A stretch of 64,000 nt of DNA, from NCBI RefSeq assembly GCF_030546645.1, contig NZ_JAUOTO010000008.1, forward strand, positions 124,001 through 188,000, read 5' to 3'. This document shows positions 1 to 64,000 of this stretch, one piece after another. The notes under the pieces are model-generated. The model was not told where the DNA came from, did no database searches, and saw only the letters and a program-made list of their open reading frames with translations. Numbering within the stretch: position 1 is the first letter of the stretch; each line of letters starts with the position of its first letter. The position numbers and the translations under genes were made by a program. The stretch comes from Flavitalea plasmicola (GTDB lineage Bacteria; Bacteroidota; Bacteroidia; Chitinophagales; Chitinophagaceae).

Positions 1-627
1 GGCACGTTCGAATAATTTTATGGGTGTACGACCAATGATCTGCCATCCGCCCGGGCTGTTCACCGGGTAGATCCCTGTCTGATTGCCCGCAATTCCTACA
101 CCACCGGCACGGACAGGCACAGGCCGTGATTTTCTTTCCGCCTCCAGCCGGACATCCACCTTTCCAAGGTACGGAAAGCCGGGAAGAAAGCCTATCATAT
201 AAACACGATATATTATTGAACAATGTAATTGTATAATGTCCTCCTTGGTTATATTCTTAACTCGGCTCAACTCCTCCAGGTCAGGCCCCTCCCTTCCGCC
301 GTAACATACGGGTATGCGTATAAGCGCACCCGATGCCGCCGGACCGTCTAAAACCCCGGTGGCTATCCAGGCCTCTTCCAGTAATGCTTTTACATAGTCA
401 TATACACCACCCGGGCAGTCCCGTTGCCTCCGCACTATTTCCGGATCATAGAAGATGCTCACCGAGCTATAGGCCACAATGATGTCCTGCAAGCCGGGAA
501 AAGCGTGGGCCTTCAACCATTCCTGGATGCATAAAGCCTTTCTATTTAGCTGTTCATCAATGAGATGGCCCAGATCCAGGGTAATGGCGCAATCCCCCAG
601 GGGAAATATTGCAAATGGTTTATCCAA
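1..627 (-). CDS. pxpB: 5-oxoprolinase subunit PxpB / KipI-like (partial, runs off left edge)
   Basis: The minus strand encodes 209 codons with no stop, open at base 1. The conceptual protein has the N-terminal PLGDCAITLDLG signature, the central IGFLPGFPYLG motif and the NSPGGWQIIGRTPIKLF segment that typify the KipI/PxpB family (allophanate hydrolase subunit 1-like). PxpB works with PxpA and PxpC to open 5-oxoproline to glutamate at the cost of ATP. No ATG lies between the upstream in-frame stop and the GDCAIT motif, so I place the start at the TTG at 625-627, which fits the family N-terminus. The C-terminal end and any pxpC/pxpA partners lie outside the window. Family assignment is firm; the precise role (oxoprolinase subunit or KipI-type kinase inhibitor) is not decided by sequence alone. 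Confidence 0.88.
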   Translation of the reverse strand, partial: MDKPFAIFPLGDCAITLDLGHLIDEQLNRKALCIQEWLKAHAFPGLQDIIVAYSSVSIFYDPEIVRRQRDCPGGVYDYVKALLEEAWIATGVLDGPAASGALIRIPVCYGGREGPDLEELSRVKNITKEDIIQLHCSIIYRVYMIGFLPGFPYLGKVDVRLEAERKSRPVPVRAGGVGIAGNQTGIYPVNSPGGWQIIGRTPIKLFERA

Positions 628-884
628 AGTTTGCTCTGATACCCGCTCAAATTAGAGTTTTTTGGCCAGCCTCCTCTCCCTGACATTCATAAACTTATAA
701 CCTTTCTGCGCCAAACGGCATAAATTATTGCTATACAATATGAAATAGTTTAATTTTTTTCGGTTTATGTCTCTATTCCCCAGGTAGTAATTTTTTAATT
801 TGACGGTTATACTGTAAACTTGCACGCGGACATAGAGTATCCCGGTGAGCGGGCAATCCTATTTTAAACCACTTTAATGAACAC
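628..884. other. Intergenic region between divergent pxpB and topA
   Basis: This AT-rich gap must hold the promoters of the divergent pxpB (minus) and topA (plus) genes. A TAAACTTG octamer at 815-822 differs by one base from the Bacteroidota TAnnTTTG -7 box, and a TTTG lies at 799-802. The spacing between them (12 bases) is shorter than the usual 19 or so, so I do not call a promoter. I see no ORF or RNA gene here. Confidence 0.4.
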
Positions 885-3230
885 ATGGCTAAGAATTTAT
901 TGATTGTGGAGTCTCCGGCGAAGGCCAAGACGATCGAAAAGATACTGGGTGAAGATTTTGAAGTAAAGAGCTGCTACGGTCATATCCGCGACCTGGAGAA
1001 AGGCGATATGGGGATTGATATAAAGAACAATTATAAACCTCGCTATATTGTCCCGGAAGACAAGGAAAAAGTCGTAAAAGAGCTTAAAAGCCTCGCCAAA
1101 AAATCTGGCGAAGTATGGCTCGCGACGGACGAGGACCGTGAGGGAGAAGCCATCAGCTGGCACTTGTGTGAGGTATTGGGTTTGGACCCCGTGACCACAA
1201 AACGCATTGTTTTTCATGAGATCACGAAGCCAGCCATCCAGTCGGCCGTCACAAAGCCGCGCACAGTGGACATGAACCTGGTGAATGCCCAGCAGGCCCG
1301 CCGGATCCTGGACAGGATCGTAGGCTTCGAGCTGAGCCCCGTCCTCTGGCGTAAGATGAGCATGAAGAACAACCTGAGCGCAGGTCGTGTTCAAAGCGTT
1401 GCCGTCCGCATCATAGCCGAAAGAGAACGGGAGATCAATGCATTTGTCCCCGTCAGCTCCTTTAAGATAGAAGCCCTTTTCACCGCCAAAGACGTTTCCG
1501 GCAAACAGGTGACATTTTCGGCCGAAGGTAAAAAACAAGCTTCGGTGGAGAATGCGGAAGCCTTCCTCACTGGCTGTAAAGGCGCCGACTATACGGTCAC
1601 GGATATCCAGGTCAAGCCAGGCAAAAAAACACCTGCCGCGCCTTTTACTACATCTACCCTCCAGCAGGAAGCCAGCCGTAAACTGGGCTACGGCGTCAGC
1701 CGCACCATGCTCCTGGCCCAAAAGCTATACGAGAGCGGTAAGATCACCTATATGCGTACCGACAGCGTCAGCCTGAGCGAAACTGCAATGGATGCCATCA
1801 GCAGCCAGATCAGCAGCCAATACGGAGATAGATACAAACAGTCCCGCAAGTTCAAGAATAAGAATGAATCCGCCCAGGAGGCCCACGAGGCCATCCGCCC
1901 TACCTATATGGATGCCATGACGGTGGAAGATGCCGACTGCCGGCGGTTGTACGAGCTGATCTGGAAAAGGACAATGGCCAGCCAGATGGCGGATGCCGAG
2001 CTGGAAAAGACCATCGCCAAAATACAGATCTCCACCAATAAAGAAGAACTGACGGCCAGCGGCGAAGTCCTGAAATTCGACGGATTCCTGAAAGTATACA
2101 TGGAGGACAGGGATGAGGATGAGATCTCCGAAGAAGATGGCCAGGAAGGCATGCTGCCTCCGCTGGCAGTACAGCAAAAACTGCCCCTGAAGGAAATGCG
2201 GGCCGTCGAGCGTTTCACCCGCCCCCTCCCCAGGTATACGGAAGCTTCCCTGGTCAAAAAGCTGGAAGAGCTGGGCATCGGACGCCCCTCCACCTATGCG
2301 CCCACCATCTCCACCATTCTGAAAAGAGGCTATGTGGAAAAACGCGATAAAGAAGGAATAAAAAGGGATTTCAGGATCCTCTTGCTGAAAAATAACAATG
2401 TTGAGAAGCTGGTCGAACAGGAGAACACCGGCGCGGAAAAATCCAAATTATTCCCCACCGACCTCGGCTTGGTGGTGACGGACTTCCTAAAACAATACTT
2501 CGACGACATCATGGATTACAACTTCACGGCCCGCATCGAAGAAGAATTCGATGAGGTTGCCCAGGGTAAGATCCTATGGAATAAAATGATCGACGACTTC
2601 TACAATCCTTTCAAGAAGGACGTGGATAATACCATCGAAAATGCCGAAAGGATCAAGGGTGAAAGAGAACTGGGCGTCGATGCCGCCAGCGGCAAGAAAG
2701 TCATCGCCCGGATGGGCCGCTATGGTCCCATGGTCCAGATCGGGGACGTCAACGATGAAGAAAAGCCAAGGTTCGCCAAGCTGAAGAACACCCAAAGCAT
2801 TGAGACCATCAGCTACGACGAGGCCATGGAGCTTTTCCGCCTGCCCCGTAACCTGGGCCAGTTCGAAGATTCGGACGTAGTGGTCAACATCGGTCGTTTC
2901 GGCCCTTACATCGCCCACGATAAGAAATTTTACTCCCTGGGGAAAGAATATGATCCCTATAGCATCACCTTCGATGAGGCCACTCCGATCATCGTGGAAA
3001 AAAGGGCCGCCAAAGAAGAGCGCACCATCAAGATCTTCGAAAAAGAAAAGATCCAGCTGCTGCGTGGCCCTTATGGTCCCTATATCAAGCAGGGGCTCCG
3101 CAACTACAAGCTGCCCAAGGAAAAGCAGGAAAATGCTGCAGACCTGAGCATCGAAGAGGTCAAAGCCATCATCGAAGAGGTGAAGGCCAACCCTCCCAAA
3201 CGCGTGCCCCGCAAGAAAAAAAGCTCCTGA
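885..3230 (+). CDS. topA: Type IA DNA topoisomerase I
   Basis: The enzyme relaxes negatively supercoiled DNA by transient single-strand cleavage. The N-terminal TOPRIM domain starts LLIVESPAKAKTIEKILG and carries the metal-binding DEDREGEAISWH motif (D82, D84, E86). The nucleophile is Y289 in KITYMRTDSVSLS. Instead of Cys4 zinc fingers, the C-terminus holds three copies of a short glycine-rich repeat (GRYGPMVQIG, GRFGPYIAH, GPYGPYIKQG, about residues 610-745), then a basic tail ending PKRVPRKKKSS. That layout and the 781-residue length are usual for Bacteroidota topA. The ATG at 885 directly precedes the conserved AKNLLIVES start. It is a housekeeping gene and appears monocistronic. Confidence 0.97.
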   Translation: MAKNLLIVESPAKAKTIEKILGEDFEVKSCYGHIRDLEKGDMGIDIKNNYKPRYIVPEDKEKVVKELKSLAKKSGEVWLATDEDREGEAISWHLCEVLGLDPVTTKRIVFHEITKPAIQSAVTKPRTVDMNLVNAQQARRILDRIVGFELSPVLWRKMSMKNNLSAGRVQSVAVRIIAEREREINAFVPVSSFKIEALFTAKDVSGKQVTFSAEGKKQASVENAEAFLTGCKGADYTVTDIQVKPGKKTPAAPFTTSTLQQEASRKLGYGVSRTMLLAQKLYESGKITYMRTDSVSLSETAMDAISSQISSQYGDRYKQSRKFKNKNESAQEAHEAIRPTYMDAMTVEDADCRRLYELIWKRTMASQMADAELEKTIAKIQISTNKEELTASGEVLKFDGFLKVYMEDRDEDEISEEDGQEGMLPPLAVQQKLPLKEMRAVERFTRPLPRYTEASLVKKLEELGIGRPSTYAPTISTILKRGYVEKRDKEGIKRDFRILLLKNNNVEKLVEQENTGAEKSKLFPTDLGLVVTDFLKQYFDDIMDYNFTARIEEEFDEVAQGKILWNKMIDDFYNPFKKDVDNTIENAERIKGERELGVDAASGKKVIARMGRYGPMVQIGDVNDEEKPRFAKLKNTQSIETISYDEAMELFRLPRNLGQFEDSDVVVNIGRFGPYIAHDKKFYSLGKEYDPYSITFDEATPIIVEKRAAKEERTIKIFEKEKIQLLRGPYGPYIKQGLRNYKLPKEKQENAADLSIEEVKAIIEEVKANPPKRVPRKKKSS

Positions 3231-3415
3231 TAGCCCTGCCCCGGTATCACAATTTTATCGGAAGGACCATCGTTATCCATAGGACACCCCTTACCCGCAT
3301 CGCCCACCCGGAGTGTAGTAATAAACACTTACAGCGTGCTTGTGGATAAGAATTTTATCAAAGTTTTACAAACTTCCCCGATATTGATTCCGTATTTCAG
3401 GGAAGAATCATCTAC

Positions 3416-4288
3416 ATGCAGGAAAACAAAGAAATAAAGGCCCTTTTTCACCTGATCGATGACCCCGATCAAGAGGTGTTTGACTCTGTGAGCAGTCGTA
3501 TTGTCAGCTATGGCAGGGGCATTATCCCTAACCTGGAAAATCTCTGGGAAAATACCATCAGCGGAGAGGTGCAGGAGCGGATCGAGCTCCTCATTCACAA
3601 GCTGCATTACCACGATCTCACGGAAGATTTTATTCATTGGAAGAACAGCAGCTACCAGGACCTGCTCACGGCGGCACTGCTGGTGTCCAAATTCCAGTAT
3701 CCCGACCTGGTCACGACGCCCGTGCTGCAGGAAGTGGAAAAATTGCGCCGCAACATCTGGCTGGAGCTGAACAGCTATCTCACCCCCCTGGAACAGGTGA
3801 ACGTCCTTACGAGCATCCTGTACAATTACTATGGGCTAAAAGGTACGGAAGTCGCCTACCAGCAACCGGAAGAATTTCTCATCAACAAGCTCATCGAGAC
3901 AAAAAGAGGTAATTCCATCGCCAATGGCATCCTGTACCTGTTGCTGAGCGAATTATTGGATATCCCCGTAAAAGCGATCAATATTCCCCGACAGTTCGTT
4001 TTGGCCTATATCAAGCCTACCTACGATGAAAACCCCGAAAGGCTCAGCGCACAGCAACGCATCGAATTTTTCATCGACCCGATGAGCGGACAGGTATTCT
4101 CACATAAAGACGTAGACAGCTATTTCAAACGGGTATCCGTTCCGCCTGTGGCGTCTTATTTCAAGCCGCTGTCGCATAATCGCATTATTCAGACGACGCT
4201 GGAAGAGTTCAGTAAATGTTTCGAGGACGAACGCAATGCGTATAAGCAGAAAGAATTATTGGAGCTTGCTAAGCTCCTGAATGAATAA
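3416..4288 (+). CDS. SirB1-like transglutaminase-fold protein
   Basis: The 290-residue soluble protein has an N-terminal helical part (about 1-110, HEAT-like in appearance) followed by a SirB1/transglutaminase-like core. The core shows the RGNSIANGILYLLLSELLDIPVKAINIPRQFVLAYIKP-type segment around residues 160-198 (given here only as a landmark), which matches the RGNPI...PxxFxxR pattern of the SirB1 family. The catalytic Cys of true transglutaminases is not at the expected place, as is usual for SirB1 proteins, so enzymatic activity is doubtful. The biological role is unknown. The gene sits 185 bp downstream of topA and ends in a clear hairpin terminator. Confidence 0.75.
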   Translation: MQENKEIKALFHLIDDPDQEVFDSVSSRIVSYGRGIIPNLENLWENTISGEVQERIELLIHKLHYHDLTEDFIHWKNSSYQDLLTAALLVSKFQYPDLVTTPVLQEVEKLRRNIWLELNSYLTPLEQVNVLTSILYNYYGLKGTEVAYQQPEEFLINKLIETKRGNSIANGILYLLLSELLDIPVKAINIPRQFVLAYIKPTYDENPERLSAQQRIEFFIDPMSGQVFSHKDVDSYFKRVSVPPVASYFKPLSHNRIIQTTLEEFSKCFEDERNAYKQKELLELAKLLNE

Positions 4289-4315
4289 AAAAAACCGGCA
4301 TCTGCCGGTTTTTTT
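4289..4315. terminator. Bidirectional rho-independent terminator
   Basis: A perfect stem (ACCGGCA paired with TGCCGGT) is flanked by an A-run on the left and a T-run on the right, between two convergent genes that end at 4288 and 4333. It can stop transcription from both sides. Confidence 0.85.
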
Positions 4316-4332
4316 CTGCGTATTGCGTATTA

Positions 4333-5754
4333 TTATACGGGTAGCTTCCACCCTTCACGGTATTCCCGTTTCACAAACTGGTTGGCCGGGTCGAAATTCG
4401 TGATCTTCATATTCTGCGCGTCCCACAACAGCTTTTTCCTGCCGGTGAATTCTTTGCCTTCCTTGATATTCCAGCTGCGCAATGCCAGGTTACCCATCAG
4501 GATCGTCTCCGTCAGCGGTCCGGCATATTCGAATGGCGAGCTCACCTTGTTCTTGCCATACCCTGCGATACAGGCATTCACCCACTGTACATAATGCCCT
4601 TCGGGTACACGTGCCAGTGTCTGCGGCACATTCACCTCCTTCGTCCTGGACGTTGGCAACAAGGTCGCCTTACTGCCGTATGTACCGCACATGATCTTAC
4701 CCTTTGTTCCCGTGATGATCGCACCGCCGCCGTCGTCCCCGCCCATCATCTCGTCAGGTCCCAGCTCGGCGGGTCGGTCAGGACGCAGATTGCCGTCCAT
4801 CCAATGAAGGTCCACATCAGGCTTGCCATTCTTGCCAGGAAATTTCATTTTTACAGAGCTGGCAGGAGGACAGCTTTCAGGATAATAAGCAGGCGTCCAC
4901 ATCTGCTCGTAAACATCCACCACGCTGCATTCCACTTCGGAAGGATACCCCAGACCCACCGTCTTGAATGCCGGATCGATCAGATGACATCCCATATCTC
5001 CCAATGCCCCCGTCCCGAATGCCCAGAACCCCCTCCAGTTGAAAGGCACATATTCCTTATGGTATTGCTCGAATGTTGCCGGTCCCAGCCACAGGTCCCA
5101 ATTGAGCTCTGTCGGCGAGGCATCCGTGCTTTTCGGCCGCCCAAAGCCCTGCGGCCAAACAGGGCGGTTCGTCCATACATGAATGGACACTGCATCTCCG
5201 ATGATGCCCGCATTGTACCACTCCTGCATCTGCCGCACACCGTCGCTGGAAGATCCCTGGTTGCCCATCTGGGTCACTACCTTATAGCGCTTCGCCGCTT
5301 CCGTAAGCATGCGGGCCTCATAAATATCATGCGTAAGTGGTTTCTGCACATAAACATGTTTTCCCAGGGACATAGCCGTCAGCGCTGCGATCGCATGGGT
5401 ATTGTCGGGCGTGGAAACAGACACGGCATCAATGCTCTTGTGCTCTTTCTCCAGCATTTCCCGGAAGTCCTTATAGTACTTCGCTTTCGTATACTTCTTG
5501 ACGGAGTTGGCAGCCTGGCGGTCATCCACGTCGCAAAGCGCCACTATATCAACCTTTCCGCTGCCAAAAAAATTCTTCAGATCGTCCCCGCCCTTTCCAC
5601 CGGCGCCGACGGCGGCAATGGCCAGCCGGTCGCTGGGAGCGATAAAACCTCTTCCCAGTACGTGACGGGGAACAATAAAAAATCCGGTGGCTGCAAGCGA
5701 TGCATCCCGTAGGAACTCACGCCTGGAATGCTGGTTTTTGAGTTTGTCAGTCAT
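4333..5754 (-). CDS. Tat-exported Gfo/Idh/MocA-family oxidoreductase
   Basis: The 473-residue protein begins with a twin-arginine signal (SRREFLRDASLAATGFF), so it is probably exported folded with its NAD(P) cofactor. The Rossmann fold starts at LAIAAVGAGGKGGDDL (about residues 44-60), followed by the family segment DAVSVSTPDNTHAIAALTAM and a VQKPLTH variant of the catalytic EKP motif. The C-terminal part has the Gfo/Idh/MocA substrate domain with LGDMGCHLID and DLHWMDG. Proteins of this type are numerous in Bacteroidota and act on sugars or inositol-like polyols; the substrate cannot be read here. Its convergent neighbour shares the terminator at its 3' end, and its start faces csaA divergently. 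Confidence 0.92.
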   Translation of the reverse strand: MTDKLKNQHSRREFLRDASLAATGFFIVPRHVLGRGFIAPSDRLAIAAVGAGGKGGDDLKNFFGSGKVDIVALCDVDDRQAANSVKKYTKAKYYKDFREMLEKEHKSIDAVSVSTPDNTHAIAALTAMSLGKHVYVQKPLTHDIYEARMLTEAAKRYKVVTQMGNQGSSSDGVRQMQEWYNAGIIGDAVSIHVWTNRPVWPQGFGRPKSTDASPTELNWDLWLGPATFEQYHKEYVPFNWRGFWAFGTGALGDMGCHLIDPAFKTVGLGYPSEVECSVVDVYEQMWTPAYYPESCPPASSVKMKFPGKNGKPDVDLHWMDGNLRPDRPAELGPDEMMGGDDGGGAIITGTKGKIMCGTYGSKATLLPTSRTKEVNVPQTLARVPEGHYVQWVNACIAGYGKNKVSSPFEYAGPLTETILMGNLALRSWNIKEGKEFTGRKKLLWDAQNMKITNFDPANQFVKREYREGWKLPV

Positions 5755-5875
5755 AGAAAAAATTTGCTAAGCTAATCGGTTTAAAAATTTATCCGGTAAT
5801 TTACATTAAAGACATCGGACAGAATATAAAATCGAATTAAAAAACACCGGGAAACGCTGCTAAAATTGCAAAACC

Positions 5876-6211
5876 ATGGAGACCATTCAATGGAGTGATT
5901 TCGAAAAGATCGATATTCGGGTAGGTACCATCATTGACGTCCAGGAATTCCCCCAGGCCCGCAGACCCGCCTGGCGGCTGACCATCGATTTTGGAGAGCT
6001 GGGAATAAAAAGGTCGTCGGCACAAGTCACAGATCTATATGATCCTCAACAGCTCTCCGGTCGGCAGGTAGTGGCGGTGGTCAATTTCCCTCCCAAACAG
6101 ATAGCAAATTTTTTTAGTGAATGTCTCGTACTGGGTGTGTATACTGACAAAAAAGAAGTAGTTTTATTAGGGCCTGAACGGCACGTGCACAACGGCTGGA
6201 AAGTAGGCTGA
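5876..6211 (+). CDS. csaA: CsaA-type tRNA-binding domain protein
   Basis: This 111-residue protein consists entirely of an EMAP/tRNA-binding OB fold. Diagnostic stretches are DFEKIDIRVGTIIDVQEFP at the N-terminus, IKRSSAQVTDLY in the middle and RQVVAVVNFPPKQIANFFSE near the end. CsaA proteins are homodimers described as secretion-related chaperones in Bacillus and bind tRNA-like structures. Length and motif order match the family. The next gene starts 14 bases downstream, so the two are probably cotranscribed. Confidence 0.93.
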   Translation: METIQWSDFEKIDIRVGTIIDVQEFPQARRPAWRLTIDFGELGIKRSSAQVTDLYDPQQLSGRQVVAVVNFPPKQIANFFSECLVLGVYTDKKEVVLLGPERHVHNGWKVG

Positions 6212-6225
6212 CAAAACCCCTTACA

Positions 6226-6744
6226 ATGGCAACGACGCTGGAGGTCACATCCACCTGGTATAAGTCACCCCTGGGCCTTCTCCGGATAGGCGGAACGGAC
6301 GCTTATATCAGCGAGATCAGCTTCGTCGACAATCTGGACCGGGCCATCGATGGCCCCGGAGAGCTACAGGGCCCCGTTCCCCCCATGATCATACAATGCA
6401 TCGAACAGCTGATCCAATATTTCCAGGGACAAAGAAGAGTGTTTGATTTTCCGGTTTACCAGGAAGGGACGCCCTTTCAGGAAAAGGTCTGGAACGAGCT
6501 GACAGGTATCCCATTCGGCAAGACCCTCAGCTACCTGGACATGGCCCGCCGGTTGGGCGATCCAAAATGCATTCGCGCTGCGGCATCCGCCAATGGAAGG
6601 AACAATATAGCGATCGTCGTTCCCTGCCACAGGGTCATCGGCTCTAAAAGGGACCTGGTGGGTTATGCAGGCGGCCTCTGGCGCAAAAAATGGCTGCTGG
6701 ATCACGAGACCAGGATCCATTACGGCGTTCAAACCCTGTTCTGA
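6226..6744 (+). CDS. ogt: Methylated-DNA--protein-cysteine methyltransferase (Ogt/MGMT family)
   Basis: The protein repairs O6-alkylguanine by transferring the alkyl group to its own cysteine. The active-site motif IVVPCHRVIGS is intact, preceded by the helix-turn-helix segment TPFQEKVWNELTGIPFGKTLSY and the RAAASANGRNNIA recognition region. At 172 residues it is a stand-alone Ogt-type enzyme without an Ada N-terminal domain. It follows csaA at 14 bases and ends one base before the stop of the convergent TolC-like gene, with no terminator visible between them. Confidence 0.96.
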   Translation: MATTLEVTSTWYKSPLGLLRIGGTDAYISEISFVDNLDRAIDGPGELQGPVPPMIIQCIEQLIQYFQGQRRVFDFPVYQEGTPFQEKVWNELTGIPFGKTLSYLDMARRLGDPKCIRAAASANGRNNIAIVVPCHRVIGSKRDLVGYAGGLWRKKWLLDHETRIHYGVQTLF

Positions 6745-6745
6745 C

Positions 6746-8101
6746 CTAATTTGTCAGCTGATTGGCATAACGCCGCAGCTGCACCTCTGCCGACTTCGCG
6801 GCAAAAGATACATTGATCAGGATATACCCCGCATTCTCAAAACTTTGCTGTGCGTTCTTTACATCCACGATCGTGGCCTGCCTCAGCTGGAAACGCTGTA
6901 ATACGAGGTTCAACAGCTTTTGTGAAAGATCATAATTGGCCTTGGCCGTCTGCAGCTGCTTGAGATTATTATTATAAGCCTGCCAGTTCCTGACAGCATT
7001 GGATGTATAGTTCAACACCAGGGTATCCCGCGTCAGCTGTGCATTTTTAACGTTCACGCCCGCTATCCGCTCCTGTCGCTTGTAAATCCCGCCGTTGAAG
7101 ATGGGCACATTCAGCGAAACACCCGCGTAAGGCCCATAGTTGAGGTTCAACAGGGAAAATCCCTCCGAGTTCTTCGTCCGGTTGTAATTATACCCCGCAT
7201 TCACATAAAGGGAAGGATAGCGCAAGGCCCCTGTTTCCCGTTGGATATACTTGCTGATCGTGATCTGCTCGTCCGCCGCCAGGACGTCCGGATTGGCCGA
7301 CTGCACGGCACTCAGAATAACCCCTAGCTGAATGCTGCTGTCAACAATGATCGTATCCTCCACGCTGATGGCCGAGTCGGGATTCAGGGTAAGCAGGGTA
7401 AGCAGGTCCGTCTTGCCCTGGTCCACCACCAGCTGCTGCGCCTGCAGGTTCTGCACCTGCGTATTCAGGTCCACCTGGGATTGGAACAGGTCCGCATTGT
7501 TCGCTACCCCCACATTCTGCTGCGCTTTTACGATGTCCAGCCGCTGTTGGGATGCATCGATGGACCTTTGCAGGGTCCTGGCATAGCTCTGCTGCCGCAC
7601 GATGTCGTAATATTTCAACGTAACATTGTTGATCAGCACCAACGCCCGGGAGCTCAGCACCTGCCGTGTCTGTGCTTCGACGGAGCCCAGTCGCTTTTTC
7701 GCCGTTGCTATGCGCCCGTCATTATACAGCAGCATGCTGCCGTTGACCGAGGCGGACAGGCTATTGGAAAAGGCATTATTGCTGGATTTGTTATTGGCCG
7801 GGTTGGCGTACTGCTGCTTAAGGCTGGTGGCCTGCTCCTGGTTCGTGGCGGTGGCGCTGACCACCGGAAGGCCGCCTGCATAGCCATAGTCATTGGCAAT
7901 GCCCGCAATGGTAACATTGTTTTTGGCCAGCTGGATGCCCAGGTTGTTCTTCAGTGCTATCTGGACGGCGTCCGGAAGGGTCAGCGTAGCGGTCTGGGCG
8001 CACAGCTGCATCGCCGGCAAACCGCCGGTGAATAAGAAACCAACTATGCGAAATAATCCTGTCTTCATGGAAGTGTTGATCATTGTTTTTTTGTTGGTCA
8101 T
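6746..8101 (-). CDS. TolC-family outer membrane efflux protein
   Basis: The 451-residue protein has an N-terminal signal region ending around LCAQ and two copies of the outer membrane efflux protein repeat with long coiled-coil stretches rich in Gln, Asn and Ala. The first repeat opens with LTLPDAVQIALKNNLGIQLAKNN, a hallmark of this family. It should form the outer-membrane exit duct for the pump encoded just upstream. The start at 8101 lies three bases after the pump's stop codon; M12 (8068) is an equally good start that gives a cleaner signal peptide. It is the last gene of the three-gene operon. Confidence 0.93.
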   Translation of the reverse strand: MTNKKTMINTSMKTGLFRIVGFLFTGGLPAMQLCAQTATLTLPDAVQIALKNNLGIQLAKNNVTIAGIANDYGYAGGLPVVSATATNQEQATSLKQQYANPANNKSSNNAFSNSLSASVNGSMLLYNDGRIATAKKRLGSVEAQTRQVLSSRALVLINNVTLKYYDIVRQQSYARTLQRSIDASQQRLDIVKAQQNVGVANNADLFQSQVDLNTQVQNLQAQQLVVDQGKTDLLTLLTLNPDSAISVEDTIIVDSSIQLGVILSAVQSANPDVLAADEQITISKYIQRETGALRYPSLYVNAGYNYNRTKNSEGFSLLNLNYGPYAGVSLNVPIFNGGIYKRQERIAGVNVKNAQLTRDTLVLNYTSNAVRNWQAYNNNLKQLQTAKANYDLSQKLLNLVLQRFQLRQATIVDVKNAQQSFENAGYILINVSFAAKSAEVQLRRYANQLTN

Positions 8102-8104
8102 GCC

Positions 8105-11100
8105 CTAATCGGTGACCTCTGTCAAATGTGCTTTATGTTTGCCGGATACATAAGTATATACTGCCGGTATTACGAACAGTGTCAATATCAGCGAGAACAT
8201 GATCCCCCCTACTACCACGATCCCCAGGGGAATGCGGCTCGTGGCCGCGGCGCCCAGGCTCAGCGCAATAGGCAGGGCGCCAAGCGACGTGGCAAGGCTG
8301 GTCATCAGGATGGGACGCAGTCGCTGGGAAGCGGCTTCTATCACCGCATCCATCCGGGCCATGCCATGCTCCCTTTTCTGGTTGGTGAATTCCACGATAA
8401 GGATCCCATTCTTCGTCACCAGTCCGATCAGCATGATCATCCCGATCTCGGAGAAGATGTTCAGGGTCTGGTGAAAGAGCCACAGGCTTAGCAAAGCGCC
8501 TGCCAGCGCCAGCGGCACCGTCAGCATGATGGTGAATGGATCGATAAAGCTTTCGAATTGTGCCGACAATACCAGGTAGATCAGCGCCAGCGCCAGGCCA
8601 AAGGCAAACAGGATATTGGACGAGCTCTCGGCATAGTCACGGGAAGAGCCAGACAGGGCCGTTTGGAAGCTGGGGTCCAGCTGCTTGTTGGCAATGGCTT
8701 GCATAGCCTCGATCCCATCCCCGATGGTCTTGCCTTCCGCCAGTGACGCGGAGATGGTAGCGGCTTTATACCGATTGAAATGGAAGAGGGTGGAAGGATT
8801 ACTGTTGTTTTCGATATGGATCACGGCATCAAGAGGAATATTGTCCCCATACTTGTTGCGGACATACACCTTGCTGATGTCGGTAGGCTTGTTCCTGTCG
8901 TCCCTTTCCACCTGCGCAATGACATAATACTGATAGCCGTTCATGATAAAATAGGCCAGCCGGCCTCCGCTGAAGGCCGCCTGCATGGCGGAGATGACGT
9001 CGTTGGTCGACAGGCCCAGATCCTTGATCTTCATCCTGTCCACGCTGATCTGCAGCTCAGGTTTGTTGAATTTCAGGTTCACGTCCACATTAGCGAAAGT
9101 GGGGTCCTTACGGGCCGCGTCCAGGAATGCGGGGATCGTTTTCTTCAGCTTTTCCATATCCTGGTTCTGCAGGACGAATTGCACGGGCAGACTGGTCTTG
9201 CTGCCGGAGCCTACGGCAATTGTCTGTTCCTGGATGGCGAAAACCCTGGCGTCGTTAAACCGGGTGAGCTTTCGTTGCAGCTCCGACGTGATGGTATTCT
9301 GACTCCGGTGGCGCTCATCCGGTGGCACCAGGCCGATGCGGGGCTGGGAAGTATTGATAGATGTCCCCGCTGGCGTACGCGCAAAGACAAACTGCCGCTC
9401 CGGAATGGAGTCATAAAGAAAATTGGCGATCTCATCGGTCACATCGCGCGTGTACGTGTAGCTGGAACCTTCCGGCAGGGTGACGGAGAACCGAATGCTG
9501 CTGCGATCTTCCAGCGGTGCGATCTCGCTTTGCATATTCCTCAGGATCATCCAGATCATAACGCCGCAGACCACGATGATCACCCACGCCATCCACCGTA
9601 TCTTCATAAAACCTTTAAGCAGGCGTAAATAGCCATTTTCCATGCCGGCGAAAAAAGGTTCGGTCTTATTGTAAAACCACCCATGTCCCGACTTGCTGCT
9701 CGTCAGGTATACGTTCAGCACAGGAGTGATGGTCAGCGATACGAAAGAGGATATGAGCACCGCTGCAGCCAGCACCACGCCGAACTCACGGAACAGCCGT
9801 CCCACAAAGCCCTGGAGAAAGACCACCGGCATGAACACTACCGCCAGGGTCAATGAGGTGCTGATGACGGCAAAAAATATCTCCTTACTTCCTTCCAACG
9901 CTGCCTTATGAATGGGAAAGCCCTGTTCCAGCTTGCGAAATATATTTTCTGTCACCACAATGCCGTCGTCCACCACCAGGCCCGTTGCCAGCACAATACC
10001 CAATAACGTAAGTATATTGATCGTAAAGCCCGACACATACATGATAAAAAAGGTGGCGATCAGCGAGATGGGAATATCGATCAGTGGACGCAGGGCGATC
10101 AGCCAGCTGCGGAAAAAGAAAAAGATCACCAATACCACCAGCGAAAAAGCGATCACCAGGGTCTCCTTCACCTCGGAGAGGGATTGACGGATGATCTTGG
10201 TATTATCTATCAATACATTCAGCTCTATATCCGATTTGTTGGAATTTTTCAGCTCATCCATCCGCTTGTAGAACTCATCGGCTATGGCAATATTATTCGC
10301 CCCCGGCTGAGGCACGATGGCCAATCCCACCGCATTGACCCCGTTGTACTTCCAGCTTTGCTCCTCATTCTGGGGTCCGAGCTCCACCCGGGCTACATCG
10401 CTCAGGCGAACGATGCCCGTACTATCCTCCCGGAGAATGATGTCCCTGAAATCCTTTTCCGTTGTCAGGCGGCCCAGGGTTTTGATGGTGAGCTCCGTAT
10501 TATTGCCATAGATCTTTCCGGGCGGCAACTCCACATTCTCGGTGTTCATAGCCGTGGAGATATCGTTGTAGGCGATGCCATAGGCATTCATTTTGTCCTG
10601 GTTCAGCCAGATACGCATGGAATAGCTCTTGTCCCCAAAGACGTTGACAGAGCTCACCTGGTTAATGGTCTGCAGCTGCTGCTGCAAGACGTTGTCAGCA
10701 TAATCGCTCAGCTCCATCAGGCTCTTGGTCCGGCTTTGGACAGCCAGGATAAGAATAAAGTCGCTGTTGGCGTCAGCCTTGGTTACCACGGGCGGAGCGT
10801 CGATGTCCAAAGGGAGGCCCCGCTGGGCCTGACCCACCTTGTCCCGCACATCGCTGGCCGCCGCTTCCAGGTCCACCCCAAGGTTGAATTCCACCGTGAT
10901 ATAGCTGCTGCCCAGGCTGCTGGTGGAAGAAATGGTCCGGATGCCGGGAATACCGTTGATCTGTTTTTCCAGGGGCTCCGTGATCTGGCTTTCAATGATA
11001 TCCGGGTTCGCGCCCGTATAGTTGGTATTCACCGTGATAATGGGGGGATCGATAGCAGGATAATCCCTTACGGCCAGAAAATTATAGCCTACGACGCCAA

Positions 11101-11170
11101 ACAGGATGATCATCAGGTTCATCACCGTCGCCAGCACCGGCCGTTTGAGAGATAATTCAGAGATATTCAT
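8105..11170 (-). CDS. RND-family efflux pump (HAE1-like inner membrane permease)
   Basis: The 1,021-residue protein has the standard RND layout: a first membrane helix after MNISELSLKRPVLATVMNLMIILFGVVGY, a large periplasmic porter region, a central helix bundle with ATGLVVDDGIVVTENIFR (the proton-relay D-D pair in TM4), a second porter region and a final bundle with MLIGLVTKNGILIVEFTNQ. Length and motif order are those of AcrB/MexB-type proton-driven exporters. The adaptor lies 29 bases upstream and the TolC protein 3 bases downstream, so the three genes form a complete export system. Its substrate is unknown; it is less than 1 kb from the peptide gene cluster, so a role in exporting those products is possible but unproven. 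Confidence 0.97.
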   Translation of the reverse strand: MNISELSLKRPVLATVMNLMIILFGVVGYNFLAVRDYPAIDPPIITVNTNYTGANPDIIESQITEPLEKQINGIPGIRTISSTSSLGSSYITVEFNLGVDLEAAASDVRDKVGQAQRGLPLDIDAPPVVTKADANSDFILILAVQSRTKSLMELSDYADNVLQQQLQTINQVSSVNVFGDKSYSMRIWLNQDKMNAYGIAYNDISTAMNTENVELPPGKIYGNNTELTIKTLGRLTTEKDFRDIILREDSTGIVRLSDVARVELGPQNEEQSWKYNGVNAVGLAIVPQPGANNIAIADEFYKRMDELKNSNKSDIELNVLIDNTKIIRQSLSEVKETLVIAFSLVVLVIFFFFRSWLIALRPLIDIPISLIATFFIMYVSGFTINILTLLGIVLATGLVVDDGIVVTENIFRKLEQGFPIHKAALEGSKEIFFAVISTSLTLAVVFMPVVFLQGFVGRLFREFGVVLAAAVLISSFVSLTITPVLNVYLTSSKSGHGWFYNKTEPFFAGMENGYLRLLKGFMKIRWMAWVIIVVCGVMIWMILRNMQSEIAPLEDRSSIRFSVTLPEGSSYTYTRDVTDEIANFLYDSIPERQFVFARTPAGTSINTSQPRIGLVPPDERHRSQNTITSELQRKLTRFNDARVFAIQEQTIAVGSGSKTSLPVQFVLQNQDMEKLKKTIPAFLDAARKDPTFANVDVNLKFNKPELQISVDRMKIKDLGLSTNDVISAMQAAFSGGRLAYFIMNGYQYYVIAQVERDDRNKPTDISKVYVRNKYGDNIPLDAVIHIENNSNPSTLFHFNRYKAATISASLAEGKTIGDGIEAMQAIANKQLDPSFQTALSGSSRDYAESSSNILFAFGLALALIYLVLSAQFESFIDPFTIMLTVPLALAGALLSLWLFHQTLNIFSEIGMIMLIGLVTKNGILIVEFTNQKREHGMARMDAVIEAASQRLRPILMTSLATSLGALPIALSLGAAATSRIPLGIVVVGGIMFSLILTLFVIPAVYTYVSGKHKAHLTEVTD

Positions 11171-11199
11171 ACTTCAGGTATACTAGATAGGTGATTTGC

Positions 11200-12357
11200 T
11201 TATTGGTTGGCGTCCATTTTTTCCAGGTCCTTCACGCTGCGCACCTGCAGCGGGGACCTGGGCCGGGCAAAGAGCACGCCGGTGACCACCACCGTATCGC
11301 CGGGACTGACCCCCTTGGTTATCTCCACATTATTGGCTTCACGTACGCCGGTCTGTACGTTGACAAACTGAGCCCTTCCCTGTTTCACGAGTATCAGCTG
11401 GTTGTTCTTATCTTCAGGGATAATGCAATTGGTAGGCACCATAACGGCCTGCTTGTCCGCGCCGGCATCGACAAATACCTTTACAAAGGCGCCGGGATGC
11501 CCTTTCCCTTCCTGGAGGATCGCCCTTACTTTCAGGTTGCGGCTGGTCTGGTTGATCTGAGGTTCAGTGGCGATGATCAGCCCTTTGCGATGCGCCTTGC
11601 TGGCGGCGTCTATCTCAATATCCACCAGCGAGCCTTTCCTGATCACGGCGGCATATTGTTCAGGCAGGGTAAAATCCACTTTGATCCTGTCCAGCTGCTG
11701 GACGGTGGCAATGACATTGGCTGGGGTGACATAGGCGCCGGGACTTACCTGGCGAAGCCCCACAATACCACTGAATGGTGCGCGGATGATGGTCTTGTCG
11801 ATCTGGGCCTGTGTATAGGCGATATCCGCCTTGGTGCTGTTGACATTATTGAGCGCCAGGTCATAATCTGCCTGGTTGATCCCCTGAATGTCCAGAAGCT
11901 TCTGATCCCGCTCCAATGTCTTTTGATAAAGGTCCAGCTGTACCCTTGACTTTTCCAGGGTAGCCTGGAGATCCGCATCATTGATCCGGGCGATGACCGT
12001 GCCTTTCTCAATCTGCGCTCCTTCCGGCACATTGAGGTAAGTGATGCGCCCGCTGATCTCGGGATGCAATTCCACGTATTCATTCGCCACCACCGTCCCG
12101 TTGGCCTCTACCGTATTCTCGACGCTCCGGGAACTGGCAATAATGACATCCACGATGACGGGCTGGTTGCCCTGGCTCCTGGGCGTCTTTGCAGCATCCG
12201 CTTTCTCCTTACAGGCCTGCAGGAACAAAGGGAGCGAAAGTGCCACGCAGAGATAACGAATAGCGAATGTATTACCTGTGAAAGGAGCTGCTGTGTGTAG
12301 TAGCCGGGCCATAAATCGATTTAGTTGAAAGATGCCAAATATAAACAGATTTGACAT
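11200..12357 (-). CDS. RND efflux periplasmic adaptor lipoprotein
   Basis: The 385-residue protein is a membrane fusion protein of the HlyD/AcrA type. A lipobox-like LFLQAC motif (Cys49, or Cys34 if the start is M16 at 12312) suggests attachment to a membrane. It is followed by a lipoyl half (GRITYLNVPEGAQIEKGTVIARI), an alpha-hairpin (about residues 130-190), the second lipoyl half (IRAPFSGIVGLRQVSPGAYV) and a beta-barrel domain. It links the inner-membrane pump to the outer-membrane duct. It is the first gene of the adaptor-pump-duct operon. The M16 start gives a more normal signal peptide length. Confidence 0.95.
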   Translation of the reverse strand: MSNLFIFGIFQLNRFMARLLHTAAPFTGNTFAIRYLCVALSLPLFLQACKEKADAAKTPRSQGNQPVIVDVIIASSRSVENTVEANGTVVANEYVELHPEISGRITYLNVPEGAQIEKGTVIARINDADLQATLEKSRVQLDLYQKTLERDQKLLDIQGINQADYDLALNNVNSTKADIAYTQAQIDKTIIRAPFSGIVGLRQVSPGAYVTPANVIATVQQLDRIKVDFTLPEQYAAVIRKGSLVDIEIDAASKAHRKGLIIATEPQINQTSRNLKVRAILQEGKGHPGAFVKVFVDAGADKQAVMVPTNCIIPEDKNNQLILVKQGRAQFVNVQTGVREANNVEITKGVSPGDTVVVTGVLFARPRSPLQVRSVKDLEKMDANQ

Positions 12358-12645
12358 GCTCTAAATTCCCGGACCTAAGTATTTCTATGAATGGTAATAT
12401 GGGGGTGCCCCCGGGGAGATGGTTTCATTTACAGGGAGTTAGCACTGCCCTGCCATTAACAATTGATTTAAAATTAGATTAAGATGGGATTAAAAAAAAC
12501 GGGAATAATCTGCGAATGGAGAAGAATGGTGATTTTTTCAAATACGGCAACTGGAGCGTTGCTATTTTTTTAAGGAGGGAGGCGATTTTATATGGTCGGT
12601 GGATGGGCACCTTACCTACACCGGTGCATGGGTGTTCCTCATGGG
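12358..12645. other. Intergenic region between the peptide cluster and the RND operon
   Basis: The gap of 288 bases lies between the last gene of the halogenase/LanC cluster and the adaptor gene, all on the minus strand. It should hold the RND operon promoter. It is AT-rich around 12460-12560, but I find no clear TAnnTTTG box, no convincing terminator and no ORF. Confidence 0.5.
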
Positions 12646-13509
12646 TTATTCCATAAATTTTTCTAAGGCATACACAATCTGCCTGTCTACTTTATAGTCG
12701 AATTTCCGGGCAAAATGGCGGTTGCTATTTTTAATTTTTACCCAATCTTTTATGGTTAAAGTTTTGGGGTGATAACCTCCTTCTGTCCAATCAATATACC
12801 GTAAATTGTTATTAACTATAGCCTTTCTAAAAGGAGAGTTTAACAGTAAGGAGGGCATCAGCAGCTCATCGGGAATGCAGGTAAGTCTAAAAAAGATATC
12901 AATATCAATATGCGCTGTCAGGTATTCACAGATATATTTTGCACAGGCGTAAGTAATGGTAAACCACATGGACCCGCCATAGGGTTGCCATCCATTTGGG
13001 AAAGTCCGCTTACTGCCTTCCATACGCTGTGCCTGGACAAACAGATGAGCGCGCTCCATTCCAAGGTCATCGACGAGCCAATAATAATTATAACGGTCTG
13101 CCCCGCCTGCGGGCCCCCATCTTGTAAAATCCGGTATTGAAAAATATTCAATGAATTCATGTCCGGCATGCTCTTGTAAGTACGTCACGATTGTTTGATT
13201 GCTTTTTATGGGGAAATCCTGTCCGCTGATCAAGCTGAGATAATCATAATGCCCATGTTTGATAGCTTCGTTTAACAAATGTAAGATCCCTTCTACCATA
13301 CTATATCCTCCCCAATTGATTGCCAGTCGTTTTTCCGGCAGGTGGACGTCAGCCTTGTCGGAAAATTGGCTTTTCAGCGTAAGATAATTTACTTCTGTCT
13401 GGCTATCGATGTGAATAAAAAAAGTAACCTCTTCCGACGCAAGTGTGTTAACTATTTTCACCAGATGTTCAAAATGTTCATGCGCCAGGATTAAATAAGC
13501 CAGTTTCAT
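12646..13509 (-). CDS. GT14-like beta-1,6-N-acetylglucosaminyltransferase (core-2/I-branching type)
   Basis: The 287-residue protein matches the core-2/I-branching (GT14) family. It opens with MKLAYLILAHEHFEHL and FIHIDSQ, has DYLSLISGQDFPIKSN around residue 90, then the YGGSMWFTITYACAKYICEYL segment and CIPDELLMPSLLLNSPF, which contains the family's conserved DE. These enzymes transfer GlcNAc or xylose in a metal-independent way and are often found in bacterial capsule and glycan clusters. It is the most distal gene of the minus-strand cluster, 32 bases after the LanC-like gene. Here it could decorate the cluster's peptide or a surface glycan; the sequence does not decide between them. Confidence 0.82.
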   Translation of the reverse strand: MKLAYLILAHEHFEHLVKIVNTLASEEVTFFIHIDSQTEVNYLTLKSQFSDKADVHLPEKRLAINWGGYSMVEGILHLLNEAIKHGHYDYLSLISGQDFPIKSNQTIVTYLQEHAGHEFIEYFSIPDFTRWGPAGGADRYNYYWLVDDLGMERAHLFVQAQRMEGSKRTFPNGWQPYGGSMWFTITYACAKYICEYLTAHIDIDIFFRLTCIPDELLMPSLLLNSPFRKAIVNNNLRYIDWTEGGYHPKTLTIKDWVKIKNSNRHFARKFDYKVDRQIVYALEKFME

Positions 13510-13541
13510 ATTGCCTGCCAGATTTTTTTAGTTCCTTAATA

Positions 13542-15389
13542 CTAACGCGGTACGACGACCAGCACTCCTTTCATTAACAGGGATTTTATATACATCTGCA
13601 GGATATAATTCAACTGGACCTGGAGATGTCGTTTATTCCCGGCCGAAAATTTTTCTATCAGGATCGCAATGGTTTTTTCTTCCTGGGATAGAATAAAGTT
13701 TACAATATTGTTCAATACTTTATACACCGGGCGTGGTTCGGTGAATATGTCTGTAAAGATCCTCGATGTGCCCAGGTTCTCTGCCTTAAAGTCCATGTAG
13801 TCGTCGCCCCAGCAGTAATACGAATGCCTGCCATAAGAAGTGAACAGGTGGGACAGCATTGCAGGCGTCAATGGATTTGTGAGGTCAACTACAGGCTCCC
13901 TCTTCAACAATAATATTTTGTCCGAGAGTATCAGCTGCAAATTCAAAAAGTCCTCCACCGGTAAGGCCAACAGTTTATCCATTCTCGCGGAGAATTCAAC
14001 GGCACTGTCTGACATATATATTTCCGGACGGCTTCTCATCCTGGTGATGGCCATCTCGATATCGATCGCCTCCTCCAGCTTGTTTTTCACATTTCCCGGA
14101 AATACATGTTTCGAGACCGTCCTGACCCATTCCTCATATTTTTCCGGCAGAATGAATGACGATGTCGACAAAAAAGTGCTTAATTCATCCGGGCAGTTTT
14201 TTTTAACGATAGGGAATGACCTTCTGAAATAGCGTTGCAGCAATTGTGCATTGACGGCCGACTGCAATCCTCCCTGGGAAGCCTTGTGCAGCATACCACG
14301 GCAAGGATGATCTTCCTGCATCGGGGAAACGGGCAGGCGCGGCAGCAACAAGGATGGATCGCTATCAAGATCCGTCATTTTAAGCAGGAAGTAGCCTGCG
14401 TCCACCAGACTGTTGAAATCGTGTGGCGTGCCTGCCAGCTTTTTCTTTTCCTGGGCGACCTTTGTAACGAGCGCTGCAGCCACTGTCCTTGCGGCTTCCA
14501 GGCAATTGGGGTCTTTTGTCAGGCAATAGGCTTCTTTATATGCCAGCCCTTCGTCTGCTAGTTTGCCTGTAGGGGCCTGTGCATAATTTGAAGCAAGCAT
14601 GGGAAAAGCGGCTATCCATTCATTCCAGCGGTCCCCGTATCCCGTGCCGGGCAGGAGCAAGGACGCATACAGCCTCGTCAAAAGGTGTACAGGCAGCATC
14701 GCATTATTCATTTCCCTCCGCAAGTATTCATCTTCTTCCTTTAGCACTTTATCAGCCAGCGAATACAGATCGGAATTGTGGCAATAGCGCCCTATTTCGA
14801 GGAAACAGCATGCTATCCCCGAGCTACCCCGGTCCCAGCCGGTGTGACGTTTGTTCCTTTTCAAGGCGGTCCAATAAATCCCGGTGCCTGTCAGGACGGC
14901 CTTATCCACCAGGAAGGTGAGGCATTGCCGGATATAATCCATCAACCAACCTTCTTCTGTCTCGGCATACATGGAAAGATAAAGCAGCATTGTGCCTGCC
15001 ATTCCGTCTGCCATCCCATAATTGTCGGGTGTTTTACACGAAAGGAAATTCGAATGGAGATATTGTTTTCCCAGTTCCAGAGCCTTCTCCAGGTATAACT
15101 CCCTGCCGGTGGCGTTGAAAAGTTCAAAGTAAAGGGAAGCCAGCCCTGACCTCCCATAACATGGGCGCCCCGGGCGGCTCGGGAATGTCATGGACGATAG
15201 CCCCGGTTTTTCCAAAACGGACAGTAGGTTTGCCAATATTGCCGGCTCATGCGTATTTTTATACAACTCCAGTATAAAAAAGAGGTCCTTGTTTAACCCA
15301 TGTTCTGCCACCTGGCTGTCTTGCATTTCCATGACATAGCGGCCAATATCAAGACAATGGTCCAATATCTGAGACGACTGTTTAAGCAT
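13542..15389 (-). CDS. Divergent LanC-fold protein with C-terminal extension
   Basis: The first 350 or so residues show LanC-like alpha-toroid repeats of the xGxxG type: CYGRSGLASLYFEL (77-90), MADGMAGTMLLYL (126-138) and WDRGSSGIACCFLEIG (185-200). True LanC cyclases have AHGxxG, WCxGxxG and CHGxxG at the zinc and catalytic sites; none of these is recognisable here. About 250 C-terminal residues have no clear homology to LanC. The last 80 alternate helical and hydrophobic stretches and end LLMKGVLVVVP, possibly a small winged-helix-like domain (inference). The gene lies 12 bases downstream of the DUF6734-like gene in the same operon. It may be a peptide-binding scaffold or an unusual cyclase. 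I trust the fold more than any activity. Confidence 0.62.
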   Translation of the reverse strand: MLKQSSQILDHCLDIGRYVMEMQDSQVAEHGLNKDLFFILELYKNTHEPAILANLLSVLEKPGLSSMTFPSRPGRPCYGRSGLASLYFELFNATGRELYLEKALELGKQYLHSNFLSCKTPDNYGMADGMAGTMLLYLSMYAETEEGWLMDYIRQCLTFLVDKAVLTGTGIYWTALKRNKRHTGWDRGSSGIACCFLEIGRYCHNSDLYSLADKVLKEEDEYLRREMNNAMLPVHLLTRLYASLLLPGTGYGDRWNEWIAAFPMLASNYAQAPTGKLADEGLAYKEAYCLTKDPNCLEAARTVAAALVTKVAQEKKKLAGTPHDFNSLVDAGYFLLKMTDLDSDPSLLLPRLPVSPMQEDHPCRGMLHKASQGGLQSAVNAQLLQRYFRRSFPIVKKNCPDELSTFLSTSSFILPEKYEEWVRTVSKHVFPGNVKNKLEEAIDIEMAITRMRSRPEIYMSDSAVEFSARMDKLLALPVEDFLNLQLILSDKILLLKREPVVDLTNPLTPAMLSHLFTSYGRHSYYCWGDDYMDFKAENLGTSRIFTDIFTEPRPVYKVLNNIVNFILSQEEKTIAILIEKFSAGNKRHLQVQLNYILQMYIKSLLMKGVLVVVPR

Positions 15390-15401
15390 GCGGTGGAAGA
15401 G

Positions 15402-16295
15402 TTAGATCTCAGACTTTTCGATCAGCCTGTTTATTTTATGATAATATTCGGGATAATCCGTTTGGAGCCGCCATTCCAGATGTGCATAGCATATGCGTAC
15501 AGATTTATAAAACCCATAGCAGTGTACGTAATTCTTGTTATCACGGGCGAAATTGAACACACCAATGTGGTCGGGGGCATCTATCTGAGGGAACAGGCAG
15601 GTGATCTTATGCTGGTGACGGCGGGCAAGGGCCTCGAAAACGACCTGCTCGGTGATGACATTGACAAACCCTGCATTGATGGTGAGTAAGGAGTCCACAA
15701 TGACTTCCATATTGTTCTCCAGAAAAGAAAAAGCTTCTTTTACATATTCCTTGAAGAAAATAATATCATTGCCTCCCAGGATGCCCGCGCTGACGCCGGG
15801 AATATATTTGACTCCGGACAGGTTGCCGAAGTAGGAAGGGATCTTCACCAGTCCTGCCCAGACCTCCTCATAGTCCGGCATACTGACTGGGGTCAGTTCC
15901 ATATTCTGCCCGATCAGGGCTGCGTTCATCAGCTGTTCACCGAATTCCTGGAAGATGAAGACGTCTCCATCCACATGCAGGAAAGGCTTGTCTTGCAGGC
16001 CATATGTATACAATTTCCCCAATGCCCATAATGCCGGAGAATAATGATCGATCTGGTTCAGAACAGTCCGTACGCTGGTGTAAGGCAAACCGATCTTATC
16101 AATGAAGATCTCCTGTCCGAAATGGTCCGTAACCAATTCCACCTCGTCATAATATTTTCTCAGCTGGAGGCAGCTTAGCGCCCAACTGTAATAATTGATG
16201 ACGCGATGCGGCCACCCACCGTGCAGTCTGTCATCTATGCCATATGAGTCCGACCTCATAAAGGGTTTGGACCAAAAGCTTTGAATTATTTTCAT
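15402..16295 (-). CDS. DUF6734-like putative glycosyltransferase (paralogue 1)
   Basis: The 297-residue protein starts MKIIQSFWSKP and contains HVDGDVFIFQEF near residue 98, a DxD-type motif in the setting expected for a GT-A nucleotide-sugar enzyme. It is clearly paralogous to the protein at 22560-23447: shared features include the same N-terminus, YYSWALSCLQLRKYYDEVELVTD, LPYTS and YGFYKS/YIHTPGN regions in the same order. I believe this is the DUF6734 family of Bacteroidota, whose function is unproven. It overlaps the GT2 gene by 4 bases (ATGA), showing translational coupling. A role in glycosylating the cluster product is inferred from the fold and neighbours. Confidence 0.68.
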   Translation of the reverse strand: MKIIQSFWSKPFMRSDSYGIDDRLHGGWPHRVINYYSWALSCLQLRKYYDEVELVTDHFGQEIFIDKIGLPYTSVRTVLNQIDHYSPALWALGKLYTYGLQDKPFLHVDGDVFIFQEFGEQLMNAALIGQNMELTPVSMPDYEEVWAGLVKIPSYFGNLSGVKYIPGVSAGILGGNDIIFFKEYVKEAFSFLENNMEVIVDSLLTINAGFVNVITEQVVFEALARRHQHKITCLFPQIDAPDHIGVFNFARDNKNYVHCYGFYKSVRICYAHLEWRLQTDYPEYYHKINRLIEKSEI

Positions 16296-17389
16296 ACGAT
16301 CCCGATCGGATTGGTCATGTCGAAATTCAAATATACCGTCCCTTTACCCCATCCATCCTGGTTGACGGATTTATCATTCTTGTCGTTTTCCATGAATTTA
16401 TTCCGGTTGACACATTCTCCATAAGCCATCAATACCACATAATACATTGCATCGTCCTTGGGGATGCACTGCCAGGAAGAGTTGTCGTTTGCAGCCCGGT
16501 AACTCATTGCTTTGCTGTCTTTCTCCTGCAGCCTGAGGGTTTGGCCCTCTTTGAATTTGAGCAGTATACCCTTGTTCTCCTGGTCGAAGGTGCCTTCCTT
16601 TTGCCCGTTGGGAGGGATGGACCAGCCTGCGAAGCTATTAACCCAATCTTCGTGCGCTGAGCTATCGAATGCATAGGAGACCTCAAAAAAGGAATGGTCC
16701 CGCAAGAGGTACAATATTCTTCCTGAATTGTCGGTGCCTTCCTCCGAAACACGCATCAGGATCGCATCTACATCGTTGGGGAGGCGGTGATTCACCAGGC
16801 GCTCGACATTGGAATGCCCGATGTACTGGCGGTATTTATCCTGGTCTATGAAAACCCGTTTGCCGCCGGCTTTTTCCAGCCGGTTGACAAGGTCGACGTC
16901 TTCTATGCCGTATACGATCATGGATTCATCAAATCCGTTCACGGATCGGAAGGCGTCGTTGGAGAAACAAAGTTTACCGCCCTGGTCCCTGAAGGGAATG
17001 CTGTCTTTCATCAAGGTGGTGGTAATCGTCTTTTCGCCATGTTGATTAAAACTTTCATTAACCCAATCCACGTAAGCAGGTCCGGCATAATTATCTGCGT
17101 CCACCAGACCAATGATATTCCCTGATGCCAGCTTTAAAGCCATGTTCTTGGAATGGGACAGGTCAAAATACTGCGGTTCAGTGGTCTTGTAATATTTTAA
17201 GATCCCGGAGCTGATATACTGAGATAAATTAGACCTTACCCAGTTGCTCAGGCCGTCTTTGGAATTATAGTCCAGTAAGACGAACTCTATACCCGGGTAG
17301 TGCATGTTCTCCCTGATGTTAACAGGTAGCGTCTTGGCCAGGTGTTTCAACCTGTTCATACACACGGTGCATATCGATATCTTATTCAT
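16292..17389 (-). CDS. GT2-like glycosyltransferase with extra C-terminal domain
   Basis: The first 220 or so residues form a GT-A family 2 glycosyltransferase: ISICTVCMNRLKHLAKTLP at the start, LLDYNSKDGLSNWV, LASGNIIGLVDADNYAGP with a DAD metal-binding motif near residue 99, and NGFDESMIVYGIEDVDLVNRL, the ED motif of this family. The remaining 140 residues are not part of GT2. They are rich in aromatic residues and Asn/Asp, look beta-stranded and match nothing I know. The gene is coupled to the downstream DUF6734-like gene by a 4-base overlap and follows the halogenase by 11 bases. The acceptor could be Ser in the Trp/Ser-rich precursor, but this is inference. Confidence 0.8.
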   Translation of the reverse strand: MNKISICTVCMNRLKHLAKTLPVNIRENMHYPGIEFVLLDYNSKDGLSNWVRSNLSQYISSGILKYYKTTEPQYFDLSHSKNMALKLASGNIIGLVDADNYAGPAYVDWVNESFNQHGEKTITTTLMKDSIPFRDQGGKLCFSNDAFRSVNGFDESMIVYGIEDVDLVNRLEKAGGKRVFIDQDKYRQYIGHSNVERLVNHRLPNDVDAILMRVSEEGTDNSGRILYLLRDHSFFEVSYAFDSSAHEDWVNSFAGWSIPPNGQKEGTFDQENKGILLKFKEGQTLRLQEKDSKAMSYRAANDNSSWQCIPKDDAMYYVVLMAYGECVNRNKFMENDKNDKSVNQDGWGKGTVYLNFDMTNPIGIV

Positions 17390-17400
17390 ACGATTGAAGT

Positions 17401-19602
17401 TTAAATTAATTCGGGATGCCGGGTAAGGATCTTCAGGTCGTTTTCCAACGGCACCGTCAGCTGTTGGATGGATTGCCAGGTACGTATGTTCGCCATCCAG
17501 ATACTTTTGTTCTGTACGGATGGCGGGAACCTGTTTGGAAGTATACCTTGTCCCATCAATAAGGTATCCAGTCCGAGAAATCCAAAAATATCGTCCTTTA
17601 TTTCCTGCCCTATCATTCTCTTGAAGTGTTCGTCTGTATAGGACAGCAAACCTACTTCCTTATAAAGGTCTACCAACCATTGAATGGAGGAGATATCCGT
17701 GTATTCCCGGCAATCCTTCCAGAATTCCGTCTGGAACTTCTTATTGTATTTGTAGTGGATGGAAAGGAAGCCCCGCAGATAGTCCCAATGGGCGTTCATG
17801 TTGTAGTTGATAGCCTTTCTTATGGAGGGGGATTTTTTCAACTGGCGAAAGCTATGCGTCAATGTTTCCACCTCTTTAATGATCATGTGGATACCGGTGG
17901 ATTCCAGGGGTTCCACGAACGCATAGGAATTCCCGATGGCGAATACGTTGCCTATACAGGCTTCCTGGTGCCGGCCTGACCTGAAACGGACCGTTTTAAG
18001 TCCGACGATCCCCGGGTTTTTCCTCTGCAATTCATCTGCGGCTTCATCGATCGTACAGTAATTAGACGAGAATACATAGCCGCGATGATCTTCTCCGCGC
18101 ATGGGTATGCACCAGCACCAGCCATTGTTCATTGATTCGGCATAAGTATAGGGTTTCACCTTATCGCGGTTGGGGATACAGCCTGTCACTGCCGTATCTG
18201 TGAAAAGACTGCTGTTGTAAGATACATAAGGTGATTCGAGCATTTTTTCGAGCAGCAGGGACCTGAACCCGGAGCAATCCACGTAAAAATCGTATTCATA
18301 AGACATGCCGCTCTCTCCTTTTATCGAAAGGATCTCATTTACATCGGTTTTCCTTTCTGAGTCAACGATGAGGTCATCGATATAATGGACGCCGGCGGCC
18401 AGGGCCATTTCCTTCAAATACCCGATAAAGGAGACATTGTCCAGGTGAAGCGCATAGGAAATATCATTTGAAAGGGAAAGGAACTGTTCGAGGGAATGGC
18501 TGTTCATGGTCGACAGGACGAAGGATGAGTCATTGCTCATCAACAGGGATGTAAGGGAGCAATAATTCATGTCCTTGTTGATATGATAGGCGCTGCGGAT
18601 ATCGGATTTGCCGAAGGGATAGTTGAAATAGTAATCGCCGGGAAGGCCCCAAAAGAACTTGATCCCCAGCTTCCATGTGGGCCTTACTTTTTTATAGAAA
18701 TCCAGCGCACTAAAGCCCAATGTATGGAACAGGAAACGACGGATCTCGGGTGTTGTAGCCTCTCCCACCCCAATGACCGGGACCTTGGAGGACTCGATCA
18801 GGGAGACGGACAGCCCTGGATATCGTTTCTTGAGGGATAATGCAGTGAGGTAACCTGCCGTTCCGCCCCCTACTATGGCTACGCTTTTATATTCATCTTC
18901 ATCAATCGTAGAAGCGGGCCGGTCGAGGAACAGGTTATTGACGATATGTGTCTGGGAGTGCTGGTATTTTCCAAGGAGCACCCTGCAATCCGGCGGCCCC
19001 ATCGGGGGCGGGTAATTTTCTTTCTCGAACAGTGGATATATGTATTTTGAAGAGGCAGGAGCGGAAGATCCGGGAGATAAGCAGAAAAAGGCTGCTTTAT
19101 CGATGAATTTTAATTTCTGGTCCGGCTCGTCCTGGTACAATAGCCGAAGCTCGTCTACCAGGTCTGCAAATGCCAGGTGATATACGCCCAGGTTTCGCTG
19201 CAGGTCATCAGCGGTGACCGCACACGTGGTCATTTCATACAATTCGCTGCTGGTCGGCGTGCGTTTCAGCTCCTGTTGTTTCAGGAAAAGCAGACAGGAA
19301 TCCATGCCGGCCGTCATACCGGGGAAATGTGTGGGCCCTGCGATCAGGTGATCATCCCAGCAAGATATATGTATAGATCTTTTCTTTTCTTTCCGGAGGA
19401 GCTCGCAAACGTCCAGGACTTCCTGGAAAGTAAGGTTTTCCATGACGGGCAGGAAGAATTCCGTCTCCATTTGATCATTCCAGATGCCGAACAGGGTCCG
19501 ACGACAATCCAGCCAGTCAACCATCTTCAGTTGGTCCCAAAGAAAGTTTGCCAGCGGAGACTCCTCGTTATGGGCAACCAGTGTGATTTTCATTTTATTC
19601 AT
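17401..19602 (-). CDS. Flavin-dependent tryptophan halogenase with long N-terminal extension
   Basis: Residues about 235-733 are a flavin-dependent halogenase. The FAD-binding VAIVGGGTAGYLTAL lies near 240, VIGVGEATTPEIRRF follows, the likely catalytic lysine is K311 in TWKLGIKFFWG, and the class-defining WxWxIP motif is GWCWCIP with W495 and W497. These enzymes use FADH2 and O2 to make HOCl or HOBr, channelled to the lysine, and halogenate an indole. The family is usually 500-550 residues. Here about 230 residues precede the FAD motif and resemble nothing I recognise. The gene directly follows a Trp-rich precursor peptide gene, with 56 bases holding a hairpin between them. A peptide substrate is therefore likely (inference). 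A separate flavin reductase is needed and is not seen in the window. Confidence 0.92.
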   Translation of the reverse strand: MNKMKITLVAHNEESPLANFLWDQLKMVDWLDCRRTLFGIWNDQMETEFFLPVMENLTFQEVLDVCELLRKEKKRSIHISCWDDHLIAGPTHFPGMTAGMDSCLLFLKQQELKRTPTSSELYEMTTCAVTADDLQRNLGVYHLAFADLVDELRLLYQDEPDQKLKFIDKAAFFCLSPGSSAPASSKYIYPLFEKENYPPPMGPPDCRVLLGKYQHSQTHIVNNLFLDRPASTIDEDEYKSVAIVGGGTAGYLTALSLKKRYPGLSVSLIESSKVPVIGVGEATTPEIRRFLFHTLGFSALDFYKKVRPTWKLGIKFFWGLPGDYYFNYPFGKSDIRSAYHINKDMNYCSLTSLLMSNDSSFVLSTMNSHSLEQFLSLSNDISYALHLDNVSFIGYLKEMALAAGVHYIDDLIVDSERKTDVNEILSIKGESGMSYEYDFYVDCSGFRSLLLEKMLESPYVSYNSSLFTDTAVTGCIPNRDKVKPYTYAESMNNGWCWCIPMRGEDHRGYVFSSNYCTIDEAADELQRKNPGIVGLKTVRFRSGRHQEACIGNVFAIGNSYAFVEPLESTGIHMIIKEVETLTHSFRQLKKSPSIRKAINYNMNAHWDYLRGFLSIHYKYNKKFQTEFWKDCREYTDISSIQWLVDLYKEVGLLSYTDEHFKRMIGQEIKDDIFGFLGLDTLLMGQGILPNRFPPSVQNKSIWMANIRTWQSIQQLTVPLENDLKILTRHPELI

Positions 19603-19626
19603 TGAATGAAATTTTGCGAATTAATA

Positions 19627-19653
19627 AGGGCACCATAATATTAATGGTGCCCT
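19627..19653 (-). terminator. Strong hairpin just after the precursor peptide gene
   Basis: A perfect 10-bp stem (AGGGCACCAT with ATGGTGCCCT) encloses a 7-base loop. On the minus strand it starts six bases after the precursor stop codon and is followed by TTATTAATT. It lies between the precursor and the halogenase. It looks like a partial terminator or a 3' mRNA stabiliser, which would raise precursor level over enzyme level. The U-tract is interrupted, so complete termination is unlikely. Confidence 0.7.
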
Positions 19654-19658
19654 CCATG

Positions 19659-19829
19659 TTACTTGTTCCAGCTTTGGCTCCAGCTTTGGCTCCAGCTCTT
19701 GGAATCCGCAACGGACCATTCCCAGGCGCGGGAATTCTTAGATTCCTGCATTTCGCATGCAAGGTCCATCTTCTCTTCTGACATAGCAGTCAGAAGTTCG
19801 TTCAGGTTACCCTTCGTCTTTTCAATCAT
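19659..19829 (-). CDS. Putative ribosomally made precursor peptide, Trp/Ser-rich tail
   Basis: This 56-codon ORF starts ATG at 19829 and stops TAA at 19659. The first 40 residues look like a leader: MIEKTKGNLNELLTAMSEEK, then a charged stretch with one Cys (C24). The C-terminus ends SKSWSQSWSQSWNK, and another WEW lies at 36-38, giving five Trp in the last 21 residues. The SWSQ unit repeats with period four. The tandem repeat keeps frame and the third-position pattern, so it is coding. The gene sits alone between the DUF4254 gene and the halogenase, with a strong hairpin after it, as is common for RiPP precursors. The direct neighbour is an enzyme that acts on tryptophan. I infer a leader-core peptide whose Trp residues are halogenated and whose Ser residues may be glycosylated. 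No family match is known to me. Confidence 0.78.
   Translation of the reverse strand: MIEKTKGNLNELLTAMSEEKMDLACEMQESKNSRAWEWSVADSKSWSQSWSQSWNK
19668..19697. repeat. 12-bp tandem repeat encoding the SWSQ units
   Basis: CCAGCTTTGGCT occurs twice in tandem (19668-19679 and 19680-19691), and a third partial copy CCAGCT follows. On the minus strand each unit encodes Ser-Gln-Ser-Trp. It lies wholly inside the precursor gene and has likely grown by slippage or duplication. Confidence 0.92.
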
Positions 19830-19916
19830 AAAAATTGATTAAAATAGTTACGCTTACTCTTTTTTAGGTTTTCAGCATCCCCTACTTTATAGATAGATCA
19901 TAAAGCTGTGGTAAGT

Positions 19917-20576
19917 TCAGTGCCCAGCCGAATTGTATAGCACCGGATTGAGGTTCGGGTCATTATACATTTTCATTTGCCTGTACACTTTCATGTATTT
20001 ATCCCCGCGGGCAATGTCCTGCAGCAATTCATCGATGCTTCGGAGCAGATCGAGCTGCTGATCTGCCAACACCCGCAGCCTGGAGGTACATTGATGAATA
20101 TGCTGTTCATCGGCGTTGGTGCGGCGCGTTTCAATTCTCATGTGATATATCTTCAATGCCAGGATAGACAATCTATCGAGTGCCCACGCAGGGCTCTCGC
20201 TGTTCATTTTGGCGGATGGTCGAACCGGGACTTCCCTGAACAGTGTAAGAAAATGGTCGTCCATACGTTCCACTGTGTTTGTCCGGTCCTGGTTGAGCGC
20301 ATCGATGCGGCGTTTGCAGGCCAGGGCCTCCCGGGGTTCTATATCGGGGTGCCGGATGGCGTCTTCGACATGCCATTGGAGGCAGTCGATCCAGCATTTC
20401 TGGTAAAGCAGGTATTCGATGGTTCCGGCCGGAAAGGGGTTGGAGACGGCCTGTCCGGGGTCATCGTACAGGTGGTAGTCATCTATGACCTGTTCGTAGA
20501 TAGTATTTGCCGGCCGGCTAAAGGTTTCACCCATCGATAGGGCGGCAATCGGCGGCATCTTTTTCAGGTACTGCAT
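19917..20576 (-). CDS. DUF4254 family protein
   Basis: The conserved block SESPAWALDRLSILALKIYHM (about residues 130-150) and CKRRIDALNQDRTNTVERMDD are diagnostic of DUF4254, a helical Bacteroidota family usually found in LPS and glycan gene clusters beside GT9 glycosyltransferases. A GT9 gene is indeed present 3 kb upstream. Function is unknown. The longest ORF would start at GTG 20633, inside the LanC-like gene. I choose the ATG at 20576 (219 residues) because a clear AAGGAAGAGA sits seven bases upstream and the family has no proline-rich extension. It is followed by an 87-base gap and then the precursor gene. Confidence 0.8.
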   Translation of the reverse strand: MQYLKKMPPIAALSMGETFSRPANTIYEQVIDDYHLYDDPGQAVSNPFPAGTIEYLLYQKCWIDCLQWHVEDAIRHPDIEPREALACKRRIDALNQDRTNTVERMDDHFLTLFREVPVRPSAKMNSESPAWALDRLSILALKIYHMRIETRRTNADEQHIHQCTSRLRVLADQQLDLLRSIDELLQDIARGDKYMKVYRQMKMYNDPNLNPVLYNSAGH

Positions 20577-20583
20577 ATAAATT

Positions 20584-20593
20584 TCTCTTCCTT
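20584..20593 (-). promoter_or_regulatory. Ribosome binding site deciding the DUF4254 start
   Basis: AAGGAAGAGA on the minus strand ends seven bases before the ATG at 20576. Strong Shine-Dalgarno sequences are uncommon in this phylum, so it favours this start over the upstream GTG at 20633. Confidence 0.65.
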
Positions 20594-20598
20594 GGTGA

Positions 20599-22554
20599 TC
20601 AATTACCCAGGGCGGGGGAAAGGATGTCGGCACATACCCATTGACGAATGGTGAACAGCGTGCCTTTTTCCATCACTTCCAGGAAATAAGCCGCGGTCGG
20701 AAAATTCGTAAATGCCTTCACCATTTCTTTCAACTCCTTTTGAGGTATGGATGCGATGTGTGCCCTGATCTTCTGCAGCGCATGTCCTACCGTGCAGGGC
20801 TCATCAAAACAGTGTAGCAGAAGCATATTATCTGGAGTCAGGTATATTTCGTCCACCTGGTTCCCCGGGACGGTGTATAAAATATATTCGCTGTACTGAG
20901 CGGCAGTGTTATCAGGCTTGCTCCAGTTCCAGACAGTATTCACCAGTTTTATCGCGGGCGATATACGCAATGCTTGTTGGAGCAGCCATTCATCGGACCC
21001 GTTGAGCCATTCGGCAGTCTTTTCCTGGCGAAGGCTTTTATCGAGATAGAGCTGCAGCGGTGAACGTTGTTCCGTCAGAAGGCATTGCAGCTTTTCATGT
21101 TCCAACCTGAATGCGTCCTTCCACCTGTCTTTTGTCGGGAGTAGACCGGTCATGGACACCCGATGCCTCAGCTGTGTGATAAAGGCAGAGAGCTCTCCGG
21201 CGACTCCCGGTCCTTCCGATCTTTTCAGGTAGTCGGCTGCTGAGGAGGCGTCGGCCTCTTCCCACAACCGGAGGCTCCTTGGGAATACGCCGGAAAGCAG
21301 TATCCTGCGAGTCTCGGCTAAGGTCGGGCCGGGCAGTTCCGGAAGGTGTTCTCCCCGGTCGATATTCAGGAATGGGGCAACTATGTTCCCCGACCGGGCA
21401 GCCCCCCTGAGGGCGAGGGTAAGGAAATAAACAATGCCGGGGCAACCATGCAAGAGCCCCCCGTTCATGCTGGTCTCCGTTTCGCAAGCCAGGTAGTCTG
21501 TCAAACGGACGCTCAGATGTTGCCATTTGTCGGTGTGCCGTCCGTCGTCTGTCGCGAGGAGGAATAGCCCCAGACCGGCCAGCCCATTGTATATGCCGGC
21601 GGCTTCCATGTTTCCGGGCAGTGGCCCGTCGGGGATGTCCGGAGCTTCTCCCTGGCAGCCCGCCACCAGCAGACCCGTCGTTCCGTCTGCCCAACCATAA
21701 TCATTTTCCGGTGTCAACGATCCTGCATCGCCCCGGAGGTATGCTTGCCTCCAAAGCTCTTCCATTTTCCGGTCCAGCATGGGCTTCCGGTAGTTGCCCC
21801 AGGTAGAAGATCCCTCTACCCGGCAGGACTGGATAAACCGGTCTGTTTCCGTCAATAAGAAAGAAAAGGAAGGATGGGGTGAGAGGTGGTGCAACTGGGT
21901 CAGGACACATCGTATCCCGGCGGCTCCATAAGCCAGCCCGCATACGGGTCCCAGGTTGAGCTCTTCCGGCCTGCGCCAGTACAAGCCTTTGGGTGAAAGC
22001 GTTGCATTCTCCAGTATCTTGTAAATAAACTGCCCGATGTATGACGGGAGGAAGGAAGCGCCTGTGTAGCGGTACAGGTGCAGCAGGATCAATAACGTGC
22101 CCGCCCTTCCATCAAACAGCGCATCCGGCGTGTATTGGGAGTGAAGGTATTCGAGGTTGGCGGGCCGGATGAGATCCAGGTGATCTGTTAAAATGGTTTT
22201 ATCCTTGTCGATGAGGTATCGTTCGATCAATACATAAAAGACTCCTCCCCGGCCAGTGTACAAGGAGTAGTTGTTGGTAGGATGCTGTCTGCAGAAGGCA
22301 AGCAGGGATTGTATCGCCTCATCGGCAGAGCGTAAATAGGCCTCTTCCCCGAACTGCCGGTATAATTCCAGAAGGAGCAAAATGATGCCGCCCGTTCCCG
22401 ACGCTATATTTTCAGGGTTGTTCCAGGGCAGCTGCCCGGGAACTTGTAGTGAAGGAAACTGTGTGACAAGAGGCATTTGTCCGAGGAGGAAATGCCCATA
22501 GCGTCTTGTCAGCTCTTCTGTCCCGGGCTGCGCCTGATCGATTGTCTGCAACAT
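20599..22554 (-). CDS. LanC-fold protein lacking the zinc and catalytic residues
   Basis: All seven glycine-rich repeats of the LanC alpha-toroid are visible: GTGGIILLLLEL (53-64), YTGRGGVFYVLIE, FDGRAGTLLILLHL, LAYGAAGIRCVL (207-218), YGWADGTTGLL (286-296), IYNGLAGLGLFLL and LLHGCPGIVYFL. In active cyclases such as NisC the fourth, fifth and sixth repeats supply His212, Cys284 and Cys330-His331. Here the matching residues read as Y209, A289 and Y322-N323, so zinc binding and thiol activation should be lost. About 220 residues follow the toroid with no recognised domain. The gene starts five bases after the upstream DUF6734-like gene. With no dehydratase in the locus, a classic lanthionine-forming role is unlikely; a scaffold or peptide carrier is my inference. 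Confidence 0.8.
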   Translation of the reverse strand: MLQTIDQAQPGTEELTRRYGHFLLGQMPLVTQFPSLQVPGQLPWNNPENIASGTGGIILLLLELYRQFGEEAYLRSADEAIQSLLAFCRQHPTNNYSLYTGRGGVFYVLIERYLIDKDKTILTDHLDLIRPANLEYLHSQYTPDALFDGRAGTLLILLHLYRYTGASFLPSYIGQFIYKILENATLSPKGLYWRRPEELNLGPVCGLAYGAAGIRCVLTQLHHLSPHPSFSFLLTETDRFIQSCRVEGSSTWGNYRKPMLDRKMEELWRQAYLRGDAGSLTPENDYGWADGTTGLLVAGCQGEAPDIPDGPLPGNMEAAGIYNGLAGLGLFLLATDDGRHTDKWQHLSVRLTDYLACETETSMNGGLLHGCPGIVYFLTLALRGAARSGNIVAPFLNIDRGEHLPELPGPTLAETRRILLSGVFPRSLRLWEEADASSAADYLKRSEGPGVAGELSAFITQLRHRVSMTGLLPTKDRWKDAFRLEHEKLQCLLTEQRSPLQLYLDKSLRQEKTAEWLNGSDEWLLQQALRISPAIKLVNTVWNWSKPDNTAAQYSEYILYTVPGNQVDEIYLTPDNMLLLHCFDEPCTVGHALQKIRAHIASIPQKELKEMVKAFTNFPTAAYFLEVMEKGTLFTIRQWVCADILSPALGN

Positions 22555-22559
22555 GTGAC

Positions 22560-23447
22560 TCAGATTTGATGCGTCCGCAAAAGGTTTATGATCCTGTAGT
22601 AGGTGTCGGGATGGTCTCTGTGCAACCTGTGATCCAAAGAATCTGTCAGGTAGCGCTCCGATTTCAGGGCATTTCCAGGCGTATGAATGTAAGTGGTTCT
22701 GTGGGGAACGCCTGTATAATCGGCAAAATCATACAGCAAATGATTCACTTTGGGTTTAAGGTATTTAATGGCTATACCTTTTTCTTCGGCCAGGGCGTGG
22801 AACAGGAACTGCTCGAAGATGGTATTGGACAATCTTACATCCACTTTATCGAGGTTATTAAGATTGCGGTCGATGAACTCGAAGGCCTGGCGTCCGTATT
22901 CCCGGAAGAAGCCCACGTCCGTGCCTCCGATGACACCCGCATTAACGCCTTTGATACTACCATTCCGGCCGAGAGACGCGGTCAGTACATCCGGGCAGAA
23001 GTCAAAATGATTGACCATTTTGATAAATATCTCAAAGTAGCTGGGGTGGAAGGCGTCCCCGGCCTCTTCAAACTGTGACACCAGTGGGGCGCGCAGAAAA
23101 CCTTCATCGAATTTTTTCCAGATGAACACATCCCCGTCGGCATGGAGAAAGGGAGCTTCCTGGATGCTGTAGGCATAGAGTTTTCCCACGGCGAATAAGC
23201 CGGGAGGATAGTCATTCAGTATATCCAGGGCGATCTTGCAGCTGGTATAGGGCAATTCCAGTTTTTCGATCAGCAGTTCGTGGCCCGCCTTGTCAGTGAC
23301 CAGTTCCACTTCATCATAGAATTGCCTGAATTGCAGGCAGCTCAGGGCCCAGCTGAAGTAATGGTATTTCTTAGCCGCCCAGCCGCACCTGTTGGGTTCT
23401 TTCTTGACCTGGCCAGGTTTAGACCAGAAGCTTTGGATTATTTTCAT
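22560..23447 (-). CDS. DUF6734-like putative glycosyltransferase (paralogue 2)
   Basis: This is a paralogue of the protein at 15402-16295, with the same MKIIQSFWSKP start, YFSWALSCLQFRQFYDEVELVTD, LPYTS and HADGDVFIWKKF (DxD-type motif) in the same order. Aligning the two places the start at ATG 23447 (295 residues, against 297 for paralogue 1). An ATG nine codons upstream (23474) has a GGGAG-like site and cannot be excluded. The coding region overlaps the end of the GT9 gene by 29 bases. GT-A-type sugar transfer is likely but the donor and acceptor are unknown. Confidence 0.68.
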   Translation of the reverse strand: MKIIQSFWSKPGQVKKEPNRCGWAAKKYHYFSWALSCLQFRQFYDEVELVTDKAGHELLIEKLELPYTSCKIALDILNDYPPGLFAVGKLYAYSIQEAPFLHADGDVFIWKKFDEGFLRAPLVSQFEEAGDAFHPSYFEIFIKMVNHFDFCPDVLTASLGRNGSIKGVNAGVIGGTDVGFFREYGRQAFEFIDRNLNNLDKVDVRLSNTIFEQFLFHALAEEKGIAIKYLKPKVNHLLYDFADYTGVPHRTTYIHTPGNALKSERYLTDSLDHRLHRDHPDTYYRIINLLRTHQI

Positions 23448-24354
23448 GGAATTCAGTGTTGAAAGGAGGTCCATTGTGTCTCCCTGAAGCGACCTGGCGT
23501 TTGAGGGCCAGCTTTACTTCTTCGACGGTGATATGGTTCATACATTCATGTCCGAACGGGCAGGGATCGCCCCAGGCGTAATCAAAGCAGGGGGAACAAA
23601 AGACCCTTTTATAAATATTGACATTGTTGTCGTGCCCCCAGTAAAGAGGGTCCGTGTCTCCGAACAGGACCACCCCGGGGAGATCCGCGGCATTGGTGGC
23701 ATGTGCGAAGGAAGAGTCAATGCCCACGAAAGAAGTGCAATAGTGCAGCATGCAAAATGCTTCCCGCAGCGGCACTTTCCCTCTCCAATCGACGGCGCCT
23801 TTCACATATTCCTCGTCGGCATGGCCTGTCTGAATAAAGGTATATTCAGGTAATTGCCTGACCAGCTCGATCCAGTTGCTGATCTTCCAATGATGATTCC
23901 TGGAAGCCCTGGAATGGATGTGCATAAAAACGACATTGCGATAAGGAGCCAGCTTTTCACGGGCAATGCGGTGTTCCTTTTCTGTAAAGAACAGCTGTAT
24001 CCTTCTATCTTTCAAAGTAAGGCCGAATATATCAGCGGCAATGTCCACTACATTTTTCCGGTAGATCCTCGATACGGGGACGTGCTGAAAAGCCATCCGG
24101 TAAGCGTTGGGCATTTTCTTTTTCAGCCAATAGGACAGCAGGTGCCTGGGATAGCGTAGCAGCGCCCACGAAGTGAGATACCGGAGGGAGTCTATATAAG
24201 GGTTGTGCTCAAACACCTTTTTGTGTCGCGGATTGATGTAATAGACTATGATCCTGCGGTCGGGGAACTTCTCTTTAAGTGCCTTGTAGACGGGTGTGCA
24301 AACAAGTGCGTCCCCGATGGCTCCCCAGGAATAGATGATGAAGTCCTTATTCAT
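23419..24354 (-). CDS. GT9-family (heptosyltransferase-like) glycosyltransferase
   Basis: The 311-residue protein has the GT-B fold of the ADP-heptose:LPS heptosyltransferase family. Diagnostic parts are IIYSWGAIGDALVCTPVYKALKEKFPD at the N-terminus and the C-terminal FVGIDSSFAHATNAADLPGVVLFGDTDP, which holds the nucleotide-sugar pocket. Such enzymes usually build LPS core or O-glycans from the cytoplasmic face of the inner membrane. Its ATG overlaps the stop of the 63-residue small protein by eight bases, indicating coupled translation. Its company with DUF4254 fits known glycan loci. Confidence 0.88.
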   Translation of the reverse strand: MNKDFIIYSWGAIGDALVCTPVYKALKEKFPDRRIIVYYINPRHKKVFEHNPYIDSLRYLTSWALLRYPRHLLSYWLKKKMPNAYRMAFQHVPVSRIYRKNVVDIAADIFGLTLKDRRIQLFFTEKEHRIAREKLAPYRNVVFMHIHSRASRNHHWKISNWIELVRQLPEYTFIQTGHADEEYVKGAVDWRGKVPLREAFCMLHYCTSFVGIDSSFAHATNAADLPGVVLFGDTDPLYWGHDNNVNIYKRVFCSPCFDYAWGDPCPFGHECMNHITVEEVKLALKRQVASGRHNGPPFNTEFHENNPKLLV

Positions 24355-24538
24355 ATAGCCATTTTAGCTCCTTATACAGGGAGGCATGGATCTTTCGTTG
24401 AAGGTCGAGGAACTGACAGAGGTTGGGCCGCCTTGCAAAGAAAGGCCTTTCCAGTTCCCGGGCGATGGCATCGTCGATCTGTTTTAGCTTGCTTTTTACT
24501 TCCATCATCCTTATTCTGATCTGTTCTTCCGTTTTCAT
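24347..24538 (-). CDS. Small coiled-coil protein of unknown function
   Basis: This 63-residue ORF (MKTEEQIRIRMMEVKSKLKQ at the start) is strongly charged and predicted mostly helical, with heptad-like Leu/Ile/Met spacing. It ends LYKELKWLYE. It lies 27 bases after the methyltransferase gene and overlaps the GT9 start by eight bases, so it is very likely translated. I recognise no family. A small helical partner for a glycosyltransferase or modifying enzyme is possible. Confidence 0.65.
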   Translation of the reverse strand: MKTEEQIRIRMMEVKSKLKQIDDAIARELERPFFARRPNLCQFLDLQRKIHASLYKELKWLYE

Positions 24539-24565
24539 TGTAATAAACGATTGGTTGGAATAAGT

Positions 24566-25843
24566 TCAGCAAACGGCCAGCAGGTAGGGGAACTGGGAGC
24601 TTGTCAGACGGATCCTCACCTCGTTGACATGCCGGAAGCCTGGTTTGATCTTGAGGCGCTCGAATACCTCTCCTATTGTCAGGTTCTTGTTGACCTCGTT
24701 GTATACCCGGGCGGCCAGAGGATGCTTTGGAAGGGCCGGGGACGGGAGTGAGCGGGGTTTTTCACTCAACAGGTAATCCCCGTCGGCATTCAGGATATAA
24801 TTCCGTACCTGGAATGAATTCTTTTCGAAGCGCGTATGGAGGAATTCCTCGCAGATCTCCTGTTCGGACCTGATGGGTATGCCGGCGTCCTGGCGTTGAA
24901 AGTAGAACCACAGCATCGGTGACTTGTCAAGGAGCAGGAGGTTGGATATTTGCCAGCGTCTGACATCGGGCAGTTTATCGTAAAGTGCCTGAAGGGAGGG
25001 GTCTTTAAAGGTCATGTTCCAGTCAAGCCTTTCGGATTCGACATCGAACTGATTCGGACATTGCGCCAGGTACGAGAGATTGGATTGGCCCGTCAGCTTT
25101 TCAAGCGAGCGTACGGTATAGCTGTATTCCACCGGCTGCAGCAGCGTGTCGGCCATTTCCGCTTCGGGAGTGATGGAATGAGCTTTCAGGAACCTGGTCA
25201 CCAGGTTCTCGGGTTGGAAACCAGCTATCAATTTGCCGATCAGTGAAAGTTCGAGGTCCAGGTCCGGCGAGCTGTCATATTCATAGAATTCTCTGACTGC
25301 ATTCTGGGTGGCGGTGCTGAGCAGGCGATGGTAATAATTATAGACCATGAATTCCAATATACCATTGGGTTTGAGCGCCCCGGCAATCTTTTTCAGGGTG
25401 GCATCCGGGTTGGCGTTATGGTGGACGACGCCTGTGCAAAGGACATAATCGAACTTATCCTTGTGGGTGATCTCATTAAGGCTGCGTTCTTCCAGCTCCA
25501 GGTTCTTTACACCCAGTTGGGCGGCGTTTCTCCGGCATACGTCCAGGGAGCCGGAAGATATATCGGTGCCGAGCACTTCTGCCTCCGGGAATTTGAGCGC
25601 GGTGAAAAGGGCCTGGTTGGTACCGCACCCGGCGATCCATATTTTGGGGCGTTCGGGAATACGGGAGTGGTTCCAGGAGCCAATGTCCTGGTTGACGAAT
25701 AATCCTGCCATGCCGGGGGGATACGCTGGCAGCAAAGAGGGAGACCAGGGATAGTTAAACCTCCCGTAAAATCTTTTGTTTACATGATCTACCTGTTCGT
25801 AGGATTTGACCAGCTTGAGATTAAATAAATCTGTCGTTGACAT
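24566..25843 (-). CDS. Class I SAM-dependent methyltransferase with C-terminal extension
   Basis: The Rossmann-type methyltransferase domain (about residues 60-200) shows SAM motif I IWIAGCGTNQALF, the acidic end of strand 2 in LGTDISSGSLDVC, FDYVLCTGVVHHNANPD and LKPNGILEFMVYNYYHR. About 200 C-terminal residues follow with no clear domain; the last part has KHPLAARVYNEVNKNLTIGEVFERL, which resembles a small helix-turn-helix or substrate lid (inference). It is the first gene of the minus-strand cluster, 109 bases downstream of the permease stop. It could methylate the peptide product or a sugar. Confidence 0.83.
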   Translation of the reverse strand: MSTTDLFNLKLVKSYEQVDHVNKRFYGRFNYPWSPSLLPAYPPGMAGLFVNQDIGSWNHSRIPERPKIWIAGCGTNQALFTALKFPEAEVLGTDISSGSLDVCRRNAAQLGVKNLELEERSLNEITHKDKFDYVLCTGVVHHNANPDATLKKIAGALKPNGILEFMVYNYYHRLLSTATQNAVREFYEYDSSPDLDLELSLIGKLIAGFQPENLVTRFLKAHSITPEAEMADTLLQPVEYSYTVRSLEKLTGQSNLSYLAQCPNQFDVESERLDWNMTFKDPSLQALYDKLPDVRRWQISNLLLLDKSPMLWFYFQRQDAGIPIRSEQEICEEFLHTRFEKNSFQVRNYILNADGDYLLSEKPRSLPSPALPKHPLAARVYNEVNKNLTIGEVFERLKIKPGFRHVNEVRIRLTSSQFPYLLAVC

Positions 25844-25952
25844 AATAGATGATTTTCCTGATTATTAAATACCAGTTGATAAATAGATATGCAGGTGCGG
25901 CCTGCCACGTAACAGTGCGGGAGAAATAATGACTATACGATGTCCGGGAAAC

Positions 25953-28406
25953 CTACTCCGACTTAAGGCTTTTGATCGGATTTGCAAGGGCTGCCCGGAC
26001 TGCCTGGAAGCTGATCGTCAGCATGGATATTGCCAGGGCCAGCGCTATGGTCACCAGGAACACCGTCCAATGAATAGGTGTTCTGAAGGCGAAATCATCC
26101 AGCCATTTATGCATGATGAACCATGCGATGGGCGATGCGATCAGGGACGCGATAAAGACTAGTTTGAGAAAATCCCGGGAGAGCAGACTGACAATGCCTG
26201 AGGCGCTGCTTCCCAATACTTTTCGGATACCTATCTCCCGGATGCGCTGCTCCGCGCTGAAGCTGGCGAGGCCGAACAATCCCAGGCAGGAAATAAGGAT
26301 AGCCATGATCGTGAAATAGCGGATGATCTCCGAGAGGCGTACTTCCGCTTTGTAGTTCTTTTGAAAATCCTCATCCAGGAAGCTGTATTCGAAGGGTGAC
26401 GAGGGGTCGGCTTTCTGCCAGACACCGGCTAGGAATTTGATCAGGTTGCTGATGTTGCCGGGGCCTGCATGGACAACAAAATAGTTATAGGTGGGGTCAG
26501 TGTATAATTCGAAGCCATAGGGCGCTATGGGTACGTGTAAGTCTTCGAAATGAAAATCTTTTACTACTCCTACTATGGTATATTCGGTGGAATTACCCTG
26601 GTAAGTGGAATAGATGTGTTTACCGACGGCCTTTTCCGGAGTTGCGAAACCCATGGAATGGATGGCGCTTTCATTTAAGATCATATGATTGCTGGTATCC
26701 GACATATATTCCTCCGAGAAGATGTGACCGGCAGCAGCCTTGATATCGAGGGTACGGAGATAGCCGGGGTCGACGAAATTCATCCGTATGCGTTTGGCGG
26801 CGCTGACGCCTTGTCCTTCGGGGTATAACAGTTTGTCGGCCGGGTTGATAATGCCGGGATAATAGCGGGAAGCGCCTACAGAGATAACCTGGCGGTTGCC
26901 CGCAATTTCGCTTTTGAGGTAAGGGTATGCATTCTTGGCGCTCTTGCTTCGTAAGGGAAGGATGATCTGCCTCTCTTTTTCGAATCCGAGATTCTTGGTG
27001 CGCATAAATTGCATCTGGTCATCTATGACCAGGGAAGAAATGATAAGCACTACGGAGATAACGAACTGGAAGATCACGAGTCCTTTGCGGAGAGAGAGGG
27101 CTCCCAGTGAATTTTTAAATTTCCCTTTCAGTACCTGCACCGGACGGAATGAGGCCATGTAAAAGGCGGGATAGATGCCAGCCAGCAGGCCTGTCATTAT
27201 CGACAATACCAGGAACCCGATAATCAAAGGGAGTTGGTGAGAAAGTGAAAGGCTAAGGTGTTTTTCCGTCACAGCGCTAAAAGTAGGCAGCAGGATCAGT
27301 GATAGTCCCCACGCCAGCAGGAATGCGAAGAAGCTCATCAGCACTGATTCGCCCAGGAATTGTATCATCAGGCCTTTTCTCTCTGCTCCGAGGACTTTAC
27401 GCACGCCCACTTCGGCAGACCGTTTGGTCGATCTGGCCGTCGCCAGGTTCATAAAGTTAAAGCACGCGATCAGCAAGGTGAACAGCGAGATGGAGCCGAG
27501 TATATAAAGGTACGTGGTACTGGTGCTGGCCGAAACATTCCCGGCCAGATCGGACCGCAGGTGGATGTCCCGGACGGGTACGAGGAACTGTTTTTTTTCA
27601 AAACCCATAGCTTTCAGATCGTGGGAAGCATATTTTTCGATAAAGGCGGGAAATTGCCGTTCCAGTTTATCCGGATCCGTCCCGTTCTTTAGGATTACAT
27701 AGGTATAGAACATGTTGTTGCTGGCAAAATCATTGGCTTGTCGCTGTAGGAAGGATTCCACCTTGCCTCCCATCATGGAGAGGAAGAATCTTCCTTCGAT
27801 ATGAGAGGCTGTCGACATTGGCCGGAACACGCCTGTTATGGTAAAATCGTGGTCGCCGTTGGTACCGCTGTTGATCCGTACTACTTTGTTCAATGCCGGG
27901 GCGTTGCCGAAAATTTTCCTGGCGATATCCTCTGATATCACCACCGTGGCGGGGGCATTCAGGGCGCTATTGGCATCACCCTCGATGAAGTCATAGGTGA
28001 ACATCCGGAAGAAGGAGCTATCGGCGAGGAATCCTTTCGTCTCGTAAAACGAGACGGGCACCCCGTCAGACTTATTGTACTGGATCAATGTTTTGTCTTC
28101 GAAGAGCAAGGGCAGGAGCCGGGTGGAGGCTTCTATTTCGCTGAACTCTTTTTTCAAAGTAGGTGCCATCGGGGCGGGCGTAGTGGCCCAGGATTCTTCC
28201 TTGTGCTGTGTGACAACGGTGGTGGCTACCTGGTAAAAATCCTTGATGTTCTTATGATAGCTGTCGTAATTGAATTCATAGAGCAAGTATATGGCAAGAA
28301 GCATGCAACAGACGAGGCCGGCCGACATACCGAAGACATTGATAAAAGAGAATGCTTTATTACGGATGAGATTACGCCAGGCGATCTTAATGTAGTTTGC
28401 AAGCAT
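25953..28406 (-). CDS. MacB/FtsX-type ABC transporter permease
   Basis: The 817-residue membrane protein has the duplicated FtsX layout common in Bacteroidota: an N-terminal helix after MLANYIKIAWRNLIRNKAFSFINVFGMSAGL, a MacB-like periplasmic domain (about 60-280), a three-helix FtsX core, a second periplasmic domain and a second FtsX core ending IRSLKS-like (ANPIKSLKSE). The R-E-x-G-x-R-K-V-L-G signature occurs twice (SAEVGVRKVLG and IREIGIRKVLG). No cognate ATPase or adaptor lies beside it. Proteins of this kind export macrolides, peptides or lipoproteins or act as signalling modules. It lies between the two biosynthetic clusters and could serve either, or neither. Confidence 0.92.
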   Translation of the reverse strand: MLANYIKIAWRNLIRNKAFSFINVFGMSAGLVCCMLLAIYLLYEFNYDSYHKNIKDFYQVATTVVTQHKEESWATTPAPMAPTLKKEFSEIEASTRLLPLLFEDKTLIQYNKSDGVPVSFYETKGFLADSSFFRMFTYDFIEGDANSALNAPATVVISEDIARKIFGNAPALNKVVRINSGTNGDHDFTITGVFRPMSTASHIEGRFFLSMMGGKVESFLQRQANDFASNNMFYTYVILKNGTDPDKLERQFPAFIEKYASHDLKAMGFEKKQFLVPVRDIHLRSDLAGNVSASTSTTYLYILGSISLFTLLIACFNFMNLATARSTKRSAEVGVRKVLGAERKGLMIQFLGESVLMSFFAFLLAWGLSLILLPTFSAVTEKHLSLSLSHQLPLIIGFLVLSIMTGLLAGIYPAFYMASFRPVQVLKGKFKNSLGALSLRKGLVIFQFVISVVLIISSLVIDDQMQFMRTKNLGFEKERQIILPLRSKSAKNAYPYLKSEIAGNRQVISVGASRYYPGIINPADKLLYPEGQGVSAAKRIRMNFVDPGYLRTLDIKAAAGHIFSEEYMSDTSNHMILNESAIHSMGFATPEKAVGKHIYSTYQGNSTEYTIVGVVKDFHFEDLHVPIAPYGFELYTDPTYNYFVVHAGPGNISNLIKFLAGVWQKADPSSPFEYSFLDEDFQKNYKAEVRLSEIIRYFTIMAILISCLGLFGLASFSAEQRIREIGIRKVLGSSASGIVSLLSRDFLKLVFIASLIASPIAWFIMHKWLDDFAFRTPIHWTVFLVTIALALAISMLTISFQAVRAALANPIKSLKSE

Positions 28407-28457
28407 AGATAAGATTTAGATTGTGGTTGTCTCAGTCCATTGGCCCTAAAAACATGC

Positions 28458-28465
28458 CAAAATTA
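28458..28465 (-). promoter_or_regulatory. Bacteroidota -7 promoter box for the permease gene
   Basis: On the minus strand TAATTTTG matches TAnnTTTG exactly, 51 bases upstream of the permease ATG in an AT-rich stretch. A TTG lies at about 15 bases upstream rather than the usual 19, so the -33 element is uncertain. Confidence 0.5.
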
Positions 28466-28528
28466 TAAAAAATTAACAATCAATTCTGTACAATCTATTT
28501 TATAGAGTGAATGTCCGGTTATGATACA

Positions 28529-31500
28529 TCAGTGTTCGTTTTTCACCGGATCTGCGGCAGCCTGCAGCCAGTCAACTTTTCCCTGAAGAGCGGGTGGGTG
28601 AAAATAGTCCATGTCTATCCCCTGGCGGACCATATGTGAGAACCAGCCGAAGTCGGTTTCAGGGAAATACAGTCCCGATCTTGCGAGGGTATCGAGCGAG
28701 CGGCCGTGCAGGTAGATGGTCTTCCTGGGGAAGTCCATGCTGCGGAGAACCCAGGTTCGCATAAGATGCACTATTTCCCTGTCTTTGGGAGGGCCGTCGA
28801 ATGCTGCAACGGCTTCTTCAAATGTGTCCATATCTACTGCTTCAATGGTATATCCCATTTGTTTCAGCATGACCGTGATCCTGCCGAATGAAAGGTACTG
28901 GGGGTTTTCCAGGTGCAGGCACTGCATATCGGTTCCAATGAGGTCGAGGCTGAGGCGTACCAGGGCCCTGGCCACGACGTCCACATAGGAGAAGGAAATT
29001 TTTTCCTGGTAGTCCGCGGGTATTTTCCCCAGCAGGAGCATCCCCTTGATGAGCTGATACACCCTGTTTTGTTCGGGATTGCACTGGAATCGCCCCCGCA
29101 GGGAATCGGCGGCAATATGTCCTGTCCGGTATATTTTGCCTTTACCGCCCTGGCTAAAGAATGTCCTTACTATTTTTTCCGCTTCGAACTTAGTCCTTTC
29201 ATAGTCGGAGATGAAGGATTGCCCCTGGTCCAGGCTGTCCTCGTCAAAGTCGGCCGTTGTCCTGGCATCCAGGTAGCCGCTGACGGCGAGTGAGGATACA
29301 TAGTGTATCTCCTTTTGTTTGCCGGAACGGGCGAGGTCAAGGAGGGGCTGCAGGGGGTCTGTATTGATGGTTTTCAGGCGCGCGTAGTCTCTCAGCAGGT
29401 TGACATCCGCAGCCGCATGGAGGATCAGGTCCACGTTCTCCCTGAGAACGGCATATTCCGTCTCTTCGATTCCCAGGCGGTGTTCCAGCAAGTCGCCTTT
29501 GAGTATGGTAACGCGTTGCAGGCCGTCTTCCGTCCAGTCGTCGAAATAATAGTTCAGGCGCTCTTTAAAACGGCGTTCAGCCCTGGCCTTATTTTCTCCC
29601 CGGACGAGGCAATAGATATGAATGCCTGGATACTTCAGCAGTTCGTGGACCAGGTGGATGCCCAGGAATCCTGTCGCGCCGGTCAGCAATACATATTTGT
29701 GAGTTATTCCCGGCAGGCGGTGGGGGAAGCGCAGGTAATACAGTGGTTGTCCCACGGAAGGGAGGTTGCTGTCCAGCAGAAGGGGCGCATATAAGGGGAG
29801 CATGGGGTGTTTGTCCTTAAGGAAATCCCGTACGTTATCCAGCATGGTATGTGCGAGGGCTGCGATGCGGACGGCGTTGAAGCGGGGTGTCTGGTACTGG
29901 ATATCCGCGATGAGTGCGGTCCCGACAAACCGGCATGTGAAGGAAAGGCTGTATTCGAGCAAGGCTTCTCTGTCACGAGTGGGGCCCGGGTTAAAGGCAG
30001 CCGGATGCAGACGGAGGCTGTTATTGCCAAAGTATTCGGGGAAGGGCCCCAGGTAATTAAACCGTATGTCGGCGTGGTCGGTCGTCGCGTGCTGCTGATG
30101 GGGTTGCATGTTGAGCCGGCGGGCTTGTTCGGCTTTTGTTCTTAACAACGCGTTGCATTGTGCCGGCGTAGTATTGGAAGGAATAAAATTTACGGGCAGG
30201 GTAACGGACCACCAGGCTACCGAGCGGCTTACATCCGGAAAGGATGTATGGTCGGGCCTGGCATGGAATTCCACGTCGATGGATACCTCCTGCAGGCCGA
30301 GCTCATGGAGGACGGACCTGGCGAAGGCGCCCAGCAGGTAGTCACCGGTGGTGAGGGCGCCCGTCTGTTCGTCGGAATGTCGAAGGGCTTTTGCCATTTC
30401 TTCAGGCAGCTGGATGCAACATACCTGGGTGCTGGTCGGCACGCCGAAGGTATGTTGGCGGGGTGGCAATTTCACCGGCAGGGGGATGCGTTCCGGCAGG
30501 TGCCTGCCATTTTCCTGAGGGGAATGCCGGAGATAACTATAGAACAACTGGACCGTGTTTTCGGGATTGACGGCAGGCGTTATTCCCCGGAGTATCTGTT
30601 CATAATATTCCGGCAGTTCATCCAGGATAATATTCCAGGAAACGACATCGATTGCCAGGTGATGACAGACCAGGTAGAGGTAATCTTTGCCAGCAGGGTC
30701 TACAAATACTTGGGCGCGGAATAACCTGCCTTTTCCGATGGACATTTCCTTAAGCAGGCGAACGGTCGTTTGGCGAACCTGGAGGCTGGCAGGCATCCTG
30801 TTGTCGAGGATGGTAGTACCCAGCTCCCATGCGCCGGCATCTGTTTTGCCTTCGTTGTCAGGGTCCTCCTTTGACAGGAACCGGGCCGTCAGCTGGGTAT
30901 GTCCCTGCAAGACGCAGGTGAGCGCCATGGCCATTTCCCTGATGTGTATCTTGTTCTCCGTTTCCAGCAATATACTCTGGCAATAGGTATTCATCGACAG
31001 ACTGGTCTGCAACAAAAAGGACTGCTGTGACCAGGTCCGGCCGTCCTCGTACGGAGGAATGAAGTCAGCGGGCTTCGGTTGGTTGCCGGGTCTCAGTGAG
31101 ATAAAATCAGCGAATATTGGGTACCTGTTGAGATCCCGGATATGTACTTTATAGCCGAATCGCTGGAGCCTGCCAATCATCTGTATCGCCAGGAGGGAAT
31201 CGCCTCCTGTCTCAAAAAAGTGGTCTGTCTGTTGGATGGTGTTCTTGTCAAGTGCCTTTTTCCAGGCCATCAGTACCTGGTCTTCCCATGGGTCAATGCC
31301 CGTGTGTTGTCCGTTAAGACTGGCATCGGCAGTGCCGGGTCCCGGGATGGAAAATGCTTTTTTAAGAGAAGCCAGGTCGATCTTTCCGTTGGAGGTGAAA
31401 GGGGTGTGGGTATAAATATAGATCTCCGACGGCACTTTACTGGCCTGTACTTTCCGGAGCAGCCAGTTCCTCAGTACTGCCACCTCCAGGGACCTCCCAT

Positions 31501-32860
31501 CAATCAGACGGACGTATGCTTCAAGGCTGTTATGCGCGGTTTTGCCGGACAACTGTACGATGGCGTTTTCCACATCGGGGTGGGTCGTCAGCAGGAGCTC
31601 GATCTCACCCAGCTCGATACGGTACCCGTTCACTTTAACCTGTCTGTCCATGCGATAGAGGAATTCATAATTGTCGTCATCCAGCTTTCTGCAAATATCG
31701 CCCGTACGATAGAAGGGTTGTCCGGCACCGTCCAGGGACCGAGTAAAGAATTTCCTCCGGGTTTCTTCTTCATTGTTGAGGTAGCCGGGACTGACACCTG
31801 GTCCGCCTATGCATAATTCCCCGGTGACCCCTTCCCCCTCGAGGAAGCAGGTGCCTTGCCCCAGCGGCCGGCCTATGGGCACCGATGCGGTCATATCTAT
31901 GTATGGGTACGAAAGGGTAACAGGGAACATGGTAGCGCCGATGGTGGTTTCGGTAGGTCCGTAATGATTATACAAGTGGCGGCATAAGTCCAGCGAGAAT
32001 ATTTTTTTTACCATCGGCCAGCTCAGTTTTTCTCCGCCCAGCACCAAATTGTCAATGGGTTGGCGGAGGCGTCTGCCGCCTTCTACCATGGAAAGGAGGT
32101 GCGAAGGTGTGATCTTGAGCAAAGTTATCCTTTCTTTAGCCAGTATATCTTCGAAGAGGTCGGGATCGGTGGCCTCTTCTTTATTGAATATCCTCAGCAG
32201 ACCCCCGGCCGCCAGCGCTACGCAGAGGTTGGTTAGTCCCAGGTCGGCGGCGAATGTGGTGACATGCGCGGCAACAACCTGCCTTGGCCGGCCCAGCCGT
32301 TCATAAACGGCCTCGGTATAATGCAGGACGTTCCGGTGACTTATCCGAACGGCTTTGGGGATACCCGAAGTGCCGCTGGTAAGCAGGATGTAGCAAAGAG
32401 GATCAACGGGAATGTCCAGCGGTATCTTATATTCTCCCTGTAATACGGCGGGGAGCAGATCGGCGGGATCCAGCCCTGGCCTCTTGCCAGGGATCACTGA
32501 AAGGTCATGCTCTTTTTTATCCAGGATGATCCATTGCGGAGAAACAGCTTCAATTTTCAATGCGTTTGTTTCGTGGCCATCTTCCTGGTCAAGCATAACG
32601 GGTATGCCGCCGCAGCATTGGATAGCCCAGAAAAGGAGGATGCTTTCCGCATTCTTCCTGCTTATGCATACGATGCGATCGCCGGGACGGGCCCCGATGG
32701 AAGAGAGCTTTTCAGCAGCCTGGCGAGCTGTCCTGTACACCTCGTCATAGGTATATGAGCGACGGCTGTCCTTCAGGGCAGGGCTATCCGGGGCTTTTCC
32801 CACGACCCATTCCAGCAATCCAACCAGGTTTTTATGATCAAATGATATTCGGTAGTCCAT
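28529..32860 (-). CDS. NRPS termination protein, A-PCP-E-R (reductive release)
   Basis: Domains by residue: adenylation (about 10-510, core TSGTSGIPKAV near 158, YNHYGPTETT, YRTGD), PCP with FFETGGDSLLAI near 545, an epimerization-type condensation domain (about 600-1030, HHLAIDVVSW near 731, FNYLG) and a thioester reductase of SDR type (1050-1443, VLLTGATGFLGIHLV and YVSSLAVSGY). The specificity residues read as D-L-T-K-V-G-H-I-G, the published Asp code. The E domain deviates: EFHARP replaces the EGHGRE motif and SVAWWS replaces TVGWFT, so epimerization may be weak or lost. The R domain releases the chain as an aldehyde or alcohol with NADPH. No C domain is present; the C domain at the end of the 36014-40468 protein supplies it. 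It is the last gene of the assembly line. Confidence 0.92.
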   Translation of the reverse strand: MDYRISFDHKNLVGLLEWVVGKAPDSPALKDSRRSYTYDEVYRTARQAAEKLSSIGARPGDRIVCISRKNAESILLFWAIQCCGGIPVMLDQEDGHETNALKIEAVSPQWIILDKKEHDLSVIPGKRPGLDPADLLPAVLQGEYKIPLDIPVDPLCYILLTSGTSGIPKAVRISHRNVLHYTEAVYERLGRPRQVVAAHVTTFAADLGLTNLCVALAAGGLLRIFNKEEATDPDLFEDILAKERITLLKITPSHLLSMVEGGRRLRQPIDNLVLGGEKLSWPMVKKIFSLDLCRHLYNHYGPTETTIGATMFPVTLSYPYIDMTASVPIGRPLGQGTCFLEGEGVTGELCIGGPGVSPGYLNNEEETRRKFFTRSLDGAGQPFYRTGDICRKLDDDNYEFLYRMDRQVKVNGYRIELGEIELLLTTHPDVENAIVQLSGKTAHNSLEAYVRLIDGRSLEVAVLRNWLLRKVQASKVPSEIYIYTHTPFTSNGKIDLASLKKAFSIPGPGTADASLNGQHTGIDPWEDQVLMAWKKALDKNTIQQTDHFFETGGDSLLAIQMIGRLQRFGYKVHIRDLNRYPIFADFISLRPGNQPKPADFIPPYEDGRTWSQQSFLLQTSLSMNTYCQSILLETENKIHIREMAMALTCVLQGHTQLTARFLSKEDPDNEGKTDAGAWELGTTILDNRMPASLQVRQTTVRLLKEMSIGKGRLFRAQVFVDPAGKDYLYLVCHHLAIDVVSWNIILDELPEYYEQILRGITPAVNPENTVQLFYSYLRHSPQENGRHLPERIPLPVKLPPRQHTFGVPTSTQVCCIQLPEEMAKALRHSDEQTGALTTGDYLLGAFARSVLHELGLQEVSIDVEFHARPDHTSFPDVSRSVAWWSVTLPVNFIPSNTTPAQCNALLRTKAEQARRLNMQPHQQHATTDHADIRFNYLGPFPEYFGNNSLRLHPAAFNPGPTRDREALLEYSLSFTCRFVGTALIADIQYQTPRFNAVRIAALAHTMLDNVRDFLKDKHPMLPLYAPLLLDSNLPSVGQPLYYLRFPHRLPGITHKYVLLTGATGFLGIHLVHELLKYPGIHIYCLVRGENKARAERRFKERLNYYFDDWTEDGLQRVTILKGDLLEHRLGIEETEYAVLRENVDLILHAAADVNLLRDYARLKTINTDPLQPLLDLARSGKQKEIHYVSSLAVSGYLDARTTADFDEDSLDQGQSFISDYERTKFEAEKIVRTFFSQGGKGKIYRTGHIAADSLRGRFQCNPEQNRVYQLIKGMLLLGKIPADYQEKISFSYVDVVARALVRLSLDLIGTDMQCLHLENPQYLSFGRITVMLKQMGYTIEAVDMDTFEEAVAAFDGPPKDREIVHLMRTWVLRSMDFPRKTIYLHGRSLDTLARSGLYFPETDFGWFSHMVRQGIDMDYFHPPALQGKVDWLQAAADPVKNEH

Positions 32861-32878
32861 AATTAATTGAAGTATATT

Positions 32879-33637
32879 TTACGGATATGCCTGACGGGTA
32901 GGTCGAATGGAGACATTATCGAGATGTACGTTGCCGGGCAGGCCTACCAGGAATTCGATCACGCCCGCGATGTCATCTGCCGTCAGGACCGGGCCGACCT
33001 CGCGCGCATACTGTTCGAACCATTCGGAGTCATAGCCTGCGGTCTCCTGAAAATTCGTTCTTACCAGGCCGGGTTCGATAAGAGATACCCGTATGCCCCG
33101 GGGCGCCAGTTCCCGGCGGAGGGCCTCCGTCAGTCCGTGCGTGGCGAACTTGGTGGCGCCATACACCGGGTTGAAGGGGGATATGTTCCTGCCTACGCTG
33201 GAGCCTATGACGATGATATCGAGTGGGTGTTGAACGAAATCCCTTTCAGGGCGGGCCTGTTCAAGCATGGCTTTGCCTATCTCCCTCAACTGGTGCATGG
33301 TGCCGAGGACATTGGTGCTGATAAGCGTGTCCCAGTCCTCCGTACGCGAGCCGATCACTGTTCCGCGCAGGCCACGGCCGGCGCTGGCGACGAAAATGGC
33401 CGGCGGCGCCTGCCATGCATTCAGACATTCCTGTATGCAGGCCCTTGTGACCCCGCCGTCGGAAATATCTCCGCATACTATCCTCGCCTGATCGCCGATC
33501 TGGTGCGCCAGGGTTGCCAGCCGGGTTTCATCCCGGGAATTAAGCACCAGCCTGATGCCCTTCCCGGCCAGGCGCAGGGCCGTCGCCCGGCCTATGCCGG
33601 AACCTGCACCGGTGATGATCGCTGTTCTTTTTTCCAT
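32879..33637 (-). CDS. Short-chain dehydrogenase/reductase
   Basis: This 252-residue classical SDR has the NAD(P)-binding TGAGSGIGRATALRLA motif at residues 9-24, the NNAG-like stretch replaced by VASAGRG, the catalytic Ser in DIIVIGSSVGRN and YGATK (YxxxK) 13 residues later. It lies between the CmlA-like hydroxylase and the terminal NRPS and is part of the operon. It may oxidise a beta-hydroxyl group or reduce the released aldehyde; the substrate is not evident. Confidence 0.9.
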   Translation of the reverse strand: MEKRTAIITGAGSGIGRATALRLAGKGIRLVLNSRDETRLATLAHQIGDQARIVCGDISDGGVTRACIQECLNAWQAPPAIFVASAGRGLRGTVIGSRTEDWDTLISTNVLGTMHQLREIGKAMLEQARPERDFVQHPLDIIVIGSSVGRNISPFNPVYGATKFATHGLTEALRRELAPRGIRVSLIEPGLVRTNFQETAGYDSEWFEQYAREVGPVLTADDIAGVIEFLVGLPGNVHLDNVSIRPTRQAYP

Positions 33638-33646
33638 TTGTATATT

Positions 33647-35260
33647 TTACACCATTTCGGCCACCTTGTTATACAAAAGTTCTTTTTCCCCATATAATCT
33701 TTCGGCGATGATACCCCTGGCAGAACACTCTTTTACCAGCATATCGGATTGAACAATGGGATGGGATTCCTTGGTATACCGGATGCTGCTGATGAATTCC
33801 AACCAGGGTTCCTGACCCATGGCGTATACATAGGCCTCCCTGGGATGAAAAATGTCCACGAGATGCATGCCCTTTTCAAAATCGGATCCCGACAACCGTC
33901 TGGACCTATCCTTGTCCCGTTCCAGGTCCTCCGTCAGCAACGGTCCGTAAAGCCAGGTCAGGGGCGCGCCCTCACATTCCATTCCCAGGAAAAGGACATC
34001 GATGTCACCTGTCAGCCGGTGAACATGTTCATATAGTTTCCGTTCCAGTATCCGGGAATCAGCCACAAACAGGAAAGTGAACTGGTCTAAAGCCACATGA
34101 TAGCATGTTTTTGCCCGGACGTTCAGATCACTGTGTTCGCCCGTGAAAGGAACCCCGGTAATGGTACAATTCCCGAGGCGTATCTGTTCCAGCTCATCGA
34201 TCTCAATGACATTGTCAAAGCCGATGGCGTTAAATGCCAGCTTCAGGCTAGGGTCCTGCAAGGCCCCGGTGGTCGTCCTGGGCACGATGATATTACCTAT
34301 CTTATGACGCATAGGCAATAATGTTTCGAGCAAGATATGGTCCTGGTGATTATGCGTGATCAGTACATAATCGATAGTGTCGGGTATGTCGACGTCTGAA
34401 AAATGAGCGACGCTGGATTCATATCCGTAGTAGCTGATAAGCGGGTCGACCAGAACGCTTACTTCCCTGGTCTCTATAAGTATGCAGGCATGCCCGAAAT
34501 AACGCATGCGAACGTAGGGGCCTTCATACCTGCGATAAGTAGGATACTCCTTTTGTGTAAAGAAGGTATCAAAAAGGGGCCGGTCTTCACCGCGCACGCC
34601 CAGCAACGCAGCTACCTGGCCTATGGAGCCTTTCTGCCGTTTCATCCTGCCCAGCGCGTCGATGCCAGGGTGGTCGAAAGGCAGATCAAGATGCAGGACG
34701 TGCGGTTCTTCCAGTCTCGGTGTGCTGAGGCAGAAGGGTCTTTCGTCATTCTCCGTCAGCCACAGGGCAACGCTTTGGGAAGACTTATCATAAAATTCGC
34801 TCTTGTACAACAGGGATTCGAATACCCTGAAGGATGGATGGTTATTAAGGTCATATACCAGTTCGACATATCCTTTAAGTATCTCCGGCACTTTGGGGTA
34901 CAGTGATTCCAGTGAAAAACCCTTAGCGTGGGATTTTAGCATCATATCCAGCTCCTTGATGGCCGCGGCGAACCGGATCATCTTATCCTGCCTTTCCAAA
35001 GTCCTGTCGCGGAGCTGCTTTATGGCTTCGACACGGGGTTGCTTATAATCCATGAAAGGCCCTCCCAGCATCATCGGGTTCATGACGGCCGCGGCATGAA
35101 TCTGCGGGGACTGGATGTAGGAGTTCATTATTTTCAGGTGTCTGCCTACGATATTCATGGCCGCCGTAGCCGGGGATATCAGGTGCGACCATGCGTACCA
35201 GTTATCGATCAAGGGCTCCATGACCAAATTTGGTTTCAGATAAAAGAGACCTTCGCTCAT
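33647..35260 (-). CDS. CmlA-like diiron beta-hydroxylase (metallo-beta-lactamase fold)
   Basis: The 537-residue protein has an N-terminal helical domain (about 1-240) and a C-terminal metallo-beta-lactamase domain. The metal motif THNHQDH places H303, H305, D307 and H308, with E375 in TGEHSD and D401 in VADSRI. These six are each two residues before the diiron ligands as I recall them in CmlA (H305, H307, D309, H310, E377, D403), and total length is nearly the same. CmlA uses diiron and O2 to beta-hydroxylate an aminoacyl group bound to a PCP. A simple hydrolase would not have the large N-terminal docking-type domain. In this line it probably hydroxylates an Asn, Asp or other PCP-bound residue. 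The gene lies nine bases upstream of the SDR. Confidence 0.88.
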   Translation of the reverse strand: MSEGLFYLKPNLVMEPLIDNWYAWSHLISPATAAMNIVGRHLKIMNSYIQSPQIHAAAVMNPMMLGGPFMDYKQPRVEAIKQLRDRTLERQDKMIRFAAAIKELDMMLKSHAKGFSLESLYPKVPEILKGYVELVYDLNNHPSFRVFESLLYKSEFYDKSSQSVALWLTENDERPFCLSTPRLEEPHVLHLDLPFDHPGIDALGRMKRQKGSIGQVAALLGVRGEDRPLFDTFFTQKEYPTYRRYEGPYVRMRYFGHACILIETREVSVLVDPLISYYGYESSVAHFSDVDIPDTIDYVLITHNHQDHILLETLLPMRHKIGNIIVPRTTTGALQDPSLKLAFNAIGFDNVIEIDELEQIRLGNCTITGVPFTGEHSDLNVRAKTCYHVALDQFTFLFVADSRILERKLYEHVHRLTGDIDVLFLGMECEGAPLTWLYGPLLTEDLERDKDRSRRLSGSDFEKGMHLVDIFHPREAYVYAMGQEPWLEFISSIRYTKESHPIVQSDMLVKECSARGIIAERLYGEKELLYNKVAEMV

Positions 35261-35315
35261 AGTTGATTTTTTAATTTTAATAAATTTCGGGAGGATGGGC
35301 GCCTGGCTACAGGGA

Positions 35316-36011
35316 CTACCCTAGCATATACCTGTAGCTTTGTTTGATGATACCGGCTATCGTATGCGGATGTTTATGTATAAAAAAATGGTCGCCTCCC
35401 AGGATCCTGTAATCGAAGCGGGCGTTGGTGAAGCGTCCCCAGTTGTCTATTTTTTCAACATTCTCTTCTTCACTTCCCATTATTGCGAAGAGAGGTATAC
35501 TGACTGCCGGTTCATGGGCGAGCTCATTCCTTTCCGCGATTTCAAAATCGGCTCTCAGGATGGGTTCGAAGAACTCGAACATTTCTCTGTTCTCCACGAG
35601 CTCCCTGGGCATACCGCCCAATTTGACCAGTTCTTCTACAAAAGCACTACTCTCCAACAAATAACGTTTCTTGTCGTCGCGGATGCCGGGTCCGGGGTTG
35701 CCGCTGACGAAGAGGTAAAGAGGTGCCTTCCCACAGCGGGCAGCCATATTGGAAACCCGCAGAGCCAGGTAAGCACCCATGCTATGGCCATAGATCATGA
35801 ACTTGCGGGTGACAAGCCTGTCCATCAGCTGTTGGAAAATATCGGCGGCGGCCTGGTCAAAATCCTTCAGCAGTTCTTCTTCCATGCGCCGCCCTCTTCC
35901 CGGCAGTTCCAGGGTAACCACATCGAAATCGCTCAGCATAGAAGCAATAAACTGGAACGAATAACAGTTGCCGCCGGCGAAGTGTAGCAGGAAAAGCTGT
36001 GATCTTTCCAC
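35316..36011 (-). CDS. Type II thioesterase of the NRPS cluster
   Basis: The 231-residue alpha/beta-hydrolase has the type II TE layout: LFLLHFAGGNCYSF, LPGRGRRM, the nucleophile in MIYGHSMGAYLAL, an acid in the MGSEEENVEK region and the catalytic His in LGGDHFFIH. These proteins clear misloaded or stalled carrier proteins. The start is a GTG at 36011, two bases after the stop of the NRPS, and gives the normal N-terminus for the family. It is translationally linked to the NRPS. Confidence 0.92.
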   Translation of the reverse strand: MERSQLFLLHFAGGNCYSFQFIASMLSDFDVVTLELPGRGRRMEEELLKDFDQAAADIFQQLMDRLVTRKFMIYGHSMGAYLALRVSNMAARCGKAPLYLFVSGNPGPGIRDDKKRYLLESSAFVEELVKLGGMPRELVENREMFEFFEPILRADFEIAERNELAHEPAVSIPLFAIMGSEEENVEKIDNWGRFTNARFDYRILGGDHFFIHKHPHTIAGIIKQSYRYMLG

Positions 36012-36013
36012 GG

Positions 36014-39000
36014 TCAGGCTAATTTTTCGAGATTGGTCCTTATTTTACGGGTGGGCAGGAACGGTTCGTTCATCAGCTGTCTCAAAAGTTCACTGTACAT
36101 TTCCCAAAAATCTTCGATGTCCTGCACGGGACACCTGTTGGGGTTAAGTGTGAGCTGGAAGCGCAGGCAATTGCCATATTCGTACACCGTCAGTCCAAAG
36201 GCCCTGGGGTCCGACATCGGATTCTCTCCCTTGCCGTTGCTTTCCCATTCTCCGGGGGAAAGATCGCGAACATGGAGATAGGTATAATTGTGATAATTAA
36301 AGAAGACCGTATCCTGCAAAAAGGTTTGACTGTTAACACCGGGCAGGTCCTCCAACAGTCTCAGCAACGGGTAGGCTTCGAAATTCAGGTCTTCCAGGAA
36401 TCCGTCCCTGACCTTCATCAAATGATCGAGCGCCTGATCCTCCTCCCCTACCCGATGACGTACCAGGAGCAAATTGGAAAAGAATCCGATCAGGCCACTG
36501 ACATCAAGATCGCCGTAGCATTTTGAATTCCTGCCGATGACGTTCGTCAATAAAGTAATATCGTTGTTGCCGCTTAATTTATTCAGCAGCAGCACCAAGG
36601 TCCCCATCAGCAGGGTTGGCCTGGTTAGTCCGTTTGCCGGAACGAACTTTTCCATATGATCATACAGGGGCCCATGTATCACCCGGTTCAGGTACTGCAG
36701 CGGTTTGTTGTCCGTTCGTACTATCGCGGAGGCCGTGGGCCAGACGGCCTTTTTAAATCCATTGAGCTTTTTCATCCAGTAGGCTCTATAGCGACTACCT
36801 TCTTCCGTCTCCAGGAAAGCGTGCTGTCGCTGGGAGAAGTCCCGGTATTGAAAGGGCAGCGGTTTCAGAGGTGTATGGTCTCCTCCTGCTGCGGCTTCGT
36901 ACAGCGCTTTCAGCTCCTCTTGCAGAATGCCATGCGAATAACCATCTATAAGGGCATGGTGTATGGAGATCAATATGGCGTATCCTTCATTTTTCACCTG
37001 GTAAATTTTTACGGAGAACAAGGTGGTGTCGAAGATGTCTGTATCCAGGGCCCGATGTTGCTCCACGACAGTGTTCCAATCTTCCCGGGATATCGTCGTG
37101 AGGGGCGGTAAGTCGATCTTCACGGCGCCGGGGGGCTGGATCCTTTGGTATATGCGATCGCCGGCCCGGAAGAAAGTGGTCCGCAGTATCTCGTGGCGTT
37201 CCAGCAACCGGTGGAGCGCCATTTGTAAATGTCCCTGGTCCATCCGGTCCTGCTCATGGGTCAATATCACCATGCTGCCGCCGGTGTATAAAGGGGAACA
37301 GTAGAGTAGCTGGTTATAGGAGGCCAGGTATTCCTCTACGGATGGTAGCTGTTCCTGGAAGGAGGGCGAGGGCTGGGGCGCGGCAAGCAGGTCGTCGATA
37401 TGGGCGGAGATATGTTCTACGGTGTTTTGTGAAAAGATAGTTTTTACCGATAGGGACACGCCCATCTCTTCGATGACCTTCTTGGCGACCTGCATAGCTT
37501 TGAGGGAATTCCCACCCAATTCGAAATAGTCGTCCAGGACGCCTATTTTTTCCCGGCATAGGATGTCCTCCCATATCTTCACCACCTTTTCTTCCGTCGG
37601 TGTCCGGGGAGCCAGGTATTTACCTTCCTGAGGTCTGCCTGTTCGATCTGGTTCGGGCAGCCGGGTCCTGTCCACTTTCCCATGGGCCGTCATGGGTATG
37701 GCATCTATGGGGACGATGTGAGCCGGGATCATATAGGATGGCAGGGTCTTGCCTATGTGGGAGCGAATAGAGGACCTGTTGAGGGCTTCGTGGCATACGA
37801 CGTAAGCGATCAATTCGTTCTCTCCCAAAGCGTTGGTCCTTGCCATTACGAAGGCGGTATCGATGGAAGCGTGGCCCTGCAAAGCGACCTCGATCTCGCC
37901 GGCCTCAATACGATAGCCCCTTATCTTGACCTGTTCGTCTTTTCTGCCAATGAATTCGATATTGCCATCGGGCAGCCAACGCGCGCGGTCCCCTGTACGA
38001 TAGATCCGTCCTCCCTCGCGAAAGGGATCGGCGATAAATTTTTCTTTTGTCAGCGCAGGGTTATGCAGGTAGCCCCTGGCCAGTCCCACGCCGCCGATGT
38101 GGAGATCCCCTTCGATCCCGGTGGGTGTCAATTGCAGACAGTCATCAAGTATGTATAAAAGTACATTGGGAATGGGGATGCCTATCGGCACATTGCTTGC
38201 GGGGATCTCCCGTCCATGGGTATAGGTAAAGATGGAACTGCAAACGCTGGCTTCAGTCGGACCGTAGGCGTTGTAATAGGTGATGCGATCGGGCAGTGAG
38301 TAAACCGTTTCGGCAGCCACCGGTTCGGCGCCAGTGAGGATCTTTTTCAGCGCAGGCAGTTTTTCGAAGGACAATAGTTTGAGGTAGGTCACAGGAACGG
38401 ATATATAATCTATATCATTATCGCGGATATAGTTCTCCATTTCCGCCAGGTTCTTCTTTTGCTCGTCGGTGATAATATACAGGGCGGCCCCATAGGTGAG
38501 GGCGAAGAATACCTCGTATACGGAAACATCGAAGGAGTAAGAATGGAACTGGAGGTTTTTCCCGCCGGGCCGGAGGCCAATGATTGCCTGATGGCCCATG
38601 GTGGAGTTGACAATAGCCCTATGGTCTGTCATGACGCCTTTAGGTTTTCCTGTAGACCCGGAAGTATAGATGACATAGGCCAGGTGTTCCGGTCCGGCCG
38701 CCGGTGGTAAGTTGTCTCCGGCATATTTATGTTCCTCCGGTTCGAATGCCTTCATGCCGTCATCGGTCAACACCCATTTGCAGCCGCTGTCCTTCAGCAG
38801 GTAATCGATCCGTTCCTGCGGGTATTCGGGGTCTATCGGCACGTAGGCGCCGCCGGCTTTCAGCACACCCAGGATGGCCACGATAATGTTAGCGCTTCTT
38901 TCCATTCGGACGCCGACCAGATCATCGGGTGTTATCGAGTGGACCTTTTTCAGGTAATTTGCCAGCCTGTTGGCCTTTTCATTCAACTGTCGGTAGGTTA

Positions 39001-40468
39001 AACGATGTTTCCCGGACACGACAGCGGTCAGGTCGGGATTGGCGTGGACGCTGTCCTCAAATAGGTCTACCAATGTCTTGCCCCTGGGGAAGTCGATGCC
39101 TGTGTCATTAAACGTAACAAGTATCCGTTGTCTTTCGACCGGGCTGATACAGGAGAGCTGGTCTATGCTGCGTCCCGGTGTTTCCAGCACCTGTTTCAGC
39201 AGTTCGATGAAATGGTCCCTGAGCAGGGTTATCTGTGCATCGTCATAAACATTGGCATTATAGCTGATGTTGAGGGAAAGAGCTTCGTTGGAGACGACGA
39301 CCAGTGTGAGATTATAGTTATTTTGTTCTACCGTTGTCCTGGAAAAGACGGAGATATCCCCTGTCCCTTCTTTTTCCTTCTTTTCCGGCCTTACCCATTC
39401 CTGAACGGGATAGTTCTCGAAGATCATGATATGATCGAAGAGGTCCCTTCCCAGTTCGCTGGCCGACTGGATTTCCGCGAGCTGAGCATAGTGATGGTCC
39501 GCGCTTTCCAGGTATTGTTGCTGCACCTGCCGGAAGAGCTCCTGCGCGCTGGTATCTTCTTCCCATCTTATGCGTACCGGGATGGTATTGATAAATAATC
39601 CCACCATTTCCTCCACTCCGTGCAGGTTGCCGGGCCGTCCGGAGACCACTGAACCAAACACCACATCCCGGCTATGGTTATACCGGCCGAGCAAGATGCC
39701 CCATATGACCTGGATGAAAGTGTTCTCTGTGACCTTCCATTCTGCGCACAGCGCCCGGATGGAGTCGCGTTCTTTTCCCAGGAAAGAAAAAGGTGTATCC
39801 CTTAGGTTGTAGCCCATGCCGGTCCGTACAATCTTTCTGGGAAAGGTGCTTGCCGTCCTGTATCCCGACAGGTGATTTTTCCAATATTGCAGGGTGGCGG
39901 CTATATCGACATTTGCCAGCCATTTAATATAGTTTGAGTAGGGATAAGGCCTCGGCAAAGACAGCTGTTCGCCTCTCAGCAAACCCTCGTAGAGCTGGAA
40001 GAATTCTTTTACCAGCAAGCCTATGCACCACCCATCCATGAGGATATGGTGGTGGCTCCAGACGAATTCGTAGGTGAGATCACCCAAAGACAGGATGGAC
40101 AGACGCATCTGGGAGCCGCTGTGCAGATCGAAACCTTTCGACCTGTCATTATCGCGGTACTCCTGCACGGCCGTCCCGGCAGCGCCGGAAAGGTCGAGGT
40201 ACAGGAAGGAGGGCTGTGCCGTCTTACGTACGACCTGCAGAATATTATAGCCGAACATCCTGGTGAAAAAGGTCCGCAGGACGGCATGCCGTTCAATCAG
40301 CATCCTGTAGCTTTCTTCCAATTTGACAATGTCGAGGCGCCCTTTTATCCGGTAGCTGATCTGTTCGTGATAAGCATCTGACCCCGGGTCGCTAAGCCAG
40401 TGATAGTACATGCCTTCCTGTAAAGGAGCCAGCGGATAGATGTCTTCTATCAATTCTTCCGTAGTCAT
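36014..40468 (-). CDS. NRPS, C-A-PCP-C
   Basis: Domains by residue: a short N-terminal docking (COM acceptor-like) region, condensation 1 (8-450) with DIYPLAPLQEGMYYH and HHHILMDGW near 136, the DCL-type signatures for accepting a D-residue; adenylation (470-960) with TSGSTGKPKG near 598, YNAYGPTEAS and YRTGDRARWLPDG; PCP with YFELGGNSLKAMQ near 981; and condensation 2 (1050-1484) with HHALIDG near 1168. The specificity residues D-V-Y-S-L-G-A-V-C give no firm prediction; the AVC end is shared with aromatic codes. The DCL domain agrees with the E domain at the end of the upstream protein. The last C domain has no A domain in this protein and must work with the next NRPS. The ATG overlaps the upstream stop by four bases. 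Confidence 0.94.
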   Translation of the reverse strand: MTTEELIEDIYPLAPLQEGMYYHWLSDPGSDAYHEQISYRIKGRLDIVKLEESYRMLIERHAVLRTFFTRMFGYNILQVVRKTAQPSFLYLDLSGAAGTAVQEYRDNDRSKGFDLHSGSQMRLSILSLGDLTYEFVWSHHHILMDGWCIGLLVKEFFQLYEGLLRGEQLSLPRPYPYSNYIKWLANVDIAATLQYWKNHLSGYRTASTFPRKIVRTGMGYNLRDTPFSFLGKERDSIRALCAEWKVTENTFIQVIWGILLGRYNHSRDVVFGSVVSGRPGNLHGVEEMVGLFINTIPVRIRWEEDTSAQELFRQVQQQYLESADHHYAQLAEIQSASELGRDLFDHIMIFENYPVQEWVRPEKKEKEGTGDISVFSRTTVEQNNYNLTLVVVSNEALSLNISYNANVYDDAQITLLRDHFIELLKQVLETPGRSIDQLSCISPVERQRILVTFNDTGIDFPRGKTLVDLFEDSVHANPDLTAVVSGKHRLTYRQLNEKANRLANYLKKVHSITPDDLVGVRMERSANIIVAILGVLKAGGAYVPIDPEYPQERIDYLLKDSGCKWVLTDDGMKAFEPEEHKYAGDNLPPAAGPEHLAYVIYTSGSTGKPKGVMTDHRAIVNSTMGHQAIIGLRPGGKNLQFHSYSFDVSVYEVFFALTYGAALYIITDEQKKNLAEMENYIRDNDIDYISVPVTYLKLLSFEKLPALKKILTGAEPVAAETVYSLPDRITYYNAYGPTEASVCSSIFTYTHGREIPASNVPIGIPIPNVLLYILDDCLQLTPTGIEGDLHIGGVGLARGYLHNPALTKEKFIADPFREGGRIYRTGDRARWLPDGNIEFIGRKDEQVKIRGYRIEAGEIEVALQGHASIDTAFVMARTNALGENELIAYVVCHEALNRSSIRSHIGKTLPSYMIPAHIVPIDAIPMTAHGKVDRTRLPEPDRTGRPQEGKYLAPRTPTEEKVVKIWEDILCREKIGVLDDYFELGGNSLKAMQVAKKVIEEMGVSLSVKTIFSQNTVEHISAHIDDLLAAPQPSPSFQEQLPSVEEYLASYNQLLYCSPLYTGGSMVILTHEQDRMDQGHLQMALHRLLERHEILRTTFFRAGDRIYQRIQPPGAVKIDLPPLTTISREDWNTVVEQHRALDTDIFDTTLFSVKIYQVKNEGYAILISIHHALIDGYSHGILQEELKALYEAAAGGDHTPLKPLPFQYRDFSQRQHAFLETEEGSRYRAYWMKKLNGFKKAVWPTASAIVRTDNKPLQYLNRVIHGPLYDHMEKFVPANGLTRPTLLMGTLVLLLNKLSGNNDITLLTNVIGRNSKCYGDLDVSGLIGFFSNLLLVRHRVGEEDQALDHLMKVRDGFLEDLNFEAYPLLRLLEDLPGVNSQTFLQDTVFFNYHNYTYLHVRDLSPGEWESNGKGENPMSDPRAFGLTVYEYGNCLRFQLTLNPNRCPVQDIEDFWEMYSELLRQLMNEPFLPTRKIRTNLEKLA

Positions 40469-43400
40469 AGCATTTTATTTAGTTCCTTGAGTTGTTCGGA
40501 GCTGAGCTCTTTATAAGTAAGATCGACGGGTGTTACGTGGGTCTTTTCTTCGGAGGACAGGATATCGATCAAGCGGGTGAGGTGGCGCTTGCAAGCATCC
40601 AGCAAAGTGTCTATCGTCGTCCTGGAATATTGTTGATCGCTGTATTCCAACGACAGCTGCAAAAAGCCTTCTGCGATAAAGCCTGACAGCCTGAGCGGGA
40701 AGATCCGTGGCATCTCGGCCGACATCTCCCTACCCCTGTATTCACTGGTAAATTGGAACAGGGGTTTCTCTCCCTCCGATCTGGCGCCTGAGCCGAAATC
40801 GCCCAGGTAATTGAAGATGATATCCGGTGTTCTGCGATACTCCTTCTGTGCCAGGTACCGCAATATGCCGTATCCTATTCCTTTGTTCGGAACCCGGTGC
40901 ACTTTTTCTTTCACATTGATAAGCTGGTGAATAACGTCACCCGTATGTTCCAGGTCCAGCACCAGGGGATGGAGGGTGGTAAACCAGCCAATGGTCCGGC
41001 TGATGTCGATATTGGCGCCGATAGCTTCCCTGCCATGGCCTTCCATGCCGATGACAACCTTCTTGGCGCTCAGCACTTCGGACAAAGCCAGGCTCAATGC
41101 TGTAAGAAGGATATCATTGATCTCTGTCCGGTAAGCTTTATAACACTGGGTGAGCAGCTTGTTCGTTGTTGTTTTGTCCAGTGCAAAAGTCGCTGATGCG
41201 GCATTTTTTACCAGATTAGTTCCTTCCGGCCGTTCCGGCACCAGGGGCGGGACCTGCTGTGCTTCTACAGCCTGCCAGTAAGGTTCTTCATTAGCCAGTT
41301 CCGTGCTGGAGGCATATCTTACCTGGTTTTCCTGCCAGAAGCTGAAGGAATGGGTCTTAGGCGGCAGCAACATGGCATGTCCGTCACGGTATTGCCTGTA
41401 CAGGGTGGACAGGTCTTCCAGCAGGATGCGCCATGAAACGCCATCCATGATGAGGTGGTGTGCTACCAGCAGCAGCCGGTGCTCTCCGTCACCGCGGAAC
41501 AGTGCTGCCTTGAACAGGGGGCCATTTTCCAGGTCGAAGCCCGCCTGGATGCGTTCGCAATGTTCCGTCACCTGTGCTGCGTCAAGGTAGTCGATCACTT
41601 CCAGCGAGTAACCTTGTTCATCTCCCTTGTTTTCCTGCATCCAGCCATCCGGGGTCTCCCAGAACACCATGCGCAATGCATCGTGGTGAAAGACTATCTT
41701 GTCAAGGACGGCCCTTAACGATTCTTCCGATATGTCTTCTTGGGTTCTGAGCAGGACCGATTGGTTAAAATGGTGACGGTTTGCCGTATAGTGTTCGAAG
41801 AAGTATGACTGGATGGGGCTAAGCGGGATGAAGCCTTCGACAGTGAACTGATCGATCTCGTTGCTGGCGAGCTTGACCAATGGGGCAAGGTCTTCGACAA
41901 CGGGATATAGCATAATGTCCTGAATGGTGACGATGTATCCCTTCTGTCTCAGACGGGCTACTATTTGTATCGACTTGATGGAATCCCCGCCCAGCACGAA
42001 GAAGTCGTCTTTCATGTCGATGGGGTGTCTTTTCAGTACTTCTTCGAATACTTCAATGAGCTCCCGTTCCAGGACATTCCGGGGGTCTACGTGTGCCGTC
42101 AGTGTTTCCATCTCCTGGTCTGCCGGCTCGGGCAGTGCGGCCCTGTCGACCTTTCCATTCTCTGTCAGGGGTAATTGGTCCAACTGAATGTAATGGCCAG
42201 GAACCATATAGGCCGGGACGATCTTGCTGAGGTAGCTACGGAGTGCAGGGGCGTCCAGCGGGCGGGGGCTTACCAGATAGGCCACCAGCAGTTTGTCCCC
42301 GTGACCGTCGGATCTGACGGCCACGACGGCAGCATCTACATGTTCATGGCTTTGCAGGGCATTCTCTACCTCGCCCAACTCGATCCTGTATCCTCTGATC
42401 TTCACCTGCGCGTCCTTTCGGCCGATGAACTCGATATTGCCGTCACCGAGCCATCTGCCCAGATCGCCTGTCCGATAGATCCGTTCGCCGGGCATGAATG
42501 GATCGGCTGTGAATTTTTCTGCGGTCAGGGACGGTTGATGCAGGTATCCACGAGCGACACCGGCGCCCCCGACGCATATTTCCCCGGCGACCCCCGTCGG
42601 GCAAAGCATGTTCTCTTCGTCAAGGATATAGATACGCGTCCTCGAGATGGGTTTGCCGATGACCACCGGTTCATTCTCTTCCAGCAATTTTACCGTGCAG
42701 CCCACGGTGGTCTCGGTGGGGCCATATTCATCATACACTTCTATGCCTGGATGAATGGTCTTAAGTATCCGCAGGTGTTCGGAACTGACGGCTTCCCCTC
42801 CTATAATGGCACGCCGCATGGTGGCAGACCTGATATCAAGGTATTTGAGGATATTGACATGGGAAGGGGTAATCTTGATGCTGTCGATACCGCTGTCCGC
42901 ATGGAAGCTGTGTTGGAGGATATCGGATATGTCTTTCCGTTGGTGGAATATGGTAAGACGGCCGCCTTTTGTCAACGGGCAGAAGATGCTGGTCACGGTA
43001 AGGTCGAATGACAGGGACGTATACAGTCCGAAATGGGGTTTTTCATTCTTAAAATAATAGTTATTGGCCCATTGTACATACCCCGAGAGATTATCGTTGG
43101 TAATAGCGCATCCTTTAGGTGTACCCGTCGAACCGGAAGTATATATCACGTAGGCGAGGTCCGTGGGTCTGGACGCCACAGCTGTAGGCAAGGCCGGCAG
43201 ATCTGTCACTTCCAGCTGAGAATCGATGGCAAATACATCTCCTTTGAAATATTCCATATCAAAGATGTAATCCGTCTGTGTAATAAGCGTCTTGATACCT
43301 GTGTCATTGATGAGATATTCTTTCCTGGCCCTGGGATAGCCGGGATCGATGGGAACGTAAGCCGCGCCGGATTTCCAAATACCCAGTAATGCAATGATCA

Positions 43401-46400
43401 TCCATTCGCTGCGGTCCAGCTGGACACCTATCAGTTCATCGGCGCCGGCCTGTCCATTGACTTTTAGGTAAGCGGCCAGGCGGCCGGACAATTCGTTCAG
43501 CGTACCATAGGACATCGTACTGTTCTCCAGGACGAGGGCTATCTCATCCGGATGCAGGGCAGCCTGTTGTTCGAACAGGCTGATGGGTGCCAAATATTGT
43601 TCAAAGTTGGGCGGAGTGGTGTTGAGCGTTTCCAGCAGCCTTCCTTTTTCTGCAGCATACATATATTCCAGGCTGCTGATAGGAACAGATGGAGATTCGA
43701 CGATGGCTCCCAGCAAACCCTCAAAATGATCAAAGAGACGTTCGGCAGTTTCTTTTGTATAGAGGTCCCCGTTGTATTCCAGGGCCAGGTTGACACCTTG
43801 TTCATATTCGACGAAATAAAAGGTCAGATCGAATTTGCTGACGGTCTGTTCCCCCATCGGATAGTCGTTTGCCTGGAGCCCGTGCAGTTCCTGGCCTGCC
43901 GTCAGGGTATCCGTCCGGCTGCTGTGGAAATCCACCAATACATTGAACAGTGGACTGCGGCTGATGTCGCGCTGCAGGTGCAGATCTTCCAACAGCTGAT
44001 CGAATGGGTATGCCTTATGGTCATATGCTTCCAGTGTAACGTACATGGCGTTCTTCAGCACCTCCTGGTAGGTATCTTTTCCGCTGAAGCGGGTGCGCAG
44101 TGCCAGTGTGTTGATGTAAAGACCGATCTGGTCTTCCAGGTCGAGGTGGTCCCTTCCGGAAATGGGGCTGCCGATGATAATATCCTGTTGACCAGTGTAC
44201 CGGTAGAGGTAAGTATTGACAGCAGCCAGCAATCCCATGAACAAGGTGCCGCCCTGTTCCTGGCTCAACCGGTTGATGGCTTCGGTAACGGGTTTGGCGA
44301 TCATCCGGGAGACCTTGCCGCCTTTATAACGGTTCACCGGGCGGCGTGCCTTATCAGTTGGCAATTGCAGTATGGGCAGCTCGCCATCCAGCTGTTTGAG
44401 CCAATATTCGCGGTGGGACAGCAGCGACCCATCCTGCAGTTGTTGCTGTTGCCAGGCGGCATAATCTTTATACTGGACCTTGATAGGCAGCAATGGGTGT
44501 TCGCGGCCCTGGACAGCGGCGTTATACAGCAGCAGGAGCTCTTTGATCAGGATGCTCATGGACCAGGCATCGCTGATGATATGGTGGACTACATAGGTGA
44601 ATATCCACTTATGATCTTCCATTTGATAGAGGCTGGCACGGACGAGTGGCGCGGCCGCCAGATCAAAGGGCGTATTGAATTCGGACTGGATAAGGCGCTG
44701 CAATACTTCCTGCTGGTCCTTCTCGTTTCTCAGGTCCTGGTGGACTATCCTGAATCCCAGATCTTCAGGGGGGAGGATGAATTGGCGTGCTCCTTCCTGG
44801 TCGTCGTTGCGGAAGGCGGTGCGGAGGCTTTCGTGCCTTTCCAGCAGCTTGTCGAAGGCATTCGTCAGGGCGGCTATATTAAGGTCACCTTGGAACTGGC
44901 AGATGCCGGGGATGATATAGGCCACGTTGCCTTTTTCAAACTGGCTGAGCACCCATAGTCTCCGCTGCGCGGATGACAGGGGATAGTCTTTCATTTCCTC
45001 TGTCTTGGGGATATTGACAAAGGAGGTGATCCTGGCCTGATCGATCATGACGGCCTGTTCTTCCACGGTAATATTGGCGAACAGCTCTTTCAGAGAGGGC
45101 TTTACCTCGAATTCCTTGTGGATCTGGCTGGCCAGCCGAATGATCTTCAGACTGTATCCGCCCAGGTCCAGAAAACTGTCCTTGATGCCGACGTTGGTGG
45201 TATTGAATATTTCCTCCCAGATACGTACCAGCCGGGTCTCCGTCCTGGTGCGGGGAGCTACATAGGTCCTGGCAGTCTGGAGACCCCCTTCCGGATCGGG
45301 CAATTTATTCCTGTCCACCTTTCCATTGACAGTAAGGGGGATGGTTTCCAGTTGCATGAAATGGGTAGGGATCATAAAAGCAGGCAGCTTACTGGCCAGG
45401 TAAGCCCTAAGCTCTGCGGGGTCGGGTTTATCCCAGCTAACGAAATAAGCCACCAGATGCCTGTCCCCGTTGCCATCGGTTTTTGCCAATACTGCTGTCG
45501 CATCTATTTGCACATGGTCCATCAGGACGCTTTCTATTTCCGCGGGCTCGATGCGGTGGCCTGAGATCTTCACCTGGTCATCGGCCCTTCCGATGAACTC
45601 AATGTCTCCATATCCCAGCCAGCGGCCCAGGTCACCAGTGCGATATAACCTGCTGTTGCCATGAAAAGGGTCGTCGACAAACCTGTCGGCGGTCAGTTCC
45701 GGTCTCTCAAGGTAGCCTGCCGACACACCGTCACCGCCGATGTATATTTCGCCTGTCACCCGGGTGGGGCAAAGCGCCCTGTCCTGGTCCAGTATATAAA
45801 TCCTGGTATTGGCGATGGGCCGGCCGATGAGTACAGGCATGCCTTCCTCCAATTGTTTTACGATGCATCCCACTGTAGTTTCCGTAGGGCCGTATTCATT
45901 GTATATTTCCATCGCAGGATTAATACTCTTAAGGATGCGGATATGTTCGGGCATCACCTGTTCTCCGCCCGCAATGACGAGCGAAATGGGCGAATTATCT
46001 GCATCGATGTACCTGAGGAGATTGATATGGGAAGGAGTTAGCTTGACGCTGTCGATGGCTGTCGTCCCGTTGAAGCAGGCAAGCAATGTTTCACGGACAT
46101 CTTCCCGGTGAGGCAGGATGGTAAGAATATTACCCCGGGTCAGCGAACAAAAGATGGACGTCACCGTGAGGTCGAAGGATAAGGAGGTGAACAAGCCGAA
46201 GTTGCCTTTCCCTTCGCCGTTGAAGTAGTATTGATTTGCCCAATGGATATAGTTGGAGAGATTTTGATGTGTGATGATACATCCTTTCGGGAGGCCGGTG
46301 GATCCGGAAGTATATATGACATAGGCCGGGCCGCTGGCGACGGGCATGGAGAGAATATCTGTGTCGTTATCCCTGTTCGCTCCGGCACTAAAGGCGTCCA

Positions 46401-48333
46401 GTTCGTCCTGGTCGATGACAGCCTTGCAGCCACTGTCGGACAACATATAATCGATCCTTTCCCCTGGGTAGCCCGGATCGATGGGAATATAGGCTGCGCC
46501 GGCCATCCACGTACTCAGAAGCGAGATCACCTGCCATTCGCTCCGTTCCAGGCTGATGGCTACCAGGTCTCCTGCTTTCAGGCTGAATTTTTTCCGCAGG
46601 TAGGCGCCGAGCCTTGCAGCCTTTTCATACAGCTGTTCATAGGAAAGAGAGTGCCCTTCGAAGACGACAGCAGTGGCATGGGGGGTAAGCGCCACCTGGT
46701 CTTTGATCAGGTGGAGGACAGATTTACCGGCTGGATATGGCGCATCGGTGTTGTTGAATGCCGACAACAATGTGTTTTTTTCCGCTGCGTCCAGGTAATC
46801 CAGTTTTCGGACGGGTACACCGGGCTCCTGCAGAAGTTTTTCCAGGAGTTGCAGGTAGTGGGAAGCCAGCTGCTGCATAGCCTCCCGCGTGAAGATATGG
46901 GTATTGTACTCGAACCCTATTTGGATCCCATCGTCTTTTTCAATAAAGTTGAGGGTTAGATCGAGCTTGCTGATGAAATGGCCGCTCCCTTTATAACCCG
47001 TGACTGTCAGTTCGCCCTGCCCGTCATCCTGTGCAGGAGCCTTCATGCCTGTGTTCTGAAGGATCACCATTACGTCGAACAACGGATTGCGGCTGGGGTC
47101 GGGACGGAGATTGAGTGAGTTGACGATCTCGTCGAAAGGGAACTCCTGGTGCTCATACGCTTCCAGGGTTACCTGGCGGACCTTGTCGAGCAGCTGTTGA
47201 AAGCTGTCATCCCTGTCGCATCGCACTCGCAATGCAAGGGTGTTAATGAAGGGCCCGATCATGCTTTCAAGGTCTATCTGTTCCCTTCCCGCGATGGGGC
47301 TTCCCACGACGAGGTCCTGCCGTCCGGTGTAGCGGTATAGCAGGGCATTAACCGAAGCCAGCAATCCCATGAACAGTGTGCTGCCGCATTCGTTGCTGAG
47401 AGATCTCAGTTTCCGGGTAGTGTTCGGGTTGATGTGGCGGGAAAGGATATCGCCGTCATAGGTCTTGACGGTCGGACGGGACCTGTCTCCCAACGGCAGG
47501 AATTCGGGAAGGTCATCCCGGAACCGGCGCATCCAGTAAGCTTTGTCATCTTTCAACGCGTCGCCGTTCAACCGTTCCTGCTGCCAGGCGGCGTAGTCCT
47601 TATATTGGATGCGCAGTGCGGGCAGTTCCAGGCGCTCTCCATCATGGTGCGCTTTATAAAATGCCATCAGCTCATCGATGAGGATATTCATGGACCATCC
47701 GTCACTGATAATATGATGCATGACACAGGTGAATACCCATTTGGCGGCCGATAGCTGGTAAAGCTCGGCACGTAACAGCGGGCCTTCGGTCAGGTCTAAG
47801 GGTCTTGCGAATGCAGTTTTTACCAATCTGTCGACCATCGCGTTCTTTTCAGTTTCCTGGGACAAATCCGTATACGCAATCTGAAAGCCCGTCTTGCCGG
47901 GGGGGAGGATAAACTGCCGTGGTTCGCCCTGTGTTATCTGGCGAAAGACGGTACGCAGGCTTTCATGACGTGCCAGGAGGCTGTCAAAGGCCCTTGATAA
48001 GGAGGTCCTGTCCAGCTGCCCTTCGAACACATATGCTTCCGTCATATTATACGCCACATTCCCTTCATCAGTCTGACTCAATATCCAGAACCTGCGCTGG
48101 GCTGAGGACAATGTGTAGAAAGGCTGCGGTTCCAGCGGGAGGATAGCGGCATCGGCCTGTCTGCCATGCATCCGGGCGAGATATTCAATCAGTCCGGCTT
48201 TGTTCTCCTTCAGGGCTGTTAAAATATCATCGGGCAGACTGGCGCCGTTGAACCTCACTCTTAGATCGTGCTTTTCTTTATCCAGCGAGACTATGATATT
48301 GTTGTCTTTTAGTTGCCTCAGTAGTTGCTGCAT
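40465..48333 (-). CDS. NRPS, C-A-PCP-C-A-PCP-E with TubC-like N-terminal docking domain
   Basis: The 2,622-residue protein starts with a TubC-type docking domain (about 1-58) that receives the chain from the PKS. Condensation 1 has HHIISDGWS near 205; adenylation 1 has TSGSTG near 667; PCP1 has GGYSLK near 1057; condensation 2 has HHIISDAWS near 1249; adenylation 2 has TSGSTG near 1731; PCP2 has GGDSIK near 2114. A full epimerization domain follows, with HHLIMDGVSW near 2291, EGHGRE, RTIGWFT and FNYLG. The end has a COM-donor sequence TPVDLTYKELS. Specificity residues read as D-L-T-K-V-A-E-V-G and D-L-T-K-I-G-E-V-G, both close to the Asn code, so the protein should add L-Asn and D-Asn. The two A domains are very similar, which suggests module duplication. 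Confidence 0.95.
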   Translation of the reverse strand: MQQLLRQLKDNNIIVSLDKEKHDLRVRFNGASLPDDILTALKENKAGLIEYLARMHGRQADAAILPLEPQPFYTLSSAQRRFWILSQTDEGNVAYNMTEAYVFEGQLDRTSLSRAFDSLLARHESLRTVFRQITQGEPRQFILPPGKTGFQIAYTDLSQETEKNAMVDRLVKTAFARPLDLTEGPLLRAELYQLSAAKWVFTCVMHHIISDGWSMNILIDELMAFYKAHHDGERLELPALRIQYKDYAAWQQERLNGDALKDDKAYWMRRFRDDLPEFLPLGDRSRPTVKTYDGDILSRHINPNTTRKLRSLSNECGSTLFMGLLASVNALLYRYTGRQDLVVGSPIAGREQIDLESMIGPFINTLALRVRCDRDDSFQQLLDKVRQVTLEAYEHQEFPFDEIVNSLNLRPDPSRNPLFDVMVILQNTGMKAPAQDDGQGELTVTGYKGSGHFISKLDLTLNFIEKDDGIQIGFEYNTHIFTREAMQQLASHYLQLLEKLLQEPGVPVRKLDYLDAAEKNTLLSAFNNTDAPYPAGKSVLHLIKDQVALTPHATAVVFEGHSLSYEQLYEKAARLGAYLRKKFSLKAGDLVAISLERSEWQVISLLSTWMAGAAYIPIDPGYPGERIDYMLSDSGCKAVIDQDELDAFSAGANRDNDTDILSMPVASGPAYVIYTSGSTGLPKGCIITHQNLSNYIHWANQYYFNGEGKGNFGLFTSLSFDLTVTSIFCSLTRGNILTILPHREDVRETLLACFNGTTAIDSVKLTPSHINLLRYIDADNSPISLVIAGGEQVMPEHIRILKSINPAMEIYNEYGPTETTVGCIVKQLEEGMPVLIGRPIANTRIYILDQDRALCPTRVTGEIYIGGDGVSAGYLERPELTADRFVDDPFHGNSRLYRTGDLGRWLGYGDIEFIGRADDQVKISGHRIEPAEIESVLMDHVQIDATAVLAKTDGNGDRHLVAYFVSWDKPDPAELRAYLASKLPAFMIPTHFMQLETIPLTVNGKVDRNKLPDPEGGLQTARTYVAPRTRTETRLVRIWEEIFNTTNVGIKDSFLDLGGYSLKIIRLASQIHKEFEVKPSLKELFANITVEEQAVMIDQARITSFVNIPKTEEMKDYPLSSAQRRLWVLSQFEKGNVAYIIPGICQFQGDLNIAALTNAFDKLLERHESLRTAFRNDDQEGARQFILPPEDLGFRIVHQDLRNEKDQQEVLQRLIQSEFNTPFDLAAAPLVRASLYQMEDHKWIFTYVVHHIISDAWSMSILIKELLLLYNAAVQGREHPLLPIKVQYKDYAAWQQQQLQDGSLLSHREYWLKQLDGELPILQLPTDKARRPVNRYKGGKVSRMIAKPVTEAINRLSQEQGGTLFMGLLAAVNTYLYRYTGQQDIIIGSPISGRDHLDLEDQIGLYINTLALRTRFSGKDTYQEVLKNAMYVTLEAYDHKAYPFDQLLEDLHLQRDISRSPLFNVLVDFHSSRTDTLTAGQELHGLQANDYPMGEQTVSKFDLTFYFVEYEQGVNLALEYNGDLYTKETAERLFDHFEGLLGAIVESPSVPISSLEYMYAAEKGRLLETLNTTPPNFEQYLAPISLFEQQAALHPDEIALVLENSTMSYGTLNELSGRLAAYLKVNGQAGADELIGVQLDRSEWMIIALLGIWKSGAAYVPIDPGYPRARKEYLINDTGIKTLITQTDYIFDMEYFKGDVFAIDSQLEVTDLPALPTAVASRPTDLAYVIYTSGSTGTPKGCAITNDNLSGYVQWANNYYFKNEKPHFGLYTSLSFDLTVTSIFCPLTKGGRLTIFHQRKDISDILQHSFHADSGIDSIKITPSHVNILKYLDIRSATMRRAIIGGEAVSSEHLRILKTIHPGIEVYDEYGPTETTVGCTVKLLEENEPVVIGKPISRTRIYILDEENMLCPTGVAGEICVGGAGVARGYLHQPSLTAEKFTADPFMPGERIYRTGDLGRWLGDGNIEFIGRKDAQVKIRGYRIELGEVENALQSHEHVDAAVVAVRSDGHGDKLLVAYLVSPRPLDAPALRSYLSKIVPAYMVPGHYIQLDQLPLTENGKVDRAALPEPADQEMETLTAHVDPRNVLERELIEVFEEVLKRHPIDMKDDFFVLGGDSIKSIQIVARLRQKGYIVTIQDIMLYPVVEDLAPLVKLASNEIDQFTVEGFIPLSPIQSYFFEHYTANRHHFNQSVLLRTQEDISEESLRAVLDKIVFHHDALRMVFWETPDGWMQENKGDEQGYSLEVIDYLDAAQVTEHCERIQAGFDLENGPLFKAALFRGDGEHRLLLVAHHLIMDGVSWRILLEDLSTLYRQYRDGHAMLLPPKTHSFSFWQENQVRYASSTELANEEPYWQAVEAQQVPPLVPERPEGTNLVKNAASATFALDKTTTNKLLTQCYKAYRTEINDILLTALSLALSEVLSAKKVVIGMEGHGREAIGANIDISRTIGWFTTLHPLVLDLEHTGDVIHQLINVKEKVHRVPNKGIGYGILRYLAQKEYRRTPDIIFNYLGDFGSGARSEGEKPLFQFTSEYRGREMSAEMPRIFPLRLSGFIAEGFLQLSLEYSDQQYSRTTIDTLLDACKRHLTRLIDILSSEEKTHVTPVDLTYKELSSEQLKELNKML

Positions 48334-48373
48334 ATGTCATATATTTTATAGTAAAAGAATTGAAAGCGGTTGG

Positions 48374-51300
48374 TCAGATAGTGATCTCGTTCTCCATTTT
48401 CACATCGGCCTGGAGCCATTGTAATCCCTCTATGGCGGACGCGATCCCTCTAATGGATGGATGTTGTAAAAAATCTTTGATCGTAAGATTCACGTTGAAT
48501 TCCTTCTTTATTCTTTTCAGGAGCAGCATCCCTTTCAGGGAGTCTCCGCCCAATTCGAAAAAATCATCCGCCACGCCGATGCCATTCATTCCGAAGAACT
48601 GTTCGAAAACATTCTTCAACATTTCTTCGGTCCTGGTTACGGGAGGGATAAAGTCGACGGCGAGGTCAGGTCGTTGTTGTATGGTGGTCGGGCCGGCGGC
48701 GGTCTCTCCGTCCAGGTATATTTCTTTCTTCACCTCGAACACTTCATATTTCCGCATGGCCAGATCCCAGGTGGTTTCCAGTATCAGGGGCTGGCCCTTA
48801 ATTCCCAGCGACCATTCAAACAAAGCGATGATCTCTGCGGGCAGGAGCGCTCCGCTGTCTCTTGCCGCATCGGAATCCGTGAATGCCATTTCCGCCAGGT
48901 TTATAGATTTCCAATAAGGCAGGTCGTCCGAAACAGAGCAGACAAAATGGTCCATGAACAGGTTGGCTGAGCTGTAAGAGCTGAAGCCCAGGCCCCCCAG
49001 GACAGAAGAGATGCTGGAAGCCACCCATACGAAATCCGGCAGGCGCGGAGCAAATACTTTATGCAGGGCTGCTATTCCCCTGATTTTGGGACCGAACATA
49101 CCCAGCGCTTTTTCCATGGAAATGTCTTCGAGCAGCTCGAAATAACGACCGTCGATGATGCCGGCGGCATGCACTACGCCGTGTATTTGTCCGAAAGCTT
49201 CTTCTGCCTGGCGTACGACTGTTTCGAGCTTATCGGGCAGGGAGACGTCAGCGCTGTAATACAAAACGCTGGCCATGCTCCTGAGCGTGTCGAGGCGGCG
49301 GGTCCATTCTGATCCGGCCGCCTGTTCCTGTTCTTCTTTTCTGCCTACCAGGACAAGCCTGGCTTCATACTGTTCCACCAGGAATTTTGCCAGGAGGTAG
49401 CCCAGGTTCCCCAGTCCGCCGGTGATCAGGTAGGTGCCTCCCTTACGGAGCACTTCCTGCTGGCGGACCATCGGTTGTGTATTCTTCTGATGCTCCTGTA
49501 TCCAGCGCCGGCCATTGCGAAGAGCCATGATCCGGGGACGTCTTTCGTCCCTGCTGCGGATCTCGTCCGCCAGCATACGACTGGTGTCGAAGGAGTTCCA
49601 TTCTCCCTGGAGATCGATGTGCCGGCAGGACACTGCATATTCCTGGGGTATGACATTGGCAAGTCCCAGCAGCAACGACTGGATGGGCAATCCTTTTTCG
49701 GTGCCCAGTACCTTATAGAGTGAATCCGTCAGTATGAAGAGACGCCTGCCGGCGAGCTGCTTCTTTTGTGCCAGTGCCTGTATCAACCTTACCAGGCTGA
49801 AGAAGGCCAGGTGAAGGGCAGGATTAGCTTCGGACAATTCCAGGCAAGGACTCGCCGACATTCCCCATGCATAGATAATATCGGCCATGACCAATCCATC
49901 TTTTTCGACCTCACCCACCAGGGCATGGAGATCATCCGCGGCAGTGAAATCGAGCTGGTATTTAAACCTGGACAGTTTACGGAAGCCGGCGCCCGGCATG
50001 ATCACGACGAGATTTTCCGTGTCTGCACCCAGTTTTTTCCTCAGAGGCAGCATGCAGTCTTCGTCAGGGCAGAAGAGCAGATAGCCTTTTTCCTCTTTCA
50101 GCGGCGCCGGCGGCAGCTGCACCTCCTGTTTCCAGGATGGATAGTATATCCAGTCCTTCAGCTCATTATTATCTCCGCTGTTGGTCAGGCCGGGCACCGG
50201 GGGCATGGCATCACCAAAGGGGTCTACTTCGGCTGGGTACCGGGCAGGCTCGAATGGATATGTCGGCAGGGATATCCTGTTCCGTTTTTCATCTTTATGA
50301 TAGAGTGTCCAGTCCACGGGAAAGCCGTGGGCCCACAGATCACCTATACGCTCGGCAAGATATCTGTTGTCATCAATCTTTTCTTTAGGCGAGCGCATCA
50401 TGTTAACCGACAGGCCCAGGGGATTGTCCTGTTTTATCTGTTTGACGAGATGTGTCAGGGTATGCCCTGCGCCCACCTCCAGGAAGGTGAGTTTTGGATC
50501 ATGGTCCAAAAGCGTATGTATCCCTTCGGCAAACAAAACTGTTTGGCGCATATGGCGTACCCAATAGTCGGGGGAAGCGGCTTCCTGCTGCTGGATGAAC
50601 TTGCCCGTGAGATTGGAGATGAAGGGAGTATGCAGCTGTCCGAAAGAAACTTTCTCCAATTCTATTCTAAACGATGGAATGATGGCATCCAGCATGGAGG
50701 AGTGAAAAGCGTGCGATGTATGGAGTTTTACATAACTTTTATTTTCATAGTCCAGCCGGTGCATCAGGGATGCGATGGCGTCGGGGTCACCGGAGAGGAC
50801 CGTTTGTTCATTGCCGTTGACAGCGGCCAGGGATATCCTTTCATCGAGGTAGTCAGCGGCTTCGCCGGGGGACAGCGCCAGGCTGATCATGGCGCCCGGA
50901 GGGAGCCCGCCAATCAGTTCTCCCCGCCGGACTACCAACCGTAAGGCATCTTCAAAGCTGATCAATCCTCCGATGCAGGCTGCGACGTATTCGCCTATGC
51001 TATGTCCGATCATACAACCCGGAAGAAGGCCGAAAGACATCAGCAGGCGGGCCAGGGAATATTCCAGCAGAAAGACCAGGGGCTGGGTATAGCGTGTGTC
51101 ATTGATCTTTGCAGGTCCCGGGCCGTCTGCCGGAGGGTAGATAATCTGTCGGTAATCCATCCCCGTCAGTTGCCGTATAAGGGTAAAACCGTTGTCCATT
51201 TCCCGGCGGAATACGGGTTCGCTGTCATAGAGGTCTTTTCCCATATGCTGGTATTGCGAACCCTGGCCGGGGAAAAGGAACACCAGGGGGCCCGTCTTTT

Positions 51301-52873
51301 CCGTGCTTTTCCGGGCCTGTTGCGGTGTAAGTCCTTTTTCAAGCAAATGAAGCAGTTCGCCGGTGTCTTTGTACACCAGAGGTGCGCGATATACGAATTC
51401 TCTACGGCCTACCTGAAAAGTATAAGCGATATCCGGCGCGTGGAGGCCGGGGTTGGCGGAGAGGAAATCCTTCAGTTTGGCATGGTATCTCAGCAATGCA
51501 GTGTCTGTCCGGGCCGATAGCGTCAGCAGGTGGTAAGGGCGACCGGGGGAAGCGTTGTCATGTACGGGCGCTTCTTCCAGGATGGCATGTACATTGGTGC
51601 CACCTATGCCAAAGGAGCTCACCGCTCCGCGAAGAGGGCCATCGCCCTGGGCAGTCCATTCCCGGAGCCGGGTATTTACATAAAAGGGCCCCTGGTTGAA
51701 ATCGATCTCGGGGTTAGGTACGCTGAAGTTCAGACTGGCCGGCAGACGTTTGTATTTCAGGGAGAGCGCGAGCTTCATGAATCCTGCTACTCCTGCGGCT
51801 GTGTCCAGGTGTCCAATGTTGGTCTTGACAGACCCAATTGCGCAATGTTGTTTTTGATTGCGGTTAAATGCGGTGTTCAGGGCCTCTATTTCCACGGGGT
51901 CGCCTAATCTTGTGCCGGTCCCATGGGTTTCCACGTAGCTGATCGTGTCCGGGGTGGTCCTGGCGAATTTGTGGGCTTTGCGGATGCACTCGGTCTGTCC
52001 TTCCACACTGGAAGCGGTGAACCCTACTTTGCGGCTGCCATCGTTGTTGATGGCGCTGCCTTTAATTACAGCGTAGATGTGGTCCCTGTCTTCGATGGCG
52101 TCCGTCAGTTTTTTCAGCACCACTACACCGGCCCCTTCGCTGACGAGCGTGCCAGTGGCTTCTTTATCGAATGCCCTGCAGTGGCCGTCCGCTGAAAAGA
52201 TCATTCCCTCTTCGTAGAAATATCCTTTTTTCCGGTGTGTCTTGACGGAAACACCGCCTGCGAGCGCGATCCTGGTTTCCCCCAGCAGGAGGCTTTTGCA
52301 AGCCAGGCTGATCGCAACAAGGGAAGTGGAGCAGGTGGTATTGATGGAATAGGAAGGTCCCCGCAGGTTCAGCTTATAGGACAGCAGGGAAGCCAGGAAG
52401 TCCTTATTGCTGAGATTGAACAGATTAAAATCGTCGATCTCCTGTTTGTTGTTCTTCAGCCTGGAATACAGCCTCCAGTTCGAGTCGTCACCGCCGCCGG
52501 CGAAGAGGCCTATGGCTCCTTTTACTCTTTCGGGATCATACGCGGCGTCTTCCAGGGCTTCCCAGGTGCATTCGTGAAAAATGCGATGCAATGGATTCAT
52601 GAGGCTTGCCTCGATAGGCCGGTAGTCGAAGAAAGCAGCATCGAAACGGTCCTTGTCGGGCAGCAGGGTGACGGCATTGACAAAGCGTTTATTCTTCCGG
52701 GTCCTTTCGTCCACACCCAACGCTATCAGTTCCTCTTCGGACAGGAAATGTATGGATTCCACGGCGTTTTCCAGGTTGTTCCAGAAGTCGCGCCAGCACA
52801 TAGCGCCGGGAAAACGGCATGCCATTCCGATGACGGCTATTTCCAGACCGGTGTAATTCGTGTTATTCTTCAT
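48374..52873 (-). CDS. Type I PKS module, KS-AT-KR-ACP
   Basis: Domains by residue: ketosynthase (about 10-430) with the active Cys181 in NTTCSTSLVA and both His motifs (YVETHGTGT and TNIGHLD); acyltransferase (520-830) with FPGQGSQYQHMG and Ser625 in GHSIGEY; a ketoreductase with its structural half (930-1420), NAD(P) motif GGLGNLG near 1150 and the Ser-Tyr-Asn set in SSYSSANLF; ACP with FELGGDSLKGM near 1441. The HAFH motif in the AT points to malonyl-CoA. It extends the peptidyl chain with a C2 unit and reduces the beta-keto group to a hydroxyl; there is no DH or ER. The gene overlaps the upstream NRPS by 11 bases and passes the chain to the TubC-type docking domain downstream. Confidence 0.94.
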   Translation of the reverse strand: MKNNTNYTGLEIAVIGMACRFPGAMCWRDFWNNLENAVESIHFLSEEELIALGVDERTRKNKRFVNAVTLLPDKDRFDAAFFDYRPIEASLMNPLHRIFHECTWEALEDAAYDPERVKGAIGLFAGGGDDSNWRLYSRLKNNKQEIDDFNLFNLSNKDFLASLLSYKLNLRGPSYSINTTCSTSLVAISLACKSLLLGETRIALAGGVSVKTHRKKGYFYEEGMIFSADGHCRAFDKEATGTLVSEGAGVVVLKKLTDAIEDRDHIYAVIKGSAINNDGSRKVGFTASSVEGQTECIRKAHKFARTTPDTISYVETHGTGTRLGDPVEIEALNTAFNRNQKQHCAIGSVKTNIGHLDTAAGVAGFMKLALSLKYKRLPASLNFSVPNPEIDFNQGPFYVNTRLREWTAQGDGPLRGAVSSFGIGGTNVHAILEEAPVHDNASPGRPYHLLTLSARTDTALLRYHAKLKDFLSANPGLHAPDIAYTFQVGRREFVYRAPLVYKDTGELLHLLEKGLTPQQARKSTEKTGPLVFLFPGQGSQYQHMGKDLYDSEPVFRREMDNGFTLIRQLTGMDYRQIIYPPADGPGPAKINDTRYTQPLVFLLEYSLARLLMSFGLLPGCMIGHSIGEYVAACIGGLISFEDALRLVVRRGELIGGLPPGAMISLALSPGEAADYLDERISLAAVNGNEQTVLSGDPDAIASLMHRLDYENKSYVKLHTSHAFHSSMLDAIIPSFRIELEKVSFGQLHTPFISNLTGKFIQQQEAASPDYWVRHMRQTVLFAEGIHTLLDHDPKLTFLEVGAGHTLTHLVKQIKQDNPLGLSVNMMRSPKEKIDDNRYLAERIGDLWAHGFPVDWTLYHKDEKRNRISLPTYPFEPARYPAEVDPFGDAMPPVPGLTNSGDNNELKDWIYYPSWKQEVQLPPAPLKEEKGYLLFCPDEDCMLPLRKKLGADTENLVVIMPGAGFRKLSRFKYQLDFTAADDLHALVGEVEKDGLVMADIIYAWGMSASPCLELSEANPALHLAFFSLVRLIQALAQKKQLAGRRLFILTDSLYKVLGTEKGLPIQSLLLGLANVIPQEYAVSCRHIDLQGEWNSFDTSRMLADEIRSRDERRPRIMALRNGRRWIQEHQKNTQPMVRQQEVLRKGGTYLITGGLGNLGYLLAKFLVEQYEARLVLVGRKEEQEQAAGSEWTRRLDTLRSMASVLYYSADVSLPDKLETVVRQAEEAFGQIHGVVHAAGIIDGRYFELLEDISMEKALGMFGPKIRGIAALHKVFAPRLPDFVWVASSISSVLGGLGFSSYSSANLFMDHFVCSVSDDLPYWKSINLAEMAFTDSDAARDSGALLPAEIIALFEWSLGIKGQPLILETTWDLAMRKYEVFEVKKEIYLDGETAAGPTTIQQRPDLAVDFIPPVTRTEEMLKNVFEQFFGMNGIGVADDFFELGGDSLKGMLLLKRIKKEFNVNLTIKDFLQHPSIRGIASAIEGLQWLQADVKMENEITI

Positions 52874-55800
52874 CGGTGTCAGCGTTTACCAGGCGGAAGG
52901 TCTCCTCCATGAGATCGACCTGCTTGCCCGTGTCTTCCTCTGTGTCGGTGTTCTGTCCATTCTCCTCCGTCAGGAGATATGCAGCCAGCGACCTGATATT
53001 GGTGAATTTAAAGGCTGTAGCGACGGATGTTTTTTTATCAAAGACCTTATTGAGGGCCATGACCATTCTCACTATCCTCACTGAATTGCCTCCTGCATCG
53101 AAGAAGTTATCCGTTACGCTAACGTTGTCGCGGTTCAGTATCTCCTGCCAGATGCGGGCGATCCGGTTCTCGATCTCGTTAGCGGGCGCTTCAAACCTGG
53201 TTCCGCTGTCCAGGGATCTTTCAGAAGGGTCAGGTAGGCGCCGGCGATCGACCTTGCCATTGGGGGTAAGCGGTAAGGAGGGCAACTGTACGAAGCGTTC
53301 GGGAATCATATAGGCTGGTAATTTCCGGCCCAGCGTGGATCTGAGCGACGGGGTATTCAGTTTTTCGGGAGCCACTATATATGCTATCAGTTCTGCTTCC
53401 ATGCCGGGGAACTCTTTTACCACCACGGCGGCCATTTCCACAAGGGGGTGGCTTCGAAGGGCAGCCTCGATCTCTCCCAGCTCGATGCGATGTCCTCTTA
53501 TCTTTACCTGGTCATCCCGGCGTCCGACGTATTCTATATTACCGTCCGGAAGCCATTTCGCATAATCACCCGTCCTATAGCATTTTCCCCCGGGTACGAA
53601 GGGATCGTCGAGAAAGCGGCTGGCCGAGAGGTCAGGTCGTTGCAAGTAGCCCCGGGCAACCCCTTTGCCGCCTATGTACAGCTCCCCAATCACGCCGATG
53701 GGCAGCAGGTTGCGGTTGCCATCCAGGATATATATCCGGGTATTGGCTATAGGCCGACCGATGTGTATCTTATCCGCCTGCCGGTGGACTTTACTGCAGG
53801 TGGACCAAATAGTAGTTTCGGTCGGTCCGTACATATTATAGATTTCCACCTCCGGCAGCTCCCGGTACAGCTCTTTCACCAGCGTCAGCGGCAGTCGCTC
53901 GCCTCCCAGGATAAGTTTCTTCAGAGGCCGGAAAAATTGCAAATCCTGCTGCATCAAGGTCATCATCGAAGGAGTGGCTTGCAGGTGGGTGGGTTTATGT
54001 TTTTTCAGCTGTGTCTGGAGGGAATGCCCGAATGTGCTGACATCGGCTGTCTTGTCCTCGTAGGAGTTTTTGATGGTGGTGAGCAGCTCGAGGCTTTTCA
54101 TAACGGCATTGTATTCCACTCCGAAATCGATGAGACAGGCAATTTCGTCTACGCCAATGTGTTGCAGCCGGTCGATCATTGCCTTACACTCGGGCACGGT
54201 GCCTATCAGGCTGGCGGAAGAGACGTACCTCTTAAAAGCATGCTCGAGGAGGGTATTCATATCCTGTTCCGAGAAGGTAGCGGCCTCCATATCCATGTCG
54301 AGGCCGACAGCCATATTTTTCAGGAGGCTGGCGGAGGTCCGGAGGTAGTCGGTGAAAGGTTGGCGGGCTTTTTCGTAAGTCTCTTCCTTACTATCTCCGA
54401 TGTATGTATGCAGCATCAGCGCTACTTTCCCTTTATCCGGGTCGTGGCCGTTGTCCGCCAGTGAAGTGCGGTAGGCTTTGATCTTCACTGCCAATCCCTC
54501 CACCGTCTCGCCCAGTAAATGGGTAAGGACGTTCATCCCTTTCCTGCCTGCCGCGACAAAAGTTTCAATATGGTTGGCGGAAGTCAGCCACATAGGCAGC
54601 TCCTGCTGGATGGGACGGGGGAAGATGCGCGTTTCTTTCAGGAGTCCATTGCCGTCCTTCATTGCAACCGAACCCCCTTTCCACAAGCGTCGAATGGTGT
54701 CGATGAGTCCGTACATCAGCTCATGCCGTTGCTGGTAGTTACCGGAGGAAAGGACGAAATCATTGGAATGCCAACCCGAAGCGCAGGCGATTCCCACTCT
54801 CCCACCCGACAGGTTGTCCAGGACAGACCATTCCTCTGCGACCCGGAGTGGGTTGTGGAGCGGCAATACCACGCTGCCAGCCCTGATGCTTATGTTCCTG
54901 GTAATGGAAGATAATGCAGCCCCTGTCACCGACGGGTTCGGATAGAGTCCGCCAAATTCATGGAAGTGCCTTTCTGGTGTCCATACGGCGGTATAGCCGT
55001 TACGGTCTGCGTACTTTGCGCCATCCAGCAGCAGCCTGTATTTTTCCTCGTCGCCGGCACTATCGGGTAGGGATGCATTACCGAAGTAGAAAAGACTGAA
55101 ATCCAGCGGGCGGGAAGTGACATCCGCTGGTCCGGAAAGTTCGCGAGCATTTTGCTGGAGTATTACTTTATACCCGAGGGTAAGCGTCCAGATGAGCTCA
55201 AGTACCGATATATCGAAGGTATAATTGGTAACTGCCAGCATGGTTCCCGCATCTTTTCCGAATATTTCGTTCATACCTGCAAAAAAACTGACGACGTTGG
55301 CATGTGTCAGCAGGCATCCTTTAGGCTGACCGGTGGACCCTGATGTATAGATACAATAGGCCAGGTCTGCGGCGCGGACCAGTCCCGGGTGATCTTCCGG
55401 ATCCTGGTAGTCCAGGGTCTGGCGGATGACCTGCAGGATGGTGGAATCAATGACAACCTTGCATTTACTGTCGGAGAGTACATAGGCAACCCGTTCGTCC
55501 GGGGAGTCGGGGTCTATAGGGATATAGGCTCCTCCGCTTTTCAGCACGCCCAGGATGGTGATGAGCATCCATTCACTGCGATGCAGCCGGATGCCTATCA
55601 TGTCGCCGGTCCGGACCATGTAGTTCTTCTTGAGATAGTCCGCCAGGCGATTGGACAGGGCGTTTAGTTCGTGATAATTGAGGGCCCTTCCCTGGCATAC
55701 GAGGGCTGTCTGCAGAGGCGTTCTTCCCGCCTGCGCTTCGAACAATTCTATGATGGTCGCTTCTTCATCAAAGCGGACTTCCGTGTCATTGAAAGTCACC

Positions 55801-58800
55801 AGGAGCCGGTGTATATCTGCCGCACCCAGGTATATGAGTTGGTCCAGAGGGGCGGAGGGTTGGCTCACCATTATTTTCAGCAGCCTCGAAAAGTTATGGG
55901 TCAGGTGTTCGATCGTGCTCTTGTCGAAGATATCGCTGTTGTATTCCATATACAGCTGCACGGCGTCACCCCGTTCCGTGAAACTAAAAGTGAGATCGAA
56001 CTTGCTGAACACCTGTTGGTCGTCGTCGTTTTCGGATCTATACACCGATGCCTGGAGGTCCACGGGCGGGCCGGAGGGGTCCGGCTGACCCGTACCGGCA
56101 TTCTGTAATACCACCAGCACTTCAAACAGTGGATTACGGCTGATGTCCCGGTCCAGGTTCAGTTGATCGACCAGCTCGTCAAACGGATAGAGCTGATGGT
56201 CGTAGGCATCCACCGTCATTTGTTTGGTAAGCGCCAAAAGCTTGTCAAATCCATCTTCTCCTGCAATCCTTGCCCGGAGGGCCAGGATGTTGATATAAGA
56301 TCCTATCTGTGCTTCCAGGTCCGGGTGTTCCCTGCCTGCGACGGGGGACCCCACAATGATGTCATTTTGCCCTGTGTAACGATAGAGAAGGGCGTATACT
56401 GCCGTCAGCAGCCCCATGAATACCGTAGCTTCCTGCCTGCGGCAGCATTCCTTCATTAAGGAGATGGTCGTCGCATCTATATAGGAAAGCGTTGTTCCTC
56501 CCCGATAGGTCTTTGTTGCCGGGCGGATACGGTCACCGGGCAGATGCAGCACCGGCAACTCACCGTCCAGTTGTCCGAGCCAATATGCTTTGTGCGCTTT
56601 CAGTGCTTCACCACCCAGTTGTTCCTGCTGCCAGACAGCATAGTCTTTATATTGGATGCGCAAGGGGGGCAAGGAAGGATCGCTCCCTTTTTTGCGGGCG
56701 TTGTAACAGGCAATAAGTTCGTTCATCAGTACGGAGACGGACCAACCGTCGCTGATGATATGATGGAGCGTATAGGTAAAGACCCATTTGTGTTCGTTGA
56801 GCCGGAAGAGCGCTGCGCGCCCCAGCGGTCCCGCAGCGAGGTCGAACGGGCGGGTCACCGATGCGTGGAGGTCTTTTTCCAATTCTTTTTCCGGTTCATC
56901 TTCCCCGGTGAGATCGCGGAAGGAGATCGTGAAGGCTGCATCTTCGGGACAGCGTATATACTGCCGCACTTCGCCATTGGTGTCTATCCTGAAAACAGTC
57001 CTCAGGCTTTCATGCCGCCGGACCACAGCCTCGAAGGCGTAATCGAGGGCGTCCCGGTCCAGCGACCCTTCGAAAACATATTTGCCGGGCATATTGTAAG
57101 CCACGCTTCCCTGATCGAACTGGCCGAGCACCCAAAGTCTGCGTTGCGCCGACGACAGGGGATAACCTTCCTCCTGCGGAGCCGGGTTGATAGAAAGGTA
57201 GCCGCTCTTTATCTTTCCGGAGATCAGGCGAGCGAGATCCCTGACAGTACGTTGTGTGAATATGTCGGCGATCTTCAGGCTTACACCCAGGGACCTGTGT
57301 ATCCTCGACACCAGCTGGATGGCCCGTAGCGAATGTCCTCCCACGTTAAAAAAAGAAGTATTCCTGTCGACTTTTTCCAGGCCCAGGATCTCTTTCCAAA
57401 AACTCCCCAGAACTGTTTCCATATCTCCCTGCGGCGGCTCGAAAGCAGGGTGGTCGGCGACTGCCAGGCGCGGGGCTGGAAGGGCGTTCCGGTCTATCTT
57501 CCCGTTCATATTCAGCGGGAATTCGTGAAGATGGATAAAATAAGAAGGGATTACAGGAAGGTTCAATTCCGTGGAAAGCGCCGACCGTAATTCCTCCACC
57601 TCTTTCTTTTCCCCTGTATAATAGGCGACCAGTGCCAGGAGATTATCTTCTCCCCTGTGCGCTTTAACGACGGCCCCCGTTATATTAGCCATGCGCAAAA
57701 GCGCTTTTTCGATCTCGCCTGGCTCTACGCGGATGCCGTTTATCTTCACCTGGTTATCCAGACGTCCCATGACCTGGATGTTTCCATCCGGCAGGAGGCG
57801 CCCGGTATCCCCGGATCTATAGACGATATCTTTTTCGTCCTTTTGCAAAGGGTTCTGGACGAAACAAGTATCCGTCAGCTGCCGGTCTTTATAATATCCT
57901 TTGGTAGTAAAAGGAGTTTTGAGATAAATCTCTCCCGGCTCATTGACCTTGCAAAGGCGTCCATCCCTGATAATGGCCACGGTGGTATTGCCGATGGGGA
58001 TGCCTACCGGGATGACATAAGAAGGGTCTTCAGGCACCGTGCCGATGCGGTAGAAGGTCTTGATCAGAGTAGTCTCGGTGGCGCCATAGAAGTTTACCAG
58101 GTTGATCCCGTCGCCCATCGCTTTTCGCCACTCAATAATATCACGGGCGTACAAAAGTTCTCCGGCCATAATCATATACGTGAGGTTACCCAGATCATAC
58201 CGGCGGGTCTCGTTCGTCTGCAGTTCTCTGGTCATCACCCTGAAAAGGGACGGCACACAATGTACCAGGGATATTTTTGCTGTCTCCAGCCATTGGAGCA
58301 GGGCTGCAGGATCTTCTTTTGCCTGGGGAGGCGGGATGCAAAGGGTCCCCCCTGTTATCAGCGGCACAAAGATGTCCCGAAGGGAAGCGTCGAAGGTCGC
58401 CTGCGTCAGCTGGCTGACCCGGCAAGATGCCTCGATGCTGAACTCCTTGATTTCCCAATGAATGAAATGGCTTAAGGATACATTACATCCTTCGATGGCT
58501 TTCCCCTCGCCGGTTGAGCCTGAAGTATAGTAAATATAGTTGCTGGTATCTCCGTCAGCGTCTGACACAGGATCGCCCGACCATGCATCCGGCATGGAAA
58601 GGGGGGCGGCCTCCGGCACACCGTTGTACAGAACGTAATGACTGATCTCTCTGCCTGGGGTGACGACGATCAGATGATCAATGCGAATGTCCAGGCGAGC
58701 GGCAATAGCGACAAGGGTATCCAGCGACTCTTCCGCGACGACAACAATGCCATGAAATGTGTTCTGGAATACCTGGCGCAGTCTTCTCTCCGAAAAGTTA

Positions 58801-59057
58801 ATATCCACAGGTAAGAAAACCGCTGCCGCTTTTAATACAGCGAGCAGGCAACCCACCATCCGGATGGAGGAAGGTATGAACACCTGGACGATGCTATCCT
58901 TCCCGCAGCCTAAGGAAACAAGCAGGTGGCTCATTTGATTGGCATAAATATTCAGCTGGTCATAGGTGATCCCACTACTTTCTTCTTCGATGGCCAGCTT
59001 ATGAGGATACCTGCGTACCACCTCTTCAAAAACGGTGTGTATTACTTTTTTGTTCAT
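52863..59057 (-). CDS. NRPS, A-PCP-C-A(monooxygenase inserted)-PCP
   Basis: Domains by residue: adenylation 1 (1-510, TSGSTGEGKA near 176, NFYGATETT), PCP1 (GGHSLRA near 571), condensation (640-1090, HHIISDGWS near 764), adenylation 2 N-half (1110-1310, TSGSTGQPKG near 1234, TFDISVLEL), a luciferase-like FMN monooxygenase (about 1317-1666, MupA/Atu3671 type with FSLFYFGNAS and VWTPERHFHEFGG), adenylation 2 C-half (YGPTETT near 1745, YRTGD), and PCP2 (GGNSVR near 1986). The insertion lies between A4 and A5. The specificity residues read as D-I-L-Q-I-G-M-I-W, close to the Gly code. The first A domain (D-A-R-H-I-A-F-L-I) gives no prediction and has no C domain in this protein. I use ATG 59057; the longer frame to a TTG at 59123 adds a proline-rich stretch without homology. 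Confidence 0.93.
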   Translation of the reverse strand: MNKKVIHTVFEEVVRRYPHKLAIEEESSGITYDQLNIYANQMSHLLVSLGCGKDSIVQVFIPSSIRMVGCLLAVLKAAAVFLPVDINFSERRLRQVFQNTFHGIVVVAEESLDTLVAIAARLDIRIDHLIVVTPGREISHYVLYNGVPEAAPLSMPDAWSGDPVSDADGDTSNYIYYTSGSTGEGKAIEGCNVSLSHFIHWEIKEFSIEASCRVSQLTQATFDASLRDIFVPLITGGTLCIPPPQAKEDPAALLQWLETAKISLVHCVPSLFRVMTRELQTNETRRYDLGNLTYMIMAGELLYARDIIEWRKAMGDGINLVNFYGATETTLIKTFYRIGTVPEDPSYVIPVGIPIGNTTVAIIRDGRLCKVNEPGEIYLKTPFTTKGYYKDRQLTDTCFVQNPLQKDEKDIVYRSGDTGRLLPDGNIQVMGRLDNQVKINGIRVEPGEIEKALLRMANITGAVVKAHRGEDNLLALVAYYTGEKKEVEELRSALSTELNLPVIPSYFIHLHEFPLNMNGKIDRNALPAPRLAVADHPAFEPPQGDMETVLGSFWKEILGLEKVDRNTSFFNVGGHSLRAIQLVSRIHRSLGVSLKIADIFTQRTVRDLARLISGKIKSGYLSINPAPQEEGYPLSSAQRRLWVLGQFDQGSVAYNMPGKYVFEGSLDRDALDYAFEAVVRRHESLRTVFRIDTNGEVRQYIRCPEDAAFTISFRDLTGEDEPEKELEKDLHASVTRPFDLAAGPLGRAALFRLNEHKWVFTYTLHHIISDGWSVSVLMNELIACYNARKKGSDPSLPPLRIQYKDYAVWQQEQLGGEALKAHKAYWLGQLDGELPVLHLPGDRIRPATKTYRGGTTLSYIDATTISLMKECCRRQEATVFMGLLTAVYALLYRYTGQNDIIVGSPVAGREHPDLEAQIGSYINILALRARIAGEDGFDKLLALTKQMTVDAYDHQLYPFDELVDQLNLDRDISRNPLFEVLVVLQNAGTGQPDPSGPPVDLQASVYRSENDDDQQVFSKFDLTFSFTERGDAVQLYMEYNSDIFDKSTIEHLTHNFSRLLKIMVSQPSAPLDQLIYLGAADIHRLLVTFNDTEVRFDEEATIIELFEAQAGRTPLQTALVCQGRALNYHELNALSNRLADYLKKNYMVRTGDMIGIRLHRSEWMLITILGVLKSGGAYIPIDPDSPDERVAYVLSDSKCKVVIDSTILQVIRQTLDYQDPEDHPGLVRAADLAYCIYTSGSTGQPKGCLLTHANVVSFFAGMNEIFGKDAGTMLAVTNYTFDISVLELIWTLTLGYKVILQQNARELSGPADVTSRPLDFSLFYFGNASLPDSAGDEEKYRLLLDGAKYADRNGYTAVWTPERHFHEFGGLYPNPSVTGAALSSITRNISIRAGSVVLPLHNPLRVAEEWSVLDNLSGGRVGIACASGWHSNDFVLSSGNYQQRHELMYGLIDTIRRLWKGGSVAMKDGNGLLKETRIFPRPIQQELPMWLTSANHIETFVAAGRKGMNVLTHLLGETVEGLAVKIKAYRTSLADNGHDPDKGKVALMLHTYIGDSKEETYEKARQPFTDYLRTSASLLKNMAVGLDMDMEAATFSEQDMNTLLEHAFKRYVSSASLIGTVPECKAMIDRLQHIGVDEIACLIDFGVEYNAVMKSLELLTTIKNSYEDKTADVSTFGHSLQTQLKKHKPTHLQATPSMMTLMQQDLQFFRPLKKLILGGERLPLTLVKELYRELPEVEIYNMYGPTETTIWSTCSKVHRQADKIHIGRPIANTRIYILDGNRNLLPIGVIGELYIGGKGVARGYLQRPDLSASRFLDDPFVPGGKCYRTGDYAKWLPDGNIEYVGRRDDQVKIRGHRIELGEIEAALRSHPLVEMAAVVVKEFPGMEAELIAYIVAPEKLNTPSLRSTLGRKLPAYMIPERFVQLPSLPLTPNGKVDRRRLPDPSERSLDSGTRFEAPANEIENRIARIWQEILNRDNVSVTDNFFDAGGNSVRIVRMVMALNKVFDKKTSVATAFKFTNIRSLAAYLLTEENGQNTDTEEDTGKQVDLMEETFRLVNADTDEE

Positions 59058-59079
59058 CAGGATGGTCTTTATTGAAAGT

Positions 59080-59814
59080 TTAGATAGGCATGGCGGCGGA
59101 GGTGGTACTATAGCAAAGATCAACGGTCCTTTGGGCCATCAGGTCCAGGACATCCAGGTAAGCCACGGGCAGGTGTTGGCCATGAAATGCTATAGATACT
59201 TCCGTACATCCGCCGATGACAACATCGATGTTGTCCTTCAAGAGGGTCCGGACGGATCTGTCCATGAGGTGGTGAGCTTCGGCCGAGATGGTTGCCGATT
59301 TAAACCCGTTCTGCATATAAACAGAACGCATGAAAAGGGCCTCCTGGTTTTCGGAGGACAAAGTGACGAGGTCCACGTTACTGCCTTCCAGGTATTTCTG
59401 GAATAGGCCTGTCCTCAAGGTGCCGGTGGTTGCCAGCAGCCCGGCACGGCAGCCTTTGCCATACTGCTTTTTAAGATATTCCGCTACCATCTGCAATGGG
59501 TTCAGCACCTTTGCCTTGGCATAGCCGGCAAGTTCCTCATAATAATAATATGAGGTGATACAAGCCACGGCCACCAGGTCCACCTGGTTCCTGTTGAACA
59601 GGTCCATGGAATGCAGAAGGGCGGGCAGCGGGGATGCTTCATGATAGATGATGGCCCTCGTCCGGTCCGGCGCTGGGGCGTTGTTATGGAAGATGATCTC
59701 CGGAAATTCCTGGTCCGTCTCCGCGGGAGAATAATCTATGATCTTCTGCACCAAGGCCACGCCTGCGCGGGAGCCCATGCCGCCGACGATGCCTAATTTC
59801 TTTTTTGGTTGCAT
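59080..59814 (-). CDS. Aspartate/glutamate-family amino acid racemase
   Basis: The 244-residue protein has the Asp/Glu racemase fold with both catalytic cysteines: C85 in VACITSYYYY and C203 in GGCTEVS. It starts KKKLGIVGGMGSRAGV, the normal family N-terminus, so I choose ATG 59814 rather than the longer frame to 59904. These PLP-free enzymes interconvert L- and D-Asp or Glu. It lies between the monooxygenase hybrid (19 bases) and the NRPS (22 bases), so it should supply a D-amino acid, perhaps D-Asp, to the line. The final NRPS has an Asp code, which fits. Confidence 0.87.
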   Translation of the reverse strand: MQPKKKLGIVGGMGSRAGVALVQKIIDYSPAETDQEFPEIIFHNNAPAPDRTRAIIYHEASPLPALLHSMDLFNRNQVDLVAVACITSYYYYEELAGYAKAKVLNPLQMVAEYLKKQYGKGCRAGLLATTGTLRTGLFQKYLEGSNVDLVTLSSENQEALFMRSVYMQNGFKSATISAEAHHLMDRSVRTLLKDNIDVVIGGCTEVSIAFHGQHLPVAYLDVLDLMAQRTVDLCYSTTSAAMPI

Positions 59815-59833
59815 GCTGTAGTTGGTTGATCCG

Positions 59834-61732
59834 TCAGAATTCCTGGCTGACAGGAGCATTGAAGAATGGGGTATATGCCCCTTTGTTCTCTTCGGTGAAG
59901 ACAATTCTCTGAGTGGCGAAAAAAGCCGGGAAGGCAGCCTCGGTCCTCAGATCTTCCAGTGTTTGCTGACTGCAATGGGTGATAGTGACGGGGAATTGCC
60001 AGTCATTTCCGCCGTTATATTCTTTTCGAAGGTCGTTCAGCAATTCAAGTCCCTGCATAATATCCTCCCTGGACAGGCCGAAGTCGATAAGGGCAGCGAT
60101 CTCGTCGATACCGCAGTTTTTTATACGCCGGATAACGGATCTGCATTTATCGGGGTTTCCCAGCAATGCCGCGTGTTCGTAGAAGCGGTTAAAAGCGATC
60201 TCCAGCAGCTCTTCCATTAAATGTGCGGGCATTTCATCGTCATTGGCGGAGACGGTGGAGAGTTCACCTGGCTTGATCATGGCCCTGATCAACTGTGTGG
60301 AGGTCCTGAAATAGTCTTTGAGAGGCTGTTTCACTTTAGCGCGAACGGCTTCGTCGGAGGTTCCCAGGTAGGTATGCACCATAACGCAAACTTTCCGGGA
60401 GGACGGATCGAATCCGTGCTGTTCCAGGCAGGTGCGGTACCTGGCTATTTTTTCCTTAAGTTCTTCAAGGTCCTGCCACAGAAGGTGGGTGAGGATATTA
60501 GCCCCTACCCTGCCCGCCGCCAGGAAGGAATCGACTTTGCCCGAGACGGTTATCCATACCGGCAGTTCTTTTTGCACGGGCCTGGGATATATGGATAGTT
60601 CGGTCATTATTCCCATGCCATTTTTGAATTGAGCGCTTTCTCCCCGCCACAGTCGCCGGACCAGTTCGATCTGTTCGAGCATATATTCGTGCCGCCCTTC
60701 GTAGTGATCGGGAGAAAAGACGAAGTCATCCGGCTGCCATCCTGTTGCAAAGGAGATCGCCGCCCTGCCATTGGAAAGGTTATCAATCACCGACCAGTCC
60801 TCGGCGATGCGGATAGGATGATGCAGAGGCGCCACGATGCTTCCGCAGCGGAGCTCGACATGGGAGGTGGCTACTGCCAGCGCTGCACTCATTACCGAGG
60901 GGTTGGGAAACAGACCGCCAAAACCATTGAAATGCCTTTCGGGCGTCCAGACCGCATCAAATCCATTGTTATCGGCATATCGTACAGTATCAAATAGGAG
61001 GTCATACATGTTGCGGCCGGTGGCATCGCCGACACTTCCGAAATAAAAGAGGCTGAACCGCATGTCGAACCGGTCTGCTGTGGATGCGAGCCGGGGAAGC
61101 GCTGTATTTTTATCCAGCCATGTCACCAGTACGGGTATAGCTCTTGAAAAACTCCAAAGCATTTCCATCACGAGGTCTCGGAATGGTATACAGCGTGCCA
61201 GGAGCAACCTGTCGTGATCGTGGGGGCACAAGGACTGGTCCAGTTCCTTCAGCCTTTCCGACAGATCCTCATCGTGGATCGGGATCCCCTGGCTGTAACC
61301 GTCCTCTTCGTTGTAGAAGACATAGGGAATAAAATGTTTCTCGCAGGTCAGTGCAGGTTGTCCGGAGTGCCCGGACAGCGTTGTCCTGTCCATCACCAGC
61401 ACGGAAGAGGTACCCAACTCGAAGGAATACTTCGGTTCGGTGATGATCCAATCAGCCTGGCAGAGGAGGGCTACGGCTTCGGGATCGGCCGCAGGCGATG
61501 CTCCCGGATCGAGGGGCACACAGGTGACGCCCAGACCGTATAAACCCAGCAGGGCCGGTAGCAGCAGGGTCTCGTCGGAGAGGTATAGTATAACCTTTTC
61601 CGGCAGGGCGGGGACTTTTCCGCGGAGATGATCCTGGAATGCTTTTGTGCTGTCCAGAAGGCGGCGTACAGACAGGACTGAATCATTCGTAACCAGTGCG
61701 ATGCTTTGATCGCCTTTGACAAAAAGGTTCAT
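59834..61732 (-). CDS. Hybrid of a truncated adenylation-like domain and luciferase-like monooxygenase
   Basis: The first 220 residues resemble the N-terminal half of an NRPS adenylation domain (VILYLSDETLLLPALLGLYG, VTCVPLDPGASP), but I see no YTSGSTG ATP loop. A complete luciferase-like FMN monooxygenase follows (FSLFYFGSVG, VWTPERHFNGFGG, ILTHLLWQDL), closely related to the one inserted into the 52863-59057 protein. There is no A5-A10 half and no PCP. It looks like a split-off A-MOx unit that has lost its C-half. I take ATG 61732; a TTG at 61765 overlapping the upstream stop by two bases is an alternative start. It may hydroxylate a PCP-bound residue in trans. Activation activity is unlikely. 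Confidence 0.84.
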   Translation of the reverse strand: MNLFVKGDQSIALVTNDSVLSVRRLLDSTKAFQDHLRGKVPALPEKVILYLSDETLLLPALLGLYGLGVTCVPLDPGASPAADPEAVALLCQADWIITEPKYSFELGTSSVLVMDRTTLSGHSGQPALTCEKHFIPYVFYNEEDGYSQGIPIHDEDLSERLKELDQSLCPHDHDRLLLARCIPFRDLVMEMLWSFSRAIPVLVTWLDKNTALPRLASTADRFDMRFSLFYFGSVGDATGRNMYDLLFDTVRYADNNGFDAVWTPERHFNGFGGLFPNPSVMSAALAVATSHVELRCGSIVAPLHHPIRIAEDWSVIDNLSNGRAAISFATGWQPDDFVFSPDHYEGRHEYMLEQIELVRRLWRGESAQFKNGMGIMTELSIYPRPVQKELPVWITVSGKVDSFLAAGRVGANILTHLLWQDLEELKEKIARYRTCLEQHGFDPSSRKVCVMVHTYLGTSDEAVRAKVKQPLKDYFRTSTQLIRAMIKPGELSTVSANDDEMPAHLMEELLEIAFNRFYEHAALLGNPDKCRSVIRRIKNCGIDEIAALIDFGLSREDIMQGLELLNDLRKEYNGGNDWQFPVTITHCSQQTLEDLRTEAAFPAFFATQRIVFTEENKGAYTPFFNAPVSQEF

Positions 61733-61761
61733 GGCGGAATAATTGTAGGCGTGGGTAGAGA

Positions 61762-64000
61762 TCAAAATTCCTTGCTGATGGTTGCACTGAACTGCTGGAC
61801 TTCTTCCTGCAGCTCGTTCTTTTCCTGAGGGCTAAGGTACTCCAGCTGTTGCAGCGGCGCCGAAGGTCGTTTGATGATCTCCGTTACCAGTGCTTCGAAG
61901 TGACGGGTCATGCGTTGCGCCGTTGGTTTATCAAAAAGGTCCGTGTTGTATTCCAGGTCCAGGACGATTTGGTCTTCCGTTTCAAAGAAATTGAAGGTGA
62001 GGTCGAACTTTGTCGGTTTTTGTTCCTCCTGGCCGTATGTATAGACGTGCAGCCGGTCGGCTGCAAGGTGCCCTTTTTTAAGGGCTGACCCGGCGTTCTG
62101 CAATACGATCAGAACATCGAACAGGGGGTTGCGGCTGATGTCTCTTTGGATGTGGAGATCATTAACCAGGTCTGCAAGCAGGTAGGGTTGGTGTTGGTAG
62201 GCGTCCAGGGTTACCTGTCTGACTTTTCCCAGCAGGTCCAGATAACTGTCTTCTCCGCTAAACCGGGTCCTGAGTGCCATGATATTCATGTAATAGCCGA
62301 CCTGATCTTCCAGCTCGATGTGCTCACGTCCGGCGATAGAAGTACCGACGACAATATCTGACTGGCCACTGTAGTAATAAAGCAGCGCGTTGACGGCGGC
62401 CAGCAATCCCATGAACAAAGTGCCTCCCTGAAGATGGGCGAGCGTGTTCAGCTGACGGCTATTGGTCGCTTCCAGGCTGAGGCGGGTGAGAGCGCCATTG
62501 AATGTCTTGACCTGTGGTCGCTGGCGGTCGTAAGGAAGCTCCAGCACCGGCGTTTCCCCCAGGAACTGACGCTGCCAGTACGATTGGTTGATCTTCCTGG
62601 TCTCTCCCTCCTGCAGGGACTGTTGCCAGACAGCATAATCCTTGTATTGTATGCGTAATGGAGGTAGCGCATCCGTCTGTCCATGCAGGTACGCGTTATA
62701 CAACGTTATCTGTTCGGACATTAAAATGTCCATGGACCATGCATCACTGATGATGTGATGTATGGTATAGACAAAGATCCATTTTTCATGGGCTACCCGG
62801 CAAAGGCAGGCGCGGATGAGGGGGAATGCGGCAAGATCGAATGGAGCATGCAGGTCTTCCCGGATCAGCGCCTTCATTTTCCTTTCGGGCTCTTCTTCAT
62901 GTGTCAGGTCGAGGCTGTGGATATGAAAGGAGATTGCGTCCTCCGGCAGGATCCATTGCCGCGGTTCATCCTCGTGGTCTTTGCGGATGACGGTCCGGAG
63001 TATCTCATGCCGCCTGATGACCATTCTGAATGCATGATCCAGGGCATCCTTTTGCAGGTCGCCTTCGAACACATAGACCTTTTGAATATTATAGGCGATA
63101 TTTCCTTCTTCGAACTGGCATGATATCCATACCAGGCGCTGGGCGGGCGCCAATGGGTAATGCGGGCCGGAAGGTGCGGGTGAAATAGCGATGAATGGTT
63201 CTTTCGCAGACTGTCTGAGCAGCTTTGCCTGGTCTTCCAGGACAGGGTTCAACAGCAGGTCTTTGATCGTGATGCGGACCCCGAGATCCCGGAGGATCAT
63301 ACTGGCCAGCCGGGTAGCTTTCAGGCTGTGTCCTCCGGACTCGAAGAAATTATCTTTTATGCCTATACGGTCTTTTTCCAACAGTTGCCGCCAGATGGAT
63401 ATCAGTTTTTCTTCCGTATCGTTACTTGGAGGCATATATCTGCCTGCGGCCGACAAGGCCAGTCCTTTTGGGTCTGGCAGGCGTCTCCTGTCCAGTTTCC
63501 CGTTGACCGTCAGGGGCAATTCAGGCAGGCGTACGAATACGGTGGGATGCATATACAGGGGAAGGTGTTGTTCCAGGTGCCTGTAAATCCCGGAGATATC
63601 CGGATCGTTGGCACTTACCAGGTAGGCCACCAGCACAGGTTCTCCATCGCTGCCGGGCTTTTCCGATACAGCCGCAGCTTCGATGCCCTCGCAGGCCTGC
63701 AGGACCTTTTCGACCTCGTCTGGTTCAATGCGATGGCCACGGATCTTTATCTGCCTGTCTTTCCTGCCGCAAAATTCAATATTCCCGTTAGGCAGCCATC
63801 TGCCCAGGTCGCCCGTCCGGTAAATCTTTTCTCCTTTACGAAAAGGATTATCAACGAATTTGGTTTGCATCAGCAGTGGGTTGTTTATATATCCCCCTGA
63901 TAGGCAATCTCCCCCGATACAGATCTCTCCGACGACCTTTTCAGGCAGCAGCTGCAGCTGATCGTCCAGGATATATACGGCGGTATTGGAGATTGGCCGG
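61762..64000 (-). CDS. NRPS, C-terminal part (A'-PCP-C), runs off right edge
   Basis: The frame is open to base 64000. The first visible residues RPISNTAVYILDD are the middle of an adenylation domain, followed by YRTGDLGRWLPNG and the A10 region with NGKLDRR. Then come a PCP (FFESGGHSLKATR) and a condensation domain (YPLAPAQRLVWISCQ, HHIISDAWSMD). A Met at 63870 is not the start. The final C domain has no A domain after it in this protein; the A domain at the N-terminus of the 52863-59057 protein is its likely partner. A-domain specificity cannot be read because motifs A3-A5 lie outside the window. Confidence 0.93.
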   Translation of the reverse strand, partial: RPISNTAVYILDDQLQLLPEKVVGEICIGGDCLSGGYINNPLLMQTKFVDNPFRKGEKIYRTGDLGRWLPNGNIEFCGRKDRQIKIRGHRIEPDEVEKVLQACEGIEAAAVSEKPGSDGEPVLVAYLVSANDPDISGIYRHLEQHLPLYMHPTVFVRLPELPLTVNGKLDRRRLPDPKGLALSAAGRYMPPSNDTEEKLISIWRQLLEKDRIGIKDNFFESGGHSLKATRLASMILRDLGVRITIKDLLLNPVLEDQAKLLRQSAKEPFIAISPAPSGPHYPLAPAQRLVWISCQFEEGNIAYNIQKVYVFEGDLQKDALDHAFRMVIRRHEILRTVIRKDHEDEPRQWILPEDAISFHIHSLDLTHEEEPERKMKALIREDLHAPFDLAAFPLIRACLCRVAHEKWIFVYTIHHIISDAWSMDILMSEQITLYNAYLHGQTDALPPLRIQYKDYAVWQQSLQEGETRKINQSYWQRQFLGETPVLELPYDRQRPQVKTFNGALTRLSLEATNSRQLNTLAHLQGGTLFMGLLAAVNALLYYYSGQSDIVVGTSIAGREHIELEDQVGYYMNIMALRTRFSGEDSYLDLLGKVRQVTLDAYQHQPYLLADLVNDLHIQRDISRNPLFDVLIVLQNAGSALKKGHLAADRLHVYTYGQEEQKPTKFDLTFNFFETEDQIVLDLEYNTDLFDKPTAQRMTRHFEALVTEIIKRPSAPLQQLEYLSPQEKNELQEEVQQFSATISKEF

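What the first reader, a model, noticed from the sequence alone, without database searches (positions are those of the whole stretch)
19659..19829. Unannotated 56-residue precursor peptide with SWSQSWSQSW tail
Five Trp within 21 residues and a perfect in-frame 12-bp repeat next to a tryptophan halogenase is a striking pairing. The gene is shorter than usual ORF cut-offs and will be missed by standard annotation. Period-four Trp/Ser could present halogenation and O-glycosylation sites alternately.
Basis: seen in the sequence. Interest (0 to 1): 0.93.

Follow-up and report, generated by a model that had tools for sequence, protein, structure and literature searches.

The report
Precursor for a halogenated, glycosylated peptide
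A bacterial gene cluster encodes a 56-residue peptide with a repetitive tryptophan- and serine-rich tail (SWSQSWSQSW), and the enzymes encoded around it are predicted to add halogens to the tryptophans and likely sugars to the serines, which would make an unusual, doubly decorated natural product.

Summary
The ORF is there, on the minus strand (19659-19829): 56 aa, W36, W38, W46, W50, W54, and a 12-bp tandem repeat that chance rarely gives. It lies inside a tightly packed ten-gene run (24354 to 12646). The adjacent halogenase's closest solved relative by sequence is MibH, the NAI-107 peptide halogenase; its extra N-terminal domain is predicted to have the E1/ThiF-like fold found in RiPP enzymes. 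A 41%-identical halogenase in Cellulophaga omnivescoria also lies near a small ORF ending in WxxxWxxxW; of 2363 small ORFs examined, only these two have that spacing. Five glycosyltransferase-like genes flank the peptide; two are DUF6734, predicted to fold like glycogenin/LgtC. Both LanC-like proteins lack the zinc ligands and no LanB or LanM dehydratase domain was found in the genome, so it is not an ordinary lanthipeptide. Against: the peptide has no detectable homologue, so selection could not be tested; an NRPS/PKS cluster lies upstream, and one related halogenase elsewhere sits beside NRPS genes. Best reading: a new variant of RiPP, Trp-halogenated and probably Ser-glycosylated. 'Missed by annotation' is not supported: a protein database already holds the ORF.

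The parts
19659..19829 (-). 56-aa candidate precursor peptide; core probably within residues ~31-56 (boundary inferred), with SWSQSWSQSW at 45-54
19667..19702 (-). 12-bp in-frame tandem repeat encoding SWSQ units
19626..19654 (-). Hairpin (11-bp stem, 7-nt loop, -19.7 kcal/mol, z -4.84) between peptide stop and halogenase start; likely attenuator that would let the precursor be made in excess. The terminator scan did not list it.
17401..19602 (-). Flavin-dependent Trp halogenase, 733 aa: predicted E1/ThiF-like N-terminal domain (~1-226) fused to MibH-like halogenase domain (241-697)
19917..20633 (-). DUF4254 protein, function unknown (start codon uncertain; listed GTG start overlaps the LanC-like gene)
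20599..22554 (-). LanC-like protein 1, zinc ligands replaced (WADG, LLHG), ~270-aa C-terminal extension
22560..23474 (-). DUF6734 copy a, predicted GT-A (GT8-like) glycosyltransferase by homology to copy b (39% identical)
23419..24354 (-). GT9-family glycosyltransferase-like protein
16292..17389 (-). GT2/GT7C-like glycosyltransferase
15402..16295 (-). [not shown]
13542..15389 (-). LanC-like protein 2, zinc ligands absent
12646..13509 (-). Core-2/I-branching glycosyltransferase-like protein
6746..12357 (-). HlyD-type adaptor, RND pump and outer-membrane channel; candidate exporter, association with the peptide inferred only

Best explanation
The 56-codon minus-strand ORF at 19659-19829 is most likely the precursor of a RiPP whose Trp residues are predicted to be halogenated by the neighbouring MibH-like halogenase and whose Ser residues would likely be glycosylated by flanking glycosyltransferases. 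Shown: the ORF, its repeat, the gene packing, the protein families, the MibH similarity, and the WxxxWxxxW spacing shared with the small ORF near the related Cellulophaga halogenase. Predicted: the hairpin after the precursor, the E1/ThiF-like fold of the halogenase N-terminus and the GT-A (GT8-like) fold of DUF6734. Inferred: (1) the hairpin lets precursor transcript exceed enzyme transcript; (2) the E1-like domain helps hold the precursor, perhaps by its leader (about residues 1-30), and feeds the tail to the halogenase site; (3) FADH2-dependent Cl or Br goes onto Trp46/50/54 and perhaps 36/38; (4) the two DUF6734 enzymes and the GT9-, GT2- and branching-type enzymes build sugars on the alternating Ser; (5) the zinc-less LanC-like proteins act as peptide-holding scaffolds, not lanthionine cyclases; (6) leader removal and export follow, perhaps through the adjacent HlyD/RND/outer-membrane set. 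If the tail is extended, all Ser point one way and Trp/Gln the other, giving a sugar face and a halo-aryl face.
Confidence: 0.72

Rival explanations
1. The halogenase and glycosyltransferases tailor the product of the neighbouring NRPS/PKS cluster (as in halogenated, glycosylated nonribosomal peptides), and the short ORF is chance or unrelated.
For: NRPS/PKS genes, a CmlA-type hydroxylase and a MacB-like permease lie upstream on the same strand; a related Streptomyces halogenase sits beside NRPS genes.
Against: None of the genes scanned with Pfam in the relative loci L010 (10 genes), L019 (8), L033 (4) and L013 (3) is an NRPS; not every ORF there was scanned. L010, L019 and L033 hold RiPP-like genes. 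The halogenase carries a predicted E1-like domain of a kind used by RiPP enzymes. A 211-nt gap separates the methyltransferase from the GT9 gene that starts the packed run. Trp spacing is shared with the Cellulophaga ORF.
Confidence: 0.12
2. A lanthipeptide-type RiPP: the LanC-like proteins form thioether rings in the precursor.
For: Two LanC-like genes in the operon; a relative of them lies in a lanthipeptide-like locus (L011: LanB N-terminal domain and C39 exporter).
Against: The only Cys is residue 25, in the presumed leader; by alignment both LanC-like proteins lack the zinc-binding CHG motifs that L012's relative keeps (roles recalled); no LanB domain (PF04738) in the genome while 2 of 2 comparison genomes ring; no LanM dehydratase domain (PF13575) while 1 of 5 comparison genomes rings.
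Confidence: 0.04
3. The halogenase acts on the ORF product, but the sugar enzymes, DUF4254 and LanC-like proteins build something else (e.g. a surface glycan), so the product is halogenated only.
For: The GT9 protein resembles LPS heptosyltransferases; of the ten genes scanned in the Cellulophaga locus two are methyltransferases and none is a glycosyltransferase.
Against: Gene packing puts peptide and halogenase in the middle of the sugar genes; DUF6734 accompanies a halogenase (L019) and a lanthipeptide cluster (L033) elsewhere.
Confidence: 0.12

Closest known systems
MibH / NAI-107 (microbisporicin) Trp halogenase
   Same: Closest solved relative of the halogenase domain by sequence; acts on Trp in a ribosomal peptide (PMC12615548, passages)
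   Different: MibH is reported to need leader removal and prior ring formation (passages); its chain matched only residues 231-707 of our protein, not the E1-like domain; NAI-107 is a lanthipeptide, this one is not by the genes found
ChlH / chlorolassin
   Same: Chlorinates the linear precursor at Trp8 and Trp12, an i/i+4 spacing like W46/W50/W54 (PMC12518702, passages)
   Different: Lasso peptide; leader reported dispensable in that paper, which notes another group's contrary report; ChlH shares 58% identity with MibH there
SrpI proteusin brominase
   Same: Leader-guided peptide Trp halogenation (PMC10858898, passages)
   Different: Reported to have no embedded recognition domain; long proteusin leader; C-terminal Trp
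E1/ThiF-like RiPP enzymes: McbB, LynD/TruD, MccB
   Same: Predicted fold of the halogenase N-domain
   Different: Here fused to a halogenase; the aligned range starts near chain residue 96-114, so the N-terminal recognition domain described for PaaA and MccB (PMC12250964, passages) is not part of the match
Glycocins and other glycosylated RiPPs (recalled)
   Same: Sugar-bearing ribosomal peptides
   Different: DUF6734 is a different, GT8-like family; no Cys in the tail

Membership tests
RiPP | Genetically encoded precursor ORF with modifying enzymes in the same gene run | tested here: met
   that the ORF is translated is likely, not proven
RiPP | Leader removed by a protease | tested here: inconclusive
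   No protease family among the operon's Pfam matches; one C39 gene about 284 kb away
RiPP | Modified peptide detected | not testable with these tools
   needs mass spectrometry
Peptide Trp halogenase (MibH type) | Trp_halogenase domain closest to peptide-acting members | tested here: met
   PF04820 348 bits; MibH 393.9 vs next 205.8 bits among solved structures; VIA on the poor model ranks PrnA higher
Peptide Trp halogenase (MibH type) | FAD motif, WxWxIP and active-site Lys kept | tested here: met
   GGGTAG, WCWCIP and K311 (aligned with the RebH Lys); motif roles recalled
Peptide Trp halogenase (MibH type) | Halogenates a peptide | not testable with these tools
   needs an enzyme assay
Lanthipeptide | Dehydratase (LanB or LanM) | tested here: not met
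   with positive comparison genomes
Lanthipeptide | LanC zinc ligands | tested here: not met
   alignment; ligand roles recalled
Lanthipeptide | Cys in the core | tested here: not met
   only Cys25; core boundary inferred
E1/ThiF-like RiPP scaffold | E1-like fold | tested here: met
   [not shown]
E1/ThiF-like RiPP scaffold | Winged-helix recognition element (RRE) | tested here: inconclusive
   not in the halogenase's aligned range; LanC-like C-termini of the window gave no relevant Pfam match, relative L011 gave PqqD at E 0.014 below cut-off
GT8-type glycosyltransferase (DUF6734) | GT-A fold with DxD and HxxGxxK-like motifs | tested here: met
   H107, D109, D111, H258, K264 invariant in 79 sequences; GT-A fold. 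VIA puts GT8 members first, Foldseek puts GT6 blood-group enzymes first, so GT8 rather than another GT-A family is likely, not settled; motif meaning recalled
Glycosylated RiPP | Sugar on the peptide | not testable with these tools
   needs mass spectrometry

The most novel reading that the evidence does not exclude
A new RiPP class: a halogenase carrying its own E1-like precursor-holding domain processively halogenates a ladder of tryptophans set four residues apart, while a pair of GT8-like DUF6734 glycosyltransferases, with help from zinc-less LanC scaffolds, sugars every second serine, giving a strand with a glycan face and a halo-indole face.
Probability: 0.35. Interest if true: 0.88.

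Novelty: new variant of a known kind. Interest (0 to 1): 0.68.

Why it matters
The 2025 review seen in passages names four RiPP Trp halogenases (MibH, SrpI, MppI, ChlH), and its text holds no word beginning with RRE or glycosyl. If right, this locus gives a halogenase with a built-in substrate-holding domain and a repetitive multi-Trp substrate, useful for peptide labelling, and puts a function (peptide glycosylation) on DUF6734, for which no paper was found. It also gives a directly testable role for LanC-like proteins without zinc ligands.

Tried and rejected
Peptide homologues: none besides itself in the protein database, own genome or 294 family genomes, own included. Halogenase relatives: 1 other of 298 order genomes, none besides itself in 395 phylum genomes at E 1e-60, 1 other of 395 class genomes (G1063), 1 in genome contigs (L010); only 2 others with the N-extension in the protein database, a search that did not return the Cellulophaga protein, so it is not exhaustive. 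The contigs of those two are metagenome records that could not be scanned (cap 0; not tried). Viral contigs gave one 30%-identical match (L042), not followed. Trp density as evidence was dropped. Alternating Ser as stand-alone evidence was dropped. LanC C-terminal domains as RREs: looked so by eye, but Pfam gave no relevant match for the window proteins, and pairwise profile comparison was weak except LanC2 with L013; left open. Full halogenase model: mean pLDDT 49.9; residues 1-170 fair (block means 58-90), the halogenase domain poor because the alignment had 4 rows. Promoter scans: one sigma-70-like match lies upstream of the peptide (19926-19897), but the region holds no more such matches than shuffles (27 vs 22 +/- 5); no Bacteroidetes-type match there. 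The terminator scan found 28 sites against 17 +/- 4.5 in shuffles but did not list the peptide hairpin. L043 (G1063) has tandem MibH-like halogenases near an Asn_synthase gene and a 58-aa GG-type ORF; suggestive of a lasso-like locus, not proven.

Not-in-print claims rest (open-access full texts only, listings seen; one search found one paper naming DUF4254, listing only). Papers seen in passages: PMC12615548, PMC10858898, PMC12710340, PMC12250964, PMC12518702.

Full report
What is there. The ORF at 19659-19829 is on the minus strand and encodes 56 residues ending SKSWSQSWSQSWNK. The tail is built on a 12-bp tandem repeat; one of 100 simulated order-3 Markov windows held an array of that score. 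Codon statistics favour coding on all codons but not on synonymous choice. The ORF is already in a large protein database.

Setting. On the minus strand the order is GT9-like, DUF6734a, LanC-like 1, DUF4254, peptide, halogenase, GT2-like, DUF6734b, LanC-like 2, core-2/branching enzyme: ten genes with gaps from -56 to +87 nt, bounded by gaps of 211 and 288 nt. Upstream on the same strand are a methyltransferase, a MacB-like permease and a large NRPS/PKS cluster; downstream are HlyD, RND and outer-membrane efflux genes. Right after the peptide stop is a predicted 11-bp hairpin, -19.7 kcal/mol, z -4.84. Strong hairpins also follow the candidate precursors in L010 (z -3.91) and L019 (z -5.04), the only other two folded. 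A hairpin between precursor and enzyme genes is common in RiPP operons (recalled).

Relatives. Cellulophaga omnivescoria (L010) has a halogenase of the same build, 41% identical, in a locus with a C39-peptidase ABC exporter and two small ORFs that share an LxxLxGGILGACHC leader. The nearer one, about 0.9 kb upstream with a CAAX-protease-like gene between, ends VWSDAWHYAWCDDDHS. WxxxWxxxW is in 2 of 2363 ORFs of 30-110 aa in the window and 14 loci: this ORF and that one. The pattern was noticed after the fact, but it comes from the window peptide and is met by 1 of 99 small ORFs in L010, the GG-leader ORF near the halogenase. L019 (same order) has a halogenase 53% identical without the extension, a DUF6734 fusion, radical SAM, S8 and S41 peptidases and a 62-aa ORF with GWWSVSS that matches a RiPP-precursor model below its cut-off. 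L033 has a DUF6734 pair ahead of LanC and LanB genes and a lanthipeptide-leader ORF at its model's cut-off. Against this, a 38.6%-identical halogenase on a Streptomyces plasmid sits beside NRPS genes.

Not a lanthipeptide. Aligned with L012, which keeps both CHG motifs, LanC-like 1 has WADG and LLHG and LanC-like 2 neither. No PF04738 in the genome, with 2 of 2 comparison genomes positive; no PF13575, with 1 of 5 comparison genomes positive. The only Cys is residue 25.

Mechanism. I commit to a RiPP in which the E1-like domain would hold the precursor, the halogenase would halogenate the Trp ladder, and the GT8-like and other enzymes would glycosylate Ser. The Trp spacing is seen with both E1-halogenases examined, while alternating Ser is seen only where glycosyltransferases are present: two cases, so a hint only. 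Chlorolassin, chlorinated at Trp8 and Trp12 (PMC12518702, passages), shows that i/i+4 Trp can be halogenated in a linear precursor.

Limits. No homologue of the peptide, no chemistry, a poor model of the halogenase domain, leader protease unknown, and one NRPS-associated relative. The family-level placement (Chitinophagaceae) is inferred: G209's 602,354-base contig has the same length as that of a Niastella populi protein, and G209 is in the window's family; that Niastella is in Chitinophagaceae is recalled.

Noticed in passing
window 28529-63870, minus strand: NRPS/PKS cluster with a CmlA-type hydroxylase, terminal reductase domain, thioesterase gene, Asp/Glu racemase-like gene and, at 52863-59123, a luciferase-like monooxygenase domain (residues 1355-1660) ahead of an AMP-binding C-terminal piece.
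   Followed up: partly
L033:9950-19801: Tandem DUF6734 genes upstream of a class I lanthipeptide cluster (precursor, LanC, luciferase-like monooxygenase, LanB, second LanC-like), suggesting glycosylated lanthipeptides.
   Followed up: partly
L019:9186-17844: Halogenase, DUF6734 fused to a ~265-aa unknown domain, ABC exporter, S8 and S41 peptidases, radical SAM and a 62-aa FlmA-like ORF with GWWSVSS: another candidate halogenated RiPP.
   Followed up: partly
L010:3817-3996 and 8780-8971: Two small ORFs sharing a GG leader in Cellulophaga omnivescoria, with C39 exporter, CAAX-protease-like gene, halogenase fusion and two methyltransferases: a RiPP-like locus for which one search found no paper.
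   Followed up: partly
L043:3579-14952: Two tandem MibH-like halogenases near an Asn_synthase gene, a P-loop protein, JmjC and Asp/Arg hydroxylase-like genes and a 58-aa ORF with a GG motif; lasso-like but unproven.
   Followed up: partly
L019:10856-12547, L034:3522-5180, L035:48-1592: DUF6734 proteins of 514-563 aa carry a long C-terminal extension of unknown fold; in L019 it is weakly similar to the C-terminus of the window's LanC-like 1 (hhalign E 0.009).
   Followed up: no
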